This document shows, in pieces, positions 1 to 64,000 of a stretch of 64,000 nucleotides of DNA (the first letter of the stretch is position 1; every line of letters starts with the position of its first letter). The stretch spans positions 186,001 through 250,000 of the forward strand of contig NZ_JAKVIL010000006.1 of NCBI RefSeq assembly GCF_022601675.1. Reading direction: 5' to 3'. Both the position numbers and the translations under genes were made by a program. The notes beneath the pieces were generated by a model, which was given only the letters and a program-made list of their open reading frames with translations, was not told the origin of the DNA and did no database searches. The stretch is from Ancylobacter gelatini. Its GTDB lineage: Bacteria > Pseudomonadota > Alphaproteobacteria > Rhizobiales > Xanthobacteraceae.

Positions 1-1
1 C

Positions 2-724
2 ATCAAGCTGGAGAGCGTCACGCTCGCCATGCTCGGCCGCGCCAAGAAGGTGATCATCGAGAAGGAAAAGACCACCATCGTCGATGGCGCCGGCAAGAAG
101 AAGGACATTGAGGGCCGCGTCGGCCAGATCAAGCAGCAGATCGAGGAGACCACCTCGGACTACGACCGCGAAAAGCTCCAGGAGCGTCTGGCCAAGCTCG
201 CGGGCGGCGTCGCGGTGATCCGCGTCGGCGGCGCGACCGAGGTTGAGGTGAAGGAGAAGAAGGACCGCGTGGACGACGCGCTGAACGCCACCCGCGCGGC
301 GGTGCAGGAAGGCATCGTTCCCGGCGGCGGCATCGCGCTGCTGCGCTCCAAGAAGGCGGTCGAGAAGCTGACCTCCGCCAATCCCGACATCCAGGCCGGC
401 ATCAAGATCGTGCTGAAGGCGCTTGAGGCGCCGATCCGCCAGATCGCCGAGAACGCGGGCGTCGAAGGCTCGATCGTGGTCGGCAAGGTGCAGGAGTCGA
501 AGGACCAGAACTTCGGCTTCAACGCCCAGACCGAAGAGTTCGTGGACATGATCGCCTCCGGCATCGTGGATCCGGCCAAGGTCGTGCGCACCGCTCTCCA
601 GGATGCCGCCTCGATCGCCGGCCTGCTGATCACCACCGAGGCCATGGTCGCCGACCTGCCGAAGCCCGCTTCCGCCGGTCCGGCGATGCCGGGCGGCGGC
701 GGCATGGGCGGCATGGATTTCTGA
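2..724 (+). CDS. groL: Chaperonin GroEL, C-terminal part (5' truncated by window)
   Basis: This is the 3' end of the 60-kDa chaperonin that folds proteins in the cytoplasm as a double heptameric ring with GroES. The frame is open from base 2, so the start lies outside the window and about 240 of roughly 545 residues are present. The segment covers the end of the apical domain, the second intermediate segment ([15 protein letters not shown]) and the C-terminal equatorial domain (PGGGIALLR, near residue 100 of the fragment). It ends in the typical flexible Gly-Met-rich tail, [10 protein letters not shown]. groES would be expected just upstream. The last codons take part in a tandem duplication described separately. 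Confidence 0.97.
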
Positions 725-886
725 CGAGATCCACTCCGCCCACGCGGTCCCGAGTGCTGAAGCCCGGCAGGCCGGGTTTCGGTGGCGGCATGGATTTCTG
801 ACGAGATCCACTCCGCCCACGCGGTCCCGAGTGCTGAACCCCGGCAGGCCGGGCTTCAGTGGCGGCATGGATTTCTGACGAAATCC
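707..886. repeat. 77-bp tandem repeat duplicating the groEL stop region
   Basis: A unit starting GGCGGCATGGATTTCTGA begins at 707, 784 and 861, an exact 77-base period. Two units are full; the third ends about 26 bases in, where GACGAAATCC replaces GACGAGATCC. Each full unit holds the last codons and stop of groEL plus a short palindrome, CCCGGC-AG-GCCGGG (763-776 in the first copy). Copies 2 and 3 are not translated with groEL. This looks like a local tandem duplication between the stop codon and the real terminator. Confidence 0.9.
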
Positions 887-902
887 GCCTCTTCGATCTA
901 TG

Positions 903-930
903 AAAGGGCGCGGCGCGAGCCGCGCCCTTT
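903..930 (+). terminator. Rho-independent terminator of groEL
   Basis: A perfect 12-bp stem (903-914 with 919-930) with a GCGA loop reads AAAGGGCGCGGC on its left arm and ends in a T-rich tract (TTTCTCGTTT). It lies after the tandem repeat, about 180 bases past the groEL stop. Confidence 0.85.
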
Positions 931-960
931 CTCGTTTGGGCGATCAATTCTCACTCCGCC

Positions 961-991
961 ATCCCGGCCGAGCACAGCTGAGGGTCGGGAT
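961..991. repeat. REP-like imperfect palindrome
   Basis: ATCCCGGCC (961-969) faces GGTCGGGAT (983-991) with one G-T mismatch. It matches the ATCCCGG/CCGGGAT palindromes found between other genes here. The rest of the 931-1180 gap shows no gene or clear promoter. Confidence 0.5.
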
Positions 992-1191
992 CACGTCCCC
1001 GATGTCCACGATTCCGGATCGGTCGTTCCACCGTTTGGGATGACGCCTGCGAGAGGGCCCGGCCGCGAGGCGGCTGGCGGAGGCGACGGTCGTCTCGCCA
1101 CCACTATCGGCCCCTCCATACCGCTCCCCTAATTCTGATGTGCGTGCGCCGTGTTTAGGGTTCAGGCTCGTGCGAACAGGGAGGCGTGCAG

Positions 1192-2073
1192 ATGGACCAG
1201 CGCATCATCGATCTCTACGACCGTTTCACCCATGGCCAGATCAGCCGGCGGGAGTTCATGGACCGGCTCGCCTCGCTGGCCGGTAGCCTCGCCGCCGCCG
1301 CCGCGATGCTCCCACTGCTCCAGAACGACTATGCCCGCGCCGCGATCGTGCCGGAGAACGACGCGCGCCTCGACATCTCCACCGAGCAATATCTCTCCGC
1401 CGGCACGCCGGTGACCGGCACTCTGGCCCGCGCCCGCCGCGTCGACGCGAAGCGGCCGGCCGTGCTGGTGATCCATGAGAACCGCGGGCTCAATCCGCAC
1501 ATCAAGGACGTCACCCGCCGCCTCGCGCTCGAAGGCTATCTTGCCTTCGGCGTCGACCTGCTCTCGCCCGATGGCGGCACGCCGGCGGACGAAGACAAGG
1601 CGCGCGAGATGATCGCCGCGCTCGACCGGCCGACCACCGTGGCGCGCGCGGTGGACGCGGTGCGCTTCCTTTCCGCCCACACCGCTTCAACCGGCAATGT
1701 CGGCGCGGTCGGCTTCTGCTGGGGCGGGGGCATGGTGAACCTGCTGGCCGAGGCGAGCCCCGACCTCAAGGCTGGCGTCGCCTATTACGGCGCGCAGCCC
1801 CCGCTCGACCGGGTGCCGGACATCAAGGCCGCGCTGCTGCTGCAATATGCCGGGCTCGATGCCCGCATCAATGAAGGCATCGCGGCCTATGAGGCGGCGC
1901 TGAAGGCGGCCGGCAAGGACTACACCGTCCATATTTATGACGGCGCCAATCACGCGTTCAACAACGACACCAATCCCGCGCGCTATGATCCCAAGGCGGC
2001 GGAACTCGCCTGGAGCCGGACCGGGGCGTTTCTCGCCAAACATCTGGGCGCGCCGCCGCCGGTGGAAATCTGA
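1192..2073 (+). CDS. Dienelactone hydrolase family protein
   Basis: An alpha/beta hydrolase of the dienelactone hydrolase (carboxymethylenebutenolidase) family, 293 residues. The family hydrolyses cyclic or activated esters with a Cys-Asp-His triad. Candidates are visible: nucleophile Cys in GFCWGGG (about residue 175), Asp in GLDARIN (about 221) and His in GANHAFNND (about 253). The first 45 residues are longer than the core family and contain SRREF followed by an Ala-rich hydrophobic stretch, which resembles a Tat signal with a weak twin-Arg, so the protein may be exported. ATG 1192 is preferred over in-frame GTG 1186 because AGGGAGG sits 7 bases upstream of it. The substrate is unknown. 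The gene converges on marC with 7 bases between. Confidence 0.88.
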   Translation: MDQRIIDLYDRFTHGQISRREFMDRLASLAGSLAAAAAMLPLLQNDYARAAIVPENDARLDISTEQYLSAGTPVTGTLARARRVDAKRPAVLVIHENRGLNPHIKDVTRRLALEGYLAFGVDLLSPDGGTPADEDKAREMIAALDRPTTVARAVDAVRFLSAHTASTGNVGAVGFCWGGGMVNLLAEASPDLKAGVAYYGAQPPLDRVPDIKAALLLQYAGLDARINEGIAAYEAALKAAGKDYTVHIYDGANHAFNNDTNPARYDPKAAELAWSRTGAFLAKHLGAPPPVEI

Positions 2074-2080
2074 ACGCCGC

Positions 2081-2704
2081 TCAGATCGGCGGCAGGTTCA
2101 GCCATTTGGCCGAGGCGCTGAGGATGAGATCGACCGCGAGCGCGGCGAGGATCATGCCCATGACGCGGCTGATGATCGAGCCGCCGCCGCGCCCGATGAT
2201 GCGCGAGATGCGGCCCGCGGCCAGCAGGATGACCAGCGTGATCCCCAATACGATCGCCATGGTGGCGATGGTCATCAGCCGGTCCGGGAAATTGTGCCGG
2301 GCATTGTCGGTCAGCACCACGGCCGCCAGCATGGCGCCGGGGCTGGCGATGGACGGGATGGCGAGCGGGTAGATCGCGACGTCCAGCGGGTTGGTCTCGA
2401 CCTGCGGGTCGGGATTGCCGTGACCCGAGCCGCTGATCATCGTCAGCGCGAACAGGAACAGCACGATGCCGCCCGCGATCTGGAACGACTCGATCGAGAC
2501 GTCCATCGCCCGCAGCAGCCAGTGGCCGGCAAGGGCGAAGAACACCAGAACGCCGAAGGAGATGAACACCGACAGCAGCGCCGCGCGCTTGCGCCCCGCA
2601 GCGTCCAGCATCGCGGTGGCGGCGAAAAACACCGGTAGCGTACCGAGCGGGTCGATCACCACCCACAGCGTCACGAATTCCTGAATACGTTCCGACCAAT
2701 TCAT
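2081..2704 (-). CDS. MarC family integral membrane protein
   Basis: A 207-residue inner-membrane protein of the MarC/UPF0056 family with about six hydrophobic segments. Family-typical stretches are visible: FVTLWVVIDPLGTLPVF near the N-terminus, NPLDVAIYPLAIPSIASPG (the conserved P-LA-P-IA-PG signature) in the middle, and a membrane-spanning end. MarC was named from the E. coli mar locus, but no transport substrate is established. ATG 2704 is the start from which the first membrane segment begins; longer in-frame extensions run antisense to rnhB and are rejected. The gene diverges from rnhB across about 140 bases. Confidence 0.88.
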   Translation of the reverse strand: MNWSERIQEFVTLWVVIDPLGTLPVFFAATAMLDAAGRKRAALLSVFISFGVLVFFALAGHWLLRAMDVSIESFQIAGGIVLFLFALTMISGSGHGNPDPQVETNPLDVAIYPLAIPSIASPGAMLAAVVLTDNARHNFPDRLMTIATMAIVLGITLVILLAAGRISRIIGRGGGSIISRVMGMILAALAVDLILSASAKWLNLPPI

Positions 2705-2846
2705 TGCCTGATCTGCCTGTTGTCGTCGCCTTACCTTCGTCTTAGGCCATCTGCGCGCGCTGGCCCAACACATTGCGTGCCGTGCTATGGGGTGGGCGTG
2801 GATGCGGGCGGATTCGGGGCCGCCGACGGGAACCAGGGAGAGCGGC

Positions 2847-3500
2847 ATGCGGGCACCCAGCGTGAAGGCGCCGCGTAGATGGCCCGATTTCGCCACCGAG
2901 CGCACGGCCCTGGCCGCCGGGGAGATGCCGGTCGCGGGAGCCGACGAGGTGGGGCGCGGGCCCTGGGCGGGGCCGGTGGTGGCGGCCGCGGTGATCCTCG
3001 ATCCCGAGCGGGTGCCCGAAGGGCTCGACGATTCCAAGAAGCTGAGCGCTTCCCGGCGCGAGGCGCTGTTCGAGATCATCTGCGCCAGCGCCGAGGTTTC
3101 GCTCGCCTTCGCGCCGCCGGCCCGCATCGACGCAACCGATATCCGGCAGGCAACGCTCTGGGCGCTGGCGCGGGCCTGCGCCGGGCTGCCGCGCGCGCCG
3201 CGCCTGCTGCTGGTGGACGGGCGCGACGTGCCGCCCGTCGCCTGCGCGGCGCGGGCGATCATCGGCGGCGACGGGCTGGTCGCCTCGATCGCGGCCGCCT
3301 CGATCGTCGCCAAGGTGACGCGCGACCGGCTGATGGGCGAACTCGGCCGGCAGCATCCGGGCTATGGCTTCGAACGGCATATGGGCTACGGCACCGCCGA
3401 GCACGCCGCCGCGCTGGAAGCGCTGGGCGCGTGTATTCACCACCGCGTCTCCTTCGCCCCGATCCGGGCGCGGCTGGCGCGGACGGTGGACGCCGTCTAG
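2847..3500 (+). CDS. rnhB: Ribonuclease HII
   Basis: RNase HII cleaves the RNA strand of RNA-DNA hybrids and starts removal of single ribonucleotides misincorporated in DNA. The 217-residue product carries the defining [15 protein letters not shown] motif near residue 32, whose Asp-Glu pair binds metal. The remaining DEDD acidic residues fit LVDGRD and the downstream [11 protein letters not shown] region. It ends with YGT--H and [10 protein letters not shown], as in the family. ATG 2847 has AGGGAGAG just upstream; an in-frame ATG at 2787 would add 20 unconserved residues. The stop overlaps the convergent uracil-DNA glycosylase gene by 4 bases. Confidence 0.95.
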
Positions 3501-4378
3501 TCCGGCTTCAGCCGTGCCTCGACGGCGAGGAAATCGCGCCAGACCATGCGCTTGCCGAGCGGGGTGCGCAGCAGATAGGCCGGGTGGAAGGTGGCAAGCG
3601 CGGGAATGGTCCGCGTGCCGGTATCATACTCCATCCAGCGCCCGCGCGCCTTGGTGATGCCGTCCTTGATTCCGAGCAAGGTCTGGGCCGAAGGGCCGCC
3701 GAGGCACACGAGCACATCCGGGTTCGCCAGCTCGATCTGCCGGCGGATGAAGGGCAGGCAGATCGCGGTTTCCTGTGGGGTCGGCGTGCGGTTGCCCGGC
3801 GGGCGCCACGGCACGACATTGGCGATATAGGCCGAGGAGCGGTCAAAGCCGATCGCGGCCAGCATGCGGTCCAGCAGCTTTCCCGAGCGGCCGACGAACG
3901 GCTTGCCCTCGATATCCTCGTCGCGCCCCGGCGCCTCGCCGACCAGCATCAGCCGCGCCTGCGGGTTACCGTCGGCGAAGACCAGCCGGGTTGCGGTGTG
4001 CTTGAGCGGGCAGCCTTCGAAACGCTCCAGCAACTCGCGCAGCGCCTCCAGCGTCGGGGCGGCGGCGGCGGCTTCGCGTGCCTCGGTGGCGGCGAGGTCC
4101 GGCGGGGCAAGCTCCGGCGCAGCGGGAGGGGCCGATGGCCGGGGAGCGGCGGGCACCGCGCGCGCGGCCGGGGCAGATCTCGGCTCAGCGGGGGCCGTAG
4201 CCGTTGCGGACTGGAGCGCGGGGCGCGGCGCGGCGCGGGCGGCCTGCTCCGCCGCGCTCTCGGCGAAGCGGTCGACCGGTACCTCGCCAAGCGCGGCATC
4301 GACGCCCGCTTCGACGTGGAAGGCGAGAATGTCGGAAAGGATGTCGCGTTCGGTGGGGGCAAGGCTCATGCCGGTCAT
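3497..4378 (-). CDS. Family-4-like uracil-DNA glycosylase lacking the full Fe-S cysteine set
   Basis: A 293-residue DNA-repair glycosylase that should remove uracil from DNA. The catalytic part is the C-terminal 200 residues: motif GEAPGRDED (in place of GEGPGEEED), then [30 protein letters not shown] and the His motif HPAYLLR. The first 95 residues are Ala/Pro-rich and variable. In classical family 4 the cluster ligands are CxxCPL, KCRPP and AACGHF. Here they read FEGCPL, PWRPP and AICLPF, so two of the four cysteines are replaced, by Phe and Trp. The protein probably lacks the 4Fe-4S cluster, as other alphaproteobacterial homologues with the GCxLK form seem to. Start 4378 is chosen as the first ATG; 4369 is possible. 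Confidence 0.88.
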
Positions 4379-4475
4379 TCTATTCGATCCAACAGCTGAT
4401 TGTCAGGCCGGCCCAAGCGTGGAAGAAGTCCAATCAGCGCAATGCCCCCTGATCTGTGCATGCCCGGAGGATGGA

Positions 4476-6134
4476 ATGAGTGCGGCCGAACTGCCCGAGC
4501 GCGAGGCGATGGACTACGACGTCGTCATCGTCGGTGCGGGCCCGGCGGGCTTGGCGGCGGCGATCCGGCTGAAGCAACTCGACGAGGCGCTGTCGGTGGT
4601 CGTGGTCGAGAAGGGCTCGGAGGTCGGCGCGCATATCCTTTCCGGCGCGGTGATCGATCCCATCGGCCTCGACCGGCTGTTCCCGGACTGGCGGGACGAC
4701 GCGGACGCGCCGCTGAAGACCCCGGTGACGGACGATCGGTTCTACCTGCTGGGCCCGGCCGGCGGGCTGCGCCTGCCGAACGCGCTGATGCCGCCGCTGA
4801 TGAGCAATCACGGCGCCTATATCGGCTCGCTCGGCAATGTCGCGCGCTGGCTCGCCAGCAAGGCGGAGGAACTCGGCGTCGAGATATATCCCGGTTTCGC
4901 CGCCAACGAAGTCCTGTACGAGGACGGCGCGGTGGCAGGCGTCGCCACGGGCGACATGGGGATCGGCCGCGACGGCGAGCCGACCGACCGCTACACGCGC
5001 GGCATGGAACTGCGCGGCAAGTACACGCTGTTCGCCGAAGGCGCGCGCGGCCAGCTCTCCAAGCAGCTCATCGCCCGCTTCTCGCTCGACGCGGGCCGCG
5101 AGCCGCAGAAATACGGCATCGGGCTCAAGGAACTGTGGAAGGTGGCGCCGGAGAAGCACCAGCCCGGCCTCGTGCAGCATTCCTTCGGCTGGCCGCTCGG
5201 CAATGCCACGGGCGGCGGCTCGTTCCTTTATCATCTGGAGGACGGGCAGGTGGTGGTGGGCTTCGTGGTCCACCTCAACTATTCGAATCCGTGGCTGGCG
5301 CCGTTCGAGGAGTTCCAGCGCTTCAAGACGCATCCGCTGGTGCGCTCCACCTTCGAGGGCGGCAAGCGCCTCGCCTATGGCGCGCGGGCGATCACCGAAG
5401 GCGGCTTCCAGTCGGTGCCGAAGCTGGCATTTCCGGGCGGGGCGCTGCTCGGCTGCGCCGCCGGCTTCATCAATGTGCCGCGCATCAAGGGCAGCCATAA
5501 CGCCGTGCTCTCCGGCATCCAGGCGGCCGAGCAGGCCGCCGCGGCTCTTTCCGCCGGCCGGCAGCGTGATGTGCTGGAAGGCTACGAGGCCGGCTGGCGC
5601 GCCTCCGACATCGGCCGCGACCTGTGGAAGGTGCGCAACGTCAAGCCGCTATGGTCGAAGCTCGGCACCTATGCCGGCATCGCGCTTGGCGGGCTCGATA
5701 TGTGGACCAATACCCTGTTTGGCGTCTCGCTCTTCGGCACGCTCGGGCACGGCAAACCGGATTCCGCCAGCCTGAAGCCGGCGGCGGCGTCGAAGAAGAT
5801 CGACTACCCCAAGCCTGACGGCGTCGTGTCCTTCGACAAGCTGTCCTCGGTGTTCCTGTCGAACACCAACCATGAGGAAGACCAGCCGGTGCACCTGAAG
5901 GTCGCCGACATGGCGCTCCAGAAGGCGTCCGAGCACGATATCTATGCCGGGCCATCGGCGCGCTACTGCCCGGCCGGCGTCTATGAGTGGGTTGAGAAGG
6001 GCGGCGATGAGGTCTTCGTGATCAACGCGCAGAACTGCGTGCACTGCAAGACCTGCGACATCAAGGACCCGAACGGCAACATCACCTGGGTCGCCCCCGA
6101 AGGTGGCGGCGGGCCGAACTACCCCAATATGTGA
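4476..6134 (+). CDS. Electron transfer flavoprotein-ubiquinone oxidoreductase
   Basis: ETF-QO passes electrons from acyl-CoA and amine dehydrogenases, via ETF, to membrane ubiquinone. The 552-residue product has an N-terminal FAD-binding Rossmann motif (VVIVGAGPAGLAAA, about residues 16-29), the VEKGSEVGAHILSGAV segment typical of the family, and a C-terminal ferredoxin-like 4Fe-4S region with CPAGVYEW near residue 498 and CVHCKTC near 523, ending DPNGNITWV..GGGPNYPNM. It is the usual length. ATG 4476 has CGGAGG 5 bases upstream; the open frame continues far upstream, but that part runs antisense to the glycosylase gene. etfA/etfB are not in the window. Confidence 0.96.
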   Translation: MSAAELPEREAMDYDVVIVGAGPAGLAAAIRLKQLDEALSVVVVEKGSEVGAHILSGAVIDPIGLDRLFPDWRDDADAPLKTPVTDDRFYLLGPAGGLRLPNALMPPLMSNHGAYIGSLGNVARWLASKAEELGVEIYPGFAANEVLYEDGAVAGVATGDMGIGRDGEPTDRYTRGMELRGKYTLFAEGARGQLSKQLIARFSLDAGREPQKYGIGLKELWKVAPEKHQPGLVQHSFGWPLGNATGGGSFLYHLEDGQVVVGFVVHLNYSNPWLAPFEEFQRFKTHPLVRSTFEGGKRLAYGARAITEGGFQSVPKLAFPGGALLGCAAGFINVPRIKGSHNAVLSGIQAAEQAAAALSAGRQRDVLEGYEAGWRASDIGRDLWKVRNVKPLWSKLGTYAGIALGGLDMWTNTLFGVSLFGTLGHGKPDSASLKPAAASKKIDYPKPDGVVSFDKLSSVFLSNTNHEEDQPVHLKVADMALQKASEHDIYAGPSARYCPAGVYEWVEKGGDEVFVINAQNCVHCKTCDIKDPNGNITWVAPEGGGGPNYPNM

Positions 6135-6263
6135 GGTCGAAACCGACAGCGCGCGGCTGGGCATGGCTCGCCCGCCGGGCTAGCATCCCCCGACAAGCAC
6201 AGCCATCGGACGGGAACCGCGACGAGCGGCTTCATCCGGGTGGCGAATGGCTCGGAGGAGCGC

Positions 6264-6638
6264 ATGATGGGTACGGACGCGGCAGGCCTGCTCGAAACCA
6301 ACCTCGACGAGGTCTGGAATGAACGAGACCCCGCGCGCCGGCTGGCCGCGCTGAGCCGGCTCTATCATCCCGACGCGGTGCTGTATGAGCCCGATCGTGA
6401 GGTGACCGGCCACGAGGCGATTTCCGAGACGGTCGGCGCGCTGCTCGGGCAATTACCGGAGGGGTTTCGCTTCGAGCCGGTCGCAACGCCTCTGGAGCAT
6501 CATGGCCTCGCGCTCGCGCGCTGGCGGGGCGGCCCTCCCGGGCAGGTCATCGTCACGGGCAGCGACGTCGCACGGGTCGCGGACGGCCTGATCACGGAAC
6601 TTCACGTCTTCATCGATCCGCCGCCCGTGACGGAATGA
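6264..6638 (+). CDS. SnoaL/NTF2-like fold protein
   Basis: A 124-residue cytoplasmic protein with the pattern of the SnoaL-like (NTF2-fold) superfamily: an N-terminal helix ending in WNERDPARRLAALSRLYHPDAVLYEP, then alternating strands and the closing RVADGLITELHVFID strand. Such proteins bind small hydrophobic ligands or act as isomerases and cyclases; nothing here defines the ligand. ATG 6264 is chosen because GGAGGAG lies 5 bases upstream; a GTG at 6240 in the same frame is weaker. It stands alone between ETF-QO and a convergent membrane-protein gene. Confidence 0.75.
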   Translation: MMGTDAAGLLETNLDEVWNERDPARRLAALSRLYHPDAVLYEPDREVTGHEAISETVGALLGQLPEGFRFEPVATPLEHHGLALARWRGGPPGQVIVTGSDVARVADGLITELHVFIDPPPVTE

Positions 6639-6686
6639 GGCGGGAGACGATCGTCCGGGAGAGGATCGTCTCCGTCCGGCGGCGTG

Positions 6687-7151
6687 TCAGAACAGGCTGA
6701 GCACGAAGGCGGCGGCGAGGATGGCGGCGGCAAACAGGTCGCTGGCCATCGCCACGTTCTCGCGCATGTTGCGCGCGGGGCGGCGCATGTGGTTGTAGCC
6801 GGCGAGGCCGAGGAACACGCCGCCGATGAAGGCCAGCGGAAGGGACCAGCCGGGCAGCAGCAGCGAAATCAGCCCCGCCGCGCCGATGGCGAGATTGGCG
6901 AAGCCGAGTTCCTGCGCGATGACATAGGCGCGTGGCTCGTCGACGCCGAGAATATGCTTGAGCGTATAGCCCGGCCGCAGGATCTGCGACACGCCCGCCA
7001 GCACCAGCCGCACGCCCACGGCCCAGAACACGAACCATTTGGTGAAGATGCCGAGCAGGCCGGCAAGCGTACCGTTGCTCACCAGTTCCGATGCGATCGA
7101 GAGCACGGGAAGGATGACCATCGTAAGGGCGATGACGGCGTAATAGACCAT
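6687..7151 (-). CDS. Conserved inner-membrane protein, possibly DUF6790-like
   Basis: A 154-residue protein with four predicted membrane segments: an N-terminal helix (about 3-20), FTKWFVFWAVGVRLVLAGVSQ, a central ELGFANLAIGAAGLISLLLPGW pair, and a C-terminal SDLFAAAILAAAFVLSLF. A short polar stretch, YNHMRRPARNMRENVAM, precedes the last helix. It resembles small bacterial membrane proteins annotated DUF6790, an assignment made from memory. CGGAG lies upstream of ATG 7151. It reads away from the phnC operon. Function unknown. Confidence 0.75.
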   Translation of the reverse strand: MVYYAVIALTMVILPVLSIASELVSNGTLAGLLGIFTKWFVFWAVGVRLVLAGVSQILRPGYTLKHILGVDEPRAYVIAQELGFANLAIGAAGLISLLLPGWSLPLAFIGGVFLGLAGYNHMRRPARNMRENVAMASDLFAAAILAAAFVLSLF

Positions 7152-7397
7152 GTGACAGAACTCCGGCGGACAAGGCGGTGTCCGTACACCAGCCTAGAGC
7201 ATCATGGCCTCGGGAGGAAACGCCGGAACCGCGTTTTGTGCTCTGAAAACAACAACCCGGTGCTCGTGGCGAGGTCCCCCGTACCTGATGGGGTGCTTAT
7301 CCCTTTGACATAAAACGTTTATAGAGCGCGCGGGCCGGCGGCGGCGTCATGTGCGCGTCCGGACCGCGCAGACGGCTGCGGGCGGCGTTCCGGCACC
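7152..7397. other. Intergenic region upstream of phnC
   Basis: This part of the 335-base gap between two divergent genes contains an AT-richer stretch (7300-7325, CATAAAACGTTTATA). It probably holds the promoter of the leftward membrane-protein gene. No gene or RNA is seen. Confidence 0.5.
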
Positions 7398-7437
7398 GCG
7401 TCATCGAAACGTAATCAAACCTTCATCCCGCCATCAC
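7398..7437 (+). promoter_or_regulatory. Pho box (predicted PhoB operator) of phnCDE
   Basis: Heptamers GCGTCAT (7398), ACGTAAT (7409), CCTTCAT (7420) and a weaker CCATCAC (7431) recur at exactly 11-base spacing, separated by 4-base A-rich or C-rich spacers. This is the layout of a PhoB binding site (CTGTCAT units every 11 bases). It ends about 50 bases before phnC. The link to phosphate starvation is inferred from the site and the transporter behind it. Confidence 0.65.
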
Positions 7438-7486
7438 CTGCCATCGTTAACCCCCTCTCCAACGATGGGGCCGACGAGGAGCACTT

Positions 7487-8347
7487 ATGGCGGCTGCGCT
7501 GCAACTCGACCGCGTGAGCAAGACCTACGGCGTCACTGCCGGTTCTCAGCTCCGCGCCGTGGACAACGTCACGCTCACCATCAATGACGGTGAACGTGTC
7601 GCGCTGATCGGGGCGTCGGGCTCCGGCAAATCGACCTTGATCCGCATCGCCTCCGGCCTCGTGCTGGCCGACAAGGGCGCGCCGGGCACCGGCATGGTGC
7701 GCTCCTTCGGAGTGAGCGTGCAGCAGGGCGGCCGGCTGTCGCGCGAGGTGCGCCGCGCCCGCCGCCATATCGGCCTCGTGTTCCAGCAATTCGCGCTCTC
7801 CGGCCGGCTGACGGTGCTGACCAACGTGCTGGTCGGGGCGCTGGGGCGGATGAACGCGTTTCGCGGCACGCTGGGCCTGTTCAATGCCGATGAACGGCGC
7901 ACCGCCTATGCCGCGCTCGCCGAGGTCGGCATCCAGGCCCATGCCGCCAAGCGCGCCCGCGAGCTTTCCGGCGGCCAGCAGCAGCGCGTCGCCATCGCCC
8001 GCGCGCTGGTGCAGGGCGCCAAGCTGGTGCTGGCCGACGAGCCCATCGCCTCGCTCGACCCGAAATCGGCCAAGCGCGTGATGGACACGCTGGTGACCAT
8101 GAGCCGCGACCACGGCATCGCGCTGGTGGTCTCGCTGCATCAGGTCGACTACGCGACCGCCTATTTCGACCGCGTGATCGCGATGGATGCCGGGCGCGTC
8201 GTGTTCGACGGGCCGGCCTCGCAGATCAACGCCGCGTTCCTGACCGAGCTCTACGGCGCCAGCGCCGAGGAGCTGATCCTGCCCAGCCAGTTTGCCGTCG
8301 GCGCCTCCGTGCCGGCCGAGACCCCCGTCACCCAGACCGTATCCTGA
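7487..8347 (+). CDS. phnC: Phosphonate/phosphate ABC transporter ATP-binding protein PhnC
   Basis: The cytoplasmic ATPase of a PhnCDE-type importer for phosphonates or phosphate. The 286-residue sequence has Walker A GASGSGKST (about residue 44), Q-loop GLVFQQFALSG, signature LSGGQQQRVAIARAL, Walker B LVLADEPIASLD and the H-loop SLHQVDYA. The stretch from Walker A to the Q-loop is typical of PhnC. ATG 7487 is preceded by GAGGAGC. It opens the phnC-phnD-phnE operon; the Pho box upstream suggests induction by phosphate limitation. No C-P lyase (phnG-M) genes lie nearby, so free phosphate or simple phosphonates are both plausible substrates. Confidence 0.95.
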   Translation: MAAALQLDRVSKTYGVTAGSQLRAVDNVTLTINDGERVALIGASGSGKSTLIRIASGLVLADKGAPGTGMVRSFGVSVQQGGRLSREVRRARRHIGLVFQQFALSGRLTVLTNVLVGALGRMNAFRGTLGLFNADERRTAYAALAEVGIQAHAAKRARELSGGQQQRVAIARALVQGAKLVLADEPIASLDPKSAKRVMDTLVTMSRDHGIALVVSLHQVDYATAYFDRVIAMDAGRVVFDGPASQINAAFLTELYGASAEELILPSQFAVGASVPAETPVTQTVS

Positions 8348-8361
8348 CAGGAGCGACCCCC

Positions 8362-9363
8362 ATGAAGCGCATTCTCGCGGCCGGCCTCGTGCTCGCCGGC
8401 CTCACCGCCCCGTTGGCGGCGCAGGAAATCAAGGAGCTGAACTTCGGCTTCATCTCCACCGAATCCTCGGCCAACCTTGCCAAGAGCTTCGAGCCCCTGC
8501 TCAAGGACATGGAAAAGGCGATCGGCGTCCCGGTGAAGCCGTTCTTCGTCGGCGACTATGCCGGCGTGATCGAAGGCATGCGCTTCAAGAAGGTCGATGT
8601 GGCGTGGTTCGGCAACAAGTCGGCCATGGAGGCGGTGGACCGCTCCAACGGCGAAGTGTTCGTCAAGACCGCCAAGCCGGACGGTTCCTCGGGCTATTAC
8701 TCGCTTATCGTTACCAATGCCGACCGTAACGACATCAATAATCTGAAGGACGTGCTGGACTGCACCAAGGGCTACAATTTCGGCAATGGCGACCCGAACT
8801 CGACCTCGGGCAATTTGGTGCCGAGCTACTACGTGTTCGCCATGAACAACGTGGACCCGACGAAGTGCTACAAGCGAGTCGTGACCTCGAACCATGAAGG
8901 CAACCTGCTCGCGGTCGCCAACAAGCAGGTCGATTTCGCGACCAACAACACCGAGAACATGACCCGCCTTGAGCAGACCCGCCCGGCGGAAGCGGCGAAG
9001 ATCAAGGAAGTGTGGCGCTCGCCGATGATCGCCGGCGACCCGATCGTGTGGCGCAAGGATCTGCCGGCCGACCTCAAGGCCAAGATCTACACCTTCTTCA
9101 TGACCTATGGCCGCAACGGCACGCCGGAAGAAATCGAGCATGCCCGCGCCGTGCTCGCCAAGACCTCGGACGGCTGGGGTCCGTTCCTCGCCTCCTCCGA
9201 CGCGCAGCTGATCCCGATCCGCCAGCTTGAACTGTTCAAGTCCCGCATCAAGGCCGAGAAGAACGACAAGCTCTCCGCCGACGAGAAGGCCGCCGAGCTG
9301 AAGAAGATCGACGCCCAGCTCGCCGACCTCGACGCGCAGCAGAAGAAGCTGCCCGCCATGTGA
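8362..9363 (+). CDS. phnD: Phosphonate ABC transporter substrate-binding protein PhnD
   Basis: The periplasmic binding protein of the importer, 333 residues. A signal peptide is clear ([21 protein letters not shown], cleavage near residue 20). The mature part has the PhnD pattern: [48 protein letters not shown] and [17 protein letters not shown], where the last contributes phosph(on)ate-binding Ser/Thr residues. The C-terminal 30 residues are Lys/Asp-rich and helical. AGGAG precedes ATG 8362, 14 bases after phnC. Its ligand cannot be told from sequence alone. Confidence 0.95.
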
Positions 9364-9407
9364 GGCGCCGGCGGGCCTGCCGGCTCGCCGCCCTCAGAAA
9401 CCCTGTG

Positions 9408-9442
9408 TCATCCCGGAGGGCCTCATGGCCGCTCCGGGATGA
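9408..9442. repeat. Inverted repeat in the phnD-phnE gap
   Basis: TCATCCCGGAG (9408-9418) and CTCCGGGATGA (9432-9442) form a perfect 11-bp stem with a 13-base loop. No T tract follows, so it is unlikely to be a simple terminator. A second GGGATGA-rich cluster follows (9501-9530). It resembles the REP-type palindromes elsewhere in the window and may stabilise or process the phnCD part of the mRNA. Confidence 0.7.
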
Positions 9443-9545
9443 TGTCATGTCCTTCACGACCCGACGGGAGCACGATCCCGGCTCCCCGGCGCCGCCGCGG
9501 CGGGATGACGATCCCCCGGATGACGATCCAAGGAACAACCCTCGC

Positions 9546-10373
9546 ATGTCCGTCTCCCACGCCGCCCGCCGCACCGCCGCCGATCTCGCCACGATGCCCG
9601 CACCGCCGGTCACGCCGCTCGTCACCCGGCTGACGCGCCTCGCGCTGGGCGCCATCGTCATCGCGGTGCTGGTCGCGGCCTGGTACGAGGCTGAGATGAA
9701 CCCGGCGCAGCTGGTGCGCGATGCGGGCAACATGGCGACGCTCGGCGCCGACTTCCTGCGCCCCGACTTCACCGACTGGGATGTCTATTTCGACGCGATG
9801 CTGGAGACGCTGGCGATCGCGATCTGGGGTACGGTGCTGGCGGTGATCGTCGGCATCCCCTTCGGCATCCTCTCCGCGGAAAACGTGGTGCCGCATTGGG
9901 TGGCGTTCCCGATCCGCCGGGTCATGGATGCCTGCCGCGCCATCAACGAGCTGGTGTTCGCGCTGATCTTTATTGCCGCCGTCGGCCTCGGCCCGTTCGC
10001 CGGCGTGCTGGCGCTGTTCATCCACACCACCGGCGTGGTCGCCAAGCTGTTCTCCGAGGCGGTGGAGGCGATCGACCCCGCGCCGGTCGAGGGCATTCGC
10101 GGCACGGGCGGCACCTGGCTGCAGGAAATCATCTACGGCGTGCTCCCCCAGGTAATGCCGCTGTGGATTTCCTACGCGCTGTACCGCTTCGAATCCAATG
10201 TCCGCTCGGCCACCGTGCTCGGCATCGTCGGCGGCGGCGGCATCGGCATGACCTTCAACGAGACCATGCGCGGCTTTCTCTATTCGCAGGCCGCCGCGAT
10301 CCTGATCATCGTGGTGCTTACGGTCTCGCTGCTGGACATGGTCAGCCAGAAAGTCCGCAAACGCTTCATCTGA
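9546..10373 (+). CDS. phnE: Phosphonate ABC transporter permease PhnE
   Basis: The inner-membrane permease of the PhnCDE importer, 275 residues, with about six membrane segments and the binding-protein-dependent transport domain. The EAA loop that contacts PhnC is visible as [20 protein letters not shown] (about 175-195). The end, [22 protein letters not shown], is typical of PhnE. ATG 9546 (MSVSHAARR) fits the family and has AGGA 11 bases upstream; the frame is open back to phnD, but that extension is Arg/Pro-rich and covers the intergenic palindromes. Some bacteria carry two phnE genes; only one is here. Unusually, 182 bases separate it from phnD. Confidence 0.93.
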
Positions 10374-10502
10374 GCCGCGCGGCGCATGCACGACATGCGG
10401 GGCAGGGATGCGCGCGCATCGGTAACGATTCAATCGTTGACGACATAGCTGACTCTGAAAGCCGCCCTTCATTCCGGGCGGCTGTTCAGGGAAACATTCA
10501 TC

Positions 10503-10739
10503 ATGTCTCATCACCATCGCCCCGTTGCGTCCCGTACCGTTATCGCGGTCGCTCTGATTGCCTCTTTCGGCCTCGGAGGGATGACGGCGGCCTCGGCCGG
10601 CGGCCGCAGCAAGGATGACCGCAAAGCGTTCTGGCAGACGTTGCACGAGTCCCGTCAGCCCTGGGGGCGGGTGTTCCACACCCAGAAGGCCGCGCCGGAA
10701 AAGGCGCCGGCCGCCAGCACGGCCAAGCCGAAGAGCTGA
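10503..10739 (+). CDS. Small secreted protein, unknown function
   Basis: A 78-residue protein with a His-rich start (MSHHHRPVASRT), a hydrophobic stretch (VIAVALIASFGLGGMTAASA) that looks like a signal peptide cleaved near residue 32, and a short basic mature part (KDDRKAFWQTLHESRQPWGRVFH) ending in Ala/Lys/Pro residues. GGGAAA lies upstream of the ATG. Not recognised as a known family. It stands alone between phnE and another small secreted ORF; the mature peptide of about 45 residues could sit at the membrane or in the periplasm. Confidence 0.6.
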   Translation: MSHHHRPVASRTVIAVALIASFGLGGMTAASAGGRSKDDRKAFWQTLHESRQPWGRVFHTQKAAPEKAPAASTAKPKS

Positions 10740-10884
10740 GGTCACAGAAGCTCGGTGTTTCAAAATTGCACGAACGCAATTATTTCGATGCGTTCTCGTA
10801 TCATGAATGGCGTCCGCGCATGATGTAATCTCCTCTCGTCACGGTCTGACCAGGCGGTCGACCTTGCGGGGATGGAGAGAGACC

Positions 10885-11097
10885 ATGCACAAGATCGTGC
10901 TCGCCAAACTTTTTCTCGCGCTCTCATCGATCGCGATCCTCGCGGCGGCCGGCGCTTATGCCGACCGGCGAAGCGAACCCAGCGCGCAGCCGGTCCATGT
11001 GGCCGGGGCGGCGTCCGGGCGTTGGCTGGTCGAGCCGACGACGAGCGATGCCGGCGGTGCCGCACTCATCGCCACGGCAGGCGAGACGCGCTCCTGA
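10885..11097 (+). CDS. Small membrane or secreted peptide, unknown function
   Basis: A 70-residue product: a basic start (MHKIVLAK), one hydrophobic segment (LFLALSSIAILAAAGAYA, a signal peptide or anchor), and a polar tail without cysteines. ATG 10885 has GGAGAGAG directly upstream and is preferred over the longer frame that opens at 10807. No family is recognised. With the gene at 10503 it forms a pair of small exported proteins just ahead of an ABC exporter on the same strand, but there is no evidence of joint function. Confidence 0.5.
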   Translation: MHKIVLAKLFLALSSIAILAAAGAYADRRSEPSAQPVHVAGAASGRWLVEPTTSDAGGAALIATAGETRS

Positions 11098-11221
11098 GGG
11101 ACGCTTTGCCAGTGGAAGCCGGCCGCGTCTTTTAAATATTCGGCCAAAGCTTTCCGATTATTAATTTGATCGTCATTCTCCCGCCCGCATCGTTTTCGAT
11201 GACTGATAGACGGCGTGTCGC

Positions 11222-13012
11222 GTGCGCGCCGTCTTTTCTTTGCGCATCCTTGCCGCCGGAGTGCTCCGCTTGCGTGGTTTTCTCTCTCTTCTCGCCGATT
11301 TCTGGCGTCTGTCCTCGCCCTATTTCCGTGGCGAGGATAAATGGCGCGGTGGCGCGCTGCTCGCGGCGGTGATCGGGCTGGAAGTCGCCTGGGTCTATGC
11401 CATCGTCCTCATCAACGAATGGAATAATGCGTTCTACAACGCGATCCAGGAGAAGGATTTCGCCGCCTTCACCCATCAGCTTTGGCTGTTCATGCTCTAT
11501 GCGGCGGGAGCGATCGTCGTGGCGGTCTATCAGCTCTACCTGCGGCAGTGGCTGGAGATACGCTGGCGCACATGGATGACGGAGCGCTATCTTTCCGGGT
11601 GGCTGGCGGACAAGACGCATTACCTTATGCGACTGAAGGGCGACACCGCCGACAACCCCGACCAGCGTATCGCCGAGGACGTGCAGGCCTATATCGCGCA
11701 GACGCTCAGCCTGTTCATGGGGCTGCTCAACGCGGTGATGACGCTGACCTCCTTCGCGGTGATCCTGTGGGGGCTCTCGGGTGATTTCAGCTTCAGCCTG
11801 TTCGGCGGGGAATGGCGGGTGCCGGGCTATCTGGTCTGGGCGGCCTTCGCCTATGCCGCGGTCGGCACCTGGCTCACCCATCTCATCGGCCGGGTGCTGG
11901 TCGGGCTGAACTATAACCAGCAGCGCTTCGAGGCGGATTACCGCGTCGATCTGGTGCGCGTGCGCGAGCATGGCGAACAGATCGCGCTGATGGATGGCGA
12001 GGCGACCGAGCGGGCGCGGCTGCTCTCCCGGTTCTCCCATGTGGTGCACAATTTCTGGGGCATCATGATTGCCCAGAAGCGGCTGACCTGGTTCACCGCC
12101 GGCTATGGCCAGATTTCCAATGTCTTCCCCTTCATCGTGGTAGCCCCGGCCTATTTCGCCGGAACGATCACGCTTGGCCAGCTCATGCAGACCTCCTCGG
12201 CCTTCGGGCAGGTGCAGGGTTCGTTCTCGTTCTTCATCACCGCCTATTCCTCGCTGGCGGAGTGGAAGGCGGTGGTGGACCGGCTGGTGGGCTTCGAGAA
12301 CTCGGTCGCGGTCACGCAGGCCGAGGCGCGTGCGATAGGCTTCCACCGGGAGGCGGCGGGCGATGGCGCGATTCTGGGGCTCGACAGCTTCGAGGTGCGC
12401 CTGCCCGACGGGCGGGTGCTGGTGACGGCCGATCGCATGCGCATCGGGCGCGGTGAGCGGGTGCTGCTGACCGGGCCGTCGGGCTCGGGCAAGAGCACGC
12501 TGCTGCGCGCCATGGCCGGCATCTGGCCATATGGTCATGGCGAACTCACGCTGGCGCCGGGCGCCCGCATCCTCACCCTGCCGCAGCGGCCTTATCTGCC
12601 GGTCGGGTCGTTGCGCGGGGCGCTGGCCTATCCCGATGCGACCGTGGACCATTCCGACGACGCCCTGCGCGAGGTGCTGCAGGCGGTGGGGCTTGACGCC
12701 TTTGCCGGGCGCCTCGATGAGCGCGGGCTGTGGTCGTCCATCCTGTCGGGTGGCGAACAGCAGCGCTTCGCGGTGGCACGCGCGCTGCTTATCAAGCCGG
12801 ATGTGCTGCTGCTGGACGAGGCGACGTCGGCGCTGGACGAGCCGGGCGAAGATGCGTTGTACCGGCTGATCGCCGAGCGCCTGCCGTCCACCGCGCTTCT
12901 CTCCATCGGCCACCGCTCGACCCTGCTGGATCTGCACCAGCGCCATATACGGCTGGAGCGCGCAGCGGACGGACCGGCACGGCTGATGGACATCGCCGGC
13001 GTCGCGGCGTGA
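11222..13012 (+). CDS. SbmA/BacA-YddA-like ABC transporter, membrane and ATPase domains fused
   Basis: A 596-residue half-transporter of the YddA/ABCD-like group, which combines an SbmA/BacA-like membrane domain (about residues 25-330) with an ABC ATPase. Family marks are LINEWNNAFYNAIQEKD, YLRQWLEIRWRTWMTERYL and DNPDQRIAEDVQ in the membrane part, then Walker A GPSGSGKST (about 418), signature LSGGEQQRF (about 509) and Walker B VLLLDEATSALD (about 530). It should act as a homodimer in the inner membrane. Relatives move vitamin B12, peptides or acyl-CoA-like substrates; this one cannot be assigned. The start is uncertain: GTG 11222 is used, and later starts near the FLSLLADFW segment are possible. 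Confidence 0.88.
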   Translation: MRAVFSLRILAAGVLRLRGFLSLLADFWRLSSPYFRGEDKWRGGALLAAVIGLEVAWVYAIVLINEWNNAFYNAIQEKDFAAFTHQLWLFMLYAAGAIVVAVYQLYLRQWLEIRWRTWMTERYLSGWLADKTHYLMRLKGDTADNPDQRIAEDVQAYIAQTLSLFMGLLNAVMTLTSFAVILWGLSGDFSFSLFGGEWRVPGYLVWAAFAYAAVGTWLTHLIGRVLVGLNYNQQRFEADYRVDLVRVREHGEQIALMDGEATERARLLSRFSHVVHNFWGIMIAQKRLTWFTAGYGQISNVFPFIVVAPAYFAGTITLGQLMQTSSAFGQVQGSFSFFITAYSSLAEWKAVVDRLVGFENSVAVTQAEARAIGFHREAAGDGAILGLDSFEVRLPDGRVLVTADRMRIGRGERVLLTGPSGSGKSTLLRAMAGIWPYGHGELTLAPGARILTLPQRPYLPVGSLRGALAYPDATVDHSDDALREVLQAVGLDAFAGRLDERGLWSSILSGGEQQRFAVARALLIKPDVLLLDEATSALDEPGEDALYRLIAERLPSTALLSIGHRSTLLDLHQRHIRLERAADGPARLMDIAGVAA

Positions 13013-13037
13013 ACGCGGCGACGATGCAAAGGCGTGG

Positions 13038-13060
13038 ATGGCCGGGACGCGCCCGGCCAT
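13038..13060. repeat. REP-like palindrome, copy A
   Basis: ATGGCCGGG (13038-13046) and CCCGGCCAT (13052-13060) form a 9-bp stem with an ACGCG loop, between convergent genes. The same arms with another 5-base loop occur at 28797-28819. Confidence 0.75.
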
Positions 13061-13083
13061 GACGTCGTCAGGCCCGAAGGCGC

Positions 13084-14031
13084 CTAGGGGAGGACCGGGG
13101 CGTAGGTCGAGACGGGCTCGACCTTCTCGATCAGCTTGTGCTGCTGCATGAAGGTGGCAAAGCGGGCGTAGCGCTCGCTGTCCAGCGCCGCCGGGGCGTG
13201 GGCGAAGCGGCGCAGCGTGTCGGTCCAGGCGGTGCGGTTCAGTTCGTCATCGAGCTTGGGATTGGCCTTCACGAACAGCTTCCACGCCTCGTCCGGGTGG
13301 TTGAGGATGTAGATCGTCGCGTCCTCGACGGCGGCGAGGAACTTCTTGAGCCGCGGATCGGCCAGCTTGTCCTTGTGGGCGACATAGATGAGTTCGTCGA
13401 ACACCGGCACGCCATGCTCTTCCGGGAAGAAGGCGACGCCTTCCTTGCCTTCCAGCTTGATCTGGGTGAGCTCGAAATTGCGATAGGCGCCGATCACCGC
13501 ATCCACCTTGCCGGCCATCAGGGCCGGGGTCAGGGCGAAGTTCACGTTGATCATGGTGACATCGGAAGGCTTCAGCCCGGCGTCGGTCAGCATGGTGCCG
13601 AGCAGTGCGTCCTCGAAACCGGCGACCGAATAGCCGACCGTCTTGCCCTTGAGGTCGGCGATCGACTTCACCGGCCCGTCCTTGAGCGCGACGAGCGCGG
13701 TGAGCGGGGTCGAGACCAGCGTGCCGAACCGGACCAGCGGCAGCCCCTCGGCGACCGACTGGTAGAGGCTCGGCTGGTAGCTGACCGCGATCTCGGCCTG
13801 TCCGGCGGCGACAAGGCGCGGCGGAGCGGAGGGATCTGCCGGCGGCACCAGCGTCACATCCAGACCGTGCTGCTCGAACAGCCCCTTCTCCTTGGCGATG
13901 ATGAGCGGGGCGTGGTCGGGGTTCACATACCAGTCCAGCAGCACGGTCAGCTTTTCGGCGGCATGGGCGGGAACGGCGGTGAGGGCGAGCGCGCAGGCCA
14001 GGGCGGCGCCGGCAAGTGTGTTCTTCAACAT
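13084..14031 (-). CDS. thiY: ThiY/NMT1-like substrate-binding protein (thiamine-precursor uptake)
   Basis: A periplasmic binding protein of the NMT1/THI5-like family, 315 residues, predicted to bind N-formyl-4-amino-5-aminomethyl-2-methylpyrimidine or a related thiamine precursor. The signal peptide is MLKNTLAGAALACALALTAV, cleaved after PAHAA. The mature protein opens LTVLLDWYVNPDHAPLIIAKEKGLFEQHGL, the hallmark of ThiY-like proteins, and includes VSYQPSLYQSVAEGLPLV and GAYRNFELTQI. ATG 14031 has GGAGGAG upstream. A TPP riboswitch in its leader supports the thiamine role directly. The matching permease lies 1.5 kb upstream past a YcaQ-like gene; no ATPase is present here. Confidence 0.9.
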   Translation of the reverse strand: MLKNTLAGAALACALALTAVPAHAAEKLTVLLDWYVNPDHAPLIIAKEKGLFEQHGLDVTLVPPADPSAPPRLVAAGQAEIAVSYQPSLYQSVAEGLPLVRFGTLVSTPLTALVALKDGPVKSIADLKGKTVGYSVAGFEDALLGTMLTDAGLKPSDVTMINVNFALTPALMAGKVDAVIGAYRNFELTQIKLEGKEGVAFFPEEHGVPVFDELIYVAHKDKLADPRLKKFLAAVEDATIYILNHPDEAWKLFVKANPKLDDELNRTAWTDTLRRFAHAPAALDSERYARFATFMQQHKLIEKVEPVSTYAPVLP

Positions 14032-14055
14032 GGATCTCCTCCCAGAATGGAGACC
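14032..14055 (-). promoter_or_regulatory. Predicted ribosome-binding-site sequestering hairpin of thiY
   Basis: In the leader RNA GGTCTCC (14055-14049) can pair with GGAGATCC (14039-14032), allowing one bulged base. This covers part of the GGAGGAG ribosome binding site in front of ATG 14031. It is a reasonable expression platform for translational control by the riboswitch upstream; the alternative pairing was not computed. Confidence 0.45.
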
Positions 14056-14129
14056 CGGCACATGAGCTTGGGGGATCTTCCGGCGGCGACCCGGTTCGAT
14101 CGAACCCCTGAGCGGCCCCGCCTTGGCTC

Positions 14130-14226
14130 CGTCCCTTCGCCGGCATGACCCGGATCAGGTTCAAAGGGTCTGGCGGCTGCCATCTCAGCCCCTTGATCCA
14201 TCACTGAATCGCGGGACACCCCTCGG
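14130..14226 (-). ncRNA. TPP riboswitch (THI element)
   Basis: Read on the minus strand, the leader contains the conserved TPP aptamer blocks in order: an opening P1/P2 strand AGGGGTGTCC, the GGGGCTGAGA core, a P3 stem-loop, then ACCCTTTGAACCTGATC-type sequence with the invariant ACCTGATC, and CGGGTCATGCCGGCGAAGGGA closing the P4/P5 arm and P1. It binds thiamine pyrophosphate and should lower expression of the thiY-like gene, whose start is about 100 bases downstream. A perfect palindrome GGTTCGATCGAACC (14093-14106) lies between aptamer and ribosome binding site. Confidence 0.93.
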
Positions 14227-14280
14227 ACGGGCAAAGGTTAGCAGGCTCGGTATGCCACGGCAAATGGGCGGGGCGGGCAT

Positions 14281-15471
14281 TCACGCGCCGCGCCAGCCCT
14301 CCATATAGCGCACGCCTTCCACGCCGGTGAAACGGGCAAGGCGCGTGAGTTCGGCGTCGAGGCGGGCGAGGCGGCCGGCGGAGGCGCGCACCCCCGGCTC
14401 CAGCCACAGGCGCTTAACCTCCAGCACGCCGGCCTTGCGGTCCGCCTTCATGTCGATGCGGCCAATCATGCGATCGCCTTCGAGGATCGGGAACACGTAA
14501 TAGCCATAGACCCGCTTGTGGGCGGGTACGAACACCTCGATGCGGTAGTCGAAGCCGAACAGGCGCTGCGCCCGCGCGCGGTCGCGCAGCAGCGGGTCGA
14601 ACGGCGAGAGCACCCGCAGTCGGGCCGGCGGAGCGGGCAGGGCGTCGAAGACCGCGCGGCTGCCGGCCAGCGCGTGGCTGGCGCGGTTGCGTCCGTCCTC
14701 GCAGCCGATCATCACCGGCTCCAGCCGTTCCGCGTTGGCGGCGACCCAGGCGCGGGCCTCGTCGGGCGACACCAGGTCCCAGAACGCGGCGATCTCGCCA
14801 TGGGTGGCGAAGCCCAGACGCTCCAGCGCGCTGGTGCAGGCCCAGTCGATGAAGGCGTCTTCCGGCACCTCGCCTTCGCGGTCGGCGGCGGGGATGACGC
14901 GCTCGGTCAGGTCATAGACCTTCTGGAAACCCTCACGCCCGGCAATGGAGAGCGCGCCGGTGCGCCAGAGATATTCCAGCGCGGTCTTCTCCGGGTGCCA
15001 GTTCCACCAGCCGCCGGGCGGGCGCTTCTCGGCCTCGAAGTGCCGCGCCATCAGCGGGCCTTCGCAGGTGATGCGCTCATGGACGTGGTCGACGTAAGCT
15101 TCGAAGCCGTTCTCGTGCCAGCTGCGCCAGCGTTCCGCCAGACTGCTACGGGCACGGGCGAAGCGGTGCTTCCAGTAGCGGAAGAAGGCACTGGGGATGA
15201 TCGCGGCATCGTGGGTCCAATGCTCGAACAGGGCGCGGTCCTTTTCGAGCAGCCTCGTCAGCTGCTCGCGCCGGTAGCTTTGCGCCCGGGCGAACAGGAT
15301 GTGGTGATGGGCCCGCTCCACGGTCGCGATGCTGTCAACCTGCACGAAGCCGATCTGGTGGATCAGCTCCAGCAGCCCCGCCTTGGAAAGCGCGCGGCCC
15401 GGCGGGGCGGACAGGCCCTGCCGGGCGAGAAAGATGCGGCGGGCGTCTTCATTGGAGAGGTGAATCGGCAT
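14281..15471 (-). CDS. YcaQ-like winged-helix DNA glycosylase family protein
   Basis: A 396-residue protein of the winged-helix YcaQ/AlkX family. Characterised members unhook DNA interstrand crosslinks. The sequence has the expected start (LSNEDARRIFLARQGL), the LIHQIGFVQVDSIATVERAHH segment, FEHWTHDAAIIPSAFFRYWKHRF, and PFDPLLRDRARAQRLFGFDYRIEVFVPAHKRVYGYY near residue 310, a strongly conserved family block. The Gln-x-Asp (QVDSIATV) near residue 45 matches the proposed catalytic region. ATG 15471 is used; a TTG at 15486 is possible. It sits between the ThiX-like permease gene and the riboswitch with no obvious functional link. Confidence 0.85.
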   Translation of the reverse strand: MPIHLSNEDARRIFLARQGLSAPPGRALSKAGLLELIHQIGFVQVDSIATVERAHHHILFARAQSYRREQLTRLLEKDRALFEHWTHDAAIIPSAFFRYWKHRFARARSSLAERWRSWHENGFEAYVDHVHERITCEGPLMARHFEAEKRPPGGWWNWHPEKTALEYLWRTGALSIAGREGFQKVYDLTERVIPAADREGEVPEDAFIDWACTSALERLGFATHGEIAAFWDLVSPDEARAWVAANAERLEPVMIGCEDGRNRASHALAGSRAVFDALPAPPARLRVLSPFDPLLRDRARAQRLFGFDYRIEVFVPAHKRVYGYYVFPILEGDRMIGRIDMKADRKAGVLEVKRLWLEPGVRASAGRLARLDAELTRLARFTGVEGVRYMEGWRGA

Positions 15472-15531
15472 GACCCATCTTGGCAAAGTTCCTGTTTCGT
15501 TCCAAGTGGCCTCCGGCCCGTGCCAGTGGCT

Positions 15532-16320
15532 TTACCGCGCCAGCGTCTCTGGCGCCCAGGGCAGGGCGCGGGTGAGTGCGCGGTCGACCAGCGCGAACAG
15601 GCCGAGCGCCACCACAAGCAGGATGGCGAGCGCGGCGAACACCATGTCGGTCTGCATCCGCGCGTTGGAATAAAGCATGAGATAGCCGAGCCCCGCCGAG
15701 GCGCCGACCCATTCGCCGACGATCGCGCCGATCGGCGCTGCGGCGGTGGCGACGCGCAACCCCGAAGCCAGCGCCGGCAAAGCGGCCGGCATGCGGATGT
15801 GCCGCAGCAGGGCGAACGGGCCGGCGCCGTGCAGCCGGGCAATGTCGATCAGCCCCTGATCGGTGCGCGCGAGCCCGTCATGAAATGCCGAGGCAACGGG
15901 GAAAAAGATGATGAGGCTCGCCATCACGATCTTGGAGGCGAGGCCAAAGCCGAACCAGATCACCAGAAGCGGGGCGATGGCGAAGACCGGCAAGGCTTGC
16001 GCCACCAGCAGCACCGGGCGCAGCGCGCGCCGCGCCGTGCTTGAGCCCGCCATCAGCAGGGCGCAGGCGATACCGAGCGTGCTGCCACTGAGCAGGCCGA
16101 GCAGCATCTCGCCGAGCGTGATTCCGGCATTGTGAGCCAGCACCCCGGCATTGTTCCACATTGCCATGGCGATGCGCAGCGGGCCGGGCAGGATATAGGC
16201 CGGGATAACCAGAAGCCGGACCAGCGCCTCCCACAGCCCAAGCAGCGCGAGACAGACGGCGAGCGCCCGGACGAGGGCGGCCAGCGGTCGCTCATGCGCC
16301 TCACTGCGCGTCGCTTTCAT
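15532..16320 (-). CDS. thiX: ThiX-like ABC transporter permease
   Basis: A 262-residue inner-membrane permease of the SsuC/TauC/ThiX type with about six membrane segments. The EAA loop that docks the ATPase is IDIARLHGAGPFALLRHIRMPAALP. The stretch LPVFAIAPLLVIWFGFGLASKI and the later GAIVGEWVGASAGLGYLML are typical. In thiamine-precursor importers such a permease is encoded with ThiY and the ATPase ThiZ; here only ThiY lies nearby, separated by the YcaQ-like gene and the riboswitch, so the thiamine role is inferred. A ThiZ partner must be encoded elsewhere. Confidence 0.8.
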   Translation of the reverse strand: MKATRSEAHERPLAALVRALAVCLALLGLWEALVRLLVIPAYILPGPLRIAMAMWNNAGVLAHNAGITLGEMLLGLLSGSTLGIACALLMAGSSTARRALRPVLLVAQALPVFAIAPLLVIWFGFGLASKIVMASLIIFFPVASAFHDGLARTDQGLIDIARLHGAGPFALLRHIRMPAALPALASGLRVATAAAPIGAIVGEWVGASAGLGYLMLYSNARMQTDMVFAALAILLVVALGLFALVDRALTRALPWAPETLAR

Positions 16321-16440
16321 GTCTTAGTTCCCGGTGCCTGCTGTGTTCTTATAGCGATGGCCCGGATGCGGGGCGACAGCGCGCATGGTGCCAAGGTAGG
16401 GCGTTTATGCGACATTTCGGCATGACGTAAGGTCATCATA

Positions 16441-16454
16441 TTGACGCTCGTCAA
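16441..16454. promoter_or_regulatory. FNR/FixK-like binding site upstream of the universal stress gene
   Basis: TTGAC-GCTC-GTCAA is a perfect inverted repeat of the CRP/FNR-family form TTGAYN4RTCAA. It is centred about 66 bases before ATG 16514, suitable for activation of a start site just upstream of the gene. The oxygen-responsive reading is inference. Confidence 0.55.
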
Positions 16455-16513
16455 TGCCGCCACATGTGTTCGGGTGCAAAAGATCAACGAAATCAAGAAC
16501 GGGAGGAGTGCAT

Positions 16514-17347
16514 ATGATCAAGGACATTCTCGTCAGCCTGCGCAGTGGCGAGGGGCCGGACAGCACCGTGGACTATGCGGTGTCCGCCGCGGCGCGGCTT
16601 GGGGCTCATCTCACCGGCGTCGCGGTGAGCTATGAGATCGACGTTCCCCCGGTCTATACGGAGGCGTTCTCGACCGATTTCATCGAGGCGCAGCGCGCGG
16701 AAGGCAAGCGCCTGGCCGATCAGGCGGTTGCACGTTTCGGCGAGGCCACGCGCTCGCTGGAGATCACCGGAGAGGTGCGCACGATTGACGGCACCCCCGG
16801 CGGCGCCGCCGAGCAGATTGCCATCATGGCGCGGCTTTACGACCTCGCCATCGTGAGTCAGGCAGACCCGGACAATCTCGGCTCCGAGGAAGTGATCGCC
16901 GAGGCGGTGCTGTTCGATTCGGGCCGGCCGGTGCTTCTGGTGCCGCGCAACCAGTCCAAGCCGTTCTCGGCCAAGCGCATCATGGTGGCGTGGGACGGCG
17001 GGCGCGCGTCCGCGCGCGCGGTGGCGGAGGCCCGGCCGCTGCTCGAACACGCCGACTTTGTCGAGGCGGTGGTCGTCGATACCGGCCGCAACAAGCCGAA
17101 CGCCCTGCCGGGAGCGGACCTTGCCCGCCATCTGTCGCGCCATGACAAGAATGTCGAGCTGCGCCGGCTGGTGCCGACCGGAGATGAGGGCATCGTCGAT
17201 GTTCTGCTGAAGGAAGTGGCGGCACGCGACATCGACCTCGTGGTGATGGGCGGATACGGCCATTCGCGTCTGCGCGAGTTCGTGCTTGGCGGCGTGACGC
17301 GCGACATGCTCGACCGCATGACGGTGCCGCTGCTGCTGGCGCATTGA
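16514..17347 (+). CDS. Tandem-domain universal stress protein
   Basis: A 277-residue cytoplasmic UspA-family protein made of two USP domains (about residues 1-145 and 150-277). The second ends with a good ATP-binding signature, GGYGHSRLREFVLGGVTRDML, followed by MTVPLLLAH; the first lacks a clear GxGx9GS motif, so only one nucleotide site is likely. The AWDGGRASARAVAEARPLLEHAD segment marks the second domain start. ATG 16514 has GGGAGGAG upstream, ruling out the longer open frame. The FNR/FixK-like site suggests induction under low oxygen. A strong terminator follows. Confidence 0.9.
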   Translation: MIKDILVSLRSGEGPDSTVDYAVSAAARLGAHLTGVAVSYEIDVPPVYTEAFSTDFIEAQRAEGKRLADQAVARFGEATRSLEITGEVRTIDGTPGGAAEQIAIMARLYDLAIVSQADPDNLGSEEVIAEAVLFDSGRPVLLVPRNQSKPFSAKRIMVAWDGGRASARAVAEARPLLEHADFVEAVVVDTGRNKPNALPGADLARHLSRHDKNVELRRLVPTGDEGIVDVLLKEVAARDIDLVVMGGYGHSRLREFVLGGVTRDMLDRMTVPLLLAH

Positions 17348-17406
17348 GCGACCGCGGGGCGCCTCGCTCGGTGCCTCGCCTTTCATTCGGCGCCTGACGG
17401 CGCCTG

Positions 17407-17439
17407 AGGCCGGTCCGGAATGCCCGGGCCGGCCTTTTT
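17407..17439 (+). terminator. Rho-independent terminator after the universal stress gene
   Basis: AGGCCGG (17407-17413) pairs with CCGGCCT (17429-17435), extended partly inside, and is followed by TTTTT. It lies 60 bases past the stop of the universal stress gene. Confidence 0.85.
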
Positions 17440-17454
17440 CATGTCCGGCGTGGC

Positions 17455-17742
17455 TCAGCGGTCGCTATGCATCGGCTGTTTGCACTCCATGCCGACATAG
17501 CACTGCGACTGATCTTGCGTCTGGATCCAGGCCGGATAGGTCTCCTCGCCATAATCGCAATAGCGCTGGTCCGCGACATAGCGCTGATACACGTTCGGGC
17601 CGGTCGCGATCACCACGGCGCCCTGCTGCTGGACCATGGCGCGCGTGGCCGAACAGGTCATGTTCAGCGAGTTCGGCATGCCCTGGGCGAAGGCGGGAGC
17701 GGCGAGCAGGACGAAGGGAAGTGAAAGCAGTGCGGCACGCAT
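17455..17742 (-). CDS. Small secreted cysteine-containing protein, unknown function
   Basis: A 95-residue protein with a clear signal peptide (MRAALLSLPFVLLAAPAFAQ, cleavage near residue 20). The mature 75 residues hold four cysteines (MTCSATRAM, QRYCDYG, QCYVG, MECKQ), enough for two disulfides, and the hydrophobic stretch GAVVIATGPNVYQRYVAD. The fold is not assigned; similar short periplasmic proteins are common in Hyphomicrobiales. ATG 17742 has GAGGACC upstream and starts exactly at the signal peptide. Confidence 0.7.
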   Translation of the reverse strand: MRAALLSLPFVLLAAPAFAQGMPNSLNMTCSATRAMVQQQGAVVIATGPNVYQRYVADQRYCDYGEETYPAWIQTQDQSQCYVGMECKQPMHSDR

Positions 17743-17847
17743 GACAGGTCCTCGAAAACGCTTCGGTTGATGGGTGGGCGACGGCTTTTCAGCGAGGCGC
17801 CCACCGGCTGATGACATCAACTTACCATAGCCGACCTAGGGGAAGCT

Positions 17848-19302
17848 TCATTTGCGCGTGTCCGTTCCGCGCGGCGCGGGCCGAACGAACGAGGCCAGCG
17901 CCGCCGCCAGCGCGCCGCCGGCCAGCACCGCCACCACCAGTCGGATCGCCGAGAGCAACTCGGCCGGCGGGGCGAGGTGGGTCGAGGCGACGGGCGAGCC
18001 GCCCGCTCGCAACTGCCAGGACAGCAGCGCCGCCGCAACCGCGATGCCGAGGCTGGTGCCGATGTTCCGGGTGACGTTCATGACGCCGCCGGCCTCGCCG
18101 GTCTCGTCGCTGGTCGCGCTGCCCATGATGGCGTTGTTGTTGGGTGCAAAGAACAGCCCTTGTCCGACGCCGATCAGGGCGAGGGCGAGCGTGATCATCG
18201 CCACGCTGGCCTCGGGGCTCGCCAGAAGGCTGTGCAGCAGCATCAGCCCGGCCGCCGCCACCAGCATGCCGGCCGTGCACAAGGCGCGGTAGCCCATACG
18301 GTCCGACAGCGCGCCGCTGAGCGGGGCGAGCAAAGCGAGCGCAATCGGGATGGCGGTGAGGTAGAGCCCGGCGGCCAGCACATCCTGATGGAAGACGCGC
18401 TGATAGGCGAACGGCATCAGGAAGAAGAGCGCGAACAGAATGGCGTTGGCGAGCAGGCTCGCCGCGTTGCCGAGGCTGAAGGCCGGGCGCCGGAACAGCG
18501 CCAGCGACACCAGCGGCTCGCGCGTGCGGCCCTCATGCCAGACGAACAGGCCGAGAAGCAGGACCGCCGCGCCGGCGCTGGCGAGGATGGCCGGCGATGC
18601 CGGGCCCCAGGACCCGGCCTGGTTGACCGCCAGCATCAGCGCGCCGAGACCGGGCACCAGCAGCACCGCGCCGAAACCGTCGAACCGCCCCCGCCGTTCC
18701 GGCAGCGTGGTCACCGGCAGGACGAACCAGCTGATGGCCGCACCGATCAATCCGACCGGAACATTGACCCAGAACACCCAGCGCCAGTCCAGAGCGCTGA
18801 GGATGAGCCCGCCCAGTGTCGGCCCGGCGCACAGGCCGACCGCCTGCATCGCCGCCTGAATGCCCAGAGCCTTGCCGCGATTGGAATGGCTGGCGATCGA
18901 GACCACGATGGCGACGCTGTTCGCTGTGAGCATGGCCGAGCCGATCGACTGCAGGGCCCGCGCCGCGATAAGCGCTTCCAGCGAGGTCGCGAAGCCGCAC
19001 AGGCCGGAGCCAAGCACGAACACCAGAAAGCCGAACGTGTACAGCAGCTTGCGGCCATAAAGATCCGCAAGGCGCCCGAACAGTGGCAGCGTGGCGGCCG
19101 CCGTCACCAGATAGACCACCGCTACCCAGCTCACGACATCGACGGAACTGTCGAAACTCGCCTCCAGTGCCGGCAGCACCAGTTGCGTGATGCTGGCATC
19201 CAGCTGGCCCATGAAGGCCCCGATGCAGACTGTACCGACCACGATCCAGACATAGGACGGGCGATTCGCGATGGCCGGAAGCGGTTCAGGCTCGCGAAAC
19301 AC
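17848..19302 (-). CDS. MFS multidrug efflux transporter, DHA2 (EmrB/QacA-like) family
   Basis: A 484-residue inner-membrane drug:proton antiporter with 14 predicted helices, the DHA2 topology. Motifs are FMGQLDASITQLVLPAL in helix 1 (motif D1 region), GRLADLYGRKLLYTFGF (motif A, loop 2-3), ARALQSIGSAMLTANSVAIV (motif B-like) and GPTLGGLILSALDWRWVFWVNVPVG (motif C and the DHA2-specific end). No ATG is available upstream of helix 1; GTG 19302 (VFREPEP) has CGGAG 6 bases upstream and is chosen. Substrates cannot be predicted. No EmrA-like fusion partner is adjacent, so it probably pumps to the periplasm alone. Confidence 0.92.
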   Translation of the reverse strand: MFREPEPLPAIANRPSYVWIVVGTVCIGAFMGQLDASITQLVLPALEASFDSSVDVVSWVAVVYLVTAAATLPLFGRLADLYGRKLLYTFGFLVFVLGSGLCGFATSLEALIAARALQSIGSAMLTANSVAIVVSIASHSNRGKALGIQAAMQAVGLCAGPTLGGLILSALDWRWVFWVNVPVGLIGAAISWFVLPVTTLPERRGRFDGFGAVLLVPGLGALMLAVNQAGSWGPASPAILASAGAAVLLLGLFVWHEGRTREPLVSLALFRRPAFSLGNAASLLANAILFALFFLMPFAYQRVFHQDVLAAGLYLTAIPIALALLAPLSGALSDRMGYRALCTAGMLVAAAGLMLLHSLLASPEASVAMITLALALIGVGQGLFFAPNNNAIMGSATSDETGEAGGVMNVTRNIGTSLGIAVAAALLSWQLRAGGSPVASTHLAPPAELLSAIRLVVAVLAGGALAAALASFVRPAPRGTDTRK

Positions 19303-19394
19303 GGCGGACTCCGGCTGAAGCGTGGGCGGCAAGATAGCGGGCCGGAAGTCTAGCGGGCGGGATCGGCGGTGGCCAGATGCGGCGTGGGAAGCGG

Positions 19395-20441
19395 CTAGCG
19401 CGCGTTCGGATTTGGCACGCTGCCGCGCTCGGCCTTCAGCCGGGCGATCTCGGCCCGAATCGGGCCAAACGGGCCGAAACGGTGCTGCGCCTGGGGAAAG
19501 CCGTCGGCATAGGGGCCGTAGGGCGTGTCGACCGGTTTCAGCAGCAGATCGGGGAAATCCGCGTCGAGATTCGCCATCGCCGGGCGCGGCTGGGCGAGCA
19601 CATGGGCGGCGACATCCCAAGCCTCCTCCGGCGGCAGTGTCGGCAGCACCCAGGAGGTGCCGTTCGGCATGTTGTCATGGACGAAGTTCGCGAGCGTGAT
19701 CAGGCGAGCGAGGCCGGCGCCGTCGTTGAAACTGTCGGGGCCCCAGAGCGGGGGAACGGCATAGCCCCGCTGCGGCAGCGCCTCGTTGCGGCGCACGCCG
19801 AGCCCGTCGCGGCGATGGCAATCCGCGCAATGCTGCTGATAGAGCGGCGCGCCGCGTGCCGGGTCGGCCGCGCGGGCGAGTTCCGGCATGTTGCCCGCAC
19901 CACCCCCTGCAATCGCTTCATCGGCCGGGATATGGGCGGAGAGCACGTCGAGATAGGCAAGGATGGCCTGCATGGGCCGGGCATCGGCCGGCATGGGGCG
20001 CCCGTTCATGCTGCGCCTCATGCACTGGTTCACCCGGTCGAACAGCGAGGCGACCTCGCCGCTGCGCGTGCTGTAGGCCGGATAATCCGCCGAGGCGGCG
20101 ACCAGCGGCAGGCCGAATTTCTTGAGCCCGGCGGCAAGATGGCAATTGGCGCAGGCGAGATTATTGCCGGCGTAGCGCGCCTGCGGGTCGCCGACGGCGG
20201 GGCCGACATGGGCATAGGTCGCTTCGATCACCGAGCGCCCGTAGCGCGCCAATCGGCCAAACGCGTCATCCGGCAGCTCGTCGAAGGCGGGAACATCCCA
20301 GACGACGACCTTTTCCGGAGCGTCCGACGCGATGGGCTGTGCAAGCAGCGTGAGCGGGAGAGCCAGAAGCGCGACGGCAAGGGCGAGGCTAGCCAATGTA
20401 AGCGCGGTGCTTGGAAGGCTGGCGCGGGAGCGGGTGGACAT
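19395..20441 (-). CDS. TsdA-like dihaem cytochrome c (thiosulfate dehydrogenase family)
   Basis: A periplasmic c-type cytochrome, 348 residues, with a long hydrophobic signal (TLASLALAVALLALPLTLL) and two haem sites: CANCH (about residue 108) and CADCH (about 220). The segment RVNQCMRRSMNGRPMP matches the TsdA feature in which a Cys is the distal ligand of haem 1. LWGPDSFNDGAGLARL and NMPNGTSW, supplying the haem 2 region, also fit TsdA. TsdA oxidises thiosulfate to tetrathionate (or the reverse) in the periplasm. Function is inferred from these family residues. Start 20441 is chosen as nearest the signal; 20465 is possible. Confidence 0.82.
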   Translation of the reverse strand: MSTRSRASLPSTALTLASLALAVALLALPLTLLAQPIASDAPEKVVVWDVPAFDELPDDAFGRLARYGRSVIEATYAHVGPAVGDPQARYAGNNLACANCHLAAGLKKFGLPLVAASADYPAYSTRSGEVASLFDRVNQCMRRSMNGRPMPADARPMQAILAYLDVLSAHIPADEAIAGGGAGNMPELARAADPARGAPLYQQHCADCHRRDGLGVRRNEALPQRGYAVPPLWGPDSFNDGAGLARLITLANFVHDNMPNGTSWVLPTLPPEEAWDVAAHVLAQPRPAMANLDADFPDLLLKPVDTPYGPYADGFPQAQHRFGPFGPIRAEIARLKAERGSVPNPNAR

Positions 20442-20647
20442 GAGGGGCGGTCCGCGCGAACGCATGCCTGCACGGGGCCGGATATCAGCGCGCCGTACCT
20501 CCCGGACCGGCGTCGCGGCGGTGCCGAGGGACCTGCATCATGCTTTGGAACGATTCAAGGCGCCATGCGGACATCGCGCGAATTATGGGGAGATTCCGGC
20601 ATGGGAAGGGGAGCCGGCGCTGCGCGCCAAGGCTCCCGGATCTTTTC

Positions 20648-20724
20648 TGGTACAGCTGGGTGGGCTCGAACCACCGACCTCCGGTTCCACAGACCGGCGC
20701 TCTAACCAACTGAGCTACAGCTGC
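20648..20724 (-). tRNA. tRNA-His (anticodon GTG)
   Basis: A 77-base cloverleaf: acceptor GCAGCTG with CAGCTGT (G1 pairs with U72), D stem GCTC/GAGC, anticodon stem CCGGT/ACCGG with loop CTGTGGA giving anticodon GTG, T stem GGTGG/CCACC with TTCGAGC loop, discriminator A73 and encoded CCA (20648-20650). The base before position 1 is T, so no G-1 is encoded. This A73, G-1-less form is known from alphaproteobacterial tRNA-His. Confidence 0.95.
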
Positions 20725-20904
20725 ATGCCAGAACGGCGCGGAACCTACTCGGGGAGTTCACGCTTTGCAAGGCCGCCGCCGCGCGCAGATGCGGGTAGTG
20801 GAAAACATCCCCAGCGGCCGCCGCCAGCTCTGCGATTATGGCATGCTTCCTGTATGCAATGGGGCGAGGGACAACGCGTCCCGCCGGGTTCAGAGGAGCC
20901 GTGC

Positions 20905-21111
20905 GTGAGCGAAGTGATACCGACGGAAGGGCCGGATACGCGGCTCGCGACCCATCTCGACGCCACTCTCGACCTGCTGGCATTGCCGGTCGAGCCGGAA
21001 CTGCGCGAGCGGGTGCTCATGCACTTCACCATTGCCGCGCAAATGGGCGATCTGGTGATGAGCTTCCCGATGTCCGACGAGGCGGAGCCCGCTCCGGTCT
21101 ATGTGCCATGA
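20905..21111 (+). CDS. atzG: AtzG-like small subunit (DUF4089)
   Basis: A 68-residue acidic protein of the DUF4089/AtzG group: LDLLALPVEPELRERVLMHFTIAAQMGDLVMSFP followed by DEAEPAPVYVP, the family's conserved end. In cyanuric-acid catabolism AtzG is a small subunit that stabilises the amidase AtzE, much as GatC does for GatA. GTG 20905 has AGAGGAG 6 bases upstream. Its stop overlaps the ATG of the amidase gene by 4 bases (ATGA), which implies translational coupling and a shared complex. Confidence 0.85.
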   Translation: MSEVIPTEGPDTRLATHLDATLDLLALPVEPELRERVLMHFTIAAQMGDLVMSFPMSDEAEPAPVYVP

Positions 21112-22544
21112 GCGCGGACACAACCAAGACGGACGCCGTCAGCCTCGATGCGAACGACCTTGCTGCCGGGCCGGCGCTGACGATCGCCGCCGCCGTGCGC
21201 GGTGGCGAGGTTTCGGCCCGCGCCATCGTCGAGGCAACGCTGGAGCGGATCGCGCAGGCTGATCCGCTGCTTACCGCCTTCACCCATGTCGCCTCCGAGC
21301 GCGCCCGCACCCGCGCCGACGCGCTGGACGCCGCCCGCGCGAAGGGCGAGGCGCTGGGCCCGCTGGCCGGCGTGCCCTTCGCGGTGAAGAACCTGTTCGA
21401 CCTTGCGGGCGTCGTCACCGTCGCCGGCTCCAAGATCAATCGCGACCATGCCCCCGCCAGTCGCGACGCGGCGCTGGTGGAGCGGCTGGAGGCGGCCGGG
21501 GCGATCTGTGTGGGTGCGCTGAACATGGGCGAATATGCCTATGATTTCACCGGCGAAAACGCCCATGACGGCGATTCCCGCAATCCGCACGACCTCGCCC
21601 ATATGTCCGGCGGCTCGTCCGGCGGTTCGGGGGCGGCGGTCGGCGGCAAGCTGGTGCCGCTCGCGCTTGGCTCGGATACCAATGGCTCGATCCGCGTGCC
21701 GTCCTCCTTCAGCGGCATTTTCGGGCTGAAGCCGACCTATGGCCGGCTCTCGCGCGCCCGCACCTTTCCTTTCGTCGCGAGCTTCGACCATCTCGGTCCG
21801 TTCGCCCGCAATGTCGCCGATCTGGCGAGCGCCTATGATGCGATGCTGGGCCATGACCGCGATGACGAGGCCATGCCCGACATCCCGGCAAGCCCGACCT
21901 TGCCGGAGCTGCCGCGCGGTGCCGACGGCCTGCGGGTGGCGGTGCTCGGAGGCTGGTTCGCGAAGGCGGGCATGCCGCAGGCCTTCGCGGCGGTGGCGCG
22001 CGCGGCGAAGGTGCTGGGCGCCGTCGATACGGTGGAACTGCCGGAGGTCGAGCGGGCGCGGGCCAGCGCCTTCATCATCTCCATGGCCGAAGGTTCGTCG
22101 CTGCACATCGACCGGCTGCGCGAGCGGGGACCGGATTTCGACCCGGCGGTGCGCGAGCGGCTGCTGGCGGGCGCGGCCTTGCCCGGACACTGGATCGTCA
22201 AGGCACAGAAGTTCCGCCGCTGGTTCCACGCCCGCGCGCTGGAGCTGTTCGCGCAGTATGACGTGCTGATTGCCCCGGCGACCCCGGTGCCGGCGCCGTT
22301 GAGCGGACAGAAGACCTTCGTGCTCGACGGCAAGGAGATGCTGGTGCGGCCGAATATCGGCATCTACACCCAGCCGATTTCCTTCATCGGCCTGCCGGTC
22401 GCCGCCGTGCCGATCCCGAGCGGGGACCCGCTCCCGATCGCGGTGCAGCTTATCGCGGCGCCGTGGCGGGAGGATATCGCCCTGCGGGCAGCCGCCGCGC
22501 TGGAGGCAGCAGGTATCGCCTATGCGCCCGAGCCGGTGCTCTGA
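21108..22544 (+). CDS. atzE: AtzE-family amidase (1-carboxybiuret hydrolase-like)
   Basis: An amidase-signature enzyme, 478 residues. The Ser-cisSer-Lys triad is visible: Lys in FAVKNLFDLAG (about residue 91), and two serines in the GGSSGGSGAAV block (about residues 167-176), followed by GSDTNGSIRVPSSFSGIFGLKPTYGR. AtzE with AtzG converts 1-carboxybiuret to allophanate precursors in cyanuric-acid breakdown; homologues without the other atz genes are widespread, and may process related ureido compounds. No cyanuric acid hydrolase or allophanate hydrolase gene is adjacent, so substrate assignment is tentative. The start ATG overlaps the atzG stop. Confidence 0.88.
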   Translation: MSADTTKTDAVSLDANDLAAGPALTIAAAVRGGEVSARAIVEATLERIAQADPLLTAFTHVASERARTRADALDAARAKGEALGPLAGVPFAVKNLFDLAGVVTVAGSKINRDHAPASRDAALVERLEAAGAICVGALNMGEYAYDFTGENAHDGDSRNPHDLAHMSGGSSGGSGAAVGGKLVPLALGSDTNGSIRVPSSFSGIFGLKPTYGRLSRARTFPFVASFDHLGPFARNVADLASAYDAMLGHDRDDEAMPDIPASPTLPELPRGADGLRVAVLGGWFAKAGMPQAFAAVARAAKVLGAVDTVELPEVERARASAFIISMAEGSSLHIDRLRERGPDFDPAVRERLLAGAALPGHWIVKAQKFRRWFHARALELFAQYDVLIAPATPVPAPLSGQKTFVLDGKEMLVRPNIGIYTQPISFIGLPVAAVPIPSGDPLPIAVQLIAAPWREDIALRAAAALEAAGIAYAPEPVL

Positions 22545-22550
22545 GGGTGG

Positions 22551-23324
22551 TCAGTCGCGACGGAACACGAGGTTGCCGATGAAGCCGACCATCAACGCGC
22601 CGAGGGCGGTGACGATCCCGTAAAGCCAGGCGTGGTCCTGCGCGGCGGTCGCCACCGCCTGCTCGAAATCGACCTTCGCGACATCGAGCGTCGTGGCGCC
22701 GCGCTTCAGCATGTCGCCGTTCGCGAACAGCTTGACCACCACATCGTAGCGCCCGACCGGGGCGATGCCGGGCAGCGGGATGGCGGCTCGAAACACGCGC
22801 GGGGCAAGGAATTCCACAGCGTCGGTGCGCTCCAGATAGAGGCCCTGCGTCTGCTTCACCCGCAGGAAGGCCTGCCGGAACGGGTCGCCGGGCACGACGT
22901 CAGCGTAATCGGTGCCGAGGCGTTGCAGCAGGCGGTTCTGCGCGAAGCCGGCCTGTTCCTGCCGCAAGATGTCGGGTGCCGCGATCTGCGCTGGCGGCCG
23001 GTTGCTGAGCACGGCGAGATAGGAGGGGGCGGCGACGAAGGTGCGGCTGTCGCCATTGGTCCACAGGCCGAAGCGCCGTTCCTTGCGCCAGGTGACGAAG
23101 CTCTCATTGGGCCCGCGCGCCGATATCACCACGTCATAGGTCACATCGGTCGGCGCATCGGCGCCCGGCTCGATCACGCCGAACAGCACGATACTGTCGC
23201 CGGTGAAGCTGGAGGTGATGGTGACGCGCGGCTTGGAAAGCGACAGGACAAGCTCGGTCGCGCCCGCCGGGCCGGCGGCAAGCAGCAGCGCGAGGACGAG
23301 CAGGCGGGCGAGGGGGGCGATCAT
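22551..23324 (-). CDS. Alph_Pro_TM family protein (TIGR02186-like)
   Basis: A 257-residue envelope protein with a signal peptide (MIAPLARLLVLALLLAAGPAGA), a mostly beta-rich periplasmic region (SKPRVTITSSFTGDSIVLFG... VGRYDVVVKLF) and a C-terminal membrane helix (AWLYGIVTALGALMVGFIGNLVF) ending in RRD. This matches the alphaproteobacterial family TIGR02186/Alph_Pro_TM, which has no defined role. It is translationally coupled to the TSUP permease gene (ATGA overlap at 23321-23324), as homologues often are, so it is probably an accessory part of that exporter. Confidence 0.82.
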   Translation of the reverse strand: MIAPLARLLVLALLLAAGPAGATELVLSLSKPRVTITSSFTGDSIVLFGVIEPGADAPTDVTYDVVISARGPNESFVTWRKERRFGLWTNGDSRTFVAAPSYLAVLSNRPPAQIAAPDILRQEQAGFAQNRLLQRLGTDYADVVPGDPFRQAFLRVKQTQGLYLERTDAVEFLAPRVFRAAIPLPGIAPVGRYDVVVKLFANGDMLKRGATTLDVAKVDFEQAVATAAQDHAWLYGIVTALGALMVGFIGNLVFRRD

Positions 23325-24247
23325 CGCGCGCCCTCGTTGATGGTGACGGCATAGAGATCCGCCGGGCGGGCGATCTGGTCGACCGCGACGCGGATGCCGA
23401 CGGCGAGCACCAGAAGGCCGAGCAGCAGGCGCAGATTCTCCGCCTTCATCGACTGCCCGGCCCGCGCGCCGAACTGCGCCCCGATGGTGCCGCCGATCAT
23501 CAGCACCAAACCGAGCACCGCATCCACGGTCTGGTTGAGCACGGCGTGCATCACGATGGCGGCGACCATGGTGACGAGGGTGAGCAGCAGCGAGGTGGCG
23601 ACCGAGGTCAGCGTTGGCACGCGCAGCAGATAGATCAGCGCCGGCACCAGGATGAAGCCGCCGCCAATACCCATCAGCGCGCCGAGAAAGCCGATAGCAA
23701 AGCCGATCGTCACCACGGGGATGATCGAGACATAGATGCGCGACTGGCGGAAGCGCATCTTGAACGGCATGCGCAGGAACCACGGATGCGCCCCCGGCCG
23801 CCGCACCTGCACGGCCTGCCCGCGCCAGTTGCGGATGAGCGCGCGCAGGCTCTCGATCACCATCAGCGAGCCGATGGCGCCGAGCAGCGTGATGTAGGAA
23901 ACCGCGATCACCAGATCGAGCTGGCCGTAGCGGCGCAGCACCATGAACACGACCACGCCGGCCAATGTGCCGGTGAGGCCTCCCGAGAGCAGGACGAGGC
24001 CGAGCTGGACGTCCACCAGTTTGCGCCGGAGATAGTTCAGCGTGCCGGAAAAGGACGAGGCCGCCATGTGGGTGGACACGCTGGCCACCGCCACGGCCGG
24101 GGAGACGCCGAGAAAGATCAGCAGCGGCGTCATGAGGAAGCCGCCGCCGACCCCGAACATGCCGGAGATGAACCCGACGGCGATGCCGAGCGCCAGGAGG
24201 GTGAAGATGTTCACCGGAAGTTCGGCGATCGGCAGATAGATCGTCAC
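23321..24247 (-). CDS. TSUP (TauE/SafE) family anion permease
   Basis: A 308-residue inner-membrane protein with 8 or so helices. The duplicated TSUP signature is visible as GFISGMFGVGGGFLMTPLLIFLG near the N-terminus and GFLGALMGIGGGFILVPALIY in the second half. Family members export or import sulfite, sulfoacetate or other organosulfur anions. The start is GTG 24247. With the coupled Alph_Pro_TM gene and a TsdA-like cytochrome 3 kb away, a role in sulfur-oxyanion handling is plausible but not shown. Confidence 0.88.
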   Translation of the reverse strand: MTIYLPIAELPVNIFTLLALGIAVGFISGMFGVGGGFLMTPLLIFLGVSPAVAVASVSTHMAASSFSGTLNYLRRKLVDVQLGLVLLSGGLTGTLAGVVVFMVLRRYGQLDLVIAVSYITLLGAIGSLMVIESLRALIRNWRGQAVQVRRPGAHPWFLRMPFKMRFRQSRIYVSIIPVVTIGFAIGFLGALMGIGGGFILVPALIYLLRVPTLTSVATSLLLTLVTMVAAIVMHAVLNQTVDAVLGLVLMIGGTIGAQFGARAGQSMKAENLRLLLGLLVLAVGIRVAVDQIARPADLYAVTINEGAR

Positions 24248-24567
24248 GCCAGATGATTCCCGTCCGCAGGGGATAGATGCCCCCGCTTAGCAGGATTTCG
24301 CTAACAGGGCATGATTGCGCGTCACGCGTCGACCGATCCGCAGGGCTGGCTGGCGGGCTCTGGTATTAGGAATAAGGTGTGAAATTATAACGTATGGTGC
24401 GTTCCTCGGAGTAGCATTGTACTATGGCGAGCAATCGCAAAATTTTTCAAATACATATCATGTATTCGTTAGATAGGTCATTGAAACTGACTTAACGTAA
24501 ATTTCCATCGTGCTAGCGTGCCGCCCGTTAACGAGCCCGTTCGAGGTTCGAGTTCTGGGAGGACTAC
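24248..24567. other. AT-rich intergenic region upstream of the sorbosone dehydrogenase gene
   Basis: The 320 bases between divergent genes hold an AT-rich block (about 24365-24520), unusual in this GC-rich sequence, that probably contains promoters for both. It includes the palindrome at 24450-24466. No ORF or RNA is recognised. Confidence 0.55.
24450..24466. promoter_or_regulatory. Palindromic operator candidate AATACAT-N3-ATGTATT
   Basis: AATACAT (24450-24456) and ATGTATT (24460-24466) are perfect inverted arms around ATC, in the AT-rich region about 100 bases before the dehydrogenase gene. The arrangement fits a dimeric regulator; the regulator is unknown. Confidence 0.45.
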
Positions 24568-25878
24568 ATGATCAATAACCGGCGCCGCGCGCGAGCGGCC
24601 AGCAAGTCGCGCGCGTCCATATTGCTCGCATCCACGATGTTCGCGGGAGCCCTGTTGGCCGGTACGGCCGCCACGGGGCCGGCTCTCGCGCAGTCCACGG
24701 AAAACCTGAACAAGCTTTCCAATTTCCAGGCGACCGACACGCCGCTGGAAATGGTGACCGTGCCGCAGGGCGGGCCGCGTGCCGCCGCCCTGAACAAGAC
24801 CCTTTCCGGCATCAAGCTGCCCGACGGCTTCAAGATCGCGCTCTACGCCATCGTGCCGGATGCGCGCGAGATGGCGGTGGGGCCGACCACCGGCGTGGTG
24901 TTCGTCGGCACCCGCAAGACCAAGGTCTGGGCCGTGACCGACCGCGACAAGGATCGGGTCGCCGACGAGGTGAAGCCGTTCGCGCCCTCGATCCAGATGA
25001 AGCTGCCGCATGGCGTCTGCTTCTCGAAGGACGGCTTCCTCTTCGTCGCGGAACAGAACCGCGTGCTGCTGTTCCCGGCCGCGGAGTTCTTCTATGAGGG
25101 GCCGGACGTCGCGGCCTTCGAGGTGGTGAAGCAGGGTGAACTCATTCCCAAGGAAGAGGAATCCTACAACCACACCGCGCGCGTCTGCCGCATCGGGCCG
25201 GACGACAAGCTCTACATCACGCTCGGCCAGCCCTTCAACGTGTTCGCGCCGGAGAAATACGACCTCTACAAGAAATGGGGCATTGGCGGCATCGTGCAGA
25301 TGGACCGCGATGGCAAGAACCGGAATGTCTATTCTTGGGGCGTGCGCAACTCGGTCGGCATGGACTTCAACCCGAAGGACAAGACCCTGTGGTTTACCGA
25401 CAACCAGGTCGACGGCATGGGTGACGACATCCCGCCCGGCGAACTGAACCGCGCGGTGAAGGTCGGCCAGACCTTCGGCTTCCCCTATTATGGCGGCGGC
25501 TCGGTGCGCACGGCCGAGTACAAGGACAAGACCCCGCCGGCGGATTCGGTGAAGCCGGAAGTCGAGATGGTGGCCCATGCCGCCGATCTCGGCATGACGT
25601 TCTACACCGGCAACCAGTTCCCGGCGAAGTACAAGGGCGGCATCTTCTCGGTGCAGCACGGCTCGTGGAACCGCACGACCCCGGTCGGTGCGCGGGTGAT
25701 GTTCACCACGCTGAACGAGGACGGCACGGCGGCCAAGAGCGAGCCTTTCGCGGAAGGCTGGCTGAAGAACGGCGAGTATCTCGGGCGGCCCGCCTCGGTG
25801 GCGCAGCTCAATGACGGCTCGCTGCTGGTCGCCGACGATACGTCGGGTGCGATTTACCGCATTTCCTACGGCGAGTGA
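24568..25878 (+). CDS. Secreted sorbosone-dehydrogenase-like (PQQ/beta-propeller) oxidoreductase
   Basis: A 436-residue exported protein with an Arg-rich N-region (NRRRARAASKSRASI) and hydrophobic core ending TGPALAQ, cleaved near residue 42. The mature part is a six-bladed beta-propeller of the glucose/sorbosone dehydrogenase type: LPDGFKIALYA, GVVFVGTRKT, LPHGVCFSKDGFLFVAEQNRV, SWGVRNSVGMDFNPKDKTLWFTDNQVD and FSVQHGSWNRT are characteristic. Such enzymes oxidise sugars or aldehydes with PQQ in the periplasm. A small cytochrome c gene follows after a strong hairpin, giving a natural electron acceptor. GGGAGGA precedes the ATG. Substrate unknown. Confidence 0.86.
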   Translation: MINNRRRARAASKSRASILLASTMFAGALLAGTAATGPALAQSTENLNKLSNFQATDTPLEMVTVPQGGPRAAALNKTLSGIKLPDGFKIALYAIVPDAREMAVGPTTGVVFVGTRKTKVWAVTDRDKDRVADEVKPFAPSIQMKLPHGVCFSKDGFLFVAEQNRVLLFPAAEFFYEGPDVAAFEVVKQGELIPKEEESYNHTARVCRIGPDDKLYITLGQPFNVFAPEKYDLYKKWGIGGIVQMDRDGKNRNVYSWGVRNSVGMDFNPKDKTLWFTDNQVDGMGDDIPPGELNRAVKVGQTFGFPYYGGGSVRTAEYKDKTPPADSVKPEVEMVAHAADLGMTFYTGNQFPAKYKGGIFSVQHGSWNRTTPVGARVMFTTLNEDGTAAKSEPFAEGWLKNGEYLGRPASVAQLNDGSLLVADDTSGAIYRISYGE

Positions 25879-25887
25879 TCAAACCGA

Positions 25888-25921
25888 CCGCCCCGCGGCC
25901 GCATGAGGGGCCGCGGGGCGG
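25888..25921. terminator. GC-rich intercistronic hairpin
   Basis: A perfect 13-bp stem, 25888-25900 with 25909-25921, around GCATGAGG, sits between the dehydrogenase and cytochrome c genes. There is no long T tract, so it could be a partial terminator or an mRNA-stabilising element. Confidence 0.65.
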
Positions 25922-25958
25922 AGTATTTCCTCGTTCTGACCTACGCCGGGAAACCTTT

Positions 25959-26288
25959 ATGACGCGACTTTATGCCGTGCCGCTCGCGGCGGTATCGATC
26001 ATGCTCTGCGCGCCCGTCCAGGCGCAGGATGCCCGGGCCGGGCGGACGATGGCTTCCGCCCAATGCGCCGTGTGCCACGGCACCAACGGGATGTCGCAGC
26101 ATCCCGAGGCGCCCAATCTCGCCGGGCAGGTCGAGATGTATCTCGCCAAGGCGCTGGAGGAGTTCCGCTCCGGCAAGCGCAGCAACGAGATGATGACGGT
26201 GGTGGTGAAGGATCTGAGCGATTCCGATATCGCCAACCTCGCCGCCTGGTACGCCTCGATCGAGATTACCGTTCAGACGCCGCCATAG
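25959..26288 (+). CDS. Class I cytochrome c (c4/c5-like), single haem
   Basis: A 109-residue periplasmic cytochrome with a signal peptide (MTRLYAVPLAAVSIMLCAPV, cleaved after AQA/Q). The haem motif CAVCH lies near residue 37, and the distal Met is probably in the later KRSNEMMTVVV segment; the PNLAGQ and LSDSDIANLAAWYAS segments are typical of short c-type cytochromes. It follows the sorbosone-type dehydrogenase on the same strand, 80 bases away, and probably takes electrons from it. The 3' end overlaps the convergent pcp gene by 23 bases. Confidence 0.88.
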   Translation: MTRLYAVPLAAVSIMLCAPVQAQDARAGRTMASAQCAVCHGTNGMSQHPEAPNLAGQVEMYLAKALEEFRSGKRSNEMMTVVVKDLSDSDIANLAAWYASIEITVQTPP

Positions 26289-26898
26289 GCCCGCGCGAGG
26301 CCCGCTGCCGGGCGGCGAACTGCGCTTCCAGCGTCTTGAGCAGCGCTGCCATGCCGTGCGCCATCCGGGCGCGGGGCAGGGCGGAGCGTGGCGAGGGGAT
26401 GTGCACGAAGATGGCGAGCCGGCCGGAATCGCGCGCCGCCCAGCCATAGGCCTCGAAGGCGAGCGCGTTGCAGATATAGCGACCGGCATCGCGCGAGACC
26501 CGCGCCGGAAGGCCGGCCTGCCGCAGCGCGTGGACCAGCGGCACCGGCGCTGCCGCGCAGGCGATCTCGCGCGGGCCGAAGCGCCGCAGCGCGCGGCTGG
26601 CGGGCCGACGACGCCGTACGTCCGGGAAGCCGCCGGCGTGATTGACCGCGCGGGTCTCGACGCACAGCGCGCGCCGGCGCGCGGCGAGGCCGATCATCAG
26701 CACGATGTCCGGCTGGCGGCGCTCCAGCTCCTCGCCGAAGCCCCGCGCTTGCGCCCATGTGGTGGGAAGCACCAGAAGCTCGCGCGCACTCTTGCCCGGC
26801 CGAACCAGCAGACGCGCGAGGGCGGCGGACGGATTGACCGGCGCGCCGGGGAAGGGGCCGAAGCCGGTGATGAGGATGCGCGGCCCGATCGCGTCCAT
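26266..26898 (-). CDS. Pyroglutamyl-peptidase I family protein (peptidase C15)
   Basis: A 210-residue cytoplasmic cysteine peptidase of family C15, which removes N-terminal pyroglutamate. It begins RILITGFGPFPGAPVNPSAAL, the family hallmark. Catalytic residues can be placed: Glu in VETRAVNHAG, Cys in AGRYICNALAF and His in IFVHIPSP. Length is normal (about 210). The overall similarity is to the divergent alphaproteobacterial branch, with an Arg-rich central insert (PDVRRRRPASRALRRFGP). ATG 26898 starts exactly at the conserved N-terminus. A receiver-domain gene lies just upstream, 17 bases away on the same strand. Confidence 0.85.
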   Translation of the reverse strand: MDAIGPRILITGFGPFPGAPVNPSAALARLLVRPGKSARELLVLPTTWAQARGFGEELERRQPDIVLMIGLAARRRALCVETRAVNHAGGFPDVRRRRPASRALRRFGPREIACAAAPVPLVHALRQAGLPARVSRDAGRYICNALAFEAYGWAARDSGRLAIFVHIPSPRSALPRARMAHGMAALLKTLEAQFAARQRASRGPMAASER

Positions 26899-26915
26899 CG
26901 CAGGCTGCGCGGCAG

Positions 26916-27323
26916 CTAGGCGGCGGAGGTGCGCGAGGCAGAGGTGCGGGAGGCGATGGCGTTGCCGAGCGCCGCCTGAAGCTCCGCGAGTTGGAATGGC
27001 TTGCTCAGCAGCGGCTGGCTGCGCCATTCCTCGATGATCGAGCCGTCATTATAGCCGGTTGAGAATACCAGCGGGATGCCCCACCCGGTCACGGCCTGGG
27101 CGATCTCGTAGCTGTGCATGCCGCCGAGATTGATGTCGAGCAGGGCGATGTCGATCTGTTCGTGGCTGGAGCCGACGAAATCCAGCGCTTCATCGATGCG
27201 CCGGGCGCTGCCGATCACCTGGCCGCCGAGTTCCTCGACCATGGCCTCGATCATCAGGGCCACCAGCGACTCGTCCTCGACGATGAAGATGCGCGCGCCA
27301 TTCAGCGGGTTCGGAATTGTCAT
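26916..27323 (-). CDS. Single-domain response regulator (CheY-like receiver)
   Basis: A 135-residue stand-alone receiver domain. Acidic pocket VEDES (about 15-19), phosphoacceptor Asp in ALLDINLGG (about 60), switch Thr/Ser in LVFSTGYND and Lys in LLSKPFQ (about 110) are all present, so it should be phosphorylated. It has no output domain. Receivers of this sort in Hyphomicrobiales commonly pair with HWE/HisKA_2 kinases, but no kinase is adjacent. ATG 27323 is preferred; the frame is open upstream but with unconserved sequence. Confidence 0.9.
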   Translation of the reverse strand: MTIPNPLNGARIFIVEDESLVALMIEAMVEELGGQVIGSARRIDEALDFVGSSHEQIDIALLDINLGGMHSYEIAQAVTGWGIPLVFSTGYNDGSIIEEWRSQPLLSKPFQLAELQAALGNAIASRTSASRTSAA

Positions 27324-27469
27324 CGTGTCGCCATTCCCTTCTCCGGCGTGGTCGCCGGATGAGTGGTGGATAGATCCGACACAAGCCGGGGGAGGGCGCG
27401 GTGAATTCCTGCCTACCAGAAGTTTGCACAACTATACGGTCGAACTACGGCGAGTGCGGCATTTTGGTC

Positions 27470-28462
27470 TCAGAGTCCCAGCAGCCGAGCGATTTCCGCC
27501 GCGCCGCGCGTGGGCGCCAGCCGGCCGTCGGCCACCGCCCGCTCGATCTCCGGCACCCGGGCACGCAGGGCGGCGTCGCCGTGCATGCGGGCGCGCAGCC
27601 GCTCGTCGAACAGGGTCCACATCCATTTCACCTGCTGGGCCTGCCGCTTGGCGTCGAACGCGCCTGCTGCCCGCGCCCGCTCGCCATGTAGCAGCACCTG
27701 CCCCCAGAGCGCGGCAATGCCCTCGCCGGTGAGGCCCGAATAGGTGAGCACCGGCACCTGCCAATGTGCCTCGCGTCCGCCCAGCACATGGAGCGCGGCG
27801 CGATATTCGCTCGCCGCCGCCCGCGCGCGGAGCGCGTTCTCGCCATCCGCCTTGTTGACCGCGACGATATCGGCGAGCTCGATGATGCCCTTCTTGATGC
27901 CCTGAAGCTCGTCGCCGGCGCCCGGCAGCATCAGCACCAGGAAGGTGTCGGTCATGTCCGCGACCGCGGTCTCGGACTGGCCGACGCCGACCGTCTCCAC
28001 CAGCACCACGTCATAGCCGGCGGCCTCGCACAGCAGCAGGGTCTCGCGCGTGCGCGCCGCGACGCCGCCAAGCGTGCCGGCGGACGGGGAGGGGCGCACG
28101 AAGGCGCGCTCATCCATGGACAGCCGCGCCATGCGGGTCTTGTCGCCGAGGATCGAGCCGCCGGTGCGGGTGGAGGAGGGGTCGACCGCCAGCACCGCCA
28201 CCCGGTGGCCCTCGCCCAGCAGATAGGCGCCGAGCGCATCGATGCTGGTCGACTTGCCGACGCCGGGAACCCCGGTGATGCCGACCCGCGTGGCACGGCC
28301 AGTTTCCGACAGCAGCAGCTGCAGCAGTTGCTCGGCCAGCGCGCGGTGGCTCTCCTTGCGCGATTCCACCAGCGTGATGGCGCGCGCCAGCATGGCGCGG
28401 CTGCCTCCGCGCACGCCGTCGGCAAGCTGTTCGGGCGTGGGAAGGAGGGTGCTCTGGATCAA
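27470..28462 (-). CDS. meaB: MeaB/ArgK-type GTPase, methylmalonyl-CoA mutase chaperone
   Basis: A G3E-family GTPase of 330 residues that loads and protects the cobalamin cofactor of methylmalonyl-CoA mutase. P-loop [15 protein letters not shown] (about 61-75), [22 protein letters not shown], the switch-region [10 protein letters not shown] and the guanine-specificity NKAD motif are intact. The mutase genes are not in the window, which is common for this gene. The start is uncertain: a TTG at 28462 gives the full family N-terminus. The upstream gap holds the divergent csbD gene. Confidence 0.94.
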
Positions 28463-28559
28463 AAGCCGGACCTGCGCGTTATCCCGGCAATGCTAGCAGC
28501 CGGATATTCGCCTGACGAGGCGAGGCTGACACCATTCCCCCAACATCAGGAGAACAGCG

Positions 28560-28763
28560 ATGAACTGGGATCGGATCGAAGGAAACTGGAAGCAGGTCAA
28601 GGGCCAGGTGCGCCAGCAGTGGGGCAAGCTGACCGATGACGACCTCGACCGCCTGCACGGCAAGCGCGAGGAACTCGAAGGCGTCCTGCAGGAGCGCTAT
28701 GGCATCGCCAAGGACGAAGCCAAGCGGCAGGTCGACGACTGGGGCAGCCGCTTCCGCATGTGA
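28560..28763 (+). CDS. CsbD family stress protein
   Basis: A 67-residue, highly polar helical protein: MNWDRIEGNWKQVKGQVRQQ followed by WGKLTDDDLDRLHGKREELEGVLQ and KRQVDDW, exactly the CsbD/UPF0337 pattern. Members are abundant under general stress in many bacteria, with no defined biochemical role. CAGGAG precedes the ATG. Monocistronic, ending just before a REP-like palindrome. Confidence 0.93.
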   Translation: MNWDRIEGNWKQVKGQVRQQWGKLTDDDLDRLHGKREELEGVLQERYGIAKDEAKRQVDDWGSRFRM

Positions 28764-28796
28764 CGCGGCCTCGCCACGGCACCAGCGAACGACGTC

Positions 28797-28819
28797 ATGG
28801 CCGGGCTTGTCCCGGCCAT
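28797..28819. repeat. REP-like palindrome, copy B
   Basis: ATGGCCGGG (28797-28805) and CCCGGCCAT (28811-28819) with a CTTGT loop; the arms match the element at 13038-13060 exactly. It sits between convergent genes and may also act as a terminator. Confidence 0.8.
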
Positions 28820-28827
28820 TCGCGTTG

Positions 28828-29688
28828 TCAGCGCCCGTGCGCGAAATCCCAGTACAGTTCGCGGGCCTTGCGGAACACCGGGCCGGGCTGGAGGTCGCGG
28901 TCCTCGACGCGGGTGATCGGGGCGACCTTGGAATAATTGCCGGTGGTGAACACCTCGTCCGCGCCTTTGAAGTCGTCCCACTTCAGCGCCATTTCGCGCA
29001 CCTCGATGCCGGCCTCGCGCATCAGCCCGATGCTGCGCAGACGGGTGACGCCCGCGAGGAAGGTGCCGTTGATCGCCGGCGTGAAGGCGACGCCGTCCTT
29101 GACCATGAACACGTTGGCGGTGGCCAGCTCGGCGACATTGCCCAGGAAATCGCACAGGGCGGCATTGTCGAAGCCGCGCTTGTGGGCCTCGACCAGCGCG
29201 CGGCCATTATTGGGATAGAGCGCGCCGGCCTTGGCGTCGGTCACCGCACATTCGATGGTCGGGCGGCGGAACGGGGAGAGCGTGATCGAGGTGCCGCGCC
29301 CCGGCTCCGGCATCGGCGCCTCGTAGAGGCTGAGACACCAGCGGGTGGACTCCGGGTCGGCGTCGACCGTGCGCGCGCCCGGGCTCTCCGCCCAGTACAT
29401 CGGGCGGATATAGAGCGCGGTCTCGGGCGCGAACTTCTTCGCGCCTTCCCACGCCAGTTCGATCCACCTTTCCACCGGCACAACGGCCTTGAGCCCCATG
29501 GCGACGGCCGAGCGGTTCACGCGGGCGGCGTGGAGATCGATGTCCGGCATCACGCCTTCGAAATAGCGCGCGCCGTCGAACACCGAGGTGCCGAGCCAGG
29601 CGGCGTGGGTGCGCACGCCCATGATGGCGACATTGCCCTCCTGCCATTCGCCGTCGAGAAAGGTCCAGGTCTGCGACCAGTTGCTCAT
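28828..29688 (-). CDS. Branched-chain amino acid aminotransferase
   Basis: A class IV PLP-dependent aminotransferase, 286 residues, predicted to interconvert branched-chain amino acids and their 2-oxo acids. The PLP lysine is in VEAHKRGFDNALC-like sequence (EAHKRGFDNA, about residue 154). LGTSVFDGARYFEG, YIRPMYWAE, LGNVAELATANVFMVKDG and FTTGNYSKVAPI are typical of BCAT. GAGGACA lies upstream of ATG 29688, just 10 bases after the M20 peptidase gene, so the two are co-transcribed. Confidence 0.9.
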   Translation of the reverse strand: MSNWSQTWTFLDGEWQEGNVAIMGVRTHAAWLGTSVFDGARYFEGVMPDIDLHAARVNRSAVAMGLKAVVPVERWIELAWEGAKKFAPETALYIRPMYWAESPGARTVDADPESTRWCLSLYEAPMPEPGRGTSITLSPFRRPTIECAVTDAKAGALYPNNGRALVEAHKRGFDNAALCDFLGNVAELATANVFMVKDGVAFTPAINGTFLAGVTRLRSIGLMREAGIEVREMALKWDDFKGADEVFTTGNYSKVAPITRVEDRDLQPGPVFRKARELYWDFAHGR

Positions 29689-29698
29689 GATGTTGTCC

Positions 29699-31081
29699 TC
29701 ACGCCGCCAGCGCGGCGAGTATGCGCACCCAGCTGCGGATGCCTTTGTGGAACGAGGCGAGATCGTATTTCTCGTTCGGGGAGTGAATGCGGTCGTCATC
29801 CTGCGCGAAGCCGACCAGCAGCGTGTCCTGCCCGAGCGTCTTCTTGAAATGGCCGACGATCGGGATCGAGCCGCCTTCACCGACGGTGACCGGCGCCTTG
29901 CCCCACTCGTCCGCCAGAGCCTGCGCCGCCTTGGCGAGGTCCGGGTTGTCGTGGGAGACCGCCACCGCGCGCGAACCCTCGCCGCCGAGGAACTCGACCT
30001 TGCAATCGGCCGGGAGACGGGAGCGCACATAGGCGCGCACGGCGTCGCGCACCTGCACGGGGTCCTGATCAGCGACGAGGCGGCAGGAAATCTTGGCGGT
30101 GGCGATGGACGGGATGACGGTCTTGGAGCCCTCGCCGAGATAGCCGCCCCACATGCCGTTGACCTCGAAAGTCGGGCGCGAGGAGATCATCTCGACCAGC
30201 GAGCGGTCCTGTTCGCCGATGGGATTGGCGAGGCCGATCGGGCCGAGGAAGTTCTCCGGCGTGAGGTCGAGCTTCGCCCATTCCGCCTTCACATGATCCG
30301 GCGGCTCGATCACGCCGTCGTAGAAGCCGGGAATGGTGATGCGCCCATCCGGCCCGTGGACCTCGCCGAGGATTTTCGCGAGGACATGCAGCGGGTTGGC
30401 GGCGGCGCCGCCGTAATAGCCCGAATGCAGGTCGCGATCGGCGCAGGTGATGACGATCTCGTCATGCATCAGCCCGCGCAGCGAGATGACGATGGAGGGC
30501 GTCTGCGGGTCCCACATGCCGGTGTCGCAGACGAGGGCGAGGTCGGCCTTGAGCGCGTCCCTGTTGGCGGCGAGGAAGGGTGGCAGGTTGCCGGAGCCGT
30601 TCTCCTCCTCGCCCTCGACCATGATGGTCACGTCCACCGGCAGCGTGCCGGCGACCTTGAGATAGGCCCGGCAGGCCTCGACGAAGGTCATGACCTGACC
30701 CTTGTCGTCGGAGGAGCCGCGCGCGACGATCCGCTTTGTGCCGTCCGGCCCGTCGACGATCTTCGGCTCGAAAGGCGGGTTGTCCCACAGGTTCAGCGGG
30801 TCGACCGGCTGGACGTCGTAATGGCCGTAGAACATCACGCGCTTGGCCGCGCCCATCTCGGAGCGGCCGGTGACGATGGGGTGACCGGGCGTGTCGTTGA
30901 GCGTGCTCTTGAGGCCGAGCGAGGCGAGGTCGTCGACCAGCCACTGGCCGGCACGGCGGCACTCCTGCGCATAGGCGCGGTCCGTCGAGATCGACGGGAT
31001 GCGCAGGAAGGCGAACAGACGCTCAAGGCTGGCGTCGAGATCGGCGTCCACCTGCGCGAGAACGCGGTCGAGATCGGTCAT
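29699..31081 (-). CDS. M20 family dipeptidase/peptidase
   Basis: A 460-residue cytoplasmic zinc metallopeptidase of family M20. Metal and catalytic residues are visible: His in FYGHYDVQPV (about 86), bridging Asp in GSSDDKGQ, the Glu-Glu pair in VEGEEENGSGN, and His/Asp in VCDTGMWD. GMWGGYLGEGSKTVIPSIATAKISCRLV marks the dimerisation lid domain. Homologues hydrolyse dipeptides or acylated amino acids. ATG 31081 is preferred because of AAGGA 8 bases upstream. It forms a two-gene operon with the aminotransferase. Confidence 0.9.
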   Translation of the reverse strand: MTDLDRVLAQVDADLDASLERLFAFLRIPSISTDRAYAQECRRAGQWLVDDLASLGLKSTLNDTPGHPIVTGRSEMGAAKRVMFYGHYDVQPVDPLNLWDNPPFEPKIVDGPDGTKRIVARGSSDDKGQVMTFVEACRAYLKVAGTLPVDVTIMVEGEEENGSGNLPPFLAANRDALKADLALVCDTGMWDPQTPSIVISLRGLMHDEIVITCADRDLHSGYYGGAAANPLHVLAKILGEVHGPDGRITIPGFYDGVIEPPDHVKAEWAKLDLTPENFLGPIGLANPIGEQDRSLVEMISSRPTFEVNGMWGGYLGEGSKTVIPSIATAKISCRLVADQDPVQVRDAVRAYVRSRLPADCKVEFLGGEGSRAVAVSHDNPDLAKAAQALADEWGKAPVTVGEGGSIPIVGHFKKTLGQDTLLVGFAQDDDRIHSPNEKYDLASFHKGIRSWVRILAALAA

Positions 31082-31218
31082 CGGAAGTGTCCTTTGTTCT
31101 TCAATTCTGTCTGCCGTCATCGCGGCGGCCGAAAGGCCATGTCCGGGACCGGCAGCACGATAAGCGGGCCCGGCCTCGCCCTTGCGACGGCCGGGATGCG
31201 TTGAAAAGGTGAGCGGAA

Positions 31219-32751
31219 CTATCGTCGTCGCGCGCCGCCGAGCACATTGCGCAGAATGGCCTTGGTCACCTGATTGGTGACCTCGCGGGCGACCTGCCGG
31301 GTGACCTGCTCGCCCATGCTCATGCGCCCGCGCGAGGGCGTGCCGAAAATGCCGCCGAGCACGCTGCCCAGCAGCCCGCCGCCGCCAGAATCGGCCTCCA
31401 CCGGGGCCTTGTCGGGCCCGGGCTTGATCGTGCCGGCCGGCGGCGCTTCCTCTGCCGCGTTCGCCTCGGCGCGCTTGGTGAGGACCTCATAGGCCGACTC
31501 GCGGTCCAGCGTCTCGTCATAGATGCCCTTGAGCGGCGAGCGCTCGATAGCGAGCTTGCGCAGTTCCGGCGTCACCGGCCCGACGCGCCCGGCCGGCGGG
31601 GCGATCAGCGTGCGCTCCACCATGGAGGGCGTGCCGTTGCCCTCCAGCATGGAGATGAGCGCCTCGCCCTTGCCGAGCTCGGTGATAACCTGCGCCGTGT
31701 TCAGCTTCGGGTTGGGGCGGAAGGTGTCGGCGGCGGCCTTGACCGCCTTCTGGTCGCGCGGGGTGAAGGCGCGCAGCGCGTGCTGCACCCGGTTGCCGAG
31801 CTGGGCGAGCACGCTCTCCGGCACATCGAGCGGGTTCTGGGTGACGAAATAGACGCCGACGCCCTTGGAGCGGATGAGGCGCACGACCTGCTCGACCTTC
31901 TGCAGCAGGGCTTTGGGCGCCTCGTCGAACAGGAGATGCGCCTCGTCGAAGAAGAACACGATCTTCGGCTTGTCCGGGTCGCCGACCTCGGGAAGCTCCT
32001 CGAACAGTTCCGACAGCAGCCACAAAAGGAACGAGGCGTAGAGCTGGGGCGAACCCATCAGCTTGTCGGCCGCGAGAAGGTTGATGGTGCCGTAACCCGA
32101 GCGGCGGTCCACCCGCATCAGGTCGGAAATCTTCAGCGCCGGTTCGCCGAAGAACTTGTCGGCGCCCTGATTTTCCAGAACCAGCAGCGAACGCTGGATG
32201 GCGCCCACCGTCGCGGAGGAGACATTGCCATAGGTGGTGGTGAGCTTGGAGGCGTTCTCGGCCGTGAAGGCCAGCATGGCGCGCAGGTCCTTGAGGTCCA
32301 GCAGCAGCAGGCCCTGCTCGTCGGCGATGCGGAACACCACGTTCAGCACGCCTTCCTGCACGTCGTTGAGGCTCATCAGCCGTGCCAGCAGCAGCGGGCC
32401 CATTTCCGAGACCGTGGCGCGCACCGGGTGGCCCTGCTCGCCGAACAGGTCCCAGAACACCACGGGGAATTCGTCGGGCATGTATTCGACGCCGATTTCC
32501 TCGCAGCGCTTGAGGATCCAGTCCTGACCCTCGCCGGGCATGGAGACGCCGGACAGGTCGCCCTTGATGTCGGCGGCGAAGACGGGGACGCCGGCGCGCG
32601 AAAACCCCTCGGCCAGCGTCTGCAGAGTCACCGTCTTGCCAGTGCCGGTGGCGCCGGTGGCGAGGCCGTGGCGGTTGGCGAGCTTGAGGGTCAGATATTC
32701 CGGCTTTTCGGACAGACCGAGATAGATCTTGCCGTCGATATCCCCGGACAT
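31219..32751 (-). CDS. HerA-like ATPase (DUF853/YjgR family)
   Basis: A 510-residue AAA-type ATPase related to HerA/FtsK translocases. It opens KIYLGLSEKPEYLTLKLANRHGLATGATGTGKTVTLQTLAE, with Walker A GATGTGKT near residue 33. Walker B is KIVFFFDEAHLLFDE (about 250), followed by GVGVYFVTQNPLDVPESVLAQLGNRVQHALRAFTPRD, as in the DUF853 family. The C-terminal 100 residues are low complexity with a Gly-rich stretch (GGGGLLGSVLGGIFG). The role is unknown; DNA or nucleoprotein translocation is plausible. ATG 32751 begins the conserved N-terminus. Confidence 0.92.
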   Translation of the reverse strand: MSGDIDGKIYLGLSEKPEYLTLKLANRHGLATGATGTGKTVTLQTLAEGFSRAGVPVFAADIKGDLSGVSMPGEGQDWILKRCEEIGVEYMPDEFPVVFWDLFGEQGHPVRATVSEMGPLLLARLMSLNDVQEGVLNVVFRIADEQGLLLLDLKDLRAMLAFTAENASKLTTTYGNVSSATVGAIQRSLLVLENQGADKFFGEPALKISDLMRVDRRSGYGTINLLAADKLMGSPQLYASFLLWLLSELFEELPEVGDPDKPKIVFFFDEAHLLFDEAPKALLQKVEQVVRLIRSKGVGVYFVTQNPLDVPESVLAQLGNRVQHALRAFTPRDQKAVKAAADTFRPNPKLNTAQVITELGKGEALISMLEGNGTPSMVERTLIAPPAGRVGPVTPELRKLAIERSPLKGIYDETLDRESAYEVLTKRAEANAAEEAPPAGTIKPGPDKAPVEADSGGGGLLGSVLGGIFGTPSRGRMSMGEQVTRQVAREVTNQVTKAILRNVLGGARRR

Positions 32752-32911
32752 GCGCTTCTCCCGCGACCGTACTTCGTGTGCCTATAGAGCGCAGCCCGAC
32801 CGGGTTCGGCAAGTCGCCTTGAGAGGAAGAACGGCGGGCCGGCGGAAACGCTTGCCTTCCACGCCGGTGCGGGCGATTGGAAGGGCGGTTTCTTCAAATA
32901 CCGGTTCAGCC

Positions 32912-33763
32912 ATGCCCGCGCTTTCCCCACCTCCGCACCGCCAGTTCGACGCGCGCGGCCGCACGCTCGACTATGCTGGGCGCACGCTGGTGATGGGCAT
33001 TCTCAATGTGACCCCGGATTCGTTCTCCGATGGCGGGCGCAGCGCGGCGCTGGACGACGCGCTGATGAATGCCCGGCGGCTGGTGGCGGAGGGCGCGGAT
33101 ATCCTCGACATCGGCGGCGAATCGACGAGGCCCGGCCATACGCCGGTGCCGGCCGAGGAAGAGATGGCGCGCGTGCTGCCGGTGCTGGAGGCGCTGGCGG
33201 GCGATGAGGCGGTGAACGTGCCGATCTCGATCGACACCCAGAAGGCGCGGGTGGCGGAAGCGGCGCTGAAGCGCGGCGCGCATATCGTCAACGACATCTG
33301 GGGGCTGATGGGCGACCCGGAAATGGCCCCGGTCGCGGCCGCGCATGGGGCGGGCGTGGTGGCGATGCACAATCGCGCGGTGGTGGATGGCTCGGTCGAC
33401 ATCGTGGCCGACATGCTCGCCTTCTTCGAGCAGGCGCTGGAGCGCGCGGCCAAGGCCGGCATCCGGCCCGACCGCCTCAGCCTCGATCCCGGCATCGGCT
33501 TCGGCAAGACCTTCGAGCAGAATCTGAAGGCGCTGGCCAGCTTGGACGAAATCGGCCGGCTCGGCTTCCCGATCCTGCTCGGCACCTCGCGCAAATCGCT
33601 GATCGGCAAGGTGATCGACACCACGCCGGCGCAGCGCCTGCCGGGCACCATCGCCTCCAACGTCATCGGCATCATGGCCGGCTGCGCGATGATCCGGGTC
33701 CACGATGTTGCCGAGCATGTGCAGGCCGCGCGGGTGACGGAGGCGATCCGAAATGCTTCCTAA
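32912..33763 (+). CDS. folP: Dihydropteroate synthase
   Basis: Joins p-aminobenzoate to 6-hydroxymethyl-dihydropterin diphosphate in folate synthesis; target of sulfonamides. The 283-residue product has GILNVTPDSFSDGG (about residue 32), GADILDIGGESTRPGH, SIDTQKA, the HIVNDIWG segment and the C-terminal RVHDVAEH motif. ATG 32912 is chosen at the start of family homology. The gene overlaps folK by 11 bases. In many Hyphomicrobiales folB lies between folP and folK; it is absent here. Confidence 0.95.
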   Translation: MPALSPPPHRQFDARGRTLDYAGRTLVMGILNVTPDSFSDGGRSAALDDALMNARRLVAEGADILDIGGESTRPGHTPVPAEEEMARVLPVLEALAGDEAVNVPISIDTQKARVAEAALKRGAHIVNDIWGLMGDPEMAPVAAAHGAGVVAMHNRAVVDGSVDIVADMLAFFEQALERAAKAGIRPDRLSLDPGIGFGKTFEQNLKALASLDEIGRLGFPILLGTSRKSLIGKVIDTTPAQRLPGTIASNVIGIMAGCAMIRVHDVAEHVQAARVTEAIRNAS

Positions 33764-34319
33764 AGATCGGCCCGCTAAATCCTCGCCGCCCGACTTCTTC
33801 GTCCGCCGGCCGCGCCATGTGCACAAGCGCATCGCCTATCTGTGCCTCGGCTCCAATCTCGGCGACCGCGCCGGCACCATGGCCAAGGCGGTGGGGCTGA
33901 TCGCGCGGATCGGGCTGAAGATCATCGCCCGCTCCTCGCTCTACGAGACCCCGCCCTGGGGGCCGGTGCCGCAGGGGCCCTATCTCAACCTCGTGGTGGC
34001 GGTGGAGACCGAACTCTCCGCGCGGGAGCTGCTCAACATGGCGCTCGGCGTCGAGCACGCCTTCGGGCGCGACCGCACCCGCGAGGTGCGCTTCGGGCCG
34101 CGCACCATTGATATCGACATCCTGCTCTATGGCGATGAGGTGATCGCCGAGCCCGACCTCGAAATCCCGCATCCGCGCATGATGGAGCGCGCCTTCGCGC
34201 TGATCCCGCTCAGCGAGCTGGCGCCGGATCTGGTGATCGGCGGCGTGAAGGTGACCGACGCGCTGGCGGGGCTCGACCGCTCAGGCATCGTCAAGCTCGA
34301 CCCGCTCGACGGCGCCTGA
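33753..34319 (+). CDS. folK: 6-hydroxymethyl-7,8-dihydropterin pyrophosphokinase
   Basis: Transfers diphosphate from ATP to 6-hydroxymethyl-dihydropterin, the step before folP. The 188-residue product has YLCLGSNLGDRAGTM (about 30-44), SLYETPPWGPVPQGPYLNLVVAVET, GREVRFGPRTIDIDIL (the catalytic DxD) and LEIPHPRMMERAFAL. The N-terminal 28 residues (MLPKDRPAKSSPP...) are an extension not found in E. coli FolK and may mean that a later start is used. A terminator hairpin follows directly. Confidence 0.95.
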   Translation: MLPKDRPAKSSPPDFFVRRPRHVHKRIAYLCLGSNLGDRAGTMAKAVGLIARIGLKIIARSSLYETPPWGPVPQGPYLNLVVAVETELSARELLNMALGVEHAFGRDRTREVRFGPRTIDIDILLYGDEVIAEPDLEIPHPRMMERAFALIPLSELAPDLVIGGVKVTDALAGLDRSGIVKLDPLDGA

Positions 34320-34330
34320 AAACGCAGAAA

Positions 34331-34352
34331 GGCGGTGGATCGCTCCACCGCC
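34331..34352. terminator. Bidirectional terminator after folK
   Basis: GGCGGTGGA (34331-34339) pairs with TCCACCGCC (34344-34352) around TCGC; preceded by AAA and followed by TCTT. It separates folK from the convergent small-protein gene. Confidence 0.85.
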
Positions 34353-34379
34353 TCTTGCGACCGCTTCAACTGAAAACAC

Positions 34380-34745
34380 TCAGCGGCAGACTTCGACGTC
34401 CCGGTAGAAGGGGCGGCCGTAGCGGTCATAGAAGGTCTGGGGCTGGACCCAGCAGCGCGGCTGGTTGTTGTAGGCCGAGGCAGCGATACCGCCGAGCACC
34501 AGCCCGCCGATGACGCCGGCGGCGATGGCGGCGCCGTTATTGTTGCGGCGCGGGCCGTAATAGCCGCGCGGCGGCCCGCCCCAGCCACGGCCGTAACCGG
34601 GGCCGGGACCACCCCAGCCCGGACCGCCATAACCCGGCCCGCCCCAGCCGCCATGGCGACCGCCCGCTGCGGCGGGCAGGGCGGCGAGGGTGAGGCCGAC
34701 ACAGGCGAGGGCGGCAATCTTGGTAGCCTTTGCGAAGCGGATCAT
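34380..34745 (-). CDS. Glycine-rich secreted/envelope protein
   Basis: A 121-residue protein with a signal peptide (MIRFAKATKIAALACVGLTLAALPAAAGG, cleavage near residue 27). A Gly/Trp/Tyr-rich stretch with repeated GGPG units follows (about 28-67), then a hydrophobic Gly/Ala helix (NGAAIAAGVIGGLVLGGIAASAY) and a short end with two Cys (RCWVQPQTFYDRYGRPFYRDVEVCR). Similar small proteins of unknown role are frequent in Hyphomicrobiales envelopes. AGAGGA lies upstream of ATG 34745. Confidence 0.75.
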   Translation of the reverse strand: MIRFAKATKIAALACVGLTLAALPAAAGGRHGGWGGPGYGGPGWGGPGPGYGRGWGGPPRGYYGPRRNNNGAAIAAGVIGGLVLGGIAASAYNNQPRCWVQPQTFYDRYGRPFYRDVEVCR

Positions 34746-34826
34746 GATGTCCTCTGGGCGTTCGCGGTGCGCTCCGGCCGGAATGGCCGTCTGTGAAGGG
34801 GACGCTACGCTTGCCTGCGCGAACCC

Positions 34827-34866
34827 AAACTGAACCGGCTGTTGCAAAAGGTTCATCAAACTGAAC
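34827..34866. promoter_or_regulatory. Direct repeats AAACTGAAC in a divergent promoter region
   Basis: AAACTGAAC occurs at 34827-34835 and 34858-34866, 31 bases (three helical turns) apart; a TGAACC/GGTTCA inverted pair lies between them. The site is between the glycine-rich protein gene and the divergent CorA-type gene. The regulator is unknown. Confidence 0.35.
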
Positions 34867-34924
34867 GAATGGCTGTGCCCTTATTCATCGCCTGTTCATT
34901 CCCATCCATCGCGGAGCTTCACGA

Positions 34925-35914
34925 TTGCCGGACTACGACAGCGAAGGCGTGATCTCGGCCTGGGCGTTCGACGGGCGGGGCGGGGCGCGGCGCCTGAATT
35001 GGGACGAGGTTCGCGCCGGGTGCCGGGCCGATGACGGGTCCTTCGTCTGGATCAGCCTGCAACTTCTGGAACGGCGCCGGCAGCCCTGGCTCCAGGCCGA
35101 CCCCGCCATCGAGCCGGGCATCGCGGAATCGCTCACCGCCGAGGAGACGCGCCCGCGCTGCCTGCTGTTCGACAGCGGCGCGTTCCTGAACCTGCGCGGC
35201 ATCAACCTGATGCCCTATTCGCTGCCCGACGAGATGCACTCGATCCGCTTCTGGGTCGAGCCGACGCGCATCATCTCGGTGCGGACCCACGCGCTGTCGG
35301 CGGTGGCGGATTTCGAGGATGCGCTCGCGCGCGGGCGGGCGCCGCGCACGCCGGGCGAATTCATCGCCGACCTGTCGCTGCGCCTCGTCGACCGCATGGA
35401 CACGGTGATCACCACGCTGGCGGAGCAGGCGGACGAGCTGGAGGAGAACGTCTTCAACATGACGCTGTCCACACTCAGCCCGAAGGTCGCCGAGTTGCGG
35501 CGCGTTGCCATCATCCTGCGCCGCTACATCGCCCCGCAGCGGGAGGCGCTCAACCATTTCTCGATCGAGGATGCCGCCTGGCTGACCGGGCGCGACCGCA
35601 ACCGCCTGCGCGAGGCGGCGGACCGGGTGACGCGCTTCGCCGAGGAACTGGATTCGGTGCGCGACCGCGCGGCGGTGATCTACGACCAGATGGTGGAACG
35701 GCGCGCCGAGCAGATGAACCGCTCCATGCTCATTCTCGCCGTGGTGACCGTGGTGTTCGCCCCGCTGACGCTGATGACCGGGCTGATGGGCATGAATGTG
35801 GGCGGCATTCCCGGCTCCGACGATCCCGGCGGGTTCTGGACCGTGACGGTGCTCGCGACGCTCGCCGGGGTCGCCATGGCCGTCGGGCTGTTCCGCTGGG
35901 CGCGCTGGATCTGA
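34925..35914 (+). CDS. CorA/ZntB-family divalent metal transporter
   Basis: A 329-residue membrane protein of the CorA superfamily, forming a pentameric channel for Mg, Zn or related ions. Most of the chain is a cytoplasmic funnel; two helices at the C-terminus (MLILAVVTVVFAPLTLMTGLMG and FWTVTVLATLAGVAMAVGLF) flank the selectivity motif GMNVGGIPG. GMN followed by GGIP is closer to ZntB than to classical CorA (YGMNF). The start is TTG 34925 with GGAG 9 bases upstream; no better ATG keeps the conserved N-terminal domain. Direction of transport and metal cannot be told. Confidence 0.88.
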   Translation: MPDYDSEGVISAWAFDGRGGARRLNWDEVRAGCRADDGSFVWISLQLLERRRQPWLQADPAIEPGIAESLTAEETRPRCLLFDSGAFLNLRGINLMPYSLPDEMHSIRFWVEPTRIISVRTHALSAVADFEDALARGRAPRTPGEFIADLSLRLVDRMDTVITTLAEQADELEENVFNMTLSTLSPKVAELRRVAIILRRYIAPQREALNHFSIEDAAWLTGRDRNRLREAADRVTRFAEELDSVRDRAAVIYDQMVERRAEQMNRSMLILAVVTVVFAPLTLMTGLMGMNVGGIPGSDDPGGFWTVTVLATLAGVAMAVGLFRWARWI

Positions 35915-35982
35915 ACGCGATGGCACGGTGGCCCTTGCCGGCGTAGAATGGCGCGCCGGCGGTGGCCGGCGGGAGTTCGATC

Positions 35983-36324
35983 ATGCGCGTGAGCACAGTG
36001 CTTGCCGCCGGCCTGCTGGCGGCCGGGCTCGGAGGGGCGGCGGAAGCCTACGAATTCACCGGGACCTTTCCCGGTGGCGACTGCACCGCGATGGCGCGGA
36101 GCATCCCGCCCTCGAAGCTATGGTACGGGCATTTCACCGGCCAGCGCCAATGGGGCCTCAATCTCAACCGTCTCGACACGCGCACCGTCTCGGGATGCTT
36201 CCGCACGCGCGCGGAGTGCGACAACTGGCTTTATCAGTGGCGCTCGGCGTTCCAGTACAATTTCTGGAACGATTACTGCGTGTTGAGCGACCAGCCGCGC
36301 CCGCGCCGGCCTTATGCCGGCTGA
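35983..36324 (+). CDS. Small secreted protein with four cysteines, unknown function
   Basis: A 113-residue exported protein: signal peptide MRVSTVLAAGLLAAGLGGAAEA, then a mature part rich in Trp and Tyr (LWYGHFTGQRQWGLN, WLYQWRSAFQYNFWNDYC). Four Cys (GGDCTAM, SGCFRT, AECDNW, DYCVL) could form two disulfides. Family not recognised. ATG 35983 has GGGAG 7 bases upstream, so the longer in-frame ATG at 35962 is rejected. Confidence 0.65.
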   Translation: MRVSTVLAAGLLAAGLGGAAEAYEFTGTFPGGDCTAMARSIPPSKLWYGHFTGQRQWGLNLNRLDTRTVSGCFRTRAECDNWLYQWRSAFQYNFWNDYCVLSDQPRPRRPYAG

Positions 36325-36510
36325 GTGACGGACGGCAGATCTTCCCAAACGGCAATCATGTCCAGCTGACGCCGCGTGTTCGCTGGGATAGGGGCGGATA
36401 GGCGCCGCCCAAGTCGCCGCGACCGGCTCGGGCGGTCACGCGCCGCGCATTGCTTAGGGCTTGGTACTGGAGTAACGTAACCGTGGGGGGATGTCCAAGA
36501 GGAAATCACC

Positions 36511-37209
36511 ATGACGTCCAGTCTTTCACGTCGACTGACCGCGGAATTCTTCGGCACTTTCTGGCTAACCTTCGGGGGGTGCGGCTCTGCCGTGCTCGCG
36601 GCGGCTTTTCCTGAGCTGGGCATCGGCTTTCTCGGTGTCGCTTTCGCGTTCGGCCTCTCGGTTCTCACCATGGCCTATGCCGTCGGCCATATTTCCGGGG
36701 GACATTTCAATCCGGCGGTGACGGTGGGGCTGTGGTCCGCCGGGAGGTTTCCCGCCAGCGGTGTCCTGCCTTACGTCGTCGCGCAGGTGATCGCCGCCAT
36801 CGCAGCGGCGGCCATGCTCTATGTCATCGCCTCCGGCCAGGCCGGCTGGACGCCGGGCGGCTTCGCCTCGAACGGCTATGGCGATCTGAGCCCGGGCAAG
36901 TACAGCCTCGGTTCGGCCTTCGCGATCGAAACGCTGCTGACGTTCTTCTTCCTGTTCATCATCATCGGCACCACCTCCAAGGGTGCTGCCGTGGGCTTTG
37001 CCGGCATTCCGATCGGTCTCGCGCTGGTGCTGATCCACCTCGTCTCGATCCCGGTGACCAACACATCGGTGAACCCGGCGCGCAGCACGGGGCCGGCGCT
37101 GTTCGCCGGGGGCGAATATGTCGGCCAGCTCTGGCTGTTCTGGGTGGCGCCGATTCTCGGAGCGGTCATTGCCGGCTTCGTGGCGCGCTGGCTGCACACT
37201 GAGGACTGA
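36511..37209 (+). CDS. aqpZ: Aquaporin Z
   Basis: A six-helix water channel, 232 residues. It has the two NPA boxes, [13 protein letters not shown] (about residue 68) and [14 protein letters not shown] (about 187), the latter followed by the selectivity-filter Arg, and the [21 protein letters not shown] start of AqpZ. The residues fit an orthodox water channel, not a glycerol facilitator (GLPNPARD form). AAGAGGAAA precedes the ATG. Monocistronic with a shared terminator downstream. Confidence 0.96.
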
Positions 37210-37256
37210 TGCCCGCAAGGCCGGCGCCACCGGCCCTCGACCGACCGGGCAAAACA

Positions 37257-37285
37257 AAACCGCCGGCGCGAGGCGCCGGCGGTTT
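37257..37285. terminator. Bidirectional terminator between aqpZ and sodB
   Basis: A perfect 13-bp stem (37257-37269 with 37273-37285) with a GAG loop; AAA leads the left arm and TTT ends the right, so it can stop transcription from both sides. Confidence 0.9.
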
Positions 37286-37305
37286 CGCAGGTTCGATGAA
37301 AGGGC

Positions 37306-37902
37306 TCAGACCGCCTTGGAATACAGCTCGGCCACGTAGTCCCAGTTCACGAGGTTCTCGACGAACGCCTTGAGGTAGTCCGGGCGACGGTTGCGGTAGT
37401 CGATGTAGTAGGAGTGCTCCCACACGTCGACGCCGAGGATCGGGGTGGCGCCGGTGACCAGCGGGCTTTCGCCATTCGCGGTCTTGGCGACGACGAGCTT
37501 GCCGTCCTTGACGGCGAGCCAGGCCCAGCCGGAGCCGAACTGGGTGGTGCCGGCCTGGATGAAGTCTTCCTTGAACTTCTCGACCGAGCCGAGGTCCTCG
37601 ACGATCTTCTTCTCAAGCTCGCCCGGAATGGCGCCGCCGCCATTGGGCTTCATCCAGTTCCAGAAGTGCAGGTGGTTGTAGTGCTGGCCGGCATTGTTGA
37701 ACAGGCCGGCGTTCTTGCCGAAGGAACCCTTGACGATCTCCTCCAGCGACTTGCCTTCCCACTCGGTGCCCTTCAGCAGATTGTTGCCGTTGTTCACGTA
37801 GGCGAGATGGTGCTTGTCGTGGTGGTATTCGAGCGTCTCGCGCGACATGTACGGCGCAAGTGCGTCATAGGAATAGGGCAGGTCGGGCAGCGAGAAGGAC
37901 AT
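37306..37902 (-). CDS. sodB: Superoxide dismutase, Fe/Mn family
   Basis: A 198-residue cytoplasmic enzyme that converts superoxide to oxygen and peroxide. Metal ligands are all visible: His in SRETLEYHHDKHHLAYV (about 27), His in NAGQHYNHLHFWNWM (about 74), and Asp and His in VDVWEHSYYIDYRNRRPDYL (about 158 and 162). GGAIPGEL and GSGWAWL fit the Fe-type group, but metal preference is not certain from sequence. ATG 37902 has GGAGAG upstream. Confidence 0.96.
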   Translation of the reverse strand: MSFSLPDLPYSYDALAPYMSRETLEYHHDKHHLAYVNNGNNLLKGTEWEGKSLEEIVKGSFGKNAGLFNNAGQHYNHLHFWNWMKPNGGGAIPGELEKKIVEDLGSVEKFKEDFIQAGTTQFGSGWAWLAVKDGKLVVAKTANGESPLVTGATPILGVDVWEHSYYIDYRNRRPDYLKAFVENLVNWDYVAELYSKAV

Positions 37903-38204
37903 TGAAGCTCTCCGCAAAATGAAATCCGGCCGGCCGCAGCGCGGCTTTCCCGACGGATGCGGGGAGCACCGCGCGGGATCGGCGTTGATTTAGATAGGTC
38001 GGTCTTGGCTCACCGACAACCAAAAGTGTCGCTTGCGACGAAATGACTGCCGATGGAGTGGGGAAAGTGCCGTTTCCGATCGTTGTCGCCCAAAGAATGC
38101 CGCTTCGATCGTGCAGGCGCACCGCAGAGCTTTCGTAAAGTCCGTGCTGGACGTAAAGTCGCGTAGAAAAAGCCGACGGCGAATCGGCTCGGCGGAGTTT
38201 CTTT
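37903..38204. other. Intergenic region between sodB and the divergent envelope gene
   Basis: About 300 bases that must hold both promoters. GTCGC-TT-GCGAC (38028-38039) is a short inverted repeat with a TT centre; nothing else is recognised. Confidence 0.4.
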
Positions 38205-39266
38205 ATGGGTGCAGTCATCATCGGCGTCGGCGTTGCGGTTGCCGCCATCGGTATCGTCCTGGGCGCTATTGGGTTCGGTTCGTCCGAGACAACTTCCGGG
38301 GCCGCCCTGTTTACGGTCGGCAGTATTGTCTTCGTCGGCGGGTTGGTGCTTTTCGCGCTCGGCTTCATTCAGCGCGCGGTCGTTGATGTTGCCAACAAGC
38401 TGGACGGCGTGCTGCATTTCGAGCCCGACGAGGAACATCCCGATCATCTCGATGCCGACCATGCCGGTCTGGGCGGGCATGAGGAACGGCATATGGCCGC
38501 GCGCCTCGACGAGCCCGAGCCCGAACATAAGCCGGCGCCGACGATGCCGCCGCTGAGGCTCGACCCGCTTCCGCCGGCTCGTCCGGCGGCGCCCGAGCCC
38601 GAGCCGGCGCCCGCTCCTGTCAGCGCCCGTCGCCTTGAGCCCGAGCCGGCTCCCGCCGAGGAAAAGGCGGAGTCTGGTGGTCGTGGCCTGCCATCCTGGT
38701 TCCGCCGCAAGCCGGCTCCGGAACCTGAAGTCGAGACCAAGATCGAGATCGAGTCGGTCGTCGAGATCGACGAGCCCGAGCCTGCACCGGCTCCTACCCC
38801 CGCCCCGGTGCCTCCGCCGCTGAGTTCGGAGAGTCTGCGCCGCGAGGTGCCGTCCTTCCTGCGCGAGGGGCTGAACCGCCCCTCCGCCGAGCGCGCGTCC
38901 ACCGAGCGGCCGGTGCCGCCGGCTTTCGGCGACGAGCCGTTCGAGCCGCGCGCGCCGCGTCCGCCGCTGCCGGAACGGCGCCCCTTCACGCCCTTCGCCT
39001 CCGCGCCGCCCCCCGCGCCCGAGCCGATGGTGGACGATACCCCTACCTTCCTGAACGTGTCCGATCTGCTCGATGAGCCGATCGATGAGGCCCCGGAGGA
39101 GCCGCCGATGACCCTGCTCAAGGCCGGCGTCATCGGGGGCATGGCCTACAAGCTGTATTCCGACGGCTCGATCGAGGCGGATCTGCCGGACGGCACGCTG
39201 CGCTTCGCCTCGTTGCAGGAGCTGCGCGACCACGTGGCCAACAGTTCCGCCAAGCCGGAAGGCTGA
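38205..39266 (+). CDS. Pro/Glu-rich membrane-anchored protein, unknown function
   Basis: A 353-residue protein with three parts. Residues 1-60 form two membrane helices (VIIGVGVAVAAIGIVLGAIGFG and LFTVGSIVFVGGLVLFALGFI). Residues 65-295 are disordered, dominated by Pro, Glu, Ala and Arg, with many EPEPA-like repeats, and include the basic FRRKPAPEPEVE and SFLREGLNRP segments. The last 45 residues are globular (AGVIGGMAYKLYSDGSIEADLPDGTLRFASLQELRDHV), a pattern seen at the end of other alphaproteobacterial proteins. It looks like an inner-membrane scaffold whose cytoplasmic tail presents a small domain. GGCGGAG precedes the ATG. Confidence 0.7.
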   Translation: MGAVIIGVGVAVAAIGIVLGAIGFGSSETTSGAALFTVGSIVFVGGLVLFALGFIQRAVVDVANKLDGVLHFEPDEEHPDHLDADHAGLGGHEERHMAARLDEPEPEHKPAPTMPPLRLDPLPPARPAAPEPEPAPAPVSARRLEPEPAPAEEKAESGGRGLPSWFRRKPAPEPEVETKIEIESVVEIDEPEPAPAPTPAPVPPPLSSESLRREVPSFLREGLNRPSAERASTERPVPPAFGDEPFEPRAPRPPLPERRPFTPFASAPPPAPEPMVDDTPTFLNVSDLLDEPIDEAPEEPPMTLLKAGVIGGMAYKLYSDGSIEADLPDGTLRFASLQELRDHVANSSAKPEG

Positions 39267-39310
39267 GGCGGCCGGACCCGAAAGGCCGCCACGCAGCCCG
39301 GCCGGAGACA

Positions 39311-39354
39311 CGAAAAAGGGAGAGCGGGGCGATGGCCGCGCTCTCCCTTTTTCG
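39311..39354. terminator. Strong bidirectional terminator
   Basis: A perfect 16-bp stem, 39311-39326 with 39339-39354, A-rich on its left arm and T-rich on its right, between convergent genes. Confidence 0.92.
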
Positions 39355-39372
39355 TGGGCCCAGAGACGACGA

Positions 39373-41499
39373 TCAGGCCGTGGCCGGTGCCGCCGTGAGC
39401 CGAGCCTGCGCCACCATCAGCGCGAAGGCATAGACCAGCGCGGTTTCCTCCAGCCGGTCGAAGCGACCGGCCGCGCCGCCATGGCCGGCTTCCATATTGG
39501 TCTTGAGCAGAAGCGGATTGGCATCCGTCTTCAGCTCGCGCAGCCGCGCCACCCATTTGGCCGGCTCCCAATAGGTCACGCGCGGATCGGTGAGGCCGGC
39601 GAGCGCGAACAGGGCCGGGTAGTCCTTCGCGGCCACATTGTCATAGGGCGAATAGGAGCGGATGCGCTCGAACGCCTCGCGATCGGCGATCGGGTTGCCC
39701 CATTCCGGCCATTCCGGCGGGGTGAGCGGCAGCGTGTCGTCGAGCATGGTGTTGAGCACGTCGACGAACGGCACTTCCGCCACGATGCCGGCGAACAGAT
39801 CGGGCCGCAGATTGGCGACCGCGCCCATCAGCATGCCACCGGCCGAGCCGCCATGAGCGACGATGCGCGCGGGCGAGACGATGCGCTCCGCCACCAGATG
39901 CTCGGCCGCCGCGATGAAGTCGGTGAAGCTGTTGGTCTTGTGGGCGAGCTTGCCCTCGCGATACCAGCGCCAGCCTTTCTCCGTGCCGCCGCGAATATGG
40001 GCGATGGCATAGACGAAGCCGCGATCCACCAGCGACAGCCGCGAGGTGGAGAAGCCGGCCGGAATCGAGATGCCGTAGGCGCCATAGCCATAGAGCAGGC
40101 AGGGCGCGGAGCCGTCGAGCGGCGTATCCTTCGCGAACAGGAGCGACACCGGGACCATCTCGCCATCGGCCGCGGGGGCCAGCACGCGCCGGGTGACATA
40201 GCGGGCCGGATCATGGCCCGACGGCACGTCCTGACGCTTGCGCAGCACCCGCGCGCGGGTCGCGACGTCATAATCCCAGACCTCGGCGGGCGTGGTCATG
40301 GAGGAATAGTTGAAGCGGATGTCGGTCTTGTCGAACCCATAGCCGGGATCGAAGCCGAGCGAATAGGCGTCCTCGGCAAAGGCGATCTCGTGCTCGGCGC
40401 CGTCGGCGAGCGCGCGCACCACGATGCGCGGCAACCCGTCCTCGCGCTCAAGCCGCACCAGATGGTCGCGATAGACGCTGTGCGACAGGATGAGCCGGCC
40501 GGCGCGGTGGGGCACGAGGTCGCGCCAATGCGCACGGCCGGGCGTGGCAAGCGGGGCGAGGACGATCTTGAAGTCCTCGGCGCCATCGGCATTGGTCTCG
40601 ATGACGAGGCTTTCCACGCCCGCGATCGCCGGATGATGCTCGACGCCGTAGCGCAGGCCGACCTCGCGCGGCTCGACCAGGCGCGGCGCCTGAAGCGGGG
40701 CGTCGAGGTCGATCAGGCTGATTTCGCTGGTCTCGTGGTCGCCGCAGGAAATCAGGCCGAAGCGGCCGGACTGCGTGCGGCCCAGCGAGACGAAGAAGCC
40801 CTTGTCCGGCTCCTCATAGATCAGCACATCGTCGCCCGGCGCCGTGCCGAGGCGGTGGCGGTAGACGAAGCTCGGCCGATGTTCCTCGTCGCGGCGGATG
40901 TAGTAGAGAAAAGCGCCGTCATTGCTCCAGAGCACGTCGCCCGTGGTTTCCGAAACCGTGTCGGCGAGGTCGGTACCGGCGGCGATGTCGCGCAGGCGCA
41001 GCGTGTAATATTCCGAGCCCGCCTCGTCCGCGCTCCAGGCCATCAGGGTCTGGTCCGGAGAGCGGCGGGCGTCGCCGAACTGGAAATAGGCCTTGCCCGC
41101 GGCGAGGGCGTCACCGTCGAGCACGATGGTTTCCTCGCCCTCGGCCCCGGCGGGGCGCCGGCAGATCAGCGGATGCTGGCCGCCCTCGCGGAAGCGGGTG
41201 AAGTAGTCGAAGGCGCCGTCCCGGGCGGGCACGGAGGAATCATCCTCCTTGATGCGCCCGCGCATCTCCGCGACCAGCGCCTTGCGCAGCTCGGCATGGG
41301 GCGCGAACCAGGCGTCGGTCGCCGCGTTCTCCGCCTCCAGATGGGCGCGGATATCGGGGGCGAGCAATGCGGGGTCGCGCATCACCTCGCGCCAGTTCTC
41401 CGCGCGCAGCCAGGCATAGGGATCGCTCAGCGTCTCGCCATGGAACACGCGCACCAGCGGGGCGTGAGTGGCTTCGTCCTTCACCTCGGCGCGGCTCAC
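39373..41499 (-). CDS. ptrB: Oligopeptidase B (S9A prolyl oligopeptidase family)
   Basis: A 708-residue cytoplasmic serine peptidase that cuts small peptides after basic residues. An N-terminal beta-propeller (about 70-420) caps an alpha/beta-hydrolase domain. The catalytic Ser is in GGSAGGML (about residue 551), Asp in [11 protein letters not shown] (about 641) and His in [10 protein letters not shown] (about 673). DPYAWLR near the N-terminus and [10 protein letters not shown] are typical of the family. The start is GTG 41499, overlapping the msrB stop (GTGA), so the genes are coupled. Confidence 0.93.
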
Positions 41500-41936
41500 T
41501 TGGCGACCTCGCCGGCGTCCGGCGCGAAACTCATGGCGACGCCGTTCATGCAGTAGCGCAGACCTGTGGGGCGCGGGCCGTCCGGGAAGACATGGCCGAG
41601 ATGGGCGTCGCAGCTGGCGCAACGCACCTCGACGCGGTGCATGCCATAGGAATGATCATGATATTCGGTGATGGCGTCGGCGCTGACCGGGCGGAAGAAG
41701 CTGGGCCAGCCGGTGCCGGATTCGAACTTGGCGTCCGAGCGGAACAGCGGCTCGCCGCAGCACACACAGGAATAGGTGCCGGCCTGCTTCTGCGAGAGGT
41801 GCGGCCCGCCGAACGCGCATTCCGTGCCATGGCCGCGCGTGACGCGATACTGCTCCGGCGTGAGCAAGGCACGCCATTCCGCGTCCGTCTTCACCACTTT
41901 GGGGCGACCGGGACGAGAGGCGGTATCCTGAATCAT
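41496..41936 (-). CDS. msrB: Peptide methionine-R-sulfoxide reductase MsrB
   Basis: Repairs methionine-R-sulfoxide in oxidised proteins. The 146-residue product has the two zinc pairs, SCVCCG and [12 protein letters not shown], the WPSFFRP segment, and the catalytic Cys in [10 protein letters not shown] near the C-terminus. AAGGA lies 8 bases before ATG 41936. It is coupled to oligopeptidase B by a 4-base overlap; oxidised-protein repair and peptide clearance could be linked. Confidence 0.94.
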
Positions 41937-42282
41937 GGGAATGTTCCTTGATGTATGGCACCGAGATAGTGTCACGCGGCGGTCACTTCAAGCCTTGCGC
42001 GCGGTGCCGCGCCCATGCCGCGAGTGGTTTGGCGATGCACTCCGGTGTTCAGCTTGACCTATTGCAATGTGACGCTGCGCAACACGTCGGGTGACGCAGT
42101 TATTGGGCGTGTGGGTTCGAAAAAATCTTGGACCTGCCTCACAATAATTCTATTGGACGAATTGTCCGGTCACGAATAATGAACTACGCTGAATTAATGC
42201 GTATTGTCGTGCAAAGCGATGGCGTGCGAAGCGAGTCGCTTGCCGACATTCGTGATTTTCGATGTCATTAGAAGATTGAGCC
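41937..42282. other. AT-rich regulatory region upstream of the MucR-type gene
   Basis: About 345 bases, AT-rich between 42115 and 42285. GGACGAATTGTCC (42156-42168) is a near-perfect palindrome. MucR/Ros proteins bind T-rich degenerate sites and repress themselves, so this long leader probably carries auto-regulatory sites. No ORF was found. Confidence 0.5.
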
Positions 42283-42702
42283 ATGAACGAAACCACGGAT
42301 GCCGACAATTTTATCGAGCTCGCGGCGGATATCGTCTCCGCCTATGTGAGCAATAATGCCGTTTCGGCGAATGATCTGCCGGCCCTTATCACCGATGTGC
42401 ACCTTGCGTTGCAGCGCGTGGGACGTGGTGAGGTCGAGGTTGTGGCCGAGCCGCTGAAGCCGGCGGTGCCGGTGAAGAAGTCGGTCATGCCCGAGTTCAT
42501 CGTCTGCCTCGAAGATGGCAAGAAGTTCAAATCGCTGAAGCGTCACCTGCGCACGCAGTACGACATGACCCCCGAGCAGTATCGCGAGAAGTGGGGCCTG
42601 CCGGCGGATTATCCGATGGTGGCGCCGAACTACGCGGCCGCGCGCTCGGCGCTCGCCAAGCAGATGGGTCTCGGCCAGCAGCGCCGCCGTCCGCGCCGCT
42701 GA
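42283..42702 (+). CDS. MucR/Ros family zinc-finger transcriptional regulator
   Basis: A 139-residue H-NS-like regulator. The C-terminal zinc-finger region reads [60 protein letters not shown], the Ros/MucR hallmark, with a Cys in CLEDGKKF and His in RHLRTQ as ligands. The N-terminal half drives oligomerisation. In Hyphomicrobiales these proteins control exopolysaccharide, motility and cell cycle genes. The basic end QQRRRPRR is usual. A terminator follows. Confidence 0.95.
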
Positions 42703-42731
42703 TCCCCGCATTCCTGACGTTCGACGTTAGA

Positions 42732-42765
42732 AAAAGGCCGTCCCGCGAGAGCGGGGCGGCCTTTT
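42732..42765. terminator. Terminator after the MucR-type gene
   Basis: A 15-bp stem with one G-T pair (42732-42746 with 42751-42765) and a GAGA loop, AAAA before and TTTT at the right arm end; bidirectional. Confidence 0.88.
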
Positions 42766-43025
42766 CATTTGGCGCGTGGCCGCGCCGGGCGTTGTGCCTC
42801 CGCGACGAGCCGGCACAGCGCGGCGTGCCGTGCCGCATCGTAGACGCCGCCGGCGCGGGCTGCCCGCCGCTCCGAGCGCAGCAGGCGGCGTAGGCTGGCC
42901 AGCTTCTCCTCGCCGGTGCCGCCGATGAACGGGCGCAACGCGTCCACCCGTGCGGCGATGGTGGCTTGAGGGTCTTCCACGCGCATGGCGCGGATGCGCC
43001 CGCTCCTCCGGTCTGCCTGCCGCAT
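42765..43025 (-). CDS. Small basic protein, unknown function
   Basis: An 86-residue Arg/Ala-rich, mostly helical protein (MRQADRRSGRIRAMRVEDPQATI... SLRRLLRSERRAARAGGVYDAARHAALCRLVAEAQ). An excellent AAGGAGG precedes the ATG at 43025, supporting expression. It lies between the MucR-type gene and the DnaA-like gene, divergent from the latter. Similar short proteins occur in Hyphomicrobiales; no role is known. Confidence 0.6.
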   Translation of the reverse strand: MRQADRRSGRIRAMRVEDPQATIAARVDALRPFIGGTGEEKLASLRRLLRSERRAARAGGVYDAARHAALCRLVAEAQRPARPRAK

Positions 43026-43212
43026 CGATCCTCCTTCGGGGTGCTGCGACGATTATCCGGCGGCTTGGATGGGTGCGGATAAAAATCCTATTCAAGGGTT
43101 GGAATTAGGGAGTTCGGGGGCGGAGATAGCGGACCGATCAAAAATCCTTTTTGAACTTGATGCTTCCGTCGGGCATGATAGGTTTATATTCCTTCAACCA
43201 AGAGGTGTGGTC

Positions 43213-43569
43213 ATGTTGTATGTTTCGCCTTCTGCTCTTGCGCCGCCGGATGCCCGGGCCTGTCTCATCTCAGCCCGAGCGGCAGCGCTGGCAGCGGGCG
43301 TCCCTCTGGGCGAACTGTTCCAGCCTTCTCGACGCAGCCGGGCCAGTGCCGGAGCGCGGGCGCTCGCCATGTATCTCGCCCATGTCGGGCTCGGCCTGCC
43401 GATTTCGCGGGTCGCTACGGGATTCGGCCGGCATCGGTCCACGGTGGTCCATGCCTGCCGGCGGATCGAGGAATCGCGCGAGGCGGTGAACTGGGACCTG
43501 CGGGTCGGAACGCTGGAAGACGAGGTGCGCCGCGCCACGGCAGGGGAGGCGGTGCGCCATGACGCATGA
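43213..43569 (+). CDS. DnaA-domain-IV-like helix-turn-helix protein
   Basis: A 118-residue protein whose central part matches the C-terminal DNA-binding domain of DnaA: SRRSRASAGARALAMYLAHVGLGLPISRVATGFGRHRSTVVHACRRIEES. The HRSTV...A-RRIE stretch corresponds to the DHTTV...A--KIE signature that reads the DnaA box, but the AAA+ ATPase domains are missing. It may bind DnaA boxes or related sites as a regulator. ATG 43213 has AGAGG upstream. It overlaps the DUF6456 gene by 11 bases, so the two are likely co-expressed. Confidence 0.85.
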   Translation: MLYVSPSALAPPDARACLISARAAALAAGVPLGELFQPSRRSRASAGARALAMYLAHVGLGLPISRVATGFGRHRSTVVHACRRIEESREAVNWDLRVGTLEDEVRRATAGEAVRHDA

Positions 43570-44113
43570 GCGCCGGATGGGGACGGTGGAGGTCGAACTT
43601 GAGGGCGTGCTTGCCGAGGTGGCGGTCGATCTCGAAGAGAGCCCGCTCGCCTGGCTGGCCAGCCGGCGCGCGCGCGACGGGCGGGCATTGATCGCGCCGC
43701 TGCAGCTTCTCGCCGGCGAGCGTCTGCGCGCCGATTTCACCCGCGCCCAGATGATGCCGCGCATGAGCGCGGACTGGAGCGGGGTTGGCGGTTCGGGCGG
43801 AAGGCGCGGCGCGACCGGCATGAACCTGTCGGATGTCGCGATCGCCGCCAAGCAGCGGCTGTCGAGGGCGCTGGAGGCGGCCGGGCCGGAATTTTCCGGG
43901 CTGCTGCTGGACGTGTGCTGCTTCCTGAAGGGAATGGAGCAGGTCGAGCGTGAGCGCCGCTGGCCGGCGCGCACGGCGAAGATCGTGCTGGGCCTCGGGC
44001 TCGACCGACTGGCGCGCCATTACGGTCTTGTCGCCGAGATGCGCGGGCCGGAGCGCGCGAGGTTGCAAAGCTGGTCCGCGCCGGCCGACGGGATGGGGGA
44101 GGCGGGGCGCTAG
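43559..44113 (+). CDS. DUF6456 domain protein
   Basis: A 184-residue basic protein with the DUF6456 core: SPLAWLASRRARDGRALIAPLQLLAGERLRADFTRAQM near residue 27 and RLSRALEAAGPEFSGLLLDVCCFLKGMEQVERERRWPARTAKIVLGLGLDRLARHYGL in the C-terminal half. The latter looks like a helix-turn-helix fold. Related alphaproteobacterial proteins are annotated as regulators or of unknown function. It is coupled to the DnaA-domain-IV-like gene, and converges on sufE 6 bases away. Confidence 0.85.
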   Translation: MTHERRMGTVEVELEGVLAEVAVDLEESPLAWLASRRARDGRALIAPLQLLAGERLRADFTRAQMMPRMSADWSGVGGSGGRRGATGMNLSDVAIAAKQRLSRALEAAGPEFSGLLLDVCCFLKGMEQVERERRWPARTAKIVLGLGLDRLARHYGLVAEMRGPERARLQSWSAPADGMGEAGR

Positions 44114-44119
44114 GCCGGC

Positions 44120-44551
44120 TCAGTTCGCGGGGGCGGCGAGCGCCCGCACGGCATCGGCGCGGATGCGCTCCACCATGGAGCGCAGCCCATTGGAGCGCTG
44201 CGGGGTCAGGTGGTCCTTGAGGCCGATGCGGCCGAACACGGTGGCGGGATCGATGACGGCGATCTCCGAGGCCGGCTTGTCGGAGTAGAGCGCCAGCAGG
44301 ATCGCGATGAGCCCGCGCACGATATGCGCGTCGGAATCGCCGAGAAAGCCGAGGTGCGGGCCGTCGGGCGTGGGCGTGGTGCGGCTGACCAGCCAGACCT
44401 GGCTGGCGCAGCCCTGCACCTTGGTCCGCTCGGTGCGCTCCTGCTCCGGGAAGGCCGGCAGCGTGCGCCCCAGCTCGATCAGATAGCGGTAGCGGTCATC
44501 CCAATTGTCCAGGAGCTCGAAGTCTTCGATGATGCTGTCGATCTTTGACAT
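44120..44551 (-). CDS. sufE: SufE family cysteine desulfuration protein
   Basis: A 143-residue protein that takes sulfane sulfur from SufS for Fe-S cluster assembly. DIIEDFELLDNWDDRYRYLIELGR-like opening, KVQGCASQVWLVSR with the active Cys (about 48), and SDAHIVRGLIAILLALYSDK are as in SufE. The suf operon itself is not in this window, which is common in alphaproteobacteria with extra SufE copies. Confidence 0.94.
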   Translation of the reverse strand: MSKIDSIIEDFELLDNWDDRYRYLIELGRTLPAFPEQERTERTKVQGCASQVWLVSRTTPTPDGPHLGFLGDSDAHIVRGLIAILLALYSDKPASEIAVIDPATVFGRIGLKDHLTPQRSNGLRSMVERIRADAVRALAAPAN

Positions 44552-44718
44552 CGCCCGCTCTTTGGCCGCGCGCCGTGCGCCTTGCCGGCATATAGGGGCG
44601 GTTGGGGGGCATGCGCAATGGCCGCGGCCCGCCGGCCTCGCCGGGCGGCGCCAGACATGTTACCCATCATGAAGTTGCGTGAAACGTTGTTGCCTAAGAC
44701 GTGGGAGGGCCTTCGGCC

Positions 44719-45276
44719 TTGATCCTGACCGACCGGGACCTTCGAGACGCGTTGCGCGAGGGGACGCTCAGCATCCTGCCCCCGCCGCCGCCGGAAGCCT
44801 ATGCGCCCAACGGCGTCGACCTGCGGCTCGACAGCCGGCTGACGCTCTACAATCCCCCGATCGAGGGCGAGGACCCGGTGATCGACCCCGCCGGGCCTGG
44901 CTATTCGTTCAAGGAGGCCATCGCCGCGATGGCCGGGGATATCGAGATAGGCGAGGACGGCTTCGTGCTCGATCCCGGCCGGCTGGTCCTTGGATGGACC
45001 TGGGAGAAGGTCGACCTCGGCTCCGGTGCCCGGCTCGCCGCCCGCGTCGAGGGCAAGAGTTCGCTGGCGCGGATCGGGCTGATCGTGCACCTCACCGCGC
45101 CGACCATCCATGCCGGCTCGACCGGGCGGATCCAGCTTGAAATCATCAATCTCGGCCCGCGCCCGATCCGGCTGCGCGCGGGCATGAAAGTGTGCCAGCT
45201 CATCGTCGAGCAGACGCTCGGCGTGCCCGAGCGCGCCTATGGCGGCCAGTTCGCCGGCCAGCGCGCGGCGGGGTGA
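44719..45276 (+). CDS. dcd: dCTP deaminase
   Basis: A 185-residue trimeric enzyme converting dCTP to dUTP for thymidylate synthesis. Nucleotide-binding RVEGKSSLARIGL, then TAPTIHAGSTGRIQLEI with the catalytic Glu, and MKVCQLIVEQTLG near the C-terminus fit the dCTP deaminase/dUTPase superfamily. It lacks the long insertion of bifunctional enzymes as far as I can see, but a 40-residue loop (about 45-85) is unusual. The start is TTG 44719 with GGGAGGG upstream; GTG 44701 is in frame. Confidence 0.85.
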   Translation: MILTDRDLRDALREGTLSILPPPPPEAYAPNGVDLRLDSRLTLYNPPIEGEDPVIDPAGPGYSFKEAIAAMAGDIEIGEDGFVLDPGRLVLGWTWEKVDLGSGARLAARVEGKSSLARIGLIVHLTAPTIHAGSTGRIQLEIINLGPRPIRLRAGMKVCQLIVEQTLGVPERAYGGQFAGQRAAG

Positions 45277-45305
45277 GGCGGCCTGACGCAGGAGCCTGCG
45301 CCGCG

Positions 45306-46385
45306 TCAGCCCGGCTCGTTCAGGCCGAGCACATGGGTCCGCTGGTAGTCCGTCGCCGCCCCGAGCAGCGCGTCGCGGCCGATGCGCCGGTAGATCGCGT
45401 AGCTGTCCCGCACGAAGTCGTCATGGCTCAGCGCCCTGCCGCGGTTCCACATCAATGACGGCGTCGGGTGGGTCTTGCCGTGATGTTGCATCAGGACGGG
45501 GTGAACCGGCCAGATCGGCCCGTTGACGAGCAGGTTCGGCGTGAGTTCGTGATCGTAATCGCGCACGGGGAGCCCTTCGGCACGCAGGAACTCGTCGGAG
45601 ACGTGCTTGAGCAGGCGCCCTCGGGGATGGTTGACCGTCATCATGAGCTGTTCGTCGCGCCAGATTTCCCGCGCAAAGGCACAGCTGCGCAGGTCGGCAT
45701 CTTCTTCGCGCCGCTCCCATTCGCGGAAGCTCTCCTCCGCCGCCTCGAAATAGCCGAGCTTGGCGAAGGTTTGCTCGTTGAAGGCCGCGAGGCAGCTGGC
45801 TTCGTCTAGGCCGGCGATAAAGCTCTGGAGTGCGATGCGCGAATGGTAGTCGCCGATCGGCGACTGGACGCGCTTTCCCATGGTGCCGAGATAGACGAGA
45901 TCGGGATGATCGCCCGAGAAGTGGATGGCGGTGTGCGTGTAGATCTTCTTGGAGCTGGAATAGCGCTCCTTGAGGCGCGCGGTGGAGATGCTCCCGAAAA
46001 GTTCGGACAGTCTGTGCGTGATGATGATGTCGGCATCGTCGCACAGAATGTCGAAGGCGCGCCGATGCTTGTGATAGTTCAACATCTCCAGGCCGAGAAC
46101 CGACGCGGCACAGCCCGACGCGATATGGCGGGCCAGATTGGGTGCCTGGCAGTTGCCGAGCACGAGAATACGTGGCTCGTCGGCCGAACGGGCGCCGCTG
46201 TGAAAGGTGGACGGCTCTGAGGCGATGAGCGTCTGCACCGACAACTCGCGGATGAGGTGCGTGAGCGCGCCGGCTGAAAATCCCCGCGCGGGCGCCGCCG
46301 CAGGCCGCAATACATAAAGCGGCTGAGCCGAGGCGCTGAGCCGCGCCTTTGCCAACCGTCGTATTTTCTTCAGTTCGGTCCTCAT
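45306..46385 (-). CDS. WcbI-type polysaccharide biosynthesis enzyme
   Basis: A 359-residue protein with the WcbI signature ILVLGNCQAPNLARHIA near residue 74, followed by LNYHKHRRAFDILCDDADIIITHRL. WcbI was found in Burkholderia capsule clusters and binds coenzyme A; it is thought to modify capsule sugars. The later HSRIALQSFIAG, VNHPRGRLLKHVSDEFLR and PIWPVHP segments lie in its C-terminal half. It stands alone with no glycosyltransferase neighbours, which is unusual. The N-terminus is basic (RTELKKIRRLAKARL), with no signal peptide. Confidence 0.75.
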   Translation of the reverse strand: MRTELKKIRRLAKARLSASAQPLYVLRPAAAPARGFSAGALTHLIRELSVQTLIASEPSTFHSGARSADEPRILVLGNCQAPNLARHIASGCAASVLGLEMLNYHKHRRAFDILCDDADIIITHRLSELFGSISTARLKERYSSSKKIYTHTAIHFSGDHPDLVYLGTMGKRVQSPIGDYHSRIALQSFIAGLDEASCLAAFNEQTFAKLGYFEAAEESFREWERREEDADLRSCAFAREIWRDEQLMMTVNHPRGRLLKHVSDEFLRAEGLPVRDYDHELTPNLLVNGPIWPVHPVLMQHHGKTHPTPSLMWNRGRALSHDDFVRDSYAIYRRIGRDALLGAATDYQRTHVLGLNEPG

Positions 46386-46466
46386 TCACGCCATCCGCAA
46401 GGCACGCCGCGCCGGTTTGGCCCGACTATCCGCCGCGGCTTGTTAAGAAACCGCCGCCGGCCGCGC

Positions 46467-47231
46467 TCAGTTTCCGACCAGCGTCGAGCGCGTCAGGCGG
46501 CGAACCGCGAGGTTGACCCGCTCCTCGTCGCGGCGGAAGCGCTCGACGCTCTGGCCGGTATAGAGCAGATGCCGGTGGCTTGCCTCTTCCGCCGCCCTCC
46601 GGTCGCCCGCGATGACCGCCTGCCCGATGGCGAGGTGCTGGCTGAGCAGGTCGTCACGAAATTCCGCGAGCGCGAAGAGCTTGGTGCGGTTGAAGAAAAT
46701 GTCACGGCGCAGCATTTCCGAGAAGGCCCGCATGACATGAAGAATGACCAGATTATGCGACGCGCCATAGATCAGGCGGTGCAGCACGATGTCGGCCTCG
46801 GCCTCGCGCGTGGCGTCCCGCGCCTCATGCGCCGCCTGCATCTCAGTGAGGCATTCGGCGATGGCCTGGCGCTCAGGCTCGGTCGCACGCAGCGCGGCAA
46901 GGCCCGTTGCCTTGCGCTCCACGGATTCGCGATACTCGAAATAATCGGCGGTGACGCGGTCGCTGGACTGCAACAGGTTGGCCAGCGGATCGGTCAGCGG
47001 GGCCAGGAACTGCGTCACCCGCGTGCCGTCGCGGCTGGTGGCGAGCAGGCCCCGCGCCTCCAGCATCTGCAACGCGTCGCGCAGAGAGGGGCGGGAGACT
47101 TCGAGCCGTTCCGCGAGATCGCGCTCGCTGGCCAGCCGTTCACCAGGCCGAAGCACGCCTTCCAGTATCAACCGCTCGATATGCTCGGCGATGGTCTCCG
47201 CCAGCTTTGGCGCGCGCAGCCCTTCGGACAT
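46467..47231 (-). CDS. GntR family regulator, FCD (FadR/PdhR) type
   Basis: A 254-residue repressor. An N-terminal winged helix (AETIAEHIERLILEGVLRPGERLASERDLAERLEVSRPSLRDALQMLEARGLL) is followed by an all-helical FCD domain with probable metal-binding residues in VERKATGLAALRA, DIVLHRLIYGASHN and EASHRHLLYTGQ. It resembles PdhR, GlcC and LldR, which sense carboxylates. TGGTAA-N7-TTACCA lies about 95 bases upstream and may be its operator. No catabolic gene is adjacent, so the effector is unknown. Confidence 0.9.
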   Translation of the reverse strand: MSEGLRAPKLAETIAEHIERLILEGVLRPGERLASERDLAERLEVSRPSLRDALQMLEARGLLATSRDGTRVTQFLAPLTDPLANLLQSSDRVTADYFEYRESVERKATGLAALRATEPERQAIAECLTEMQAAHEARDATREAEADIVLHRLIYGASHNLVILHVMRAFSEMLRRDIFFNRTKLFALAEFRDDLLSQHLAIGQAVIAGDRRAAEEASHRHLLYTGQSVERFRRDEERVNLAVRRLTRSTLVGN

Positions 47232-47323
47232 TCGTCCTCTTCCACTTCTTACTGGCTCTTGTTCTTTGTTTTCAGCGTCGGTACGGGCACCTACGCCGCC
47301 ATCATCGCGCCAATCGGCCCGGT

Positions 47324-47342
47324 TGGTAAGATGGATTTACCA
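47324..47342. promoter_or_regulatory. Candidate GntR operator TGGTAA-N7-TTACCA
   Basis: Perfect 6-base inverted arms at 47324-47329 and 47337-47342, just upstream of the GntR gene and next to the 3' end of the YcgN-type gene. FadR-subfamily sites often contain TGGT and ACCA arms, usually more closely spaced. Confidence 0.35.
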
Positions 47343-47343
47343 T

Positions 47344-47925
47344 TTATCCCTTCCGGCCGTCGGCTTCCCTGGCGACACCGTCTTTGCGCCCCGTCGCGTC
47401 CGTCTTTCGTGCCGACGCGGGCCGTATCCGGCTGGCCGCCCCACGCGGCAGTCGCAGCGGCCAGCGCACCATGTGGTCGATGAAATCCTCCAGCGGCAAT
47501 TCGTCCTCCAGCGCCGCGACACGCGAGCGCACGGAGACGCCGGCGGCATGCACGCTGTCGCGGTCGCCCGACACCAAGGGGTGCCACCAGTAGAGTTCGC
47601 GGCCCTCTTCGATCAGCCGGTAGCCGCAGGAGGGCGGCAGCCAGTCGAGCGCGCGCACCGTCTCGGGGGTGAGGCGCACGCAGTCGGGCACCTGCGCCTG
47701 CCGGTTGGGGTAGTCCCGGCAATTGCAGTTCACGTCATCGAGCAGCTTGCAGCCGATGTCGGTATAGGCGATCGCCTCGGTATCCTCGTCCTGCAGCTTG
47801 ACGAGGCAGCAGCGCCCGCAGCCATCGCACAGGCTCTCCCATTCGTCCGGGGACATCTGTTCGAGGGTCTTGGTCTGCCAGAAGGGTGGTTCGTCGTGCA
47901 GGTCGTCTTGGGAGGGCAGGCTCAT
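47344..47925 (-). CDS. YcgN family cysteine-cluster protein (UPF0260)
   Basis: A 193-residue protein with the family Cys cluster [11 protein letters not shown] near residue 33 and further Cys in [24 protein letters not shown] and PPSCGYRL, eight or more in all, consistent with a zinc or Fe-S site. It starts [20 protein letters not shown], as in YcgN. The C-terminal 25 residues are basic and not conserved. Molecular role unknown. Confidence 0.9.
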
Positions 47926-48114
47926 TCGTCATTCCATGGCACCGGGCGTGCGCATCCGCAATCGCGGCATTCATCGCGCTTTCACCCTTCGGCAATCAAA
48001 CATTAGATAGCGTTGGCGCGCTGTGATAGCGAGCCCCGTGGCCTCCCTCGTATGGTGGGGCCGGCTTCGCTATAAGGTGTGGCGGGGCGAGGAAGCTTCT
48101 CGGAGAGGCGCGAA

Positions 48115-50322
48115 TTGGACGACACGCCGAAGGCGGATGAACCGACGACGCCGGCTCCCGAGCCGGCCGAAGGTTCGGCGCGCGGGAAGAAACTGAAGAA
48201 CGCGCTGCTGGCGCTCGATTCCTGGATCGATAGTTCGATCTACGGGGCGGGCGTGCGGCTGCGCGCGATGTGGGAGAGCTTCGTCGCCTTCTCCGAGCGC
48301 TTCAATCTGCAGGGCCCGGCACGCTGGGGCGTGGAGATCGCCTCCGAGGGCATGACCTGGGGCGCGGTGGGCGCGGTGCTGATGCTGGCGCTCGCGGTGC
48401 CGGCGTTCCGCGAAACCTCCGACGACTGGCTCAAGCGCGCCGAGTTGTCGGTCACCTTCCTCGACCGCTACGGCAACGCGATCGGCGAGCGCGGCATCCG
48501 CCACAACGACACGGTGCCGCTGGAGGAGTTTCCGGACCATCTGATCAAGGCGGTGCTGGCGACCGAGGACCGGCGGTTCTACGACCATTTCGGCATCGAC
48601 ATTCCCGGCACCTTCCGCGCCGTGCTGTCGAATGCGCGGGCGGGCGGCGTGGTGCAGGGCGGCTCCTCGCTCACCCAGCAGCTCGCCAAGAACCTGTTCC
48701 TGTCCAATGAGCGCACGCTGGAGCGCAAGATCAAGGAAGCGTTCCTGGCACTGTGGCTGGAGTTCCACCTCACCAAGAACCAGATCCTCAAGCTCTATCT
48801 CGACCGCGCCTATATGGGCGGCGGTTCCTTCGGCGTGGACGCCGCGGCGCAGTATTATTTCGGCAAGTCCGCCCGCGACGTGACGCTGGCGGAAGCCGCG
48901 ATGCTGGCGGGCCTGTTCAAGGCGCCCTCGAAATTCGCGCCTCACGTCAACCTGCCGGCGGCGCGTGGGCGCGCCAGCGTGGTGCTCGACAATCTGGTCG
49001 ATGCCGGCTTCATGACGGAAGGCCAGGTGTTCGGCGCCCGCCGCAATCCGGCGACCCCGGTCGACCGCAAGCTCGACGACGTGCCCGAATATTATCTCGA
49101 CTACGCCTTCGACGAGGTGAAACGGATCGTCGACACCTTGCCCAAGGGCTATGCCGAGCGTTCCTTCGTGGTGCGAACCGCGCTCGACCCGAACATCCAG
49201 AAGGCGGCCGATACGGCGGTGCGCGATTCCCTGCGCGAATTCGGCAAGGATTACGGCGCCAAGCAGGCGGCGATGGTGGTGATGGAGCCCAATGGCTCGG
49301 TGCGCGCCATGGTCGGCGGGCGCGACTATGGCGAGAGCCAGTTCAACCGCGCCACCGACGCGCTGCGCCAGCCCGGCTCGTCGTTCAAGCCCTTCGTCTA
49401 CACCGCCGCGCTGATGACCGGGAAATACAAGCCCAACACCATCGTGGTCGACGGCCCGATCTGCATCGGCAACTGGTGCCCGCAGAATTATGGCCGTTCC
49501 TATGCCGGCTCGCTGCCGCTGATCACCGCGCTGACGCGCTCGCTCAACACCGTGGCGGTGAAGCTCGCCGAGGCGATCGGGCGCGGGCGGATCGTCGACC
49601 TCGCCCATGCCATGGGCCTGCACACCGAACTCAAGATTACCCGCGCCCTGCCGCTCGGCGCGGCCGAGGTGACGGTGGTGGACATGACCGCGGCCTATGC
49701 CGTGTTCGCCAATGGCGGCGTCTCGGTCGAGCCTCACGCCGTGGTCGAGATGCGTACTCCTGCCGGCGAGCCGGTGTGGAACTTCGCCCAGAGCGCGCCC
49801 ACCCCGCGCCAGATCATCCCGCCGGAGATCATCGGCATGATCAACCCGATGCTGAACAGCGTGGTGGAGAACGGCACCGGCCGGCGCGCCATGCTGCCGG
49901 GCACCAAGGTCTCGGGCAAGACCGGTACCACCAATGCCTATCGCGACGCGTGGTTCATGGGGTTCACCGGCAATTATGTCGGCGGCATCTGGTTCGGCAA
50001 TGACGACTACACCTCGACCAAGAAGATGACCGGCGGCTCGTTGCCGGCGATGACCTGGCAGAAGGTGATGGCCTTTGCCCATCAGGGCATCGAACTGAAG
50101 CCGACGCCGGGCCTCGGCAACCAGCCGGCGCCCAAGCTCGACGGCGCGGTGGCGCAGGCGACGCCGCTGGAGATCGACGGTGTGCAGCGCCCGGTCACGC
50201 TGTCGCCGGTTTCCGCCGCGCGGCTGATGAAGCTGTCCGCGCAGATGCGCGAGGCCGCCCAGCAGCCGCCGCGCCAACCCACCGCCTCGATCGATCTCGG
50301 CGCGGCGACCGGCAATAATTGA
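48115..50322 (+). CDS. Class A penicillin-binding protein (PBP1A-like)
   Basis: A bifunctional peptidoglycan synthase of about 735 residues, anchored in the inner membrane. A cytoplasmic Pro-rich tail (about 1-90) precedes one membrane helix (GAVGAVLMLALAVPAF). The glycosyltransferase domain has ATEDRRFYDHFGIDIPG with catalytic Glu and GGSSLTQQLAKNLFLS. The transpeptidase domain has SSFK (active Ser, in RQPGSSFKPFVY), SLN and KTGTT. Start TTG 48115 has GGAGAGG upstream; an in-frame GTG at 48079 is possible. It heads the operon with DUF1214 and DUF1254 genes. Confidence 0.92.
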   Translation: MDDTPKADEPTTPAPEPAEGSARGKKLKNALLALDSWIDSSIYGAGVRLRAMWESFVAFSERFNLQGPARWGVEIASEGMTWGAVGAVLMLALAVPAFRETSDDWLKRAELSVTFLDRYGNAIGERGIRHNDTVPLEEFPDHLIKAVLATEDRRFYDHFGIDIPGTFRAVLSNARAGGVVQGGSSLTQQLAKNLFLSNERTLERKIKEAFLALWLEFHLTKNQILKLYLDRAYMGGGSFGVDAAAQYYFGKSARDVTLAEAAMLAGLFKAPSKFAPHVNLPAARGRASVVLDNLVDAGFMTEGQVFGARRNPATPVDRKLDDVPEYYLDYAFDEVKRIVDTLPKGYAERSFVVRTALDPNIQKAADTAVRDSLREFGKDYGAKQAAMVVMEPNGSVRAMVGGRDYGESQFNRATDALRQPGSSFKPFVYTAALMTGKYKPNTIVVDGPICIGNWCPQNYGRSYAGSLPLITALTRSLNTVAVKLAEAIGRGRIVDLAHAMGLHTELKITRALPLGAAEVTVVDMTAAYAVFANGGVSVEPHAVVEMRTPAGEPVWNFAQSAPTPRQIIPPEIIGMINPMLNSVVENGTGRRAMLPGTKVSGKTGTTNAYRDAWFMGFTGNYVGGIWFGNDDYTSTKKMTGGSLPAMTWQKVMAFAHQGIELKPTPGLGNQPAPKLDGAVAQATPLEIDGVQRPVTLSPVSAARLMKLSAQMREAAQQPPRQPTASIDLGAATGNN

Positions 50323-50350
50323 CCCATTCCCCGCCAGCCGCCCGCGAAGG

Positions 50351-50959
50351 GTGGCCGGCTCGTTTCAGCGGACCCTGCCCACCTTGCGCGCACTGCTCCT
50401 GATACTGACCCTGCTGCTCGGCGCTGCCATAGGTCTCGCGCTGACCTGGACCACGACCATGGGCGGCTATGGCCCCGGCGTGGTGCAGGCCGGCCCGTGG
50501 CGGGTCTGGCCCAAGGCCGGGACCGAGGAGGCCGACCCCTATGCACGCGCCGCCCTGGCACGCACCGGGGAACTGCCGCTTGAGCTGGCCGATGGGCTCG
50601 CCTTTATCGCCACGGTGGACGACGCCGGCCGCGCGCTGGATGGGCGCTGCGAACTCCGGCTCACGGGCGCGATCCCGCAGGCGCGCTACTGGACGCTGAC
50701 CGTGACCGACGCCGATGGCGGGCTGATCGAGCACAGTTCCGAGCGGAACGGCTTCACCAGCGCCGAGGTGGTGTGGAACCGCGACGGCACGCTGGATGTC
50801 GCGCTGGGGCCGCGCGCGCGGGCCGGGAACTGGCTGCCGACCGGGGGCGCGGCCCGCATCGGGCTGACGCTCCGGCTTTATGATACGCCGTTCGGCCTCG
50901 CCGCGCGCGACAGCGACGCCCCGGTCATGCCGCGCCTCATCACCGAGCGCTGCCCGTGA
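50351..50959 (+). CDS. DUF1214 domain protein
   Basis: A 202-residue protein with one N-terminal membrane helix (LRALLLILTLLLGAAIGLALTW) and a periplasmic domain of the DUF1214 type: CELRLTGAIPQARYWTLTVTDADGG, SSAEVV-like FTSAEVVWNRDGTLDVALG and WLPTGGAARIGLTLRLYDTP. The start is GTG 50351, 28 bases after the penicillin-binding protein gene. DUF1214 and DUF1254 domains are usually paired, here as two adjacent genes. Function unknown; a cell-wall role is suggested only by position. Confidence 0.82.
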   Translation: MAGSFQRTLPTLRALLLILTLLLGAAIGLALTWTTTMGGYGPGVVQAGPWRVWPKAGTEEADPYARAALARTGELPLELADGLAFIATVDDAGRALDGRCELRLTGAIPQARYWTLTVTDADGGLIEHSSERNGFTSAEVVWNRDGTLDVALGPRARAGNWLPTGGAARIGLTLRLYDTPFGLAARDSDAPVMPRLITERCP

Positions 50960-50966
50960 GACAGTC

Positions 50967-51617
50967 ATGAGCACCACCCCGTCTCCCACGACCCCGCCCC
51001 ACGGCACGTCGTCGCGCTTCATCCCGCGCCCGCCTACGTTGTTGAAGCGGCTCGCCGATTCCTGGCTGGGGCTGCGCTGGCTGATCATGCCGGTGCTGGT
51101 GGCGCTGGTGCTCGGCGCCCTGGTGCATCTGGTCACGGTACTGATCCTGCCCTTCTATGCCGAGCAGGACGGCTATGCCCGCCTCGCCGCCGTGGGCGAA
51201 CCGAACGAGATGGTGCTGCTGGACGACCCCTCTGCCAAGAGCGGCGTGCTGCCCAGGATGGACCCGGCCTTCGTGACCGCCGCCTGCGTCTACGACCTCA
51301 GCGAGGGGCCGCTGAAGGTGCGTGCGCCGGTGACGGACGATTACGCTTCGATCTCCTTCTTCACCCGCCATGGCGTCCCGTTCTACGCGATCAACGATCG
51401 CACCGCCGGCCGCGACATGGTGGAACTCGACCTGATGAACGCCAAGCAGAAGGCGGGCCTGCCGGAGAATGACGAGGTGACGGCGGCCGACCAACTCGTG
51501 GTCGAATCGCCCACCGACCAGGGCATCGTGCTGGTGCGCGCGCTGGTGCGCGAGCCCGGTGCGCGCGAGCAGGTGAGGACGCTGGTCGAAACGGCGATGT
51601 GCGCGCCGAGCTTATGA
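50967..51617 (+). CDS. DUF1254 domain membrane protein
   Basis: A 216-residue protein with one membrane helix (LIMPVLVALVLGALVHLVTVLILPFYA, about 37-62) and a periplasmic DUF1254-like domain including LPRMDPAFVTAACVYDLSEGPLKVRAPVTDDYASISFF and AADQLVVESPTDQGIVLVRALV. It starts 7 bases after the DUF1214 gene, the usual partner. The last 6 bases overlap a convergent small ORF. Confidence 0.82.
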   Translation: MSTTPSPTTPPHGTSSRFIPRPPTLLKRLADSWLGLRWLIMPVLVALVLGALVHLVTVLILPFYAEQDGYARLAAVGEPNEMVLLDDPSAKSGVLPRMDPAFVTAACVYDLSEGPLKVRAPVTDDYASISFFTRHGVPFYAINDRTAGRDMVELDLMNAKQKAGLPENDEVTAADQLVVESPTDQGIVLVRALVREPGAREQVRTLVETAMCAPSL

Positions 51618-51782
51618 TGGCGGGCGTGGCGCCGGGGCAAGAGCCTCAGGCGCGGCCGTGACCGGAAGCCGCTGAACGACCTGCAGGATGATGATTTCCG
51701 CCTCCGCCGGCCATGACGGCCGGGAAGAGGCCTCGCGAAACCGGCGCGGCCGGCGTAACTGAAACGGCACCACCGATCCCAT
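51612..51782 (-). CDS. Small conserved-looking protein, unknown function
   Basis: A 56-residue protein starting MGSVVPFQLRRPRRFREASS with a hydrophobic AEIIILQVVQRLPV segment. GGAG lies 8 bases before ATG 51782, so it is preferred over the longer frame. Short VVPF-starting proteins with an EII-L stretch are common in Hyphomicrobiales, which is the main reason for including it. Confidence 0.45.
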   Translation of the reverse strand: MGSVVPFQLRRPRRFREASSRPSWPAEAEIIILQVVQRLPVTAAPEALAPAPRPPS

Positions 51783-51937
51783 TTTCGCTCTCCGCTGGGT
51801 CGTGAGAACCTTAACTTTTCGTGGTCTGCGCCCAGTACGAACCATCATGGTTAACGGGTTTATAATTACGTGTTTAGTTGGTTCAATGGGTTAGCGGTTC
51901 CATCCATGAGATTGTTGAGTAAATTTAACCACTTATC
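51783..51937. other. AT-rich junction between chromosome and prophage
   Basis: Base composition drops to AT-rich at about 51800-51940. CATGAGAT (51905-51912) and ATCTCATG (51935-51942) are perfect 8-base inverted repeats around 22 bases, at the end of the last phage gene: a terminator-like or attachment-related structure. No integrase or tRNA is seen at this end. Confidence 0.45.
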
Positions 51938-52153
51938 TCATGAATTTTCCCGGTTGGATTTATCCAGCCATAGCGCCTGAAAAGCGTCCATCAGATCCGC
52001 GAGCATCCGGCATCCCGTCGCCGCATCAAGCGCGATGACGATCGGCATTACTGGATCGCCAGCGATCGGCTCGAGCTGTACGACCAGTTCGACGCGATCG
52101 CGCACAGGCCGCCGGATGCGCGGCGGTATGCGCGGGTGAGGGCGAACGCTCAT
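51938..52153 (-). CDS. Small phage protein, unknown function
   Basis: A 71-residue basic then hydrophobic protein (MSVRPHPRIPPRIRRPVRDRVELVV... VIALDAATGCRMLADLMDAFQALWLDK). Its start overlaps the stop of the upstream membrane protein by 4 bases (ATGA at 52150-52153). It is the last gene of the leftward phage operon. No family is recognised; a spanin or regulator role cannot be judged. Confidence 0.55.
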   Translation of the reverse strand: MSVRPHPRIPPRIRRPVRDRVELVVQLEPIAGDPVMPIVIALDAATGCRMLADLMDAFQALWLDKSNRENS

Positions 52154-52497
52154 GCTGCCGGCGGCCGTAGGTTCGGAGGGGCACCATCGCGCCAGAGGCG
52201 CGCCCATTTGATCGCGGCCTCGCATAGGCTCATGCCCGTCAGCCCGAGGAGGAAGCCCACCATGCCCTCGAGCGAGGCCGTGGAGATATCCGGCGAGGCG
52301 AGCCAACGCGCGGCCAGATGTGTGCCGATCGGCGTGCCGTAACCCGCGACGGCGGTGCCGACGATGGCGGTCCCGATGTGACGCATGATCGATCCTCCGG
52401 GCCGCGTCATGGAGCGGACGAGGCCGCCGATGGCGCCAGCAAGCAGGTGAGCAGCTTTCAGCCCGAGCAATGCCGGCTCGGGCAGCATATCCGTCAT
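52150..52497 (-). CDS. Phage membrane protein, holin candidate
   Basis: A 115-residue protein with two or three hydrophobic segments (LLGLKAAHLLAGAIGGLV, IGTAIVGTAVAGYG, LEGMVGFLLGLTGMSLCEAAI) and short basic loops. It lies in the lysis cassette behind the endolysin, 7 bases from the preceding gene. Topology fits a holin; no named holin family is recognised. Confidence 0.6.
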   Translation of the reverse strand: MTDMLPEPALLGLKAAHLLAGAIGGLVRSMTRPGGSIMRHIGTAIVGTAVAGYGTPIGTHLAARWLASPDISTASLEGMVGFLLGLTGMSLCEAAIKWARLWRDGAPPNLRPPAA

Positions 52498-52504
52498 AAC
52501 GTCC

Positions 52505-52867
52505 TCACAGGCCCGCCCGGTGACGGGCGATCAGGGTCTCGATGTTCCGGTAGGCCCAGGGCACCACGATCATGCAAAGCCCCACGATCGCCTCGAGCTC
52601 GGACTGCGAGTACCAGCCGGCACCCACGCCAGCGCCGCCTAGGGCAACCAGGGCAATGCGCAGGTTCTGCGGCCACAATGCTTCGAGCGCCGCTGGCGCC
52701 GGCATCTGGCGCGCGATCGCCTCAGCAACCGGCTTCACGTCGGATGGCGACAGAGCCACGTCACTCCGCCGGGCCACGGTAGCCGTTGCGCGCTCGATGA
52801 TGGCACCGGCGCCGGGCACGGCGACATTGAGCGCGGTGCCGATAATGGCGGTGATGAGCTTCCTCAC
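52505..52867 (-). CDS. Phage membrane protein, holin candidate
   Basis: A 120-residue protein with an N-terminal hydrophobic segment (LITAIIGTALNVAVPGAGAII), a polar middle, and two C-terminal helices (LRIALVALGGAGVGAGW and LEAIVGLCMIVVPWAYRNIETLIARHRAG). The start is GTG 52867, overlapping the endolysin stop (GTGA). Position directly behind the endolysin and topology make it the best holin candidate of the three small proteins. Confidence 0.65.
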   Translation of the reverse strand: MRKLITAIIGTALNVAVPGAGAIIERATATVARRSDVALSPSDVKPVAEAIARQMPAPAALEALWPQNLRIALVALGGAGVGAGWYSQSELEAIVGLCMIVVPWAYRNIETLIARHRAGL

Positions 52868-53556
52868 GGCAGCAGCTCCTTAAGGTCGATGCCAAAGGCG
52901 GCCGCGAGCGCGGCCAGGGCGAGGACCACGGCCGCCAGCAGCGCCTTGATCGTGGAGGAGGTGCCGGTTGCCGCGGACGCCGGCGAGGCGGCATCGATGA
53001 CCGGGACGGCATTGCCAGCCGCCTTGACCGTCGCCAGGACCTTCTCGACATCGCTCGCGGGGACGAGCGCCTTGTTCAACCCGTCGCCGGCGTAATAGGA
53101 CTGGCCGCGTTGCAGCTGGCGGGTGCTGCCAGCGGTCGCGGCTAGCACGGGGAAGCTCGCCCATTCCTTCGCCAGATTGAGGCCGAAGGCGGTCACCGTA
53201 AGCTGACCGGCCATGAACTTTTCATAGCCGCGGCGCTTCAGCAGGTGATAGCCGAGCCGGTCCTGAAGACCCGCGTTCAGCACCTGGCCATCCCGCAAGC
53301 CGAGCTCGGCCTTAAGGTCGATGAGGGTTTGGCGCATGAACTGATACCCGCCGGCGGCGCTGGAGCCGTGGGCCTTGGTCCAGCTCGGTCCCGCTGTGAT
53401 CACCTCGGCCAGCGTCATGGTGGTCAGCGGCTTGGCCAGCTTGCGTTCGTTGTGGCCGAACATGGTGTCGTAAGCCGATGCATCGGCGCGGCCGGTCTCC
53501 GTGCGCCGGATGAAATCGAGAAGCACCGCGGCACCGGCGGGCACAGTCTTGTCCAT
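52864..53556 (-). CDS. Phage endolysin, lambda-R-like, with C-terminal membrane segment
   Basis: A 230-residue murein-degrading enzyme. Residues 8-140 match the lambda R/GH104 transglycosylase pattern: LLDFIRRTETGRADASAYDTMFG with a catalytic Glu in RTETG, SSAAGGYQFMRQTLIDLKAELGL and LQDRLGYHLLKRRGYEKFMAG. The last 55 residues hold an Ala-rich linker and a membrane helix (IKALLAAVVLALAALAAAFGI) near residue 207-227, so the enzyme should be membrane-tethered at its C-terminus. ATG 53556 (GGAG upstream) is preferred over ATG 53586, which falls in the repeated 33-bp element. Confidence 0.82.
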   Translation of the reverse strand: MDKTVPAGAAVLLDFIRRTETGRADASAYDTMFGHNERKLAKPLTTMTLAEVITAGPSWTKAHGSSAAGGYQFMRQTLIDLKAELGLRDGQVLNAGLQDRLGYHLLKRRGYEKFMAGQLTVTAFGLNLAKEWASFPVLAATAGSTRQLQRGQSYYAGDGLNKALVPASDVEKVLATVKAAGNAVPVIDAASPASAATGTSSTIKALLAAVVLALAALAAAFGIDLKELLP

Positions 53557-53581
53557 GTCAGGGCTCCGATTGGGAGCCTTG

Positions 53582-53614
53582 AGCATGGCGGCCGGCGAAG
53601 AGGGTCAACCGTTC
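53582..53614 (-). promoter_or_regulatory. Repeated 33-bp phage element, copy A (promoter candidate)
   Basis: On the minus strand GAACGGTTGACC is followed by 16 bases including GCCGGC, then ATGCT. The identical layout is at 56550-56582. It lies just after the stop of the lectin-like gene, ahead of the endolysin. TTGACC is a good -35 match; ATGCT could be part of a -10. Confidence 0.6.
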
Positions 53615-53619
53615 GTTGA

Positions 53620-54396
53620 CTACCAGGGCAGTTGCGTTCGGCCATGAATGGCCGCGTGCCAAGTCTCTATCTCGTCAACACGGAGCGCGCGCCCCCAGCC
53701 TCTGAACCTCTGGATCTCGGTGGCTGACAGAGATCCTGCGGCACCGATGAGCAGGCTATTGAGAATTCCGGTGCTGGAAAGGCCGGTGTGTCCCGTCGTC
53801 GTCACGGGCGGGCGCAGATCGAGCTTGCGCACCAGCGTGCCGCCGGCGGCCGGGTTCTCAGTCGGGGGAGGCGTGTAAGTGAACGTCACCATATGCCACG
53901 CCGTCTCGACGCCGGTGAGGGTGCCGTTACCGAACGACACGCCATCGGTGCCAGCGCCGGCGAAGAGAGCGCCGGAACCTGAGGCGCGGATGCTGACATA
54001 GCGACCGGACGCCAGCCCATTGAGAAGCCGCGTCCCGGTGGAGTTCACAAAGGCGGCGGCTTCATCGAAGCGGAACAGCATCGAGATCGAGAATTCCGGG
54101 TAGTCGACGGCTCCTACCGCCCTCATCGTGTCATCCGCCGCGGATTTACCGAACCGAAGGGCCGGAAGGGCGCCGAGCGCATTCGCCTTCAATATTGGCG
54201 CAGCACCGCCAGAGGCGGTCGCCAATGTACGCAGGGGCGCCGCCTCGCCACGAAGAGAAAGCCAACTCGGCACCGACGCGCCATCGGCAGCGACGATGGT
54301 CGAGGCGTCGAAGTCAAAGAGCATCGAGCGCGCGAGGTCAGCAATGGGAACGCCACCGTCGGTGAGCGCAACCGTCGACGGCATAATCGTGGTCAT
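53620..54396 (-). CDS. Phage protein with lectin-like (LamG/ConA) fold
   Basis: A 258-residue protein whose centre looks like a concanavalin-A/LamG jelly roll: LRFGKSAADDTMRAVG, FSISMLFRFDEAAAFVNS, TAWHMVTFTYTPP and the closing ATEIQRFRGWGRALRVDEIETW, a typical LamG end. It is translationally coupled (ATGA) to the tail fibre, so it may be a second receptor-binding component, a fibre partner or a capsid decoration. Confidence 0.7.
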   Translation of the reverse strand: MTTIMPSTVALTDGGVPIADLARSMLFDFDASTIVAADGASVPSWLSLRGEAAPLRTLATASGGAAPILKANALGALPALRFGKSAADDTMRAVGAVDYPEFSISMLFRFDEAAAFVNSTGTRLLNGLASGRYVSIRASGSGALFAGAGTDGVSFGNGTLTGVETAWHMVTFTYTPPPTENPAAGGTLVRKLDLRPPVTTTGHTGLSSTGILNSLLIGAAGSLSATEIQRFRGWGRALRVDEIETWHAAIHGRTQLPW

Positions 54397-56543
54397 GGTG
54401 CGTCCTCTCCATACCAGCCCAGGCTGAGGATTTTGGGGCGGATCAGGTTGTTGCAGATGGCGGCACGCGCAACGCTCGCGAGGTGCAGATCATCCTGGCA
54501 GAGCTGCCGCGCGATCATGCCGGCGCCAATATCGGCGACGTCGTCGGCGGTCTTGGTGAGGCTGGCGTCAGTCCAGATCTGCTCGCCCATTACATAGGCA
54601 TAGACATCAACGAACCGATCTCCGAAGAAATCCTGGCGCCACGCCCGGTCCTGCAACATCAACTCGCGGCCGGCGCCACCCGGAACATCCGACTTGCGCG
54701 GAGCGTGACCGATCCCGAGGATGCGAGGAAAAATGGGAGCGTGCCATTCCGCCAACTCGATGCAGCCGCGCACGCATTCGTCGAGTGGGCTCAACACGTT
54801 GATGTTGTTCTTGCCGGAATTGTCGAGCAGCACGGTTGCCCGCTGCTCGGTGTAGGCAAGCGGAATGAAATCGTGGTAGCCGACCGCCGCGACTGCGGCT
54901 GCCCCGGCCGTGGTTAGCGCGATCTGATAAGGGACATCTGTCCCGGTGATTGTGACAGGAACATCGCCCGAGGGGAGGCGAAGGTAGCCGACCCAAGGGT
55001 TACGCATCACGCCATCGGCAAAATTTCGATCGAACGCAATGGGGGTCGTGCCACTCGCCGGGATCGAGCCAGAGGGGACAATGAGACGGTAGGGCGACGT
55101 GCCGGCTGCACCGGTAATTTGCGTGTTCCGCCAACCGCCAGTTGCCATATTGGTCAGGGTCGCGCCAAATTCCGCCGCGATGGGCGTCAGACTGGACACG
55201 TAGCCGCCTGCCGTGCTGGACCCCCAGATAGTCCATCGCGACAAGTCGGCGCGCATCGGCGCGCGATCGCCACGACGGGTCCGCCATGTCTCGTCCGGCC
55301 ACGTCTTAAGCGACGCGATCGCGTCGTCGAGGCCGAGCGAGGTTTTCAGGTCTGCAAGCGCCTTCGGATGGAAACGACCATCCGGGCCCCATGTCGCATG
55401 CCAGGCGCCAAAACGACCGCGACGCGTGCCCGGCACCAGATCGGCAATGCTGACCCAGATATCCTCGCCGCCTTCATATTCCACGTCGACCGGTAGCAGG
55501 CCGGCCTCGCCCATGCTCTTGGCGATGAGCGCCGCCGCCCAGAGCGGCGGGGCACCATCCTTGATGCGCGAGGTCAGAAACGTCCCGAGGCCGTTCTTGT
55601 CGGTGAGAGAGTGAGAATATTCCGGGTTTTCTGCCTCATAGCGAACGGCATTCTCCATGGCCGCCTGGCGCACCGCGAGGTTCGGTAGTGTCGCCGCATA
55701 ATCCAGCACCAGAACGCCGCCACGCTTCACGTAGAAGCCGTCATTGGCGCCGTCATGGGTGACATAGATGCCCTTGTTCTCAGGAATGGCGCCGATCGCG
55801 GCATTCGCTAGCGCAAGGGTAATGAATGATCCTACGCTTTCCGCCGCCGAAACAGCGCCGGCACGAGCGCTCTCGGCCTCCGCACGGGCCTGCTGTGCCG
55901 CAACTCGCTGGTTGGTGGCGAGCGGCACTTGGGCCACCGCAATGTCTCGGGCCTCGATCGCGGCCACCGATGCCGCCGTCGCCACCGTCCCGTCGATCAT
56001 GTCGATGCGTTGGCCGAGGCCAGTGTCGCGATTGTTGCTGGCAATGGACTCGGAGGCGATAATATTGAACAGGGCGTTGTCGCGTTCCACGCTGGTCCCG
56101 ACTTCATCGGCGATCTTGCTATAGATCGCCTCATCGGCCGCGCCGCGACGCACCCTCTCATCGTCGATATCCCGGCGCATCTCCATGTCACGAATCGCGC
56201 CGCGGTCGAATTCCTGATCAAGCACCTGGGGCTGATATCGGCCGCTCGCTGTGACGTTTGAGGTCCGCGACGCGTCAGCCAAGCCATACACCGAGATATG
56301 GGCTCCGGCTGGCTGCGCTGCAAACAGCCGCGCATAACCGCCACCGGCGCTACCGGCACCGAAAACGGTATAATCGACGTTCAGAGTGAGCAGCGTATCC
56401 GGCTGGCCGGCCGCCGGCGCGCGATGCACCCTGATGTCCCGATCGTACTGGAACGCGAACGGCACCGCAAAATCGGTCTGGCCGGCCGACGCGATGTAGA
56501 CACGGGAACGGGTGTCGTTATTGATCGGGATATCTGTGCTCAT
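54393..56543 (-). CDS. Tail fibre/spike with SGNH-hydrolase-like C-terminal domain
   Basis: A 716-residue virion protein. Residues 1-130 match the T7-type tail-fibre N-terminal domain that attaches to the tail (NDTRSRVYIASAGQTDFAVPFAFQYDRDIRVHRA... NVDYTVFGAG). About 130-260 is helical and coiled-coil-like (AEAESARAGAVSAAESV). From about residue 435 the chain has SGNH esterase features: IWGSSTAGGY with nucleophile Ser (about 442), Gly in MATGGWRNTQI, Asn in SGKNNIN (about 580), and CQDDLHLAS with Asp-His near 685-688. It may deacetylate a surface polysaccharide of the host. Confidence 0.78.
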   Translation of the reverse strand: MSTDIPINNDTRSRVYIASAGQTDFAVPFAFQYDRDIRVHRAPAAGQPDTLLTLNVDYTVFGAGSAGGGYARLFAAQPAGAHISVYGLADASRTSNVTASGRYQPQVLDQEFDRGAIRDMEMRRDIDDERVRRGAADEAIYSKIADEVGTSVERDNALFNIIASESIASNNRDTGLGQRIDMIDGTVATAASVAAIEARDIAVAQVPLATNQRVAAQQARAEAESARAGAVSAAESVGSFITLALANAAIGAIPENKGIYVTHDGANDGFYVKRGGVLVLDYAATLPNLAVRQAAMENAVRYEAENPEYSHSLTDKNGLGTFLTSRIKDGAPPLWAAALIAKSMGEAGLLPVDVEYEGGEDIWVSIADLVPGTRRGRFGAWHATWGPDGRFHPKALADLKTSLGLDDAIASLKTWPDETWRTRRGDRAPMRADLSRWTIWGSSTAGGYVSSLTPIAAEFGATLTNMATGGWRNTQITGAAGTSPYRLIVPSGSIPASGTTPIAFDRNFADGVMRNPWVGYLRLPSGDVPVTITGTDVPYQIALTTAGAAAVAAVGYHDFIPLAYTEQRATVLLDNSGKNNINVLSPLDECVRGCIELAEWHAPIFPRILGIGHAPRKSDVPGGAGRELMLQDRAWRQDFFGDRFVDVYAYVMGEQIWTDASLTKTADDVADIGAGMIARQLCQDDLHLASVARAAICNNLIRPKILSLGWYGEDAP

Positions 56544-56549
56544 GACACC

Positions 56550-56582
56550 AGCATGCCGCCGGCATCATAAGGTCAACCGTTC
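56550..56582 (-). promoter_or_regulatory. Repeated 33-bp phage element, copy B (promoter candidate)
   Basis: Same GAACGGTTGACC, 16-base spacer with GCCGGC, ATGCT as copy A. It overlaps the stop of the giant gene (56581-56583) and ends 7 bases before the tail-fibre ATG (56543), leaving no room for a normal ribosome binding site. If it is a promoter the tail-fibre mRNA would be almost leaderless. Confidence 0.6.
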
Positions 56583-59500
56583 AGTTCAACGCCGGCACGG
56601 TCGGCTTCGCGCGGCGCGCGGGCCTGTCGCCATCGAGCTCGACGCCGGCAGCTTTCGCCTCAGCCTCGAGATCCTTGAACATGGCGTCGGACCCCTCATC
56701 CTTCAGTCGCTGGCGAAGTTCCGGCCACATCCGTTCTACGAGCTCGCGCGGCCAGACTTTGGCCTTGTTGTACCGCGAAGCCAGAACCGCCTTCAGCTCC
56801 GGCGATACCGCCTCGAGCTCGCGGATATAACCATCGGTCGGCATCGGCCGCACCGGCGCCCAGCCTTCCGTACCGACCGCAATCAACGCATTGCGCGCTT
56901 CCACCATGGCGAGATCGGCGAGGATATCGTCAGCGGCACCACGCACGCGGGACGGAATCTCGATCATCTCGTCGTCAGCGTTCCGCACCGCATTCGAGGC
57001 GATCGCCCGTCGCACGAAGCCGATCGCCTGGACCGCGCCACGGGCGCGGATCAACGGGTGTAGTCGCTGCGCGCCAATCGGCATCATGGAAACAGTGACA
57101 TAGGCCCGCTGGTTTGCATCGAGCGTCGCCAGATAATCGGCCGCGCCAACATCGTCGCCGGCGTCAGAAAGGGCGCGGTAGCTCTTGGCCTTGCCCTCGA
57201 GCTCGCCGGTGCGGCCCGACACCATGTCCCAGAACTGGCGCGAAGAGGTGGAACCGCGCGAGGCCATTTTCACAAAACGCCGGGTGATGAAAACCTCATC
57301 CCAGCCCTGCGACGGCTTATCGCCGGTCGCCATATCGGAAAGCGCCATCACCGAGCGGCCAACCGTGCCGAACTGCGACGTGATAAATTGGTCGACCATG
57401 ACCGGCGCCACGCCGATCGCGGAGCCGATAAGCTTGCCAAGCTCCGAAGTCGCAGCGGTGTATTGCAACCAGGTCTCCATACCCTCGACGGCCTCCGGCA
57501 CGATCGGCCGGCCGGTGAACATGTCGGTGTTGGTTTTCTGTTCATAATAGAATTTGAGGCCCGGCAAGCCCTCGAACAGGTTGGGCGGCGCGATCACGTT
57601 GAACAGCCCATCGAGATAGCGCGAGGTTGCCAGCGGATCGCTTTCGGCGAAGGCATCCCAGATCGCCTCCGCCGCGTTCAGCACCACGGCCATTTCGAAA
57701 GGTTTCGGGATGGCCGTCCAGTACTGGCCGGTCTTCACCATCCAATGCGTGGCGCGCGTGGTGTTGCTGACTTCGCGGTAATCCTCGTTCCGGCTCATGA
57801 GTGCATGGAGGCCGAGGCCGGCGACGGTGAGCGTGGCGAGCCGCGCCCACGCCTTCACCGCAGTGCCGCGCGCGGCCGCCTCGCCGGCGGTGACTGCATC
57901 GCCGAAGAATGGCGCGATCATCTCGCGCGTCACTTTGTCGAAGCCCTGCAGCGACGCATTGAGGAACGGCACGAGCCGGCTCATGGCCGCCATTTGCGAG
58001 CCGCGGCGGCCGAAATCCATATGATCGCGGGCGCGCCATGCTGCTTCCATCATCGCTTCCCAGTCCGCCAGGCCGCGCTTGCTCGCCTCGTCATAGAAGC
58101 TCTTGTAGAGCCCGAGGCGCATGCCGGTTTCCGAAATCTCAGCGACCTCGGCGACGCCCTTCACCCACTTCACCGGATCCGAATGCTTGAAGCGCTGCGC
58201 CAGCCAACCCTTTCTCTTCAGCGCAGAAAGATCACGCTCCACACTGGCATCGCGAAGGGCCGCAACTTCCTGCCCGCCCATGATGCCGCCAGCGCCGTTG
58301 TAGCGCCGCGCGGCCTCGCGCCCCATCAGCTCATCCGCCATACCCCGGAATGTCCCGGTCAGCCGCTTGAACGGCGCGCCGTAAAAGATCGAGGCCATAG
58401 CCTGGTCGCGGATCAGATTCGCCAGGATGAAGGCGGGATCGGAGGTGATGCCGGCGCGCAGCGTCGAGCTCGAGACCGACGCCAGATCCAGCCAAAGGTT
58501 CTTTTCCGGGGCGCTCATGCTGGTAAGCGCCCGATAGATATCGAGCCCGAAATCCCGATCGGCCAGACGCAAGGCGCGCAGCTCGCCGCCGTCGCGGAAG
58601 AACACGATGGTTTCGCCCTTGGTGTTGATCACCGCCGGCCGGAATATCCGTGCCTTCTCATCGCCCAGCAGGCTTTCCACCATGTCGCGGATGGCGATGA
58701 CATCCGGTCCCGCCATGCCGCCCTGCCGGCCGGCCGCCTCGATCGCTTCGAGCGGGTCGACCAGCAGCATGCGCATTTCCTTGGCAGGGATCCGCTCGGC
58801 AATCGCCGCACCACCATGGCCGGCCCGCAGCGCCAGCCGATCGAGCGACTTCATCACGTCGTTATGAGCGATCGCCGCGGCCGTCTCATAGGCATCGGTC
58901 ATCAGGCTTTCGACCGGGTTGATCACGTCGCGCGTAGAGCCTTGGAAGCGCTTGACGATGCTCGAGCGCGCATCGCCGCCGCCGCGCCCGCCGGCGCCGG
59001 CGGGGTCGCCGTCGTAATCGAAGGCGCGCAGGCCCGGCACATAGTCGCGGATCATCAGACCCTGCGCATGCTGCTCGGGCGTGATCAGCCCGGAATGCAG
59101 CTTCTTGTCCCACAACGCCAGCGCCCAGGCATGCACCTTCTCGGCCGCGGTCGCGAACTGCGGATTTGCCGCCTCGGCTTCCTGCACATGCAACGCATGG
59201 TCGCCGTGGCTCAGCTTGTCCGGCGGGTTCGGGATCTCACCCGCGCGGAACCGATCCCATTCCCCGAGCGCACGGCGTGACCAGAGATAGGCGCCGAACT
59301 CTACAGCCTTGCCATCATCCCACCGGCCGGCCGCGTTCGGCGCGCCCATCGCCTCGATGATCGCATCGCGCAGCGCCGGCGAAGCCGGGTTCGCGCCGCG
59401 ATACGGCACCACGCCATGCATGATGTCCATATGCCCCGCGCCATGGGCGTTCCTCGATAGGCGGGCGAGCTTGTAGGGATCATCGATCACCTTCAGGTCG

Positions 59501-61716
59501 ACCGGCTTGCCGGCGGCCTCCGATGCCATCCGCGCCAGCGAGCGCACTGAACGCTGAAGCGGGTGCAGGTTGTCGAAGAAGGCGGTGTAGGCGCGCCCCA
59601 CCTCATCCGCGATCGTCGTGCCGAGACCATAGCGCCGCATGCTGTCAGTACGCTTGCGCCACCAGCCCGGCCGGCGGGAGCTGACAATGGTGGACTGCAC
59701 GGCCCGACCGCTCGGCAGAGCGATCCACTCGCCATAGGCCGTGCGGATCTCCTCGAGGAGCGGCGGCAGCTCCGGCGCATTCCGCTTCAGGAAGGCATTG
59801 AATGCCGCCGAGAACCGCGGCGCATCCTTTGCGGCCTTCGCCGGATTGGTGAAGGACAGGCGAAACCATTCGGCAAAGCCCTCCTCGAGGCGATGCGCCG
59901 GCTTCGCTCCGACATAGGCCATCGGCTCAAGCTCGCCGGCATGGCGCTTCATGATCGGCAGGAGATCGGCTGGACCATTACCCTTCAGGCCACCGAAGCG
60001 GGCCTGCACGGCGTGGCCGACTTCATGGGCGAAGGTCTGAAAATCGTCCTGTCGGCGCACACGGAGCGCACCATTGCTGAAATCATAGGTGCCTTCGGCG
60101 CCCCGCAACTTCATGCGCCCCTGACGAACAGCCGCCACCTCGATGGCGTCGCGCAGTTTGCGCGAGATGTCCCGCAGGCGCGTGAAGGTTGGAGTGTCAT
60201 CCGGCGCCGCCGCGATGCCACCGGCAGGCCGCTGCGCCGAGACCCGCACCGCACCGCGCGACGCGCGGAGATCCTCGCGGACATCGCCTGCGCCTTCACG
60301 GCGCGCCAGCACATCACCCCCCTCGTCCGCCAGCCGATCCGGTGCTACATTGGCGGCCGTCGGCGAGGGAGAGGACGTGTCCCCCTGGAGACTGTCGGAG
60401 CGCTCCGTACTACCTTCGACACGCCGGCGACGTCCCTGCGGCTGGGAAGCCGGATCATAGGCAGTCAGCAGCCAGCTTTTCGTCTCGCCATCCAGATCAA
60501 GCCGCACGGCCGCCTTCGTTCGCGGGCTGGTATAACGGATGCGATTTGGCGAGACGCTTTCGATCTCCATCTCCGCGATCCGCGCAGGTAGGTCACCCAA
60601 CACCTCGGGGTGCTTTCCGGCGATATGGGCGAGCCCCATATCCTCATTGCCATAAAACACATCCACCACCCGCCCGTCGGGAAAGGTCAGCGCGCCCCGC
60701 GCATCTCCCGCCTTCAGCTCGCTCAACCGGGCGACCGCCTCGGGCCAGCGCCCCTCATAGCCGGTGAGCACCGGGCCAAGCTCGTCATCGATACTGACAA
60801 CATCATCAAGCCGGCCTGCCAACGCCGCCTCACGGGCCACCGCCGTTTCAAGGTCCGGCGCTTCCCCGATCCAGCGCGCGGCCTCGCGCGCCACGGGCGC
60901 TCCTTCCGGCGACAGCCGAGCGGCCAGGGCGTCCAGATCATCCGGAACCGGCGGCACATCGCGTGAGGCCAGCACGCCTTCCGGTGCCTGCCCTGTGACA
61001 CGCGCCTCCGCCTCAGATTGGAGGCGCTCGCCGATGGCGGCGGCTGGCGACGCCGGCTGCCTGGCCTGAGACGCCTCAGGCCGAACCATGATCTGAAGCG
61101 GTGCGTCAGACACCGGCGCCGGAGCCGCCGGCACGGGATCCGCCGTCACCTCTGCGCCGCCGGCGGCCGGGCGCCGGGCGATCACACCCGCGACGCCGCC
61201 GAACGCGCCGCCGGCGGCCGCGCCGAGCGCCGTGGAAATGGCGAGTTGAGAGGCGCTGAAGGCGTCGCGGCGATCGCTGGCGATCTCCAGGCCCTGAATG
61301 CCGCTATCGATCACCGCATTGGTGACCGCAGCATCGGTTGCGCCGGCGAACACCCGCGCGGCGACGCTGGTGCCTGATCGCCCCATCGCCTGCAAGGCGC
61401 GCGCACCAAGCCCGATCGGGACGTAGTTCTCGAGGCCCGTCAGCGTGCCGGCGAATTGGCCGCCGAGTGCGGCAATTCCTTCGTCCCAGCTCTGCCACCC
61501 CGGCAGGCTTTCATAATAGGCATCGAACGCTTGGCGGCCGGTCTCAGCCTCGGAGTGCAGCGCATCGCGTGTCGCTCCGAGCAAGGTCCCATAGCGGACC
61601 GCCGCCTCGAAATTGGCAGCGAACCGCTCCGAGAAGGACGGCGCCGGCCCGCCGGTGAGCGTGTCGGCGCCGGTCTGCGCCGCGTCGAAAACGGTGGTGT
61701 CGAGATCATCGCTCAC
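56581..61716 (-). CDS. Giant phage polyvalent protein (RNase-like domain, zinc-peptidase motif, LPD38-like region)
   Basis: A 1711-residue protein, probably carried in the virion and injected. The first 190 residues are helical (ENYVPIGLGARALQAM... AGGAFGGVAGV). Around 325-425 is a Barnase/EndoU/ColE5-RelE-like nuclease core (VVDVFYGNEDMGLAHIAGKHPEVLGDL and SPRTKAAVRLDL). Around 565 is HEVGH (metallopeptidase) with EEGFAEWF near 613 as a possible third ligand. The C-terminal half includes an LPD38-like region (FGRRGSQMAAMSRLVPFLNASLQGFDKV near 1245). Starts at GTG 61716, overlapping the upstream stop. Domain names rest on recalled patterns. Confidence 0.82.
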   Translation of the reverse strand: MSDDLDTTVFDAAQTGADTLTGGPAPSFSERFAANFEAAVRYGTLLGATRDALHSEAETGRQAFDAYYESLPGWQSWDEGIAALGGQFAGTLTGLENYVPIGLGARALQAMGRSGTSVAARVFAGATDAAVTNAVIDSGIQGLEIASDRRDAFSASQLAISTALGAAAGGAFGGVAGVIARRPAAGGAEVTADPVPAAPAPVSDAPLQIMVRPEASQARQPASPAAAIGERLQSEAEARVTGQAPEGVLASRDVPPVPDDLDALAARLSPEGAPVAREAARWIGEAPDLETAVAREAALAGRLDDVVSIDDELGPVLTGYEGRWPEAVARLSELKAGDARGALTFPDGRVVDVFYGNEDMGLAHIAGKHPEVLGDLPARIAEMEIESVSPNRIRYTSPRTKAAVRLDLDGETKSWLLTAYDPASQPQGRRRRVEGSTERSDSLQGDTSSPSPTAANVAPDRLADEGGDVLARREGAGDVREDLRASRGAVRVSAQRPAGGIAAAPDDTPTFTRLRDISRKLRDAIEVAAVRQGRMKLRGAEGTYDFSNGALRVRRQDDFQTFAHEVGHAVQARFGGLKGNGPADLLPIMKRHAGELEPMAYVGAKPAHRLEEGFAEWFRLSFTNPAKAAKDAPRFSAAFNAFLKRNAPELPPLLEEIRTAYGEWIALPSGRAVQSTIVSSRRPGWWRKRTDSMRRYGLGTTIADEVGRAYTAFFDNLHPLQRSVRSLARMASEAAGKPVDLKVIDDPYKLARLSRNAHGAGHMDIMHGVVPYRGANPASPALRDAIIEAMGAPNAAGRWDDGKAVEFGAYLWSRRALGEWDRFRAGEIPNPPDKLSHGDHALHVQEAEAANPQFATAAEKVHAWALALWDKKLHSGLITPEQHAQGLMIRDYVPGLRAFDYDGDPAGAGGRGGGDARSSIVKRFQGSTRDVINPVESLMTDAYETAAAIAHNDVMKSLDRLALRAGHGGAAIAERIPAKEMRMLLVDPLEAIEAAGRQGGMAGPDVIAIRDMVESLLGDEKARIFRPAVINTKGETIVFFRDGGELRALRLADRDFGLDIYRALTSMSAPEKNLWLDLASVSSSTLRAGITSDPAFILANLIRDQAMASIFYGAPFKRLTGTFRGMADELMGREAARRYNGAGGIMGGQEVAALRDASVERDLSALKRKGWLAQRFKHSDPVKWVKGVAEVAEISETGMRLGLYKSFYDEASKRGLADWEAMMEAAWRARDHMDFGRRGSQMAAMSRLVPFLNASLQGFDKVTREMIAPFFGDAVTAGEAAARGTAVKAWARLATLTVAGLGLHALMSRNEDYREVSNTTRATHWMVKTGQYWTAIPKPFEMAVVLNAAEAIWDAFAESDPLATSRYLDGLFNVIAPPNLFEGLPGLKFYYEQKTNTDMFTGRPIVPEAVEGMETWLQYTAATSELGKLIGSAIGVAPVMVDQFITSQFGTVGRSVMALSDMATGDKPSQGWDEVFITRRFVKMASRGSTSSRQFWDMVSGRTGELEGKAKSYRALSDAGDDVGAADYLATLDANQRAYVTVSMMPIGAQRLHPLIRARGAVQAIGFVRRAIASNAVRNADDEMIEIPSRVRGAADDILADLAMVEARNALIAVGTEGWAPVRPMPTDGYIRELEAVSPELKAVLASRYNKAKVWPRELVERMWPELRQRLKDEGSDAMFKDLEAEAKAAGVELDGDRPARRAKPTVPALN

Positions 61717-64000
61717 GGTGCGGGGCTCCAGCTTTCACCGTCATCGGGAGCCGGCGCCGCCGACCGCTGCATGTCGAGATAGAACTGCGCCCAGCCCGCG
61801 CCGAACCGGGCGTCAAAGGTCGGGCCCAATGCCGGGTTGTCGATCAACTGCCGGATGGACTGATAGCTCGGCACTTCCTTGAAGGCTGCCGGCCTGCCCG
61901 GCGCCTGCGCCGTGGCGGCCGCGTCAGCCCGGGCGGCATCATCCACGGCCGGATTGACCGTGACCGGCTGGCCCACGCCGGCACGGCGCAGCACCGCCGC
62001 CGCAGTCGCAGACGCCTCGCGCTCGGAACCGGCCGACCGCAGCACTTGAGCAAGCACTTCGTCGGCCTGGTCGCCATAGCGCTCGACAACCTGCCGGCCT
62101 ACATCGAGGGCGGCACGGTCAGGGTTCGGTGCGCGGGTGATGTCGAGCGCGATGGCCTGCGCTTCTCGCTTCGTGAGTGGCTGGCGCGCGAGGTCTGGAA
62201 TGCCCAGCTGCGACTGGGCATCCATGCGCAGCGCCGCGAGATCGCGATATGAGCTGGGATTGTTCGGGTTGAGCGCATCCTTAGCCGCGCGAACCGCGTC
62301 GAACGCCTCATCGACGGCTGCCGCCGGATCCGTGCGCCGGCGATCGAGCAGGCTCTTGGCCCTCTTGCGGGCGTCATCGCGCACCTTCGCGGCGCCGGCG
62401 AACTCCACATCCCCCGGGCGCGGTTCGAGCTCGGCAAGCCGCGCTTCGATTTCACCCTCCGGCAACACGCCGAAATCCGCCGTTGCCTGATAAAGCGTTC
62501 GTGCCTGCTGGCGATCATCCGCCCATTTCACCGCGGCGGGCGCGCCGAGGATCTGACGCACGTCGTCGAACTCAAGCTCGCGACCACCGACGAGCACCGG
62601 CGCGCCGGTTTCACGCAGGCTGGCGACATCCGCCCGGATCGCTGAAGTAAGCTCGAGGCGCCCCTGCGCCGAACTGCGCCGTTCGATGTTGCGCTCGTTG
62701 CGCGCCTTGCCAATCAGCTCATTCTGGAGCCCGTAGACCGTGCTGTAGTCCAACGCCGCCAGTGGGCCTTTCTTCTCCCCCCAGGCGGCCGTCAGGCCAG
62801 AGGCGAACTGCTCCTTCGCTGCAAGATCCGGCAATTGCTCGAAGGCGCCACGCACCCGCGCGCGTGCCGCCACGTCCATCAATTCGCGCCGCCGCCGCAT
62901 CGCCTCCGCTGGCGCGATGCTGCCGGATGCTGCCTGCCCATCGATAATCGCGCTATTGCGCCGAATTTCGCGCTCGAGCTCCGCATCGCCTTCGGGAGAG
63001 CTGGCAAGCACGAAGGCGCGGCGCTCTAGATCCCCCTTCGCCGCCTCATGCTGTTCATCGGCCGCCGCCGACATGTCGGCGCGCTGGCGGGCAATCGCGC
63101 GTTTTTCGATCTGCTGGCTATAGGTCAGGGCGCGACTGGTGAACTGGCGTTCCGCCGCCTCACGGATCTCGGGATCGGCGAGGTTGGGATCCTTGAACAG
63201 CGCCTCGCGAGCGTCGTTCAATGCCGCGGAGAAGCCGTTGGGATCATCCTGGTGCTGATCGAACGCACTGGTCAGAGCTGCGTCGACGCCGGCGGCGAAC
63301 CGCCAGGAGAAAGCTCGCTCCGCCGCCGCATCGTAAGCCTCGCCGGCAATGGTGCCGTCGCGGCGCAGCGCCATGCGCGGCGCCGACGCAGATGCCGGCA
63401 TCGCTCTCGCCGCCGGCTCGCCGAACATGGTGCGCAGCGCCGGCTGCGCCCAGGGCGGCGCCTGGTCGACGGAATGGCCGGCATAGGCATTGCCTGCCGA
63501 GCCCCATACCGCCGGGTTTTCACGCGCATCGACATGAAGGGAATTGCCGCTTTTGTAGATGCCCACGCCCCGCGCGCCGCTGGCGACAGCGGCCGAAAGC
63601 AGCGCTGCCTTCTGATCGTCGCTATAGCCGGAGATATCGATATCCAGCGCCTCGCCATGCAGGTGCTGCGAGCCACGCGCCCCGCCGACGGCGGCGTTCC
63701 GCGCGGGATTGCGATACCCGGATGTCACGCGCAGTTCCGGCACCACGCCGGCGCCCGTGATCCCGTCGAGCAGTGCACGCGCGCCACCGGAAAGCCCATC
63801 GAGATCCGCCGAGGTGCCGGCGACGCGCGACGGCGGGGCCGGCGACGCCACCTCAGGCACATGGGCGGCGCCGGCCGCAGCACCAGCCGCAAGGCCGGCC
63901 GCCTCGCCTTCGCGAGCGGCGGCCCGGTCTGCCATGCGGCCAAGCTGCTCGCCCAGGCCGTTGAATACCGACGCGACCGCAGCACCCGCCACACCGGATA
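61713..64000 (-). CDS. Phage ejection-type protein with M15 peptidase domain (N-terminus cut by window)
   Basis: At least 759 residues. The frame is open to the right edge, so the true start lies outside or at GTG 63992. An Ala-rich helix opens the visible part. Residues 85-160 form an M15-type (VanY/D-Ala-D-Ala carboxypeptidase) domain: VTSGYRNPARNAAVGG, SQHLHGEALDIDI with zinc His and Asp, and SLHVDARENP with the last His. The remaining 600 residues are helical, with repeated Arg/Glu coiled-coil-like stretches. Injected virion proteins of podoviruses often carry such murein-degrading domains to help DNA cross the wall. Confidence 0.8.
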   Translation of the reverse strand, partial: SGVAGAAVASVFNGLGEQLGRMADRAAAREGEAAGLAAGAAAGAAHVPEVASPAPPSRVAGTSADLDGLSGGARALLDGITGAGVVPELRVTSGYRNPARNAAVGGARGSQHLHGEALDIDISGYSDDQKAALLSAAVASGARGVGIYKSGNSLHVDARENPAVWGSAGNAYAGHSVDQAPPWAQPALRTMFGEPAARAMPASASAPRMALRRDGTIAGEAYDAAAERAFSWRFAAGVDAALTSAFDQHQDDPNGFSAALNDAREALFKDPNLADPEIREAAERQFTSRALTYSQQIEKRAIARQRADMSAAADEQHEAAKGDLERRAFVLASSPEGDAELEREIRRNSAIIDGQAASGSIAPAEAMRRRRELMDVAARARVRGAFEQLPDLAAKEQFASGLTAAWGEKKGPLAALDYSTVYGLQNELIGKARNERNIERRSSAQGRLELTSAIRADVASLRETGAPVLVGGRELEFDDVRQILGAPAAVKWADDRQQARTLYQATADFGVLPEGEIEARLAELEPRPGDVEFAGAAKVRDDARKRAKSLLDRRRTDPAAAVDEAFDAVRAAKDALNPNNPSSYRDLAALRMDAQSQLGIPDLARQPLTKREAQAIALDITRAPNPDRAALDVGRQVVERYGDQADEVLAQVLRSAGSEREASATAAAVLRRAGVGQPVTVNPAVDDAARADAAATAQAPGRPAAFKEVPSYQSIRQLIDNPALGPTFDARFGAGWAQFYLDMQRSAAPAPDDGESWSPAP

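Follow-up and report, generated by a model that had tools for sequence, protein, structure and literature searches.

The window, which is the whole stretch of 64,000 nucleotides of Ancylobacter gelatini contig NZ_JAKVIL010000006.1 that was analysed, contains a gene for a polyvalent/ejection-type protein of 1711 aa (56581..61716, minus strand; GTG start, 4-base overlap with the upstream gene). This protein is probably, although by no means certainly, a virion ejection protein that brings a swappable PBECR1-type RNase into the cytoplasm. Its placement with T7 gp16 and N4 vRNAP would be an assignment to a functional ejection class, based on gene order and sizes and not on sequence. The first-pass annotation had presented the gene as a candidate for an undescribed system. 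The occurrence of MPTase, PBECR and LPD domains in polyvalent proteins had already been described in 2017, in passages of Iyer et al. (2017; PMC5512222), so this claim was dropped; what is new is evidence that a protein of an ejection triad has an exchangeable slot.

Domain organization of the 1711-aa protein

The 1711-codon frame, reported earlier with no strand, was borne out on the minus strand, the plus strand of the same stretch having stops, and the genome carries one copy of the gene. This single frame holds a BECR-type fold, a zincin fold and LPD38, and thus two or more domains with disparate predicted activities; all three domain calls were supported by profiles and models. The segment limits first suggested (residues 300-430 and 500-680) fit the modelled domains closely, since AlphaFold gave separate and confident folds for residues ~309-429 and ~513-680. 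Profile searches gave a divided result: LPD38 exceeded its cut-off, and for the nuclease and peptidase segments of the 1711-aa sequence itself no family passed its Pfam cut-off. The chain begins with a conserved N-terminal chassis (residues 1-190; 61147..61716, minus strand) that is kept in relatives with differing middles. It includes an Ala/Gly-rich hydrophobic stretch (top hydropathy windows 158-181, mean 1.5 at best), and to judge from this composition it probably contacts a membrane.

The PBECR1-related nuclease domain, the putative cargo, comprises residues 309-429 (60430..60792, minus strand) and was delimited by sequence matches, profiles and the AlphaFold model. Over all or most of residues 313-441, three other phages have matching proteins or frames, with 37-42% identity (E 3e-14 to 7e-9). 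Because of these matches, the matches to the PBECR1 family and the confident predicted fold, the segment previously termed RelE/Barnase-like stands above chance level. The window segment alone scored 13.9 bits with PBECR1 (PF18809), against a cut-off of 27.6 (E 0.079, profile 10-100 of 104), while PBECR1 matched all four members of the family alignment A2 (best 3.9e-10, window member 0.079). Among 24 N-termini from the core family, five matched PBECR1 at E <= 0.01 (best 1.8e-12), and that of the window was outside these five. Since its own score lies under the cut-off while its relatives match, the window nuclease is classified from its sequence as a divergent PBECR1 relative and not as a member above threshold. 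Among 63 PBECR1 proteins, 20 have HExxH within 300 aa downstream, versus 0.049 per 300 aa further on.

For a PBECR profile of our own, the window was combined with 69 viral loci. The latter are what remained of 78 nuclease loci once L103 and L104 had been set aside (76 were processed), L102 had been discarded because of a stop and duplicates had been merged. The match of the window to this profile is circular, since the window is in the set; five other matches came from contigs outside it (E 3.2e-46 to 4.9e-39). Position 369 is His in 64 of the 70 aligned sequences and Arg in six, and position 418 is Thr in 69. The model places H369 between helices 62-69 and 71-82, as the only residue there without a secondary-structure assignment; four strands come next, and T418 lies in the fourth and last of them (112-121). 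The BECR arrangement, with a His before the sheet and a Thr or Ser in the last strand, is therefore found here, and His369 and Thr418 are likely the catalytic pair of the predicted RNase. Strands and one helix precede the BECR core of the model as an extension.

A disordered linker (residues 432-503; 60208..60423, minus strand; pLDDT under 50) leads from the nuclease to the zincin-like metallopeptidase domain (residues 513-690; 59647..60180, minus strand), which was recognized by the alignment, the model and fold and profile matches. The HEVGH zinc-peptidase motif with a downstream Glu, pointed out before, was confirmed within a confident zincin fold. HEVGH is at residues 564-568 (60013..60027, minus strand), its H, E and H being invariant in 13/13 aligned sequences, and the second zinc-site helix carries LEEGFAE at residues 610-616 (59869..59889, minus strand), with EGFAE equally invariant. 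These residues are kept at identities as low as 20%, and both marks of a zincin MPTase, the HExxH helix and the Glu in a second helix, are present. The closest folds were lethal factor 4dv8 (VIA Z 9.5) and PPEP-1 (8.1), and the profile matched PPEP-1/Zmp1 with E 1.1e-4. A script run over 85 relatives located HExxH where expected in 72; of the 13 that it missed, 10 have the motif in a plausible position, and three relatives (L148, L166 and L177) show none.

The rest of the chain is a helical core of ~1020 aa (residues 691-1711; 56584..59646, minus strand), with an almost all-helical model (residues 659-1711; mean pLDDT 82, pTM 0.76). What had been called an LPD38-like half does contain LPD38 (PF18857; E 6.6e-38, 131.1 bits against a Pfam cut-off of 27). 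This match, however, spans residues 1311-1476 (57289..57786, minus strand), so LPD38 is a domain of ~165 residues inside a longer helical half and not the whole of it.

Prophage context and the putative ejection triad

The gene sits in a podovirus-type prophage of ~37 kb, read from 60 kb of stretches. A 15-bp repeat taken as the attachment site has its left copy at 51847..51861 and the other copy 36,959 bp away (C17:274806), and the prophage flanks adjoin each other in same-genus genomes. The gene order is head, tail, tail, a 187-aa internal virion protein (phrog_418, E 9.9e-7), a 792-aa M15 protein, the 1711-aa gene and a tail fibre. The gp15-sized 792-aa gene (61713..64000, minus strand, extending 91 bases beyond the window end) encodes an M15 peptidase domain (Peptidase_M15_3, E 5.6e-14). 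Downstream are the 716-aa tail-fibre gene (54393..56543, minus strand; PHROG tail fibre and tail families, E 1.8e-21 and 2.8e-10), an endolysin-type gene (52864..53586, minus strand; phrog_90, E 1.6e-32) and a holin-type gene (52150..52497, minus strand; phrog_2359 holin, E 1.7e-7, the best match being phrog_13918, a family without function). The 1711-aa gene thus has the virion genes of a mobile element as its neighbours, as is characteristic of polyvalent proteins, and the 187/792/1711-aa series forms a small, middle and giant triad before a tail fibre, as in phages of the T7/N4 type. Triad-like sizes, with the nearest frame of 600-1000 aa and the next of 140-240 aa, were found in 29 of the 55 loci with enough upstream DNA (a raw count without a chance level, two locus pairs looking alike), and the other 26 did not show them.

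In N4, the triad consists of gp52 (150 aa), gp51 (644) and gp50 (3500); in T7, gp14 (196 aa), gp15 (747) and gp16 (1318) are followed by gp17. According to passages on T7 gp16 (PMC8954989), this protein resembles the 1711-aa one in being the third and largest of the triad, mostly helical and encoded next to the tail-fibre gene, and it is placed at the inner membrane and cytoplasm; these passages mention neither a zincin nor an RNase. T7 has its murein hydrolase on gp16, whereas in this prophage the gp15-sized protein carries an M15 peptidase. N4 vRNAP gp50, also the third triad member, shares with the 1711-aa protein an N-terminal part, an enzymatic cargo, a HExxH domain and a mostly helical C-terminal part of ~110 kDa, as described in parts of PMC12633501. 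It differs in that its cargo is a polymerase, and the best profile match between the two proteins is the zincin part.

Distant homology of the core was explored with hhalign, using A3, A5, the 67-row alignment and the far-relative subset against 16 N4-type and 5 T7-type sequences, and these comparisons did not establish it for T7 gp16 or for the helical part of N4 vRNAP. Matches of the core to N4 had P values of 0.041, 0.061, 0.012 and 0.033 (reversed profiles, 0.42-0.55). The match with P 0.012 corresponds to the zincin part (G-x-Y...HExxH...EF...TN) and is therefore uninformative on the helical part. Without the zincin, the N4 helical part gave a score of 26.5 (P 0.091, 39 columns), which was reached by 3/60 block-shuffled and 0/60 fully shuffled profiles (highest 25.9). 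With only five gp16 sequences, the core gave P 0.14-0.66 against T7 gp16 (reversed profiles, 0.32-0.41). A motif "E...R...KG...EA...DF" noticed by eye in N4 had P 0.045 in a region-limited hhalign, which was not counted because the region was picked after inspection. Neither model, nuclease-zincin or core, had a PDB match at E <= 0.001. The best re-aligned core match, first of 957 re-aligned chains, was the PhiM1 ejectosome 8vb2_A, whose Z of 5.2 is within noise for helical proteins. By sequence, the PDB does contain N4 vRNAP chains; their absence from the re-aligned list carries no meaning, since chains of >3,000 residues were not re-aligned.

Exchange of the segment preceding the zincin

In the sister prophage of A. 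oerskovii, the core is 82% identical and another domain precedes the zincin. Sequence comparison thus separates a constant C-terminal chassis, formed by the zincin and the LPD38 half, from an exchanged segment before the zincin, so that the exchangeable part is the nuclease and not the peptidase. The first-pass annotation was silent on this and on the ejection triad. The comparison started from 92 core rows including the window, 86 being kept after removal of rows with identical last 800 residues. The tree used 23 of 29 close rows and omits L106 (5' cut), L113 (which has just 21 residues ahead of the core) and the far relatives L024, L025, L026 and L179; L016 (3' cut, lower score) is outside the 29. 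The structure alignments were given 101 of about 142 prepared rows and 53 of 67. Recognised cargo is missing in 8/23 tree rows, and the cargo is therefore dispensable. "GGLR" and "coil" are names coined for motifs seen by eye. Two other labels given by eye, "ParB-like" (L116 and one tree row) and "RelA/SpoT-like" (L016), were withdrawn, as Pfam gave them no support at E <= 1.

Proposed mechanism and related systems

As an ejection protein, the 1711-aa protein would be synthesized late and packed into the head of the ~37-kb podovirus, and would enter the host along with the first DNA. Its N-terminal segment, zincin and ~1020-residue helical LPD38 core would be constant, with the cargo, here a PBECR1-type metal-independent endoRNase, between the first two. 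After entry, the RNase would cut RNA of the host or of a rival phage in the first minutes of infection, and the zincin would most likely trim or free the cargo at linker 432-503 rather than attack host proteins. Both peptidase roles had been suggested in the first-pass annotation and are given in passages of Iyer et al. (2017; PMC5512222). According to the same passages, N4 vRNAP shares the zincin motif yet is packaged without being cut, so that chain processing is not a given. The predicted injection with phage DNA found support in the gene order and, for another LPD38 protein, JC1 gp69, in its detection in purified virions by mass spectrometry with 51 unique peptides (PMC9144972, Table 6).

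It is rather unlikely that the protein serves ejection in a structural role only, with an inactive or purely binding BECR-like domain and a zincin that is a fossil fold holding the chain together. The eight tree rows with no recognised cargo would suit such a role, as would N4 vRNAP, which keeps its HExxH domain yet remains uncut, and the available parts of the N4 structure preprint nowhere use the words "protease activity"; but retention of His369 (64/70), Thr418 (69/70) and the zincin residues (13/13) would be unexpected without catalysis. Somewhat less probable still is that the zincin is an injected effector cutting a host defence protein, the nuclease being secondary. Its fold is nearest to the secreted effector zincins lethal factor (4dv8) and PPEP-1, and passages of Iyer et al. 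(PMC5512222) list this possibility. A common fold, however, shows no function, and the zincin, unlike the exchanged cargo, is part of the constant chassis; in an arms race it is usually the effector that varies. That the nuclease is a toxin for abortive infection or superinfection exclusion, which would serve the lysogen and not the incoming particle, is very improbable: the location in a prophage and the frequency of BECR folds in toxin systems (passages of PMC5512222) would fit, but the gene belongs to the late virion block, and its 4-base overlap upstream and the 37 bases before the tail-fibre gene leave no room beside it for an immunity gene on that strand.

An extension of the preferred reading, an ejection protein with swappable RNase, is only tentatively put forward. 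The zincin and LPD38 core would constitute one widespread ejection chassis, structurally akin to the N4 vRNAP C-terminal part, with a fixed refillable cargo bay whose contents phages would swap like polymorphic toxin tips: in this phage an RNase, in the sister Ancylobacter prophage an unnamed domain, elsewhere an ADP-ribosyltransferase, ParB-type nuclease or PBECR3, and in N4 a polymerase. By analogy with the N4 C-terminal part, which dampens its polymerase, the helical part may keep the cargo from acting while it is in the head. In the literature searched, no paper was found that contains both "polyvalent protein" and "ejection protein", and the present case joins these separate literatures, on multidomain phage proteins and on podovirus DNA ejection proteins crossing the envelope. 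If the preferred reading is true, it would explain the route by which cargo enzymes get into the cytoplasm, give LPD38 a role as an ejection chassis and define a slot where sister-prophage comparison can reveal early-infection effectors.

The polyvalent proteins in the passages of Iyer et al. (PMC5512222) likewise have unlike activities in one chain, a zincin MPTase and a location among virion genes; a PBECR1-MPTase fusion is named, and entry with DNA is predicted. Those passages neither assign an LPD38 chain to a triad of the gp14-15-16 type nor describe a fixed slot exchanged between sister phages. Bbp10 of Bordetella phage BPP-1 has a PBECR1 segment followed by HExxH at an equal place among virion genes, and the order bbp13-12-11-10-9 resembles the one here; with the LPD38 core, Bbp10 gave no significant BLAST match. 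Burkholderia phage BcepMigl gp16 combines a PBECR1-like segment with a core match at residues 1183-1296 (E 2e-5). The DarB-like gp69 of Burkholderia phage JC1 shares LPD38, and its annotation adds helicase, methylase and transglycosylase-like parts (PMC9144972). BcepMigl gp16 and JC1 gp69 are larger, with about 4,500-4,660 residues.

Domains of the polyvalent protein

The 1711-codon open frame proposed by the first-pass annotation exists at 56581-61716 on the minus strand, the plus strand of this interval being interrupted by stops. The gene is present in two of the 101 genomes searched, A. gelatini itself included. By tblastn the protein matched 64 of 50,697 phage records, none with 80% coverage; among the 60 matches listed, most lay in the core (zincin plus helical part) and the last nine were restricted to about residues 312-441. 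NCBIfam gave zero matches at E <= 0.01, and the best PHROG match was phrog_9854 (function unknown; residues 1035-1435). With the whole protein as query, no Pfam family exceeded its cut-off in the nuclease and peptidase segments. Pfam recovered LPD38 (E 6.6e-38) limited to residues 1311-1476, a smaller part of the chain than the half previously assigned to it. The model of residues 659-1711 is a single long unit, helical almost throughout (mean pLDDT 82, pTM 0.76), for which the PDB contained zero matches at E <= 0.001. At the same threshold 81 BFVD models matched this helical core; among the best 50 of them, 19 bore a telling name, 15 being named for large polyvalent protein associated domains.

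AlphaFold predicted two domains in residues 300-700, their pLDDT mostly >90, with residues 432-503 between them as a disordered linker (whole model: mean pLDDT 80, pTM 0.56, 101 alignment rows). Comparison of this model with the PDB by Foldseek gave no match at E <= 0.001; the list contained lethal factor, other zincins, 7m5f_C (E 0.017, probability 0.96) and, weakly, RelE toxins (probability 0.2-0.3). The list carries no ranges; we take the 7m5f_C and RelE matches to belong to the modelled nuclease part. Judging from chain length, chain C of 7M5F would be the CdiA toxin domain, for which a BECR fold has been reported (PMC8616854).

Residues ~312-441 were matched by tblastn at 37-42% identity in Bordetella phages such as BPP-1 (Bbp10), in Burkholderia phage BcepMigl (gp16) and in Pseudomonas phage Itty13, there in a frame antisense to the annotated genes. 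All four members of the nuclease-segment alignment matched Pfam PBECR1 (best E 3.9e-10), and the window sequence alone stayed below the cut-off of 27.6 (13.9 bits, E 0.079); the suggested RelE/Barnase-like core is backed by its relatives and by a BECR-type model, but not by its own Pfam score. A scan for the segment in viral contigs identified 78 loci. Across an alignment of 70 distinct sequences, window included, Trp415 was invariant (70/70), position 418 was Thr in 69 and Ser in one, and position 369 was His in 64 and Arg in six. The model puts His369 between one helix and the next; four strands come after these, with Thr418 in the last. Behind PBECR1 domains a tail, TDT...DTA or DTSS, often recurs (residues 430-455 in the window protein; 60352-60429); it may have a regulatory role or belong to the domain itself. 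Of 63 PBECR1 proteins in general, 20 had HExxH at most 300 residues downstream, versus 12 occurrences in the 72,747 residues further on.

The HEVGH motif (residues 564-568) and the downstream Glu motif LEEGFAE (610-616) were both confirmed. Residues 511-649 re-aligned to lethal-factor-type zincins (4dv8, Z 9.5, 134 residues, rmsd 3.8) and to PPEP-1 (Z 8.1), and a 13-sequence zincin profile found PPEP-1/Zmp1 by sequence (E 1.1e-4). The zinc-peptidase segment has a confident zincin-type model, and peptidase activity is predicted. Iyer et al. had already linked the MPTase domains of polyvalent proteins to lethal factor (PMC5512222), and Bbp10 residues 700-1000 are among the seeds of the zincin family CLCA_X described in 2013 (PMC3650047).

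The idea of an undescribed system did not hold: polyvalent proteins, MPTase, PBECR and LPD domains and both peptidase roles have been in print since 2017 (PMC5512222, where LPD38 is mentioned once in the text), so the window protein belongs to an already described kind. New here are its placement in an ejection triad and its fixed, exchanged slot. In a literature search that had most subscription journals outside it, no paper combined "polyvalent protein" and "ejection protein"; LPD38 was named in eight papers, two of them on phages or phage proteins judging by title, and PBECR1 in one.

A conserved core and an exchangeable slot

Scanning viral contigs with a profile of the zincin plus LPD38 core yielded 144 relatives, with 79 loci among the matches listed. 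The core is C-terminal in these relatives, preceded by about 20 to >3,000 residues, and HExxH stood at the expected position in 72 of 85 and at a plausible one in 10 of the other 13. In the close group, ~190 N-terminal residues are conserved and the segment from there to the zincin varies. The slot difference is clearest in the A. oerskovii sister prophage, its protein being 69% identical at residues 4-235, 80% at 456-1709 and dissimilar between.

In a tree of 23 cores, window included, the window core was sister to that of A. oerskovii (support 100/100), with different slot fillings. The minimum numbers of gains or losses were three for PBECR (6 rows), four for "GGLR" (5), three for "coil" (3) and four for "none", or no recognised cargo (8), "GGLR" and "coil" being names given by eye. 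Values as low as those observed arose in 4/500 shuffles for PBECR, 7/500 for "none", 153/500 for "GGLR" and 500/500 for "coil"; the first two are thus more clustered than in shuffles and the last two are not. These several gains or losses, together with the clustering of PBECR and "none", indicated that slot exchange has been repeated but not free.

Among 22 more distant N-termini, Pfam recognised ART-PolyVal (6), ddrB-ParB (3), InPase (2), ROS_MUCR (2) and, once each, PBECR3, RadC, RelA_SpoT, SLT and others. A distant core relative (L174:2029-8979) carries N-terminal PBECR3 (E 4.7e-21) in place of PBECR1. In five of the 23 tree rows (A. oerskovii, L014:8946-9683; L109, L114, L118 and L123 by eye) the slot holds an unnamed domain marked by a GGLR/GGIR...GEL motif; the L014 and L123 copies had no Pfam family above cut-off, and the former had one match among phage records, unannotated. 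Immediately behind the core gene of a relative without the nuclease lie two small antisense genes (L003:14632-15254) that by eye look like a RelE/XRE toxin-antitoxin pair. At another locus (L113, core match 9001-12615) the core frame begins immediately ahead of the zincin; the nearest long frame, of 863 aa, stops ~1.2 kb upstream, so this chain may be split or frameshifted.

Ejection-type triad and probable course of infection

The next gene upstream of the window protein gene (61713-64000, to 64091 in window numbering) encodes 792 aa, with an M15 peptidase domain close to the N-terminus. It is preceded by the gene for a 187-aa protein that matches phrog_418 (E 9.9e-7), a family of internal virion proteins. 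The resulting order (187, 792 and 1711 aa, then tail fibre) is that of T7 (gp14, 196 aa; gp15, 747; gp16, 1318; then tail fibre), and N4 has the same small, middle and giant proteins (gp52, 150 aa; gp51, 644; gp50, 3500). The M15 domain on the gp15-sized protein places the wall hydrolase on the second triad protein, not the third. The BPP-1 genes run from a tail protein through internal virion protein, endolysin and Bbp10 to the tail fibre. At 29 of 55 loci with enough upstream DNA, a raw count from frames chosen by a simple script and including the near-alike pairs L129/L149 and L131/L160, the nearest upstream frame had 600-1000 aa and the next one 140-240 aa. BLAST relatives of the 792-aa protein were among the nearest upstream frames in 30 of 55 loci, and those of the 187-aa protein among the second ones in 19 of 53. 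Against phage records, the 187-aa protein had zero matches and the 792-aa protein matched seven, through its M15 part only. A search for homology between the helical core and T7 gp16 or N4 vRNAP established none, the best N4 match of the family being the zincin part only. The nearest to direct evidence of packaging comes by analogy from JC1 gp69, an LPD38 protein of 4515 aa that was detected in CsCl-purified virions by 51 unique peptides (PMC9144972).

The window protein would most likely be packed in the head and exit along with the DNA that leaves first; the N-terminal part would cross or meet the inner membrane, with cargo and helical core refolding in the cytoplasm, as has been modelled for T7 gp16 (PMC8954989) and proposed for N4 gp50 (PMC12633501). 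The predicted RNase would then cleave RNA of the host or a competitor; one possibility raised by Iyer et al. is that mRNA, of host or phage, is the target and not tRNA and rRNA (PMC5512222). For the zincin we favour chain processing over attack on host proteins, since the zincin is constant, the cargo variable and the linker between them disordered. Packaging of N4 vRNAP in uncut form (PMC5512222) suggests that the window protein, if cut at all, is cut after entry. The C-terminal part of the N4 protein lowers its polymerase activity (PMC12633501), and the helical C-terminal part here could likewise hold the RNase quiet in the head.

Prophage boundaries

Upstream of the 187-aa gene lie genes for two tail proteins, the major head protein and the large terminase subunit, and genes of primase type, repressor genes and an integrase gene follow beyond these. 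Downstream of the window protein gene are a tail-fibre gene and genes of endolysin and holin type. In the 4.3-Mb A. gelatini genome, where the window is contig 17 (C17), 186001-250000, a ~37-kb prophage is bounded by a 15-bp repeat at 51847 and C17:274806, 36,959 bp apart. Both flanks are neighbours in five same-genus genomes (G002, G012, G015, G019 and G020), with 266-283 bases between the flank matches and an expectation of about 250-290; in G002 the left match reaches as far as query base 676 of 962, at C1:4310620, and the right one begins at 4310886.
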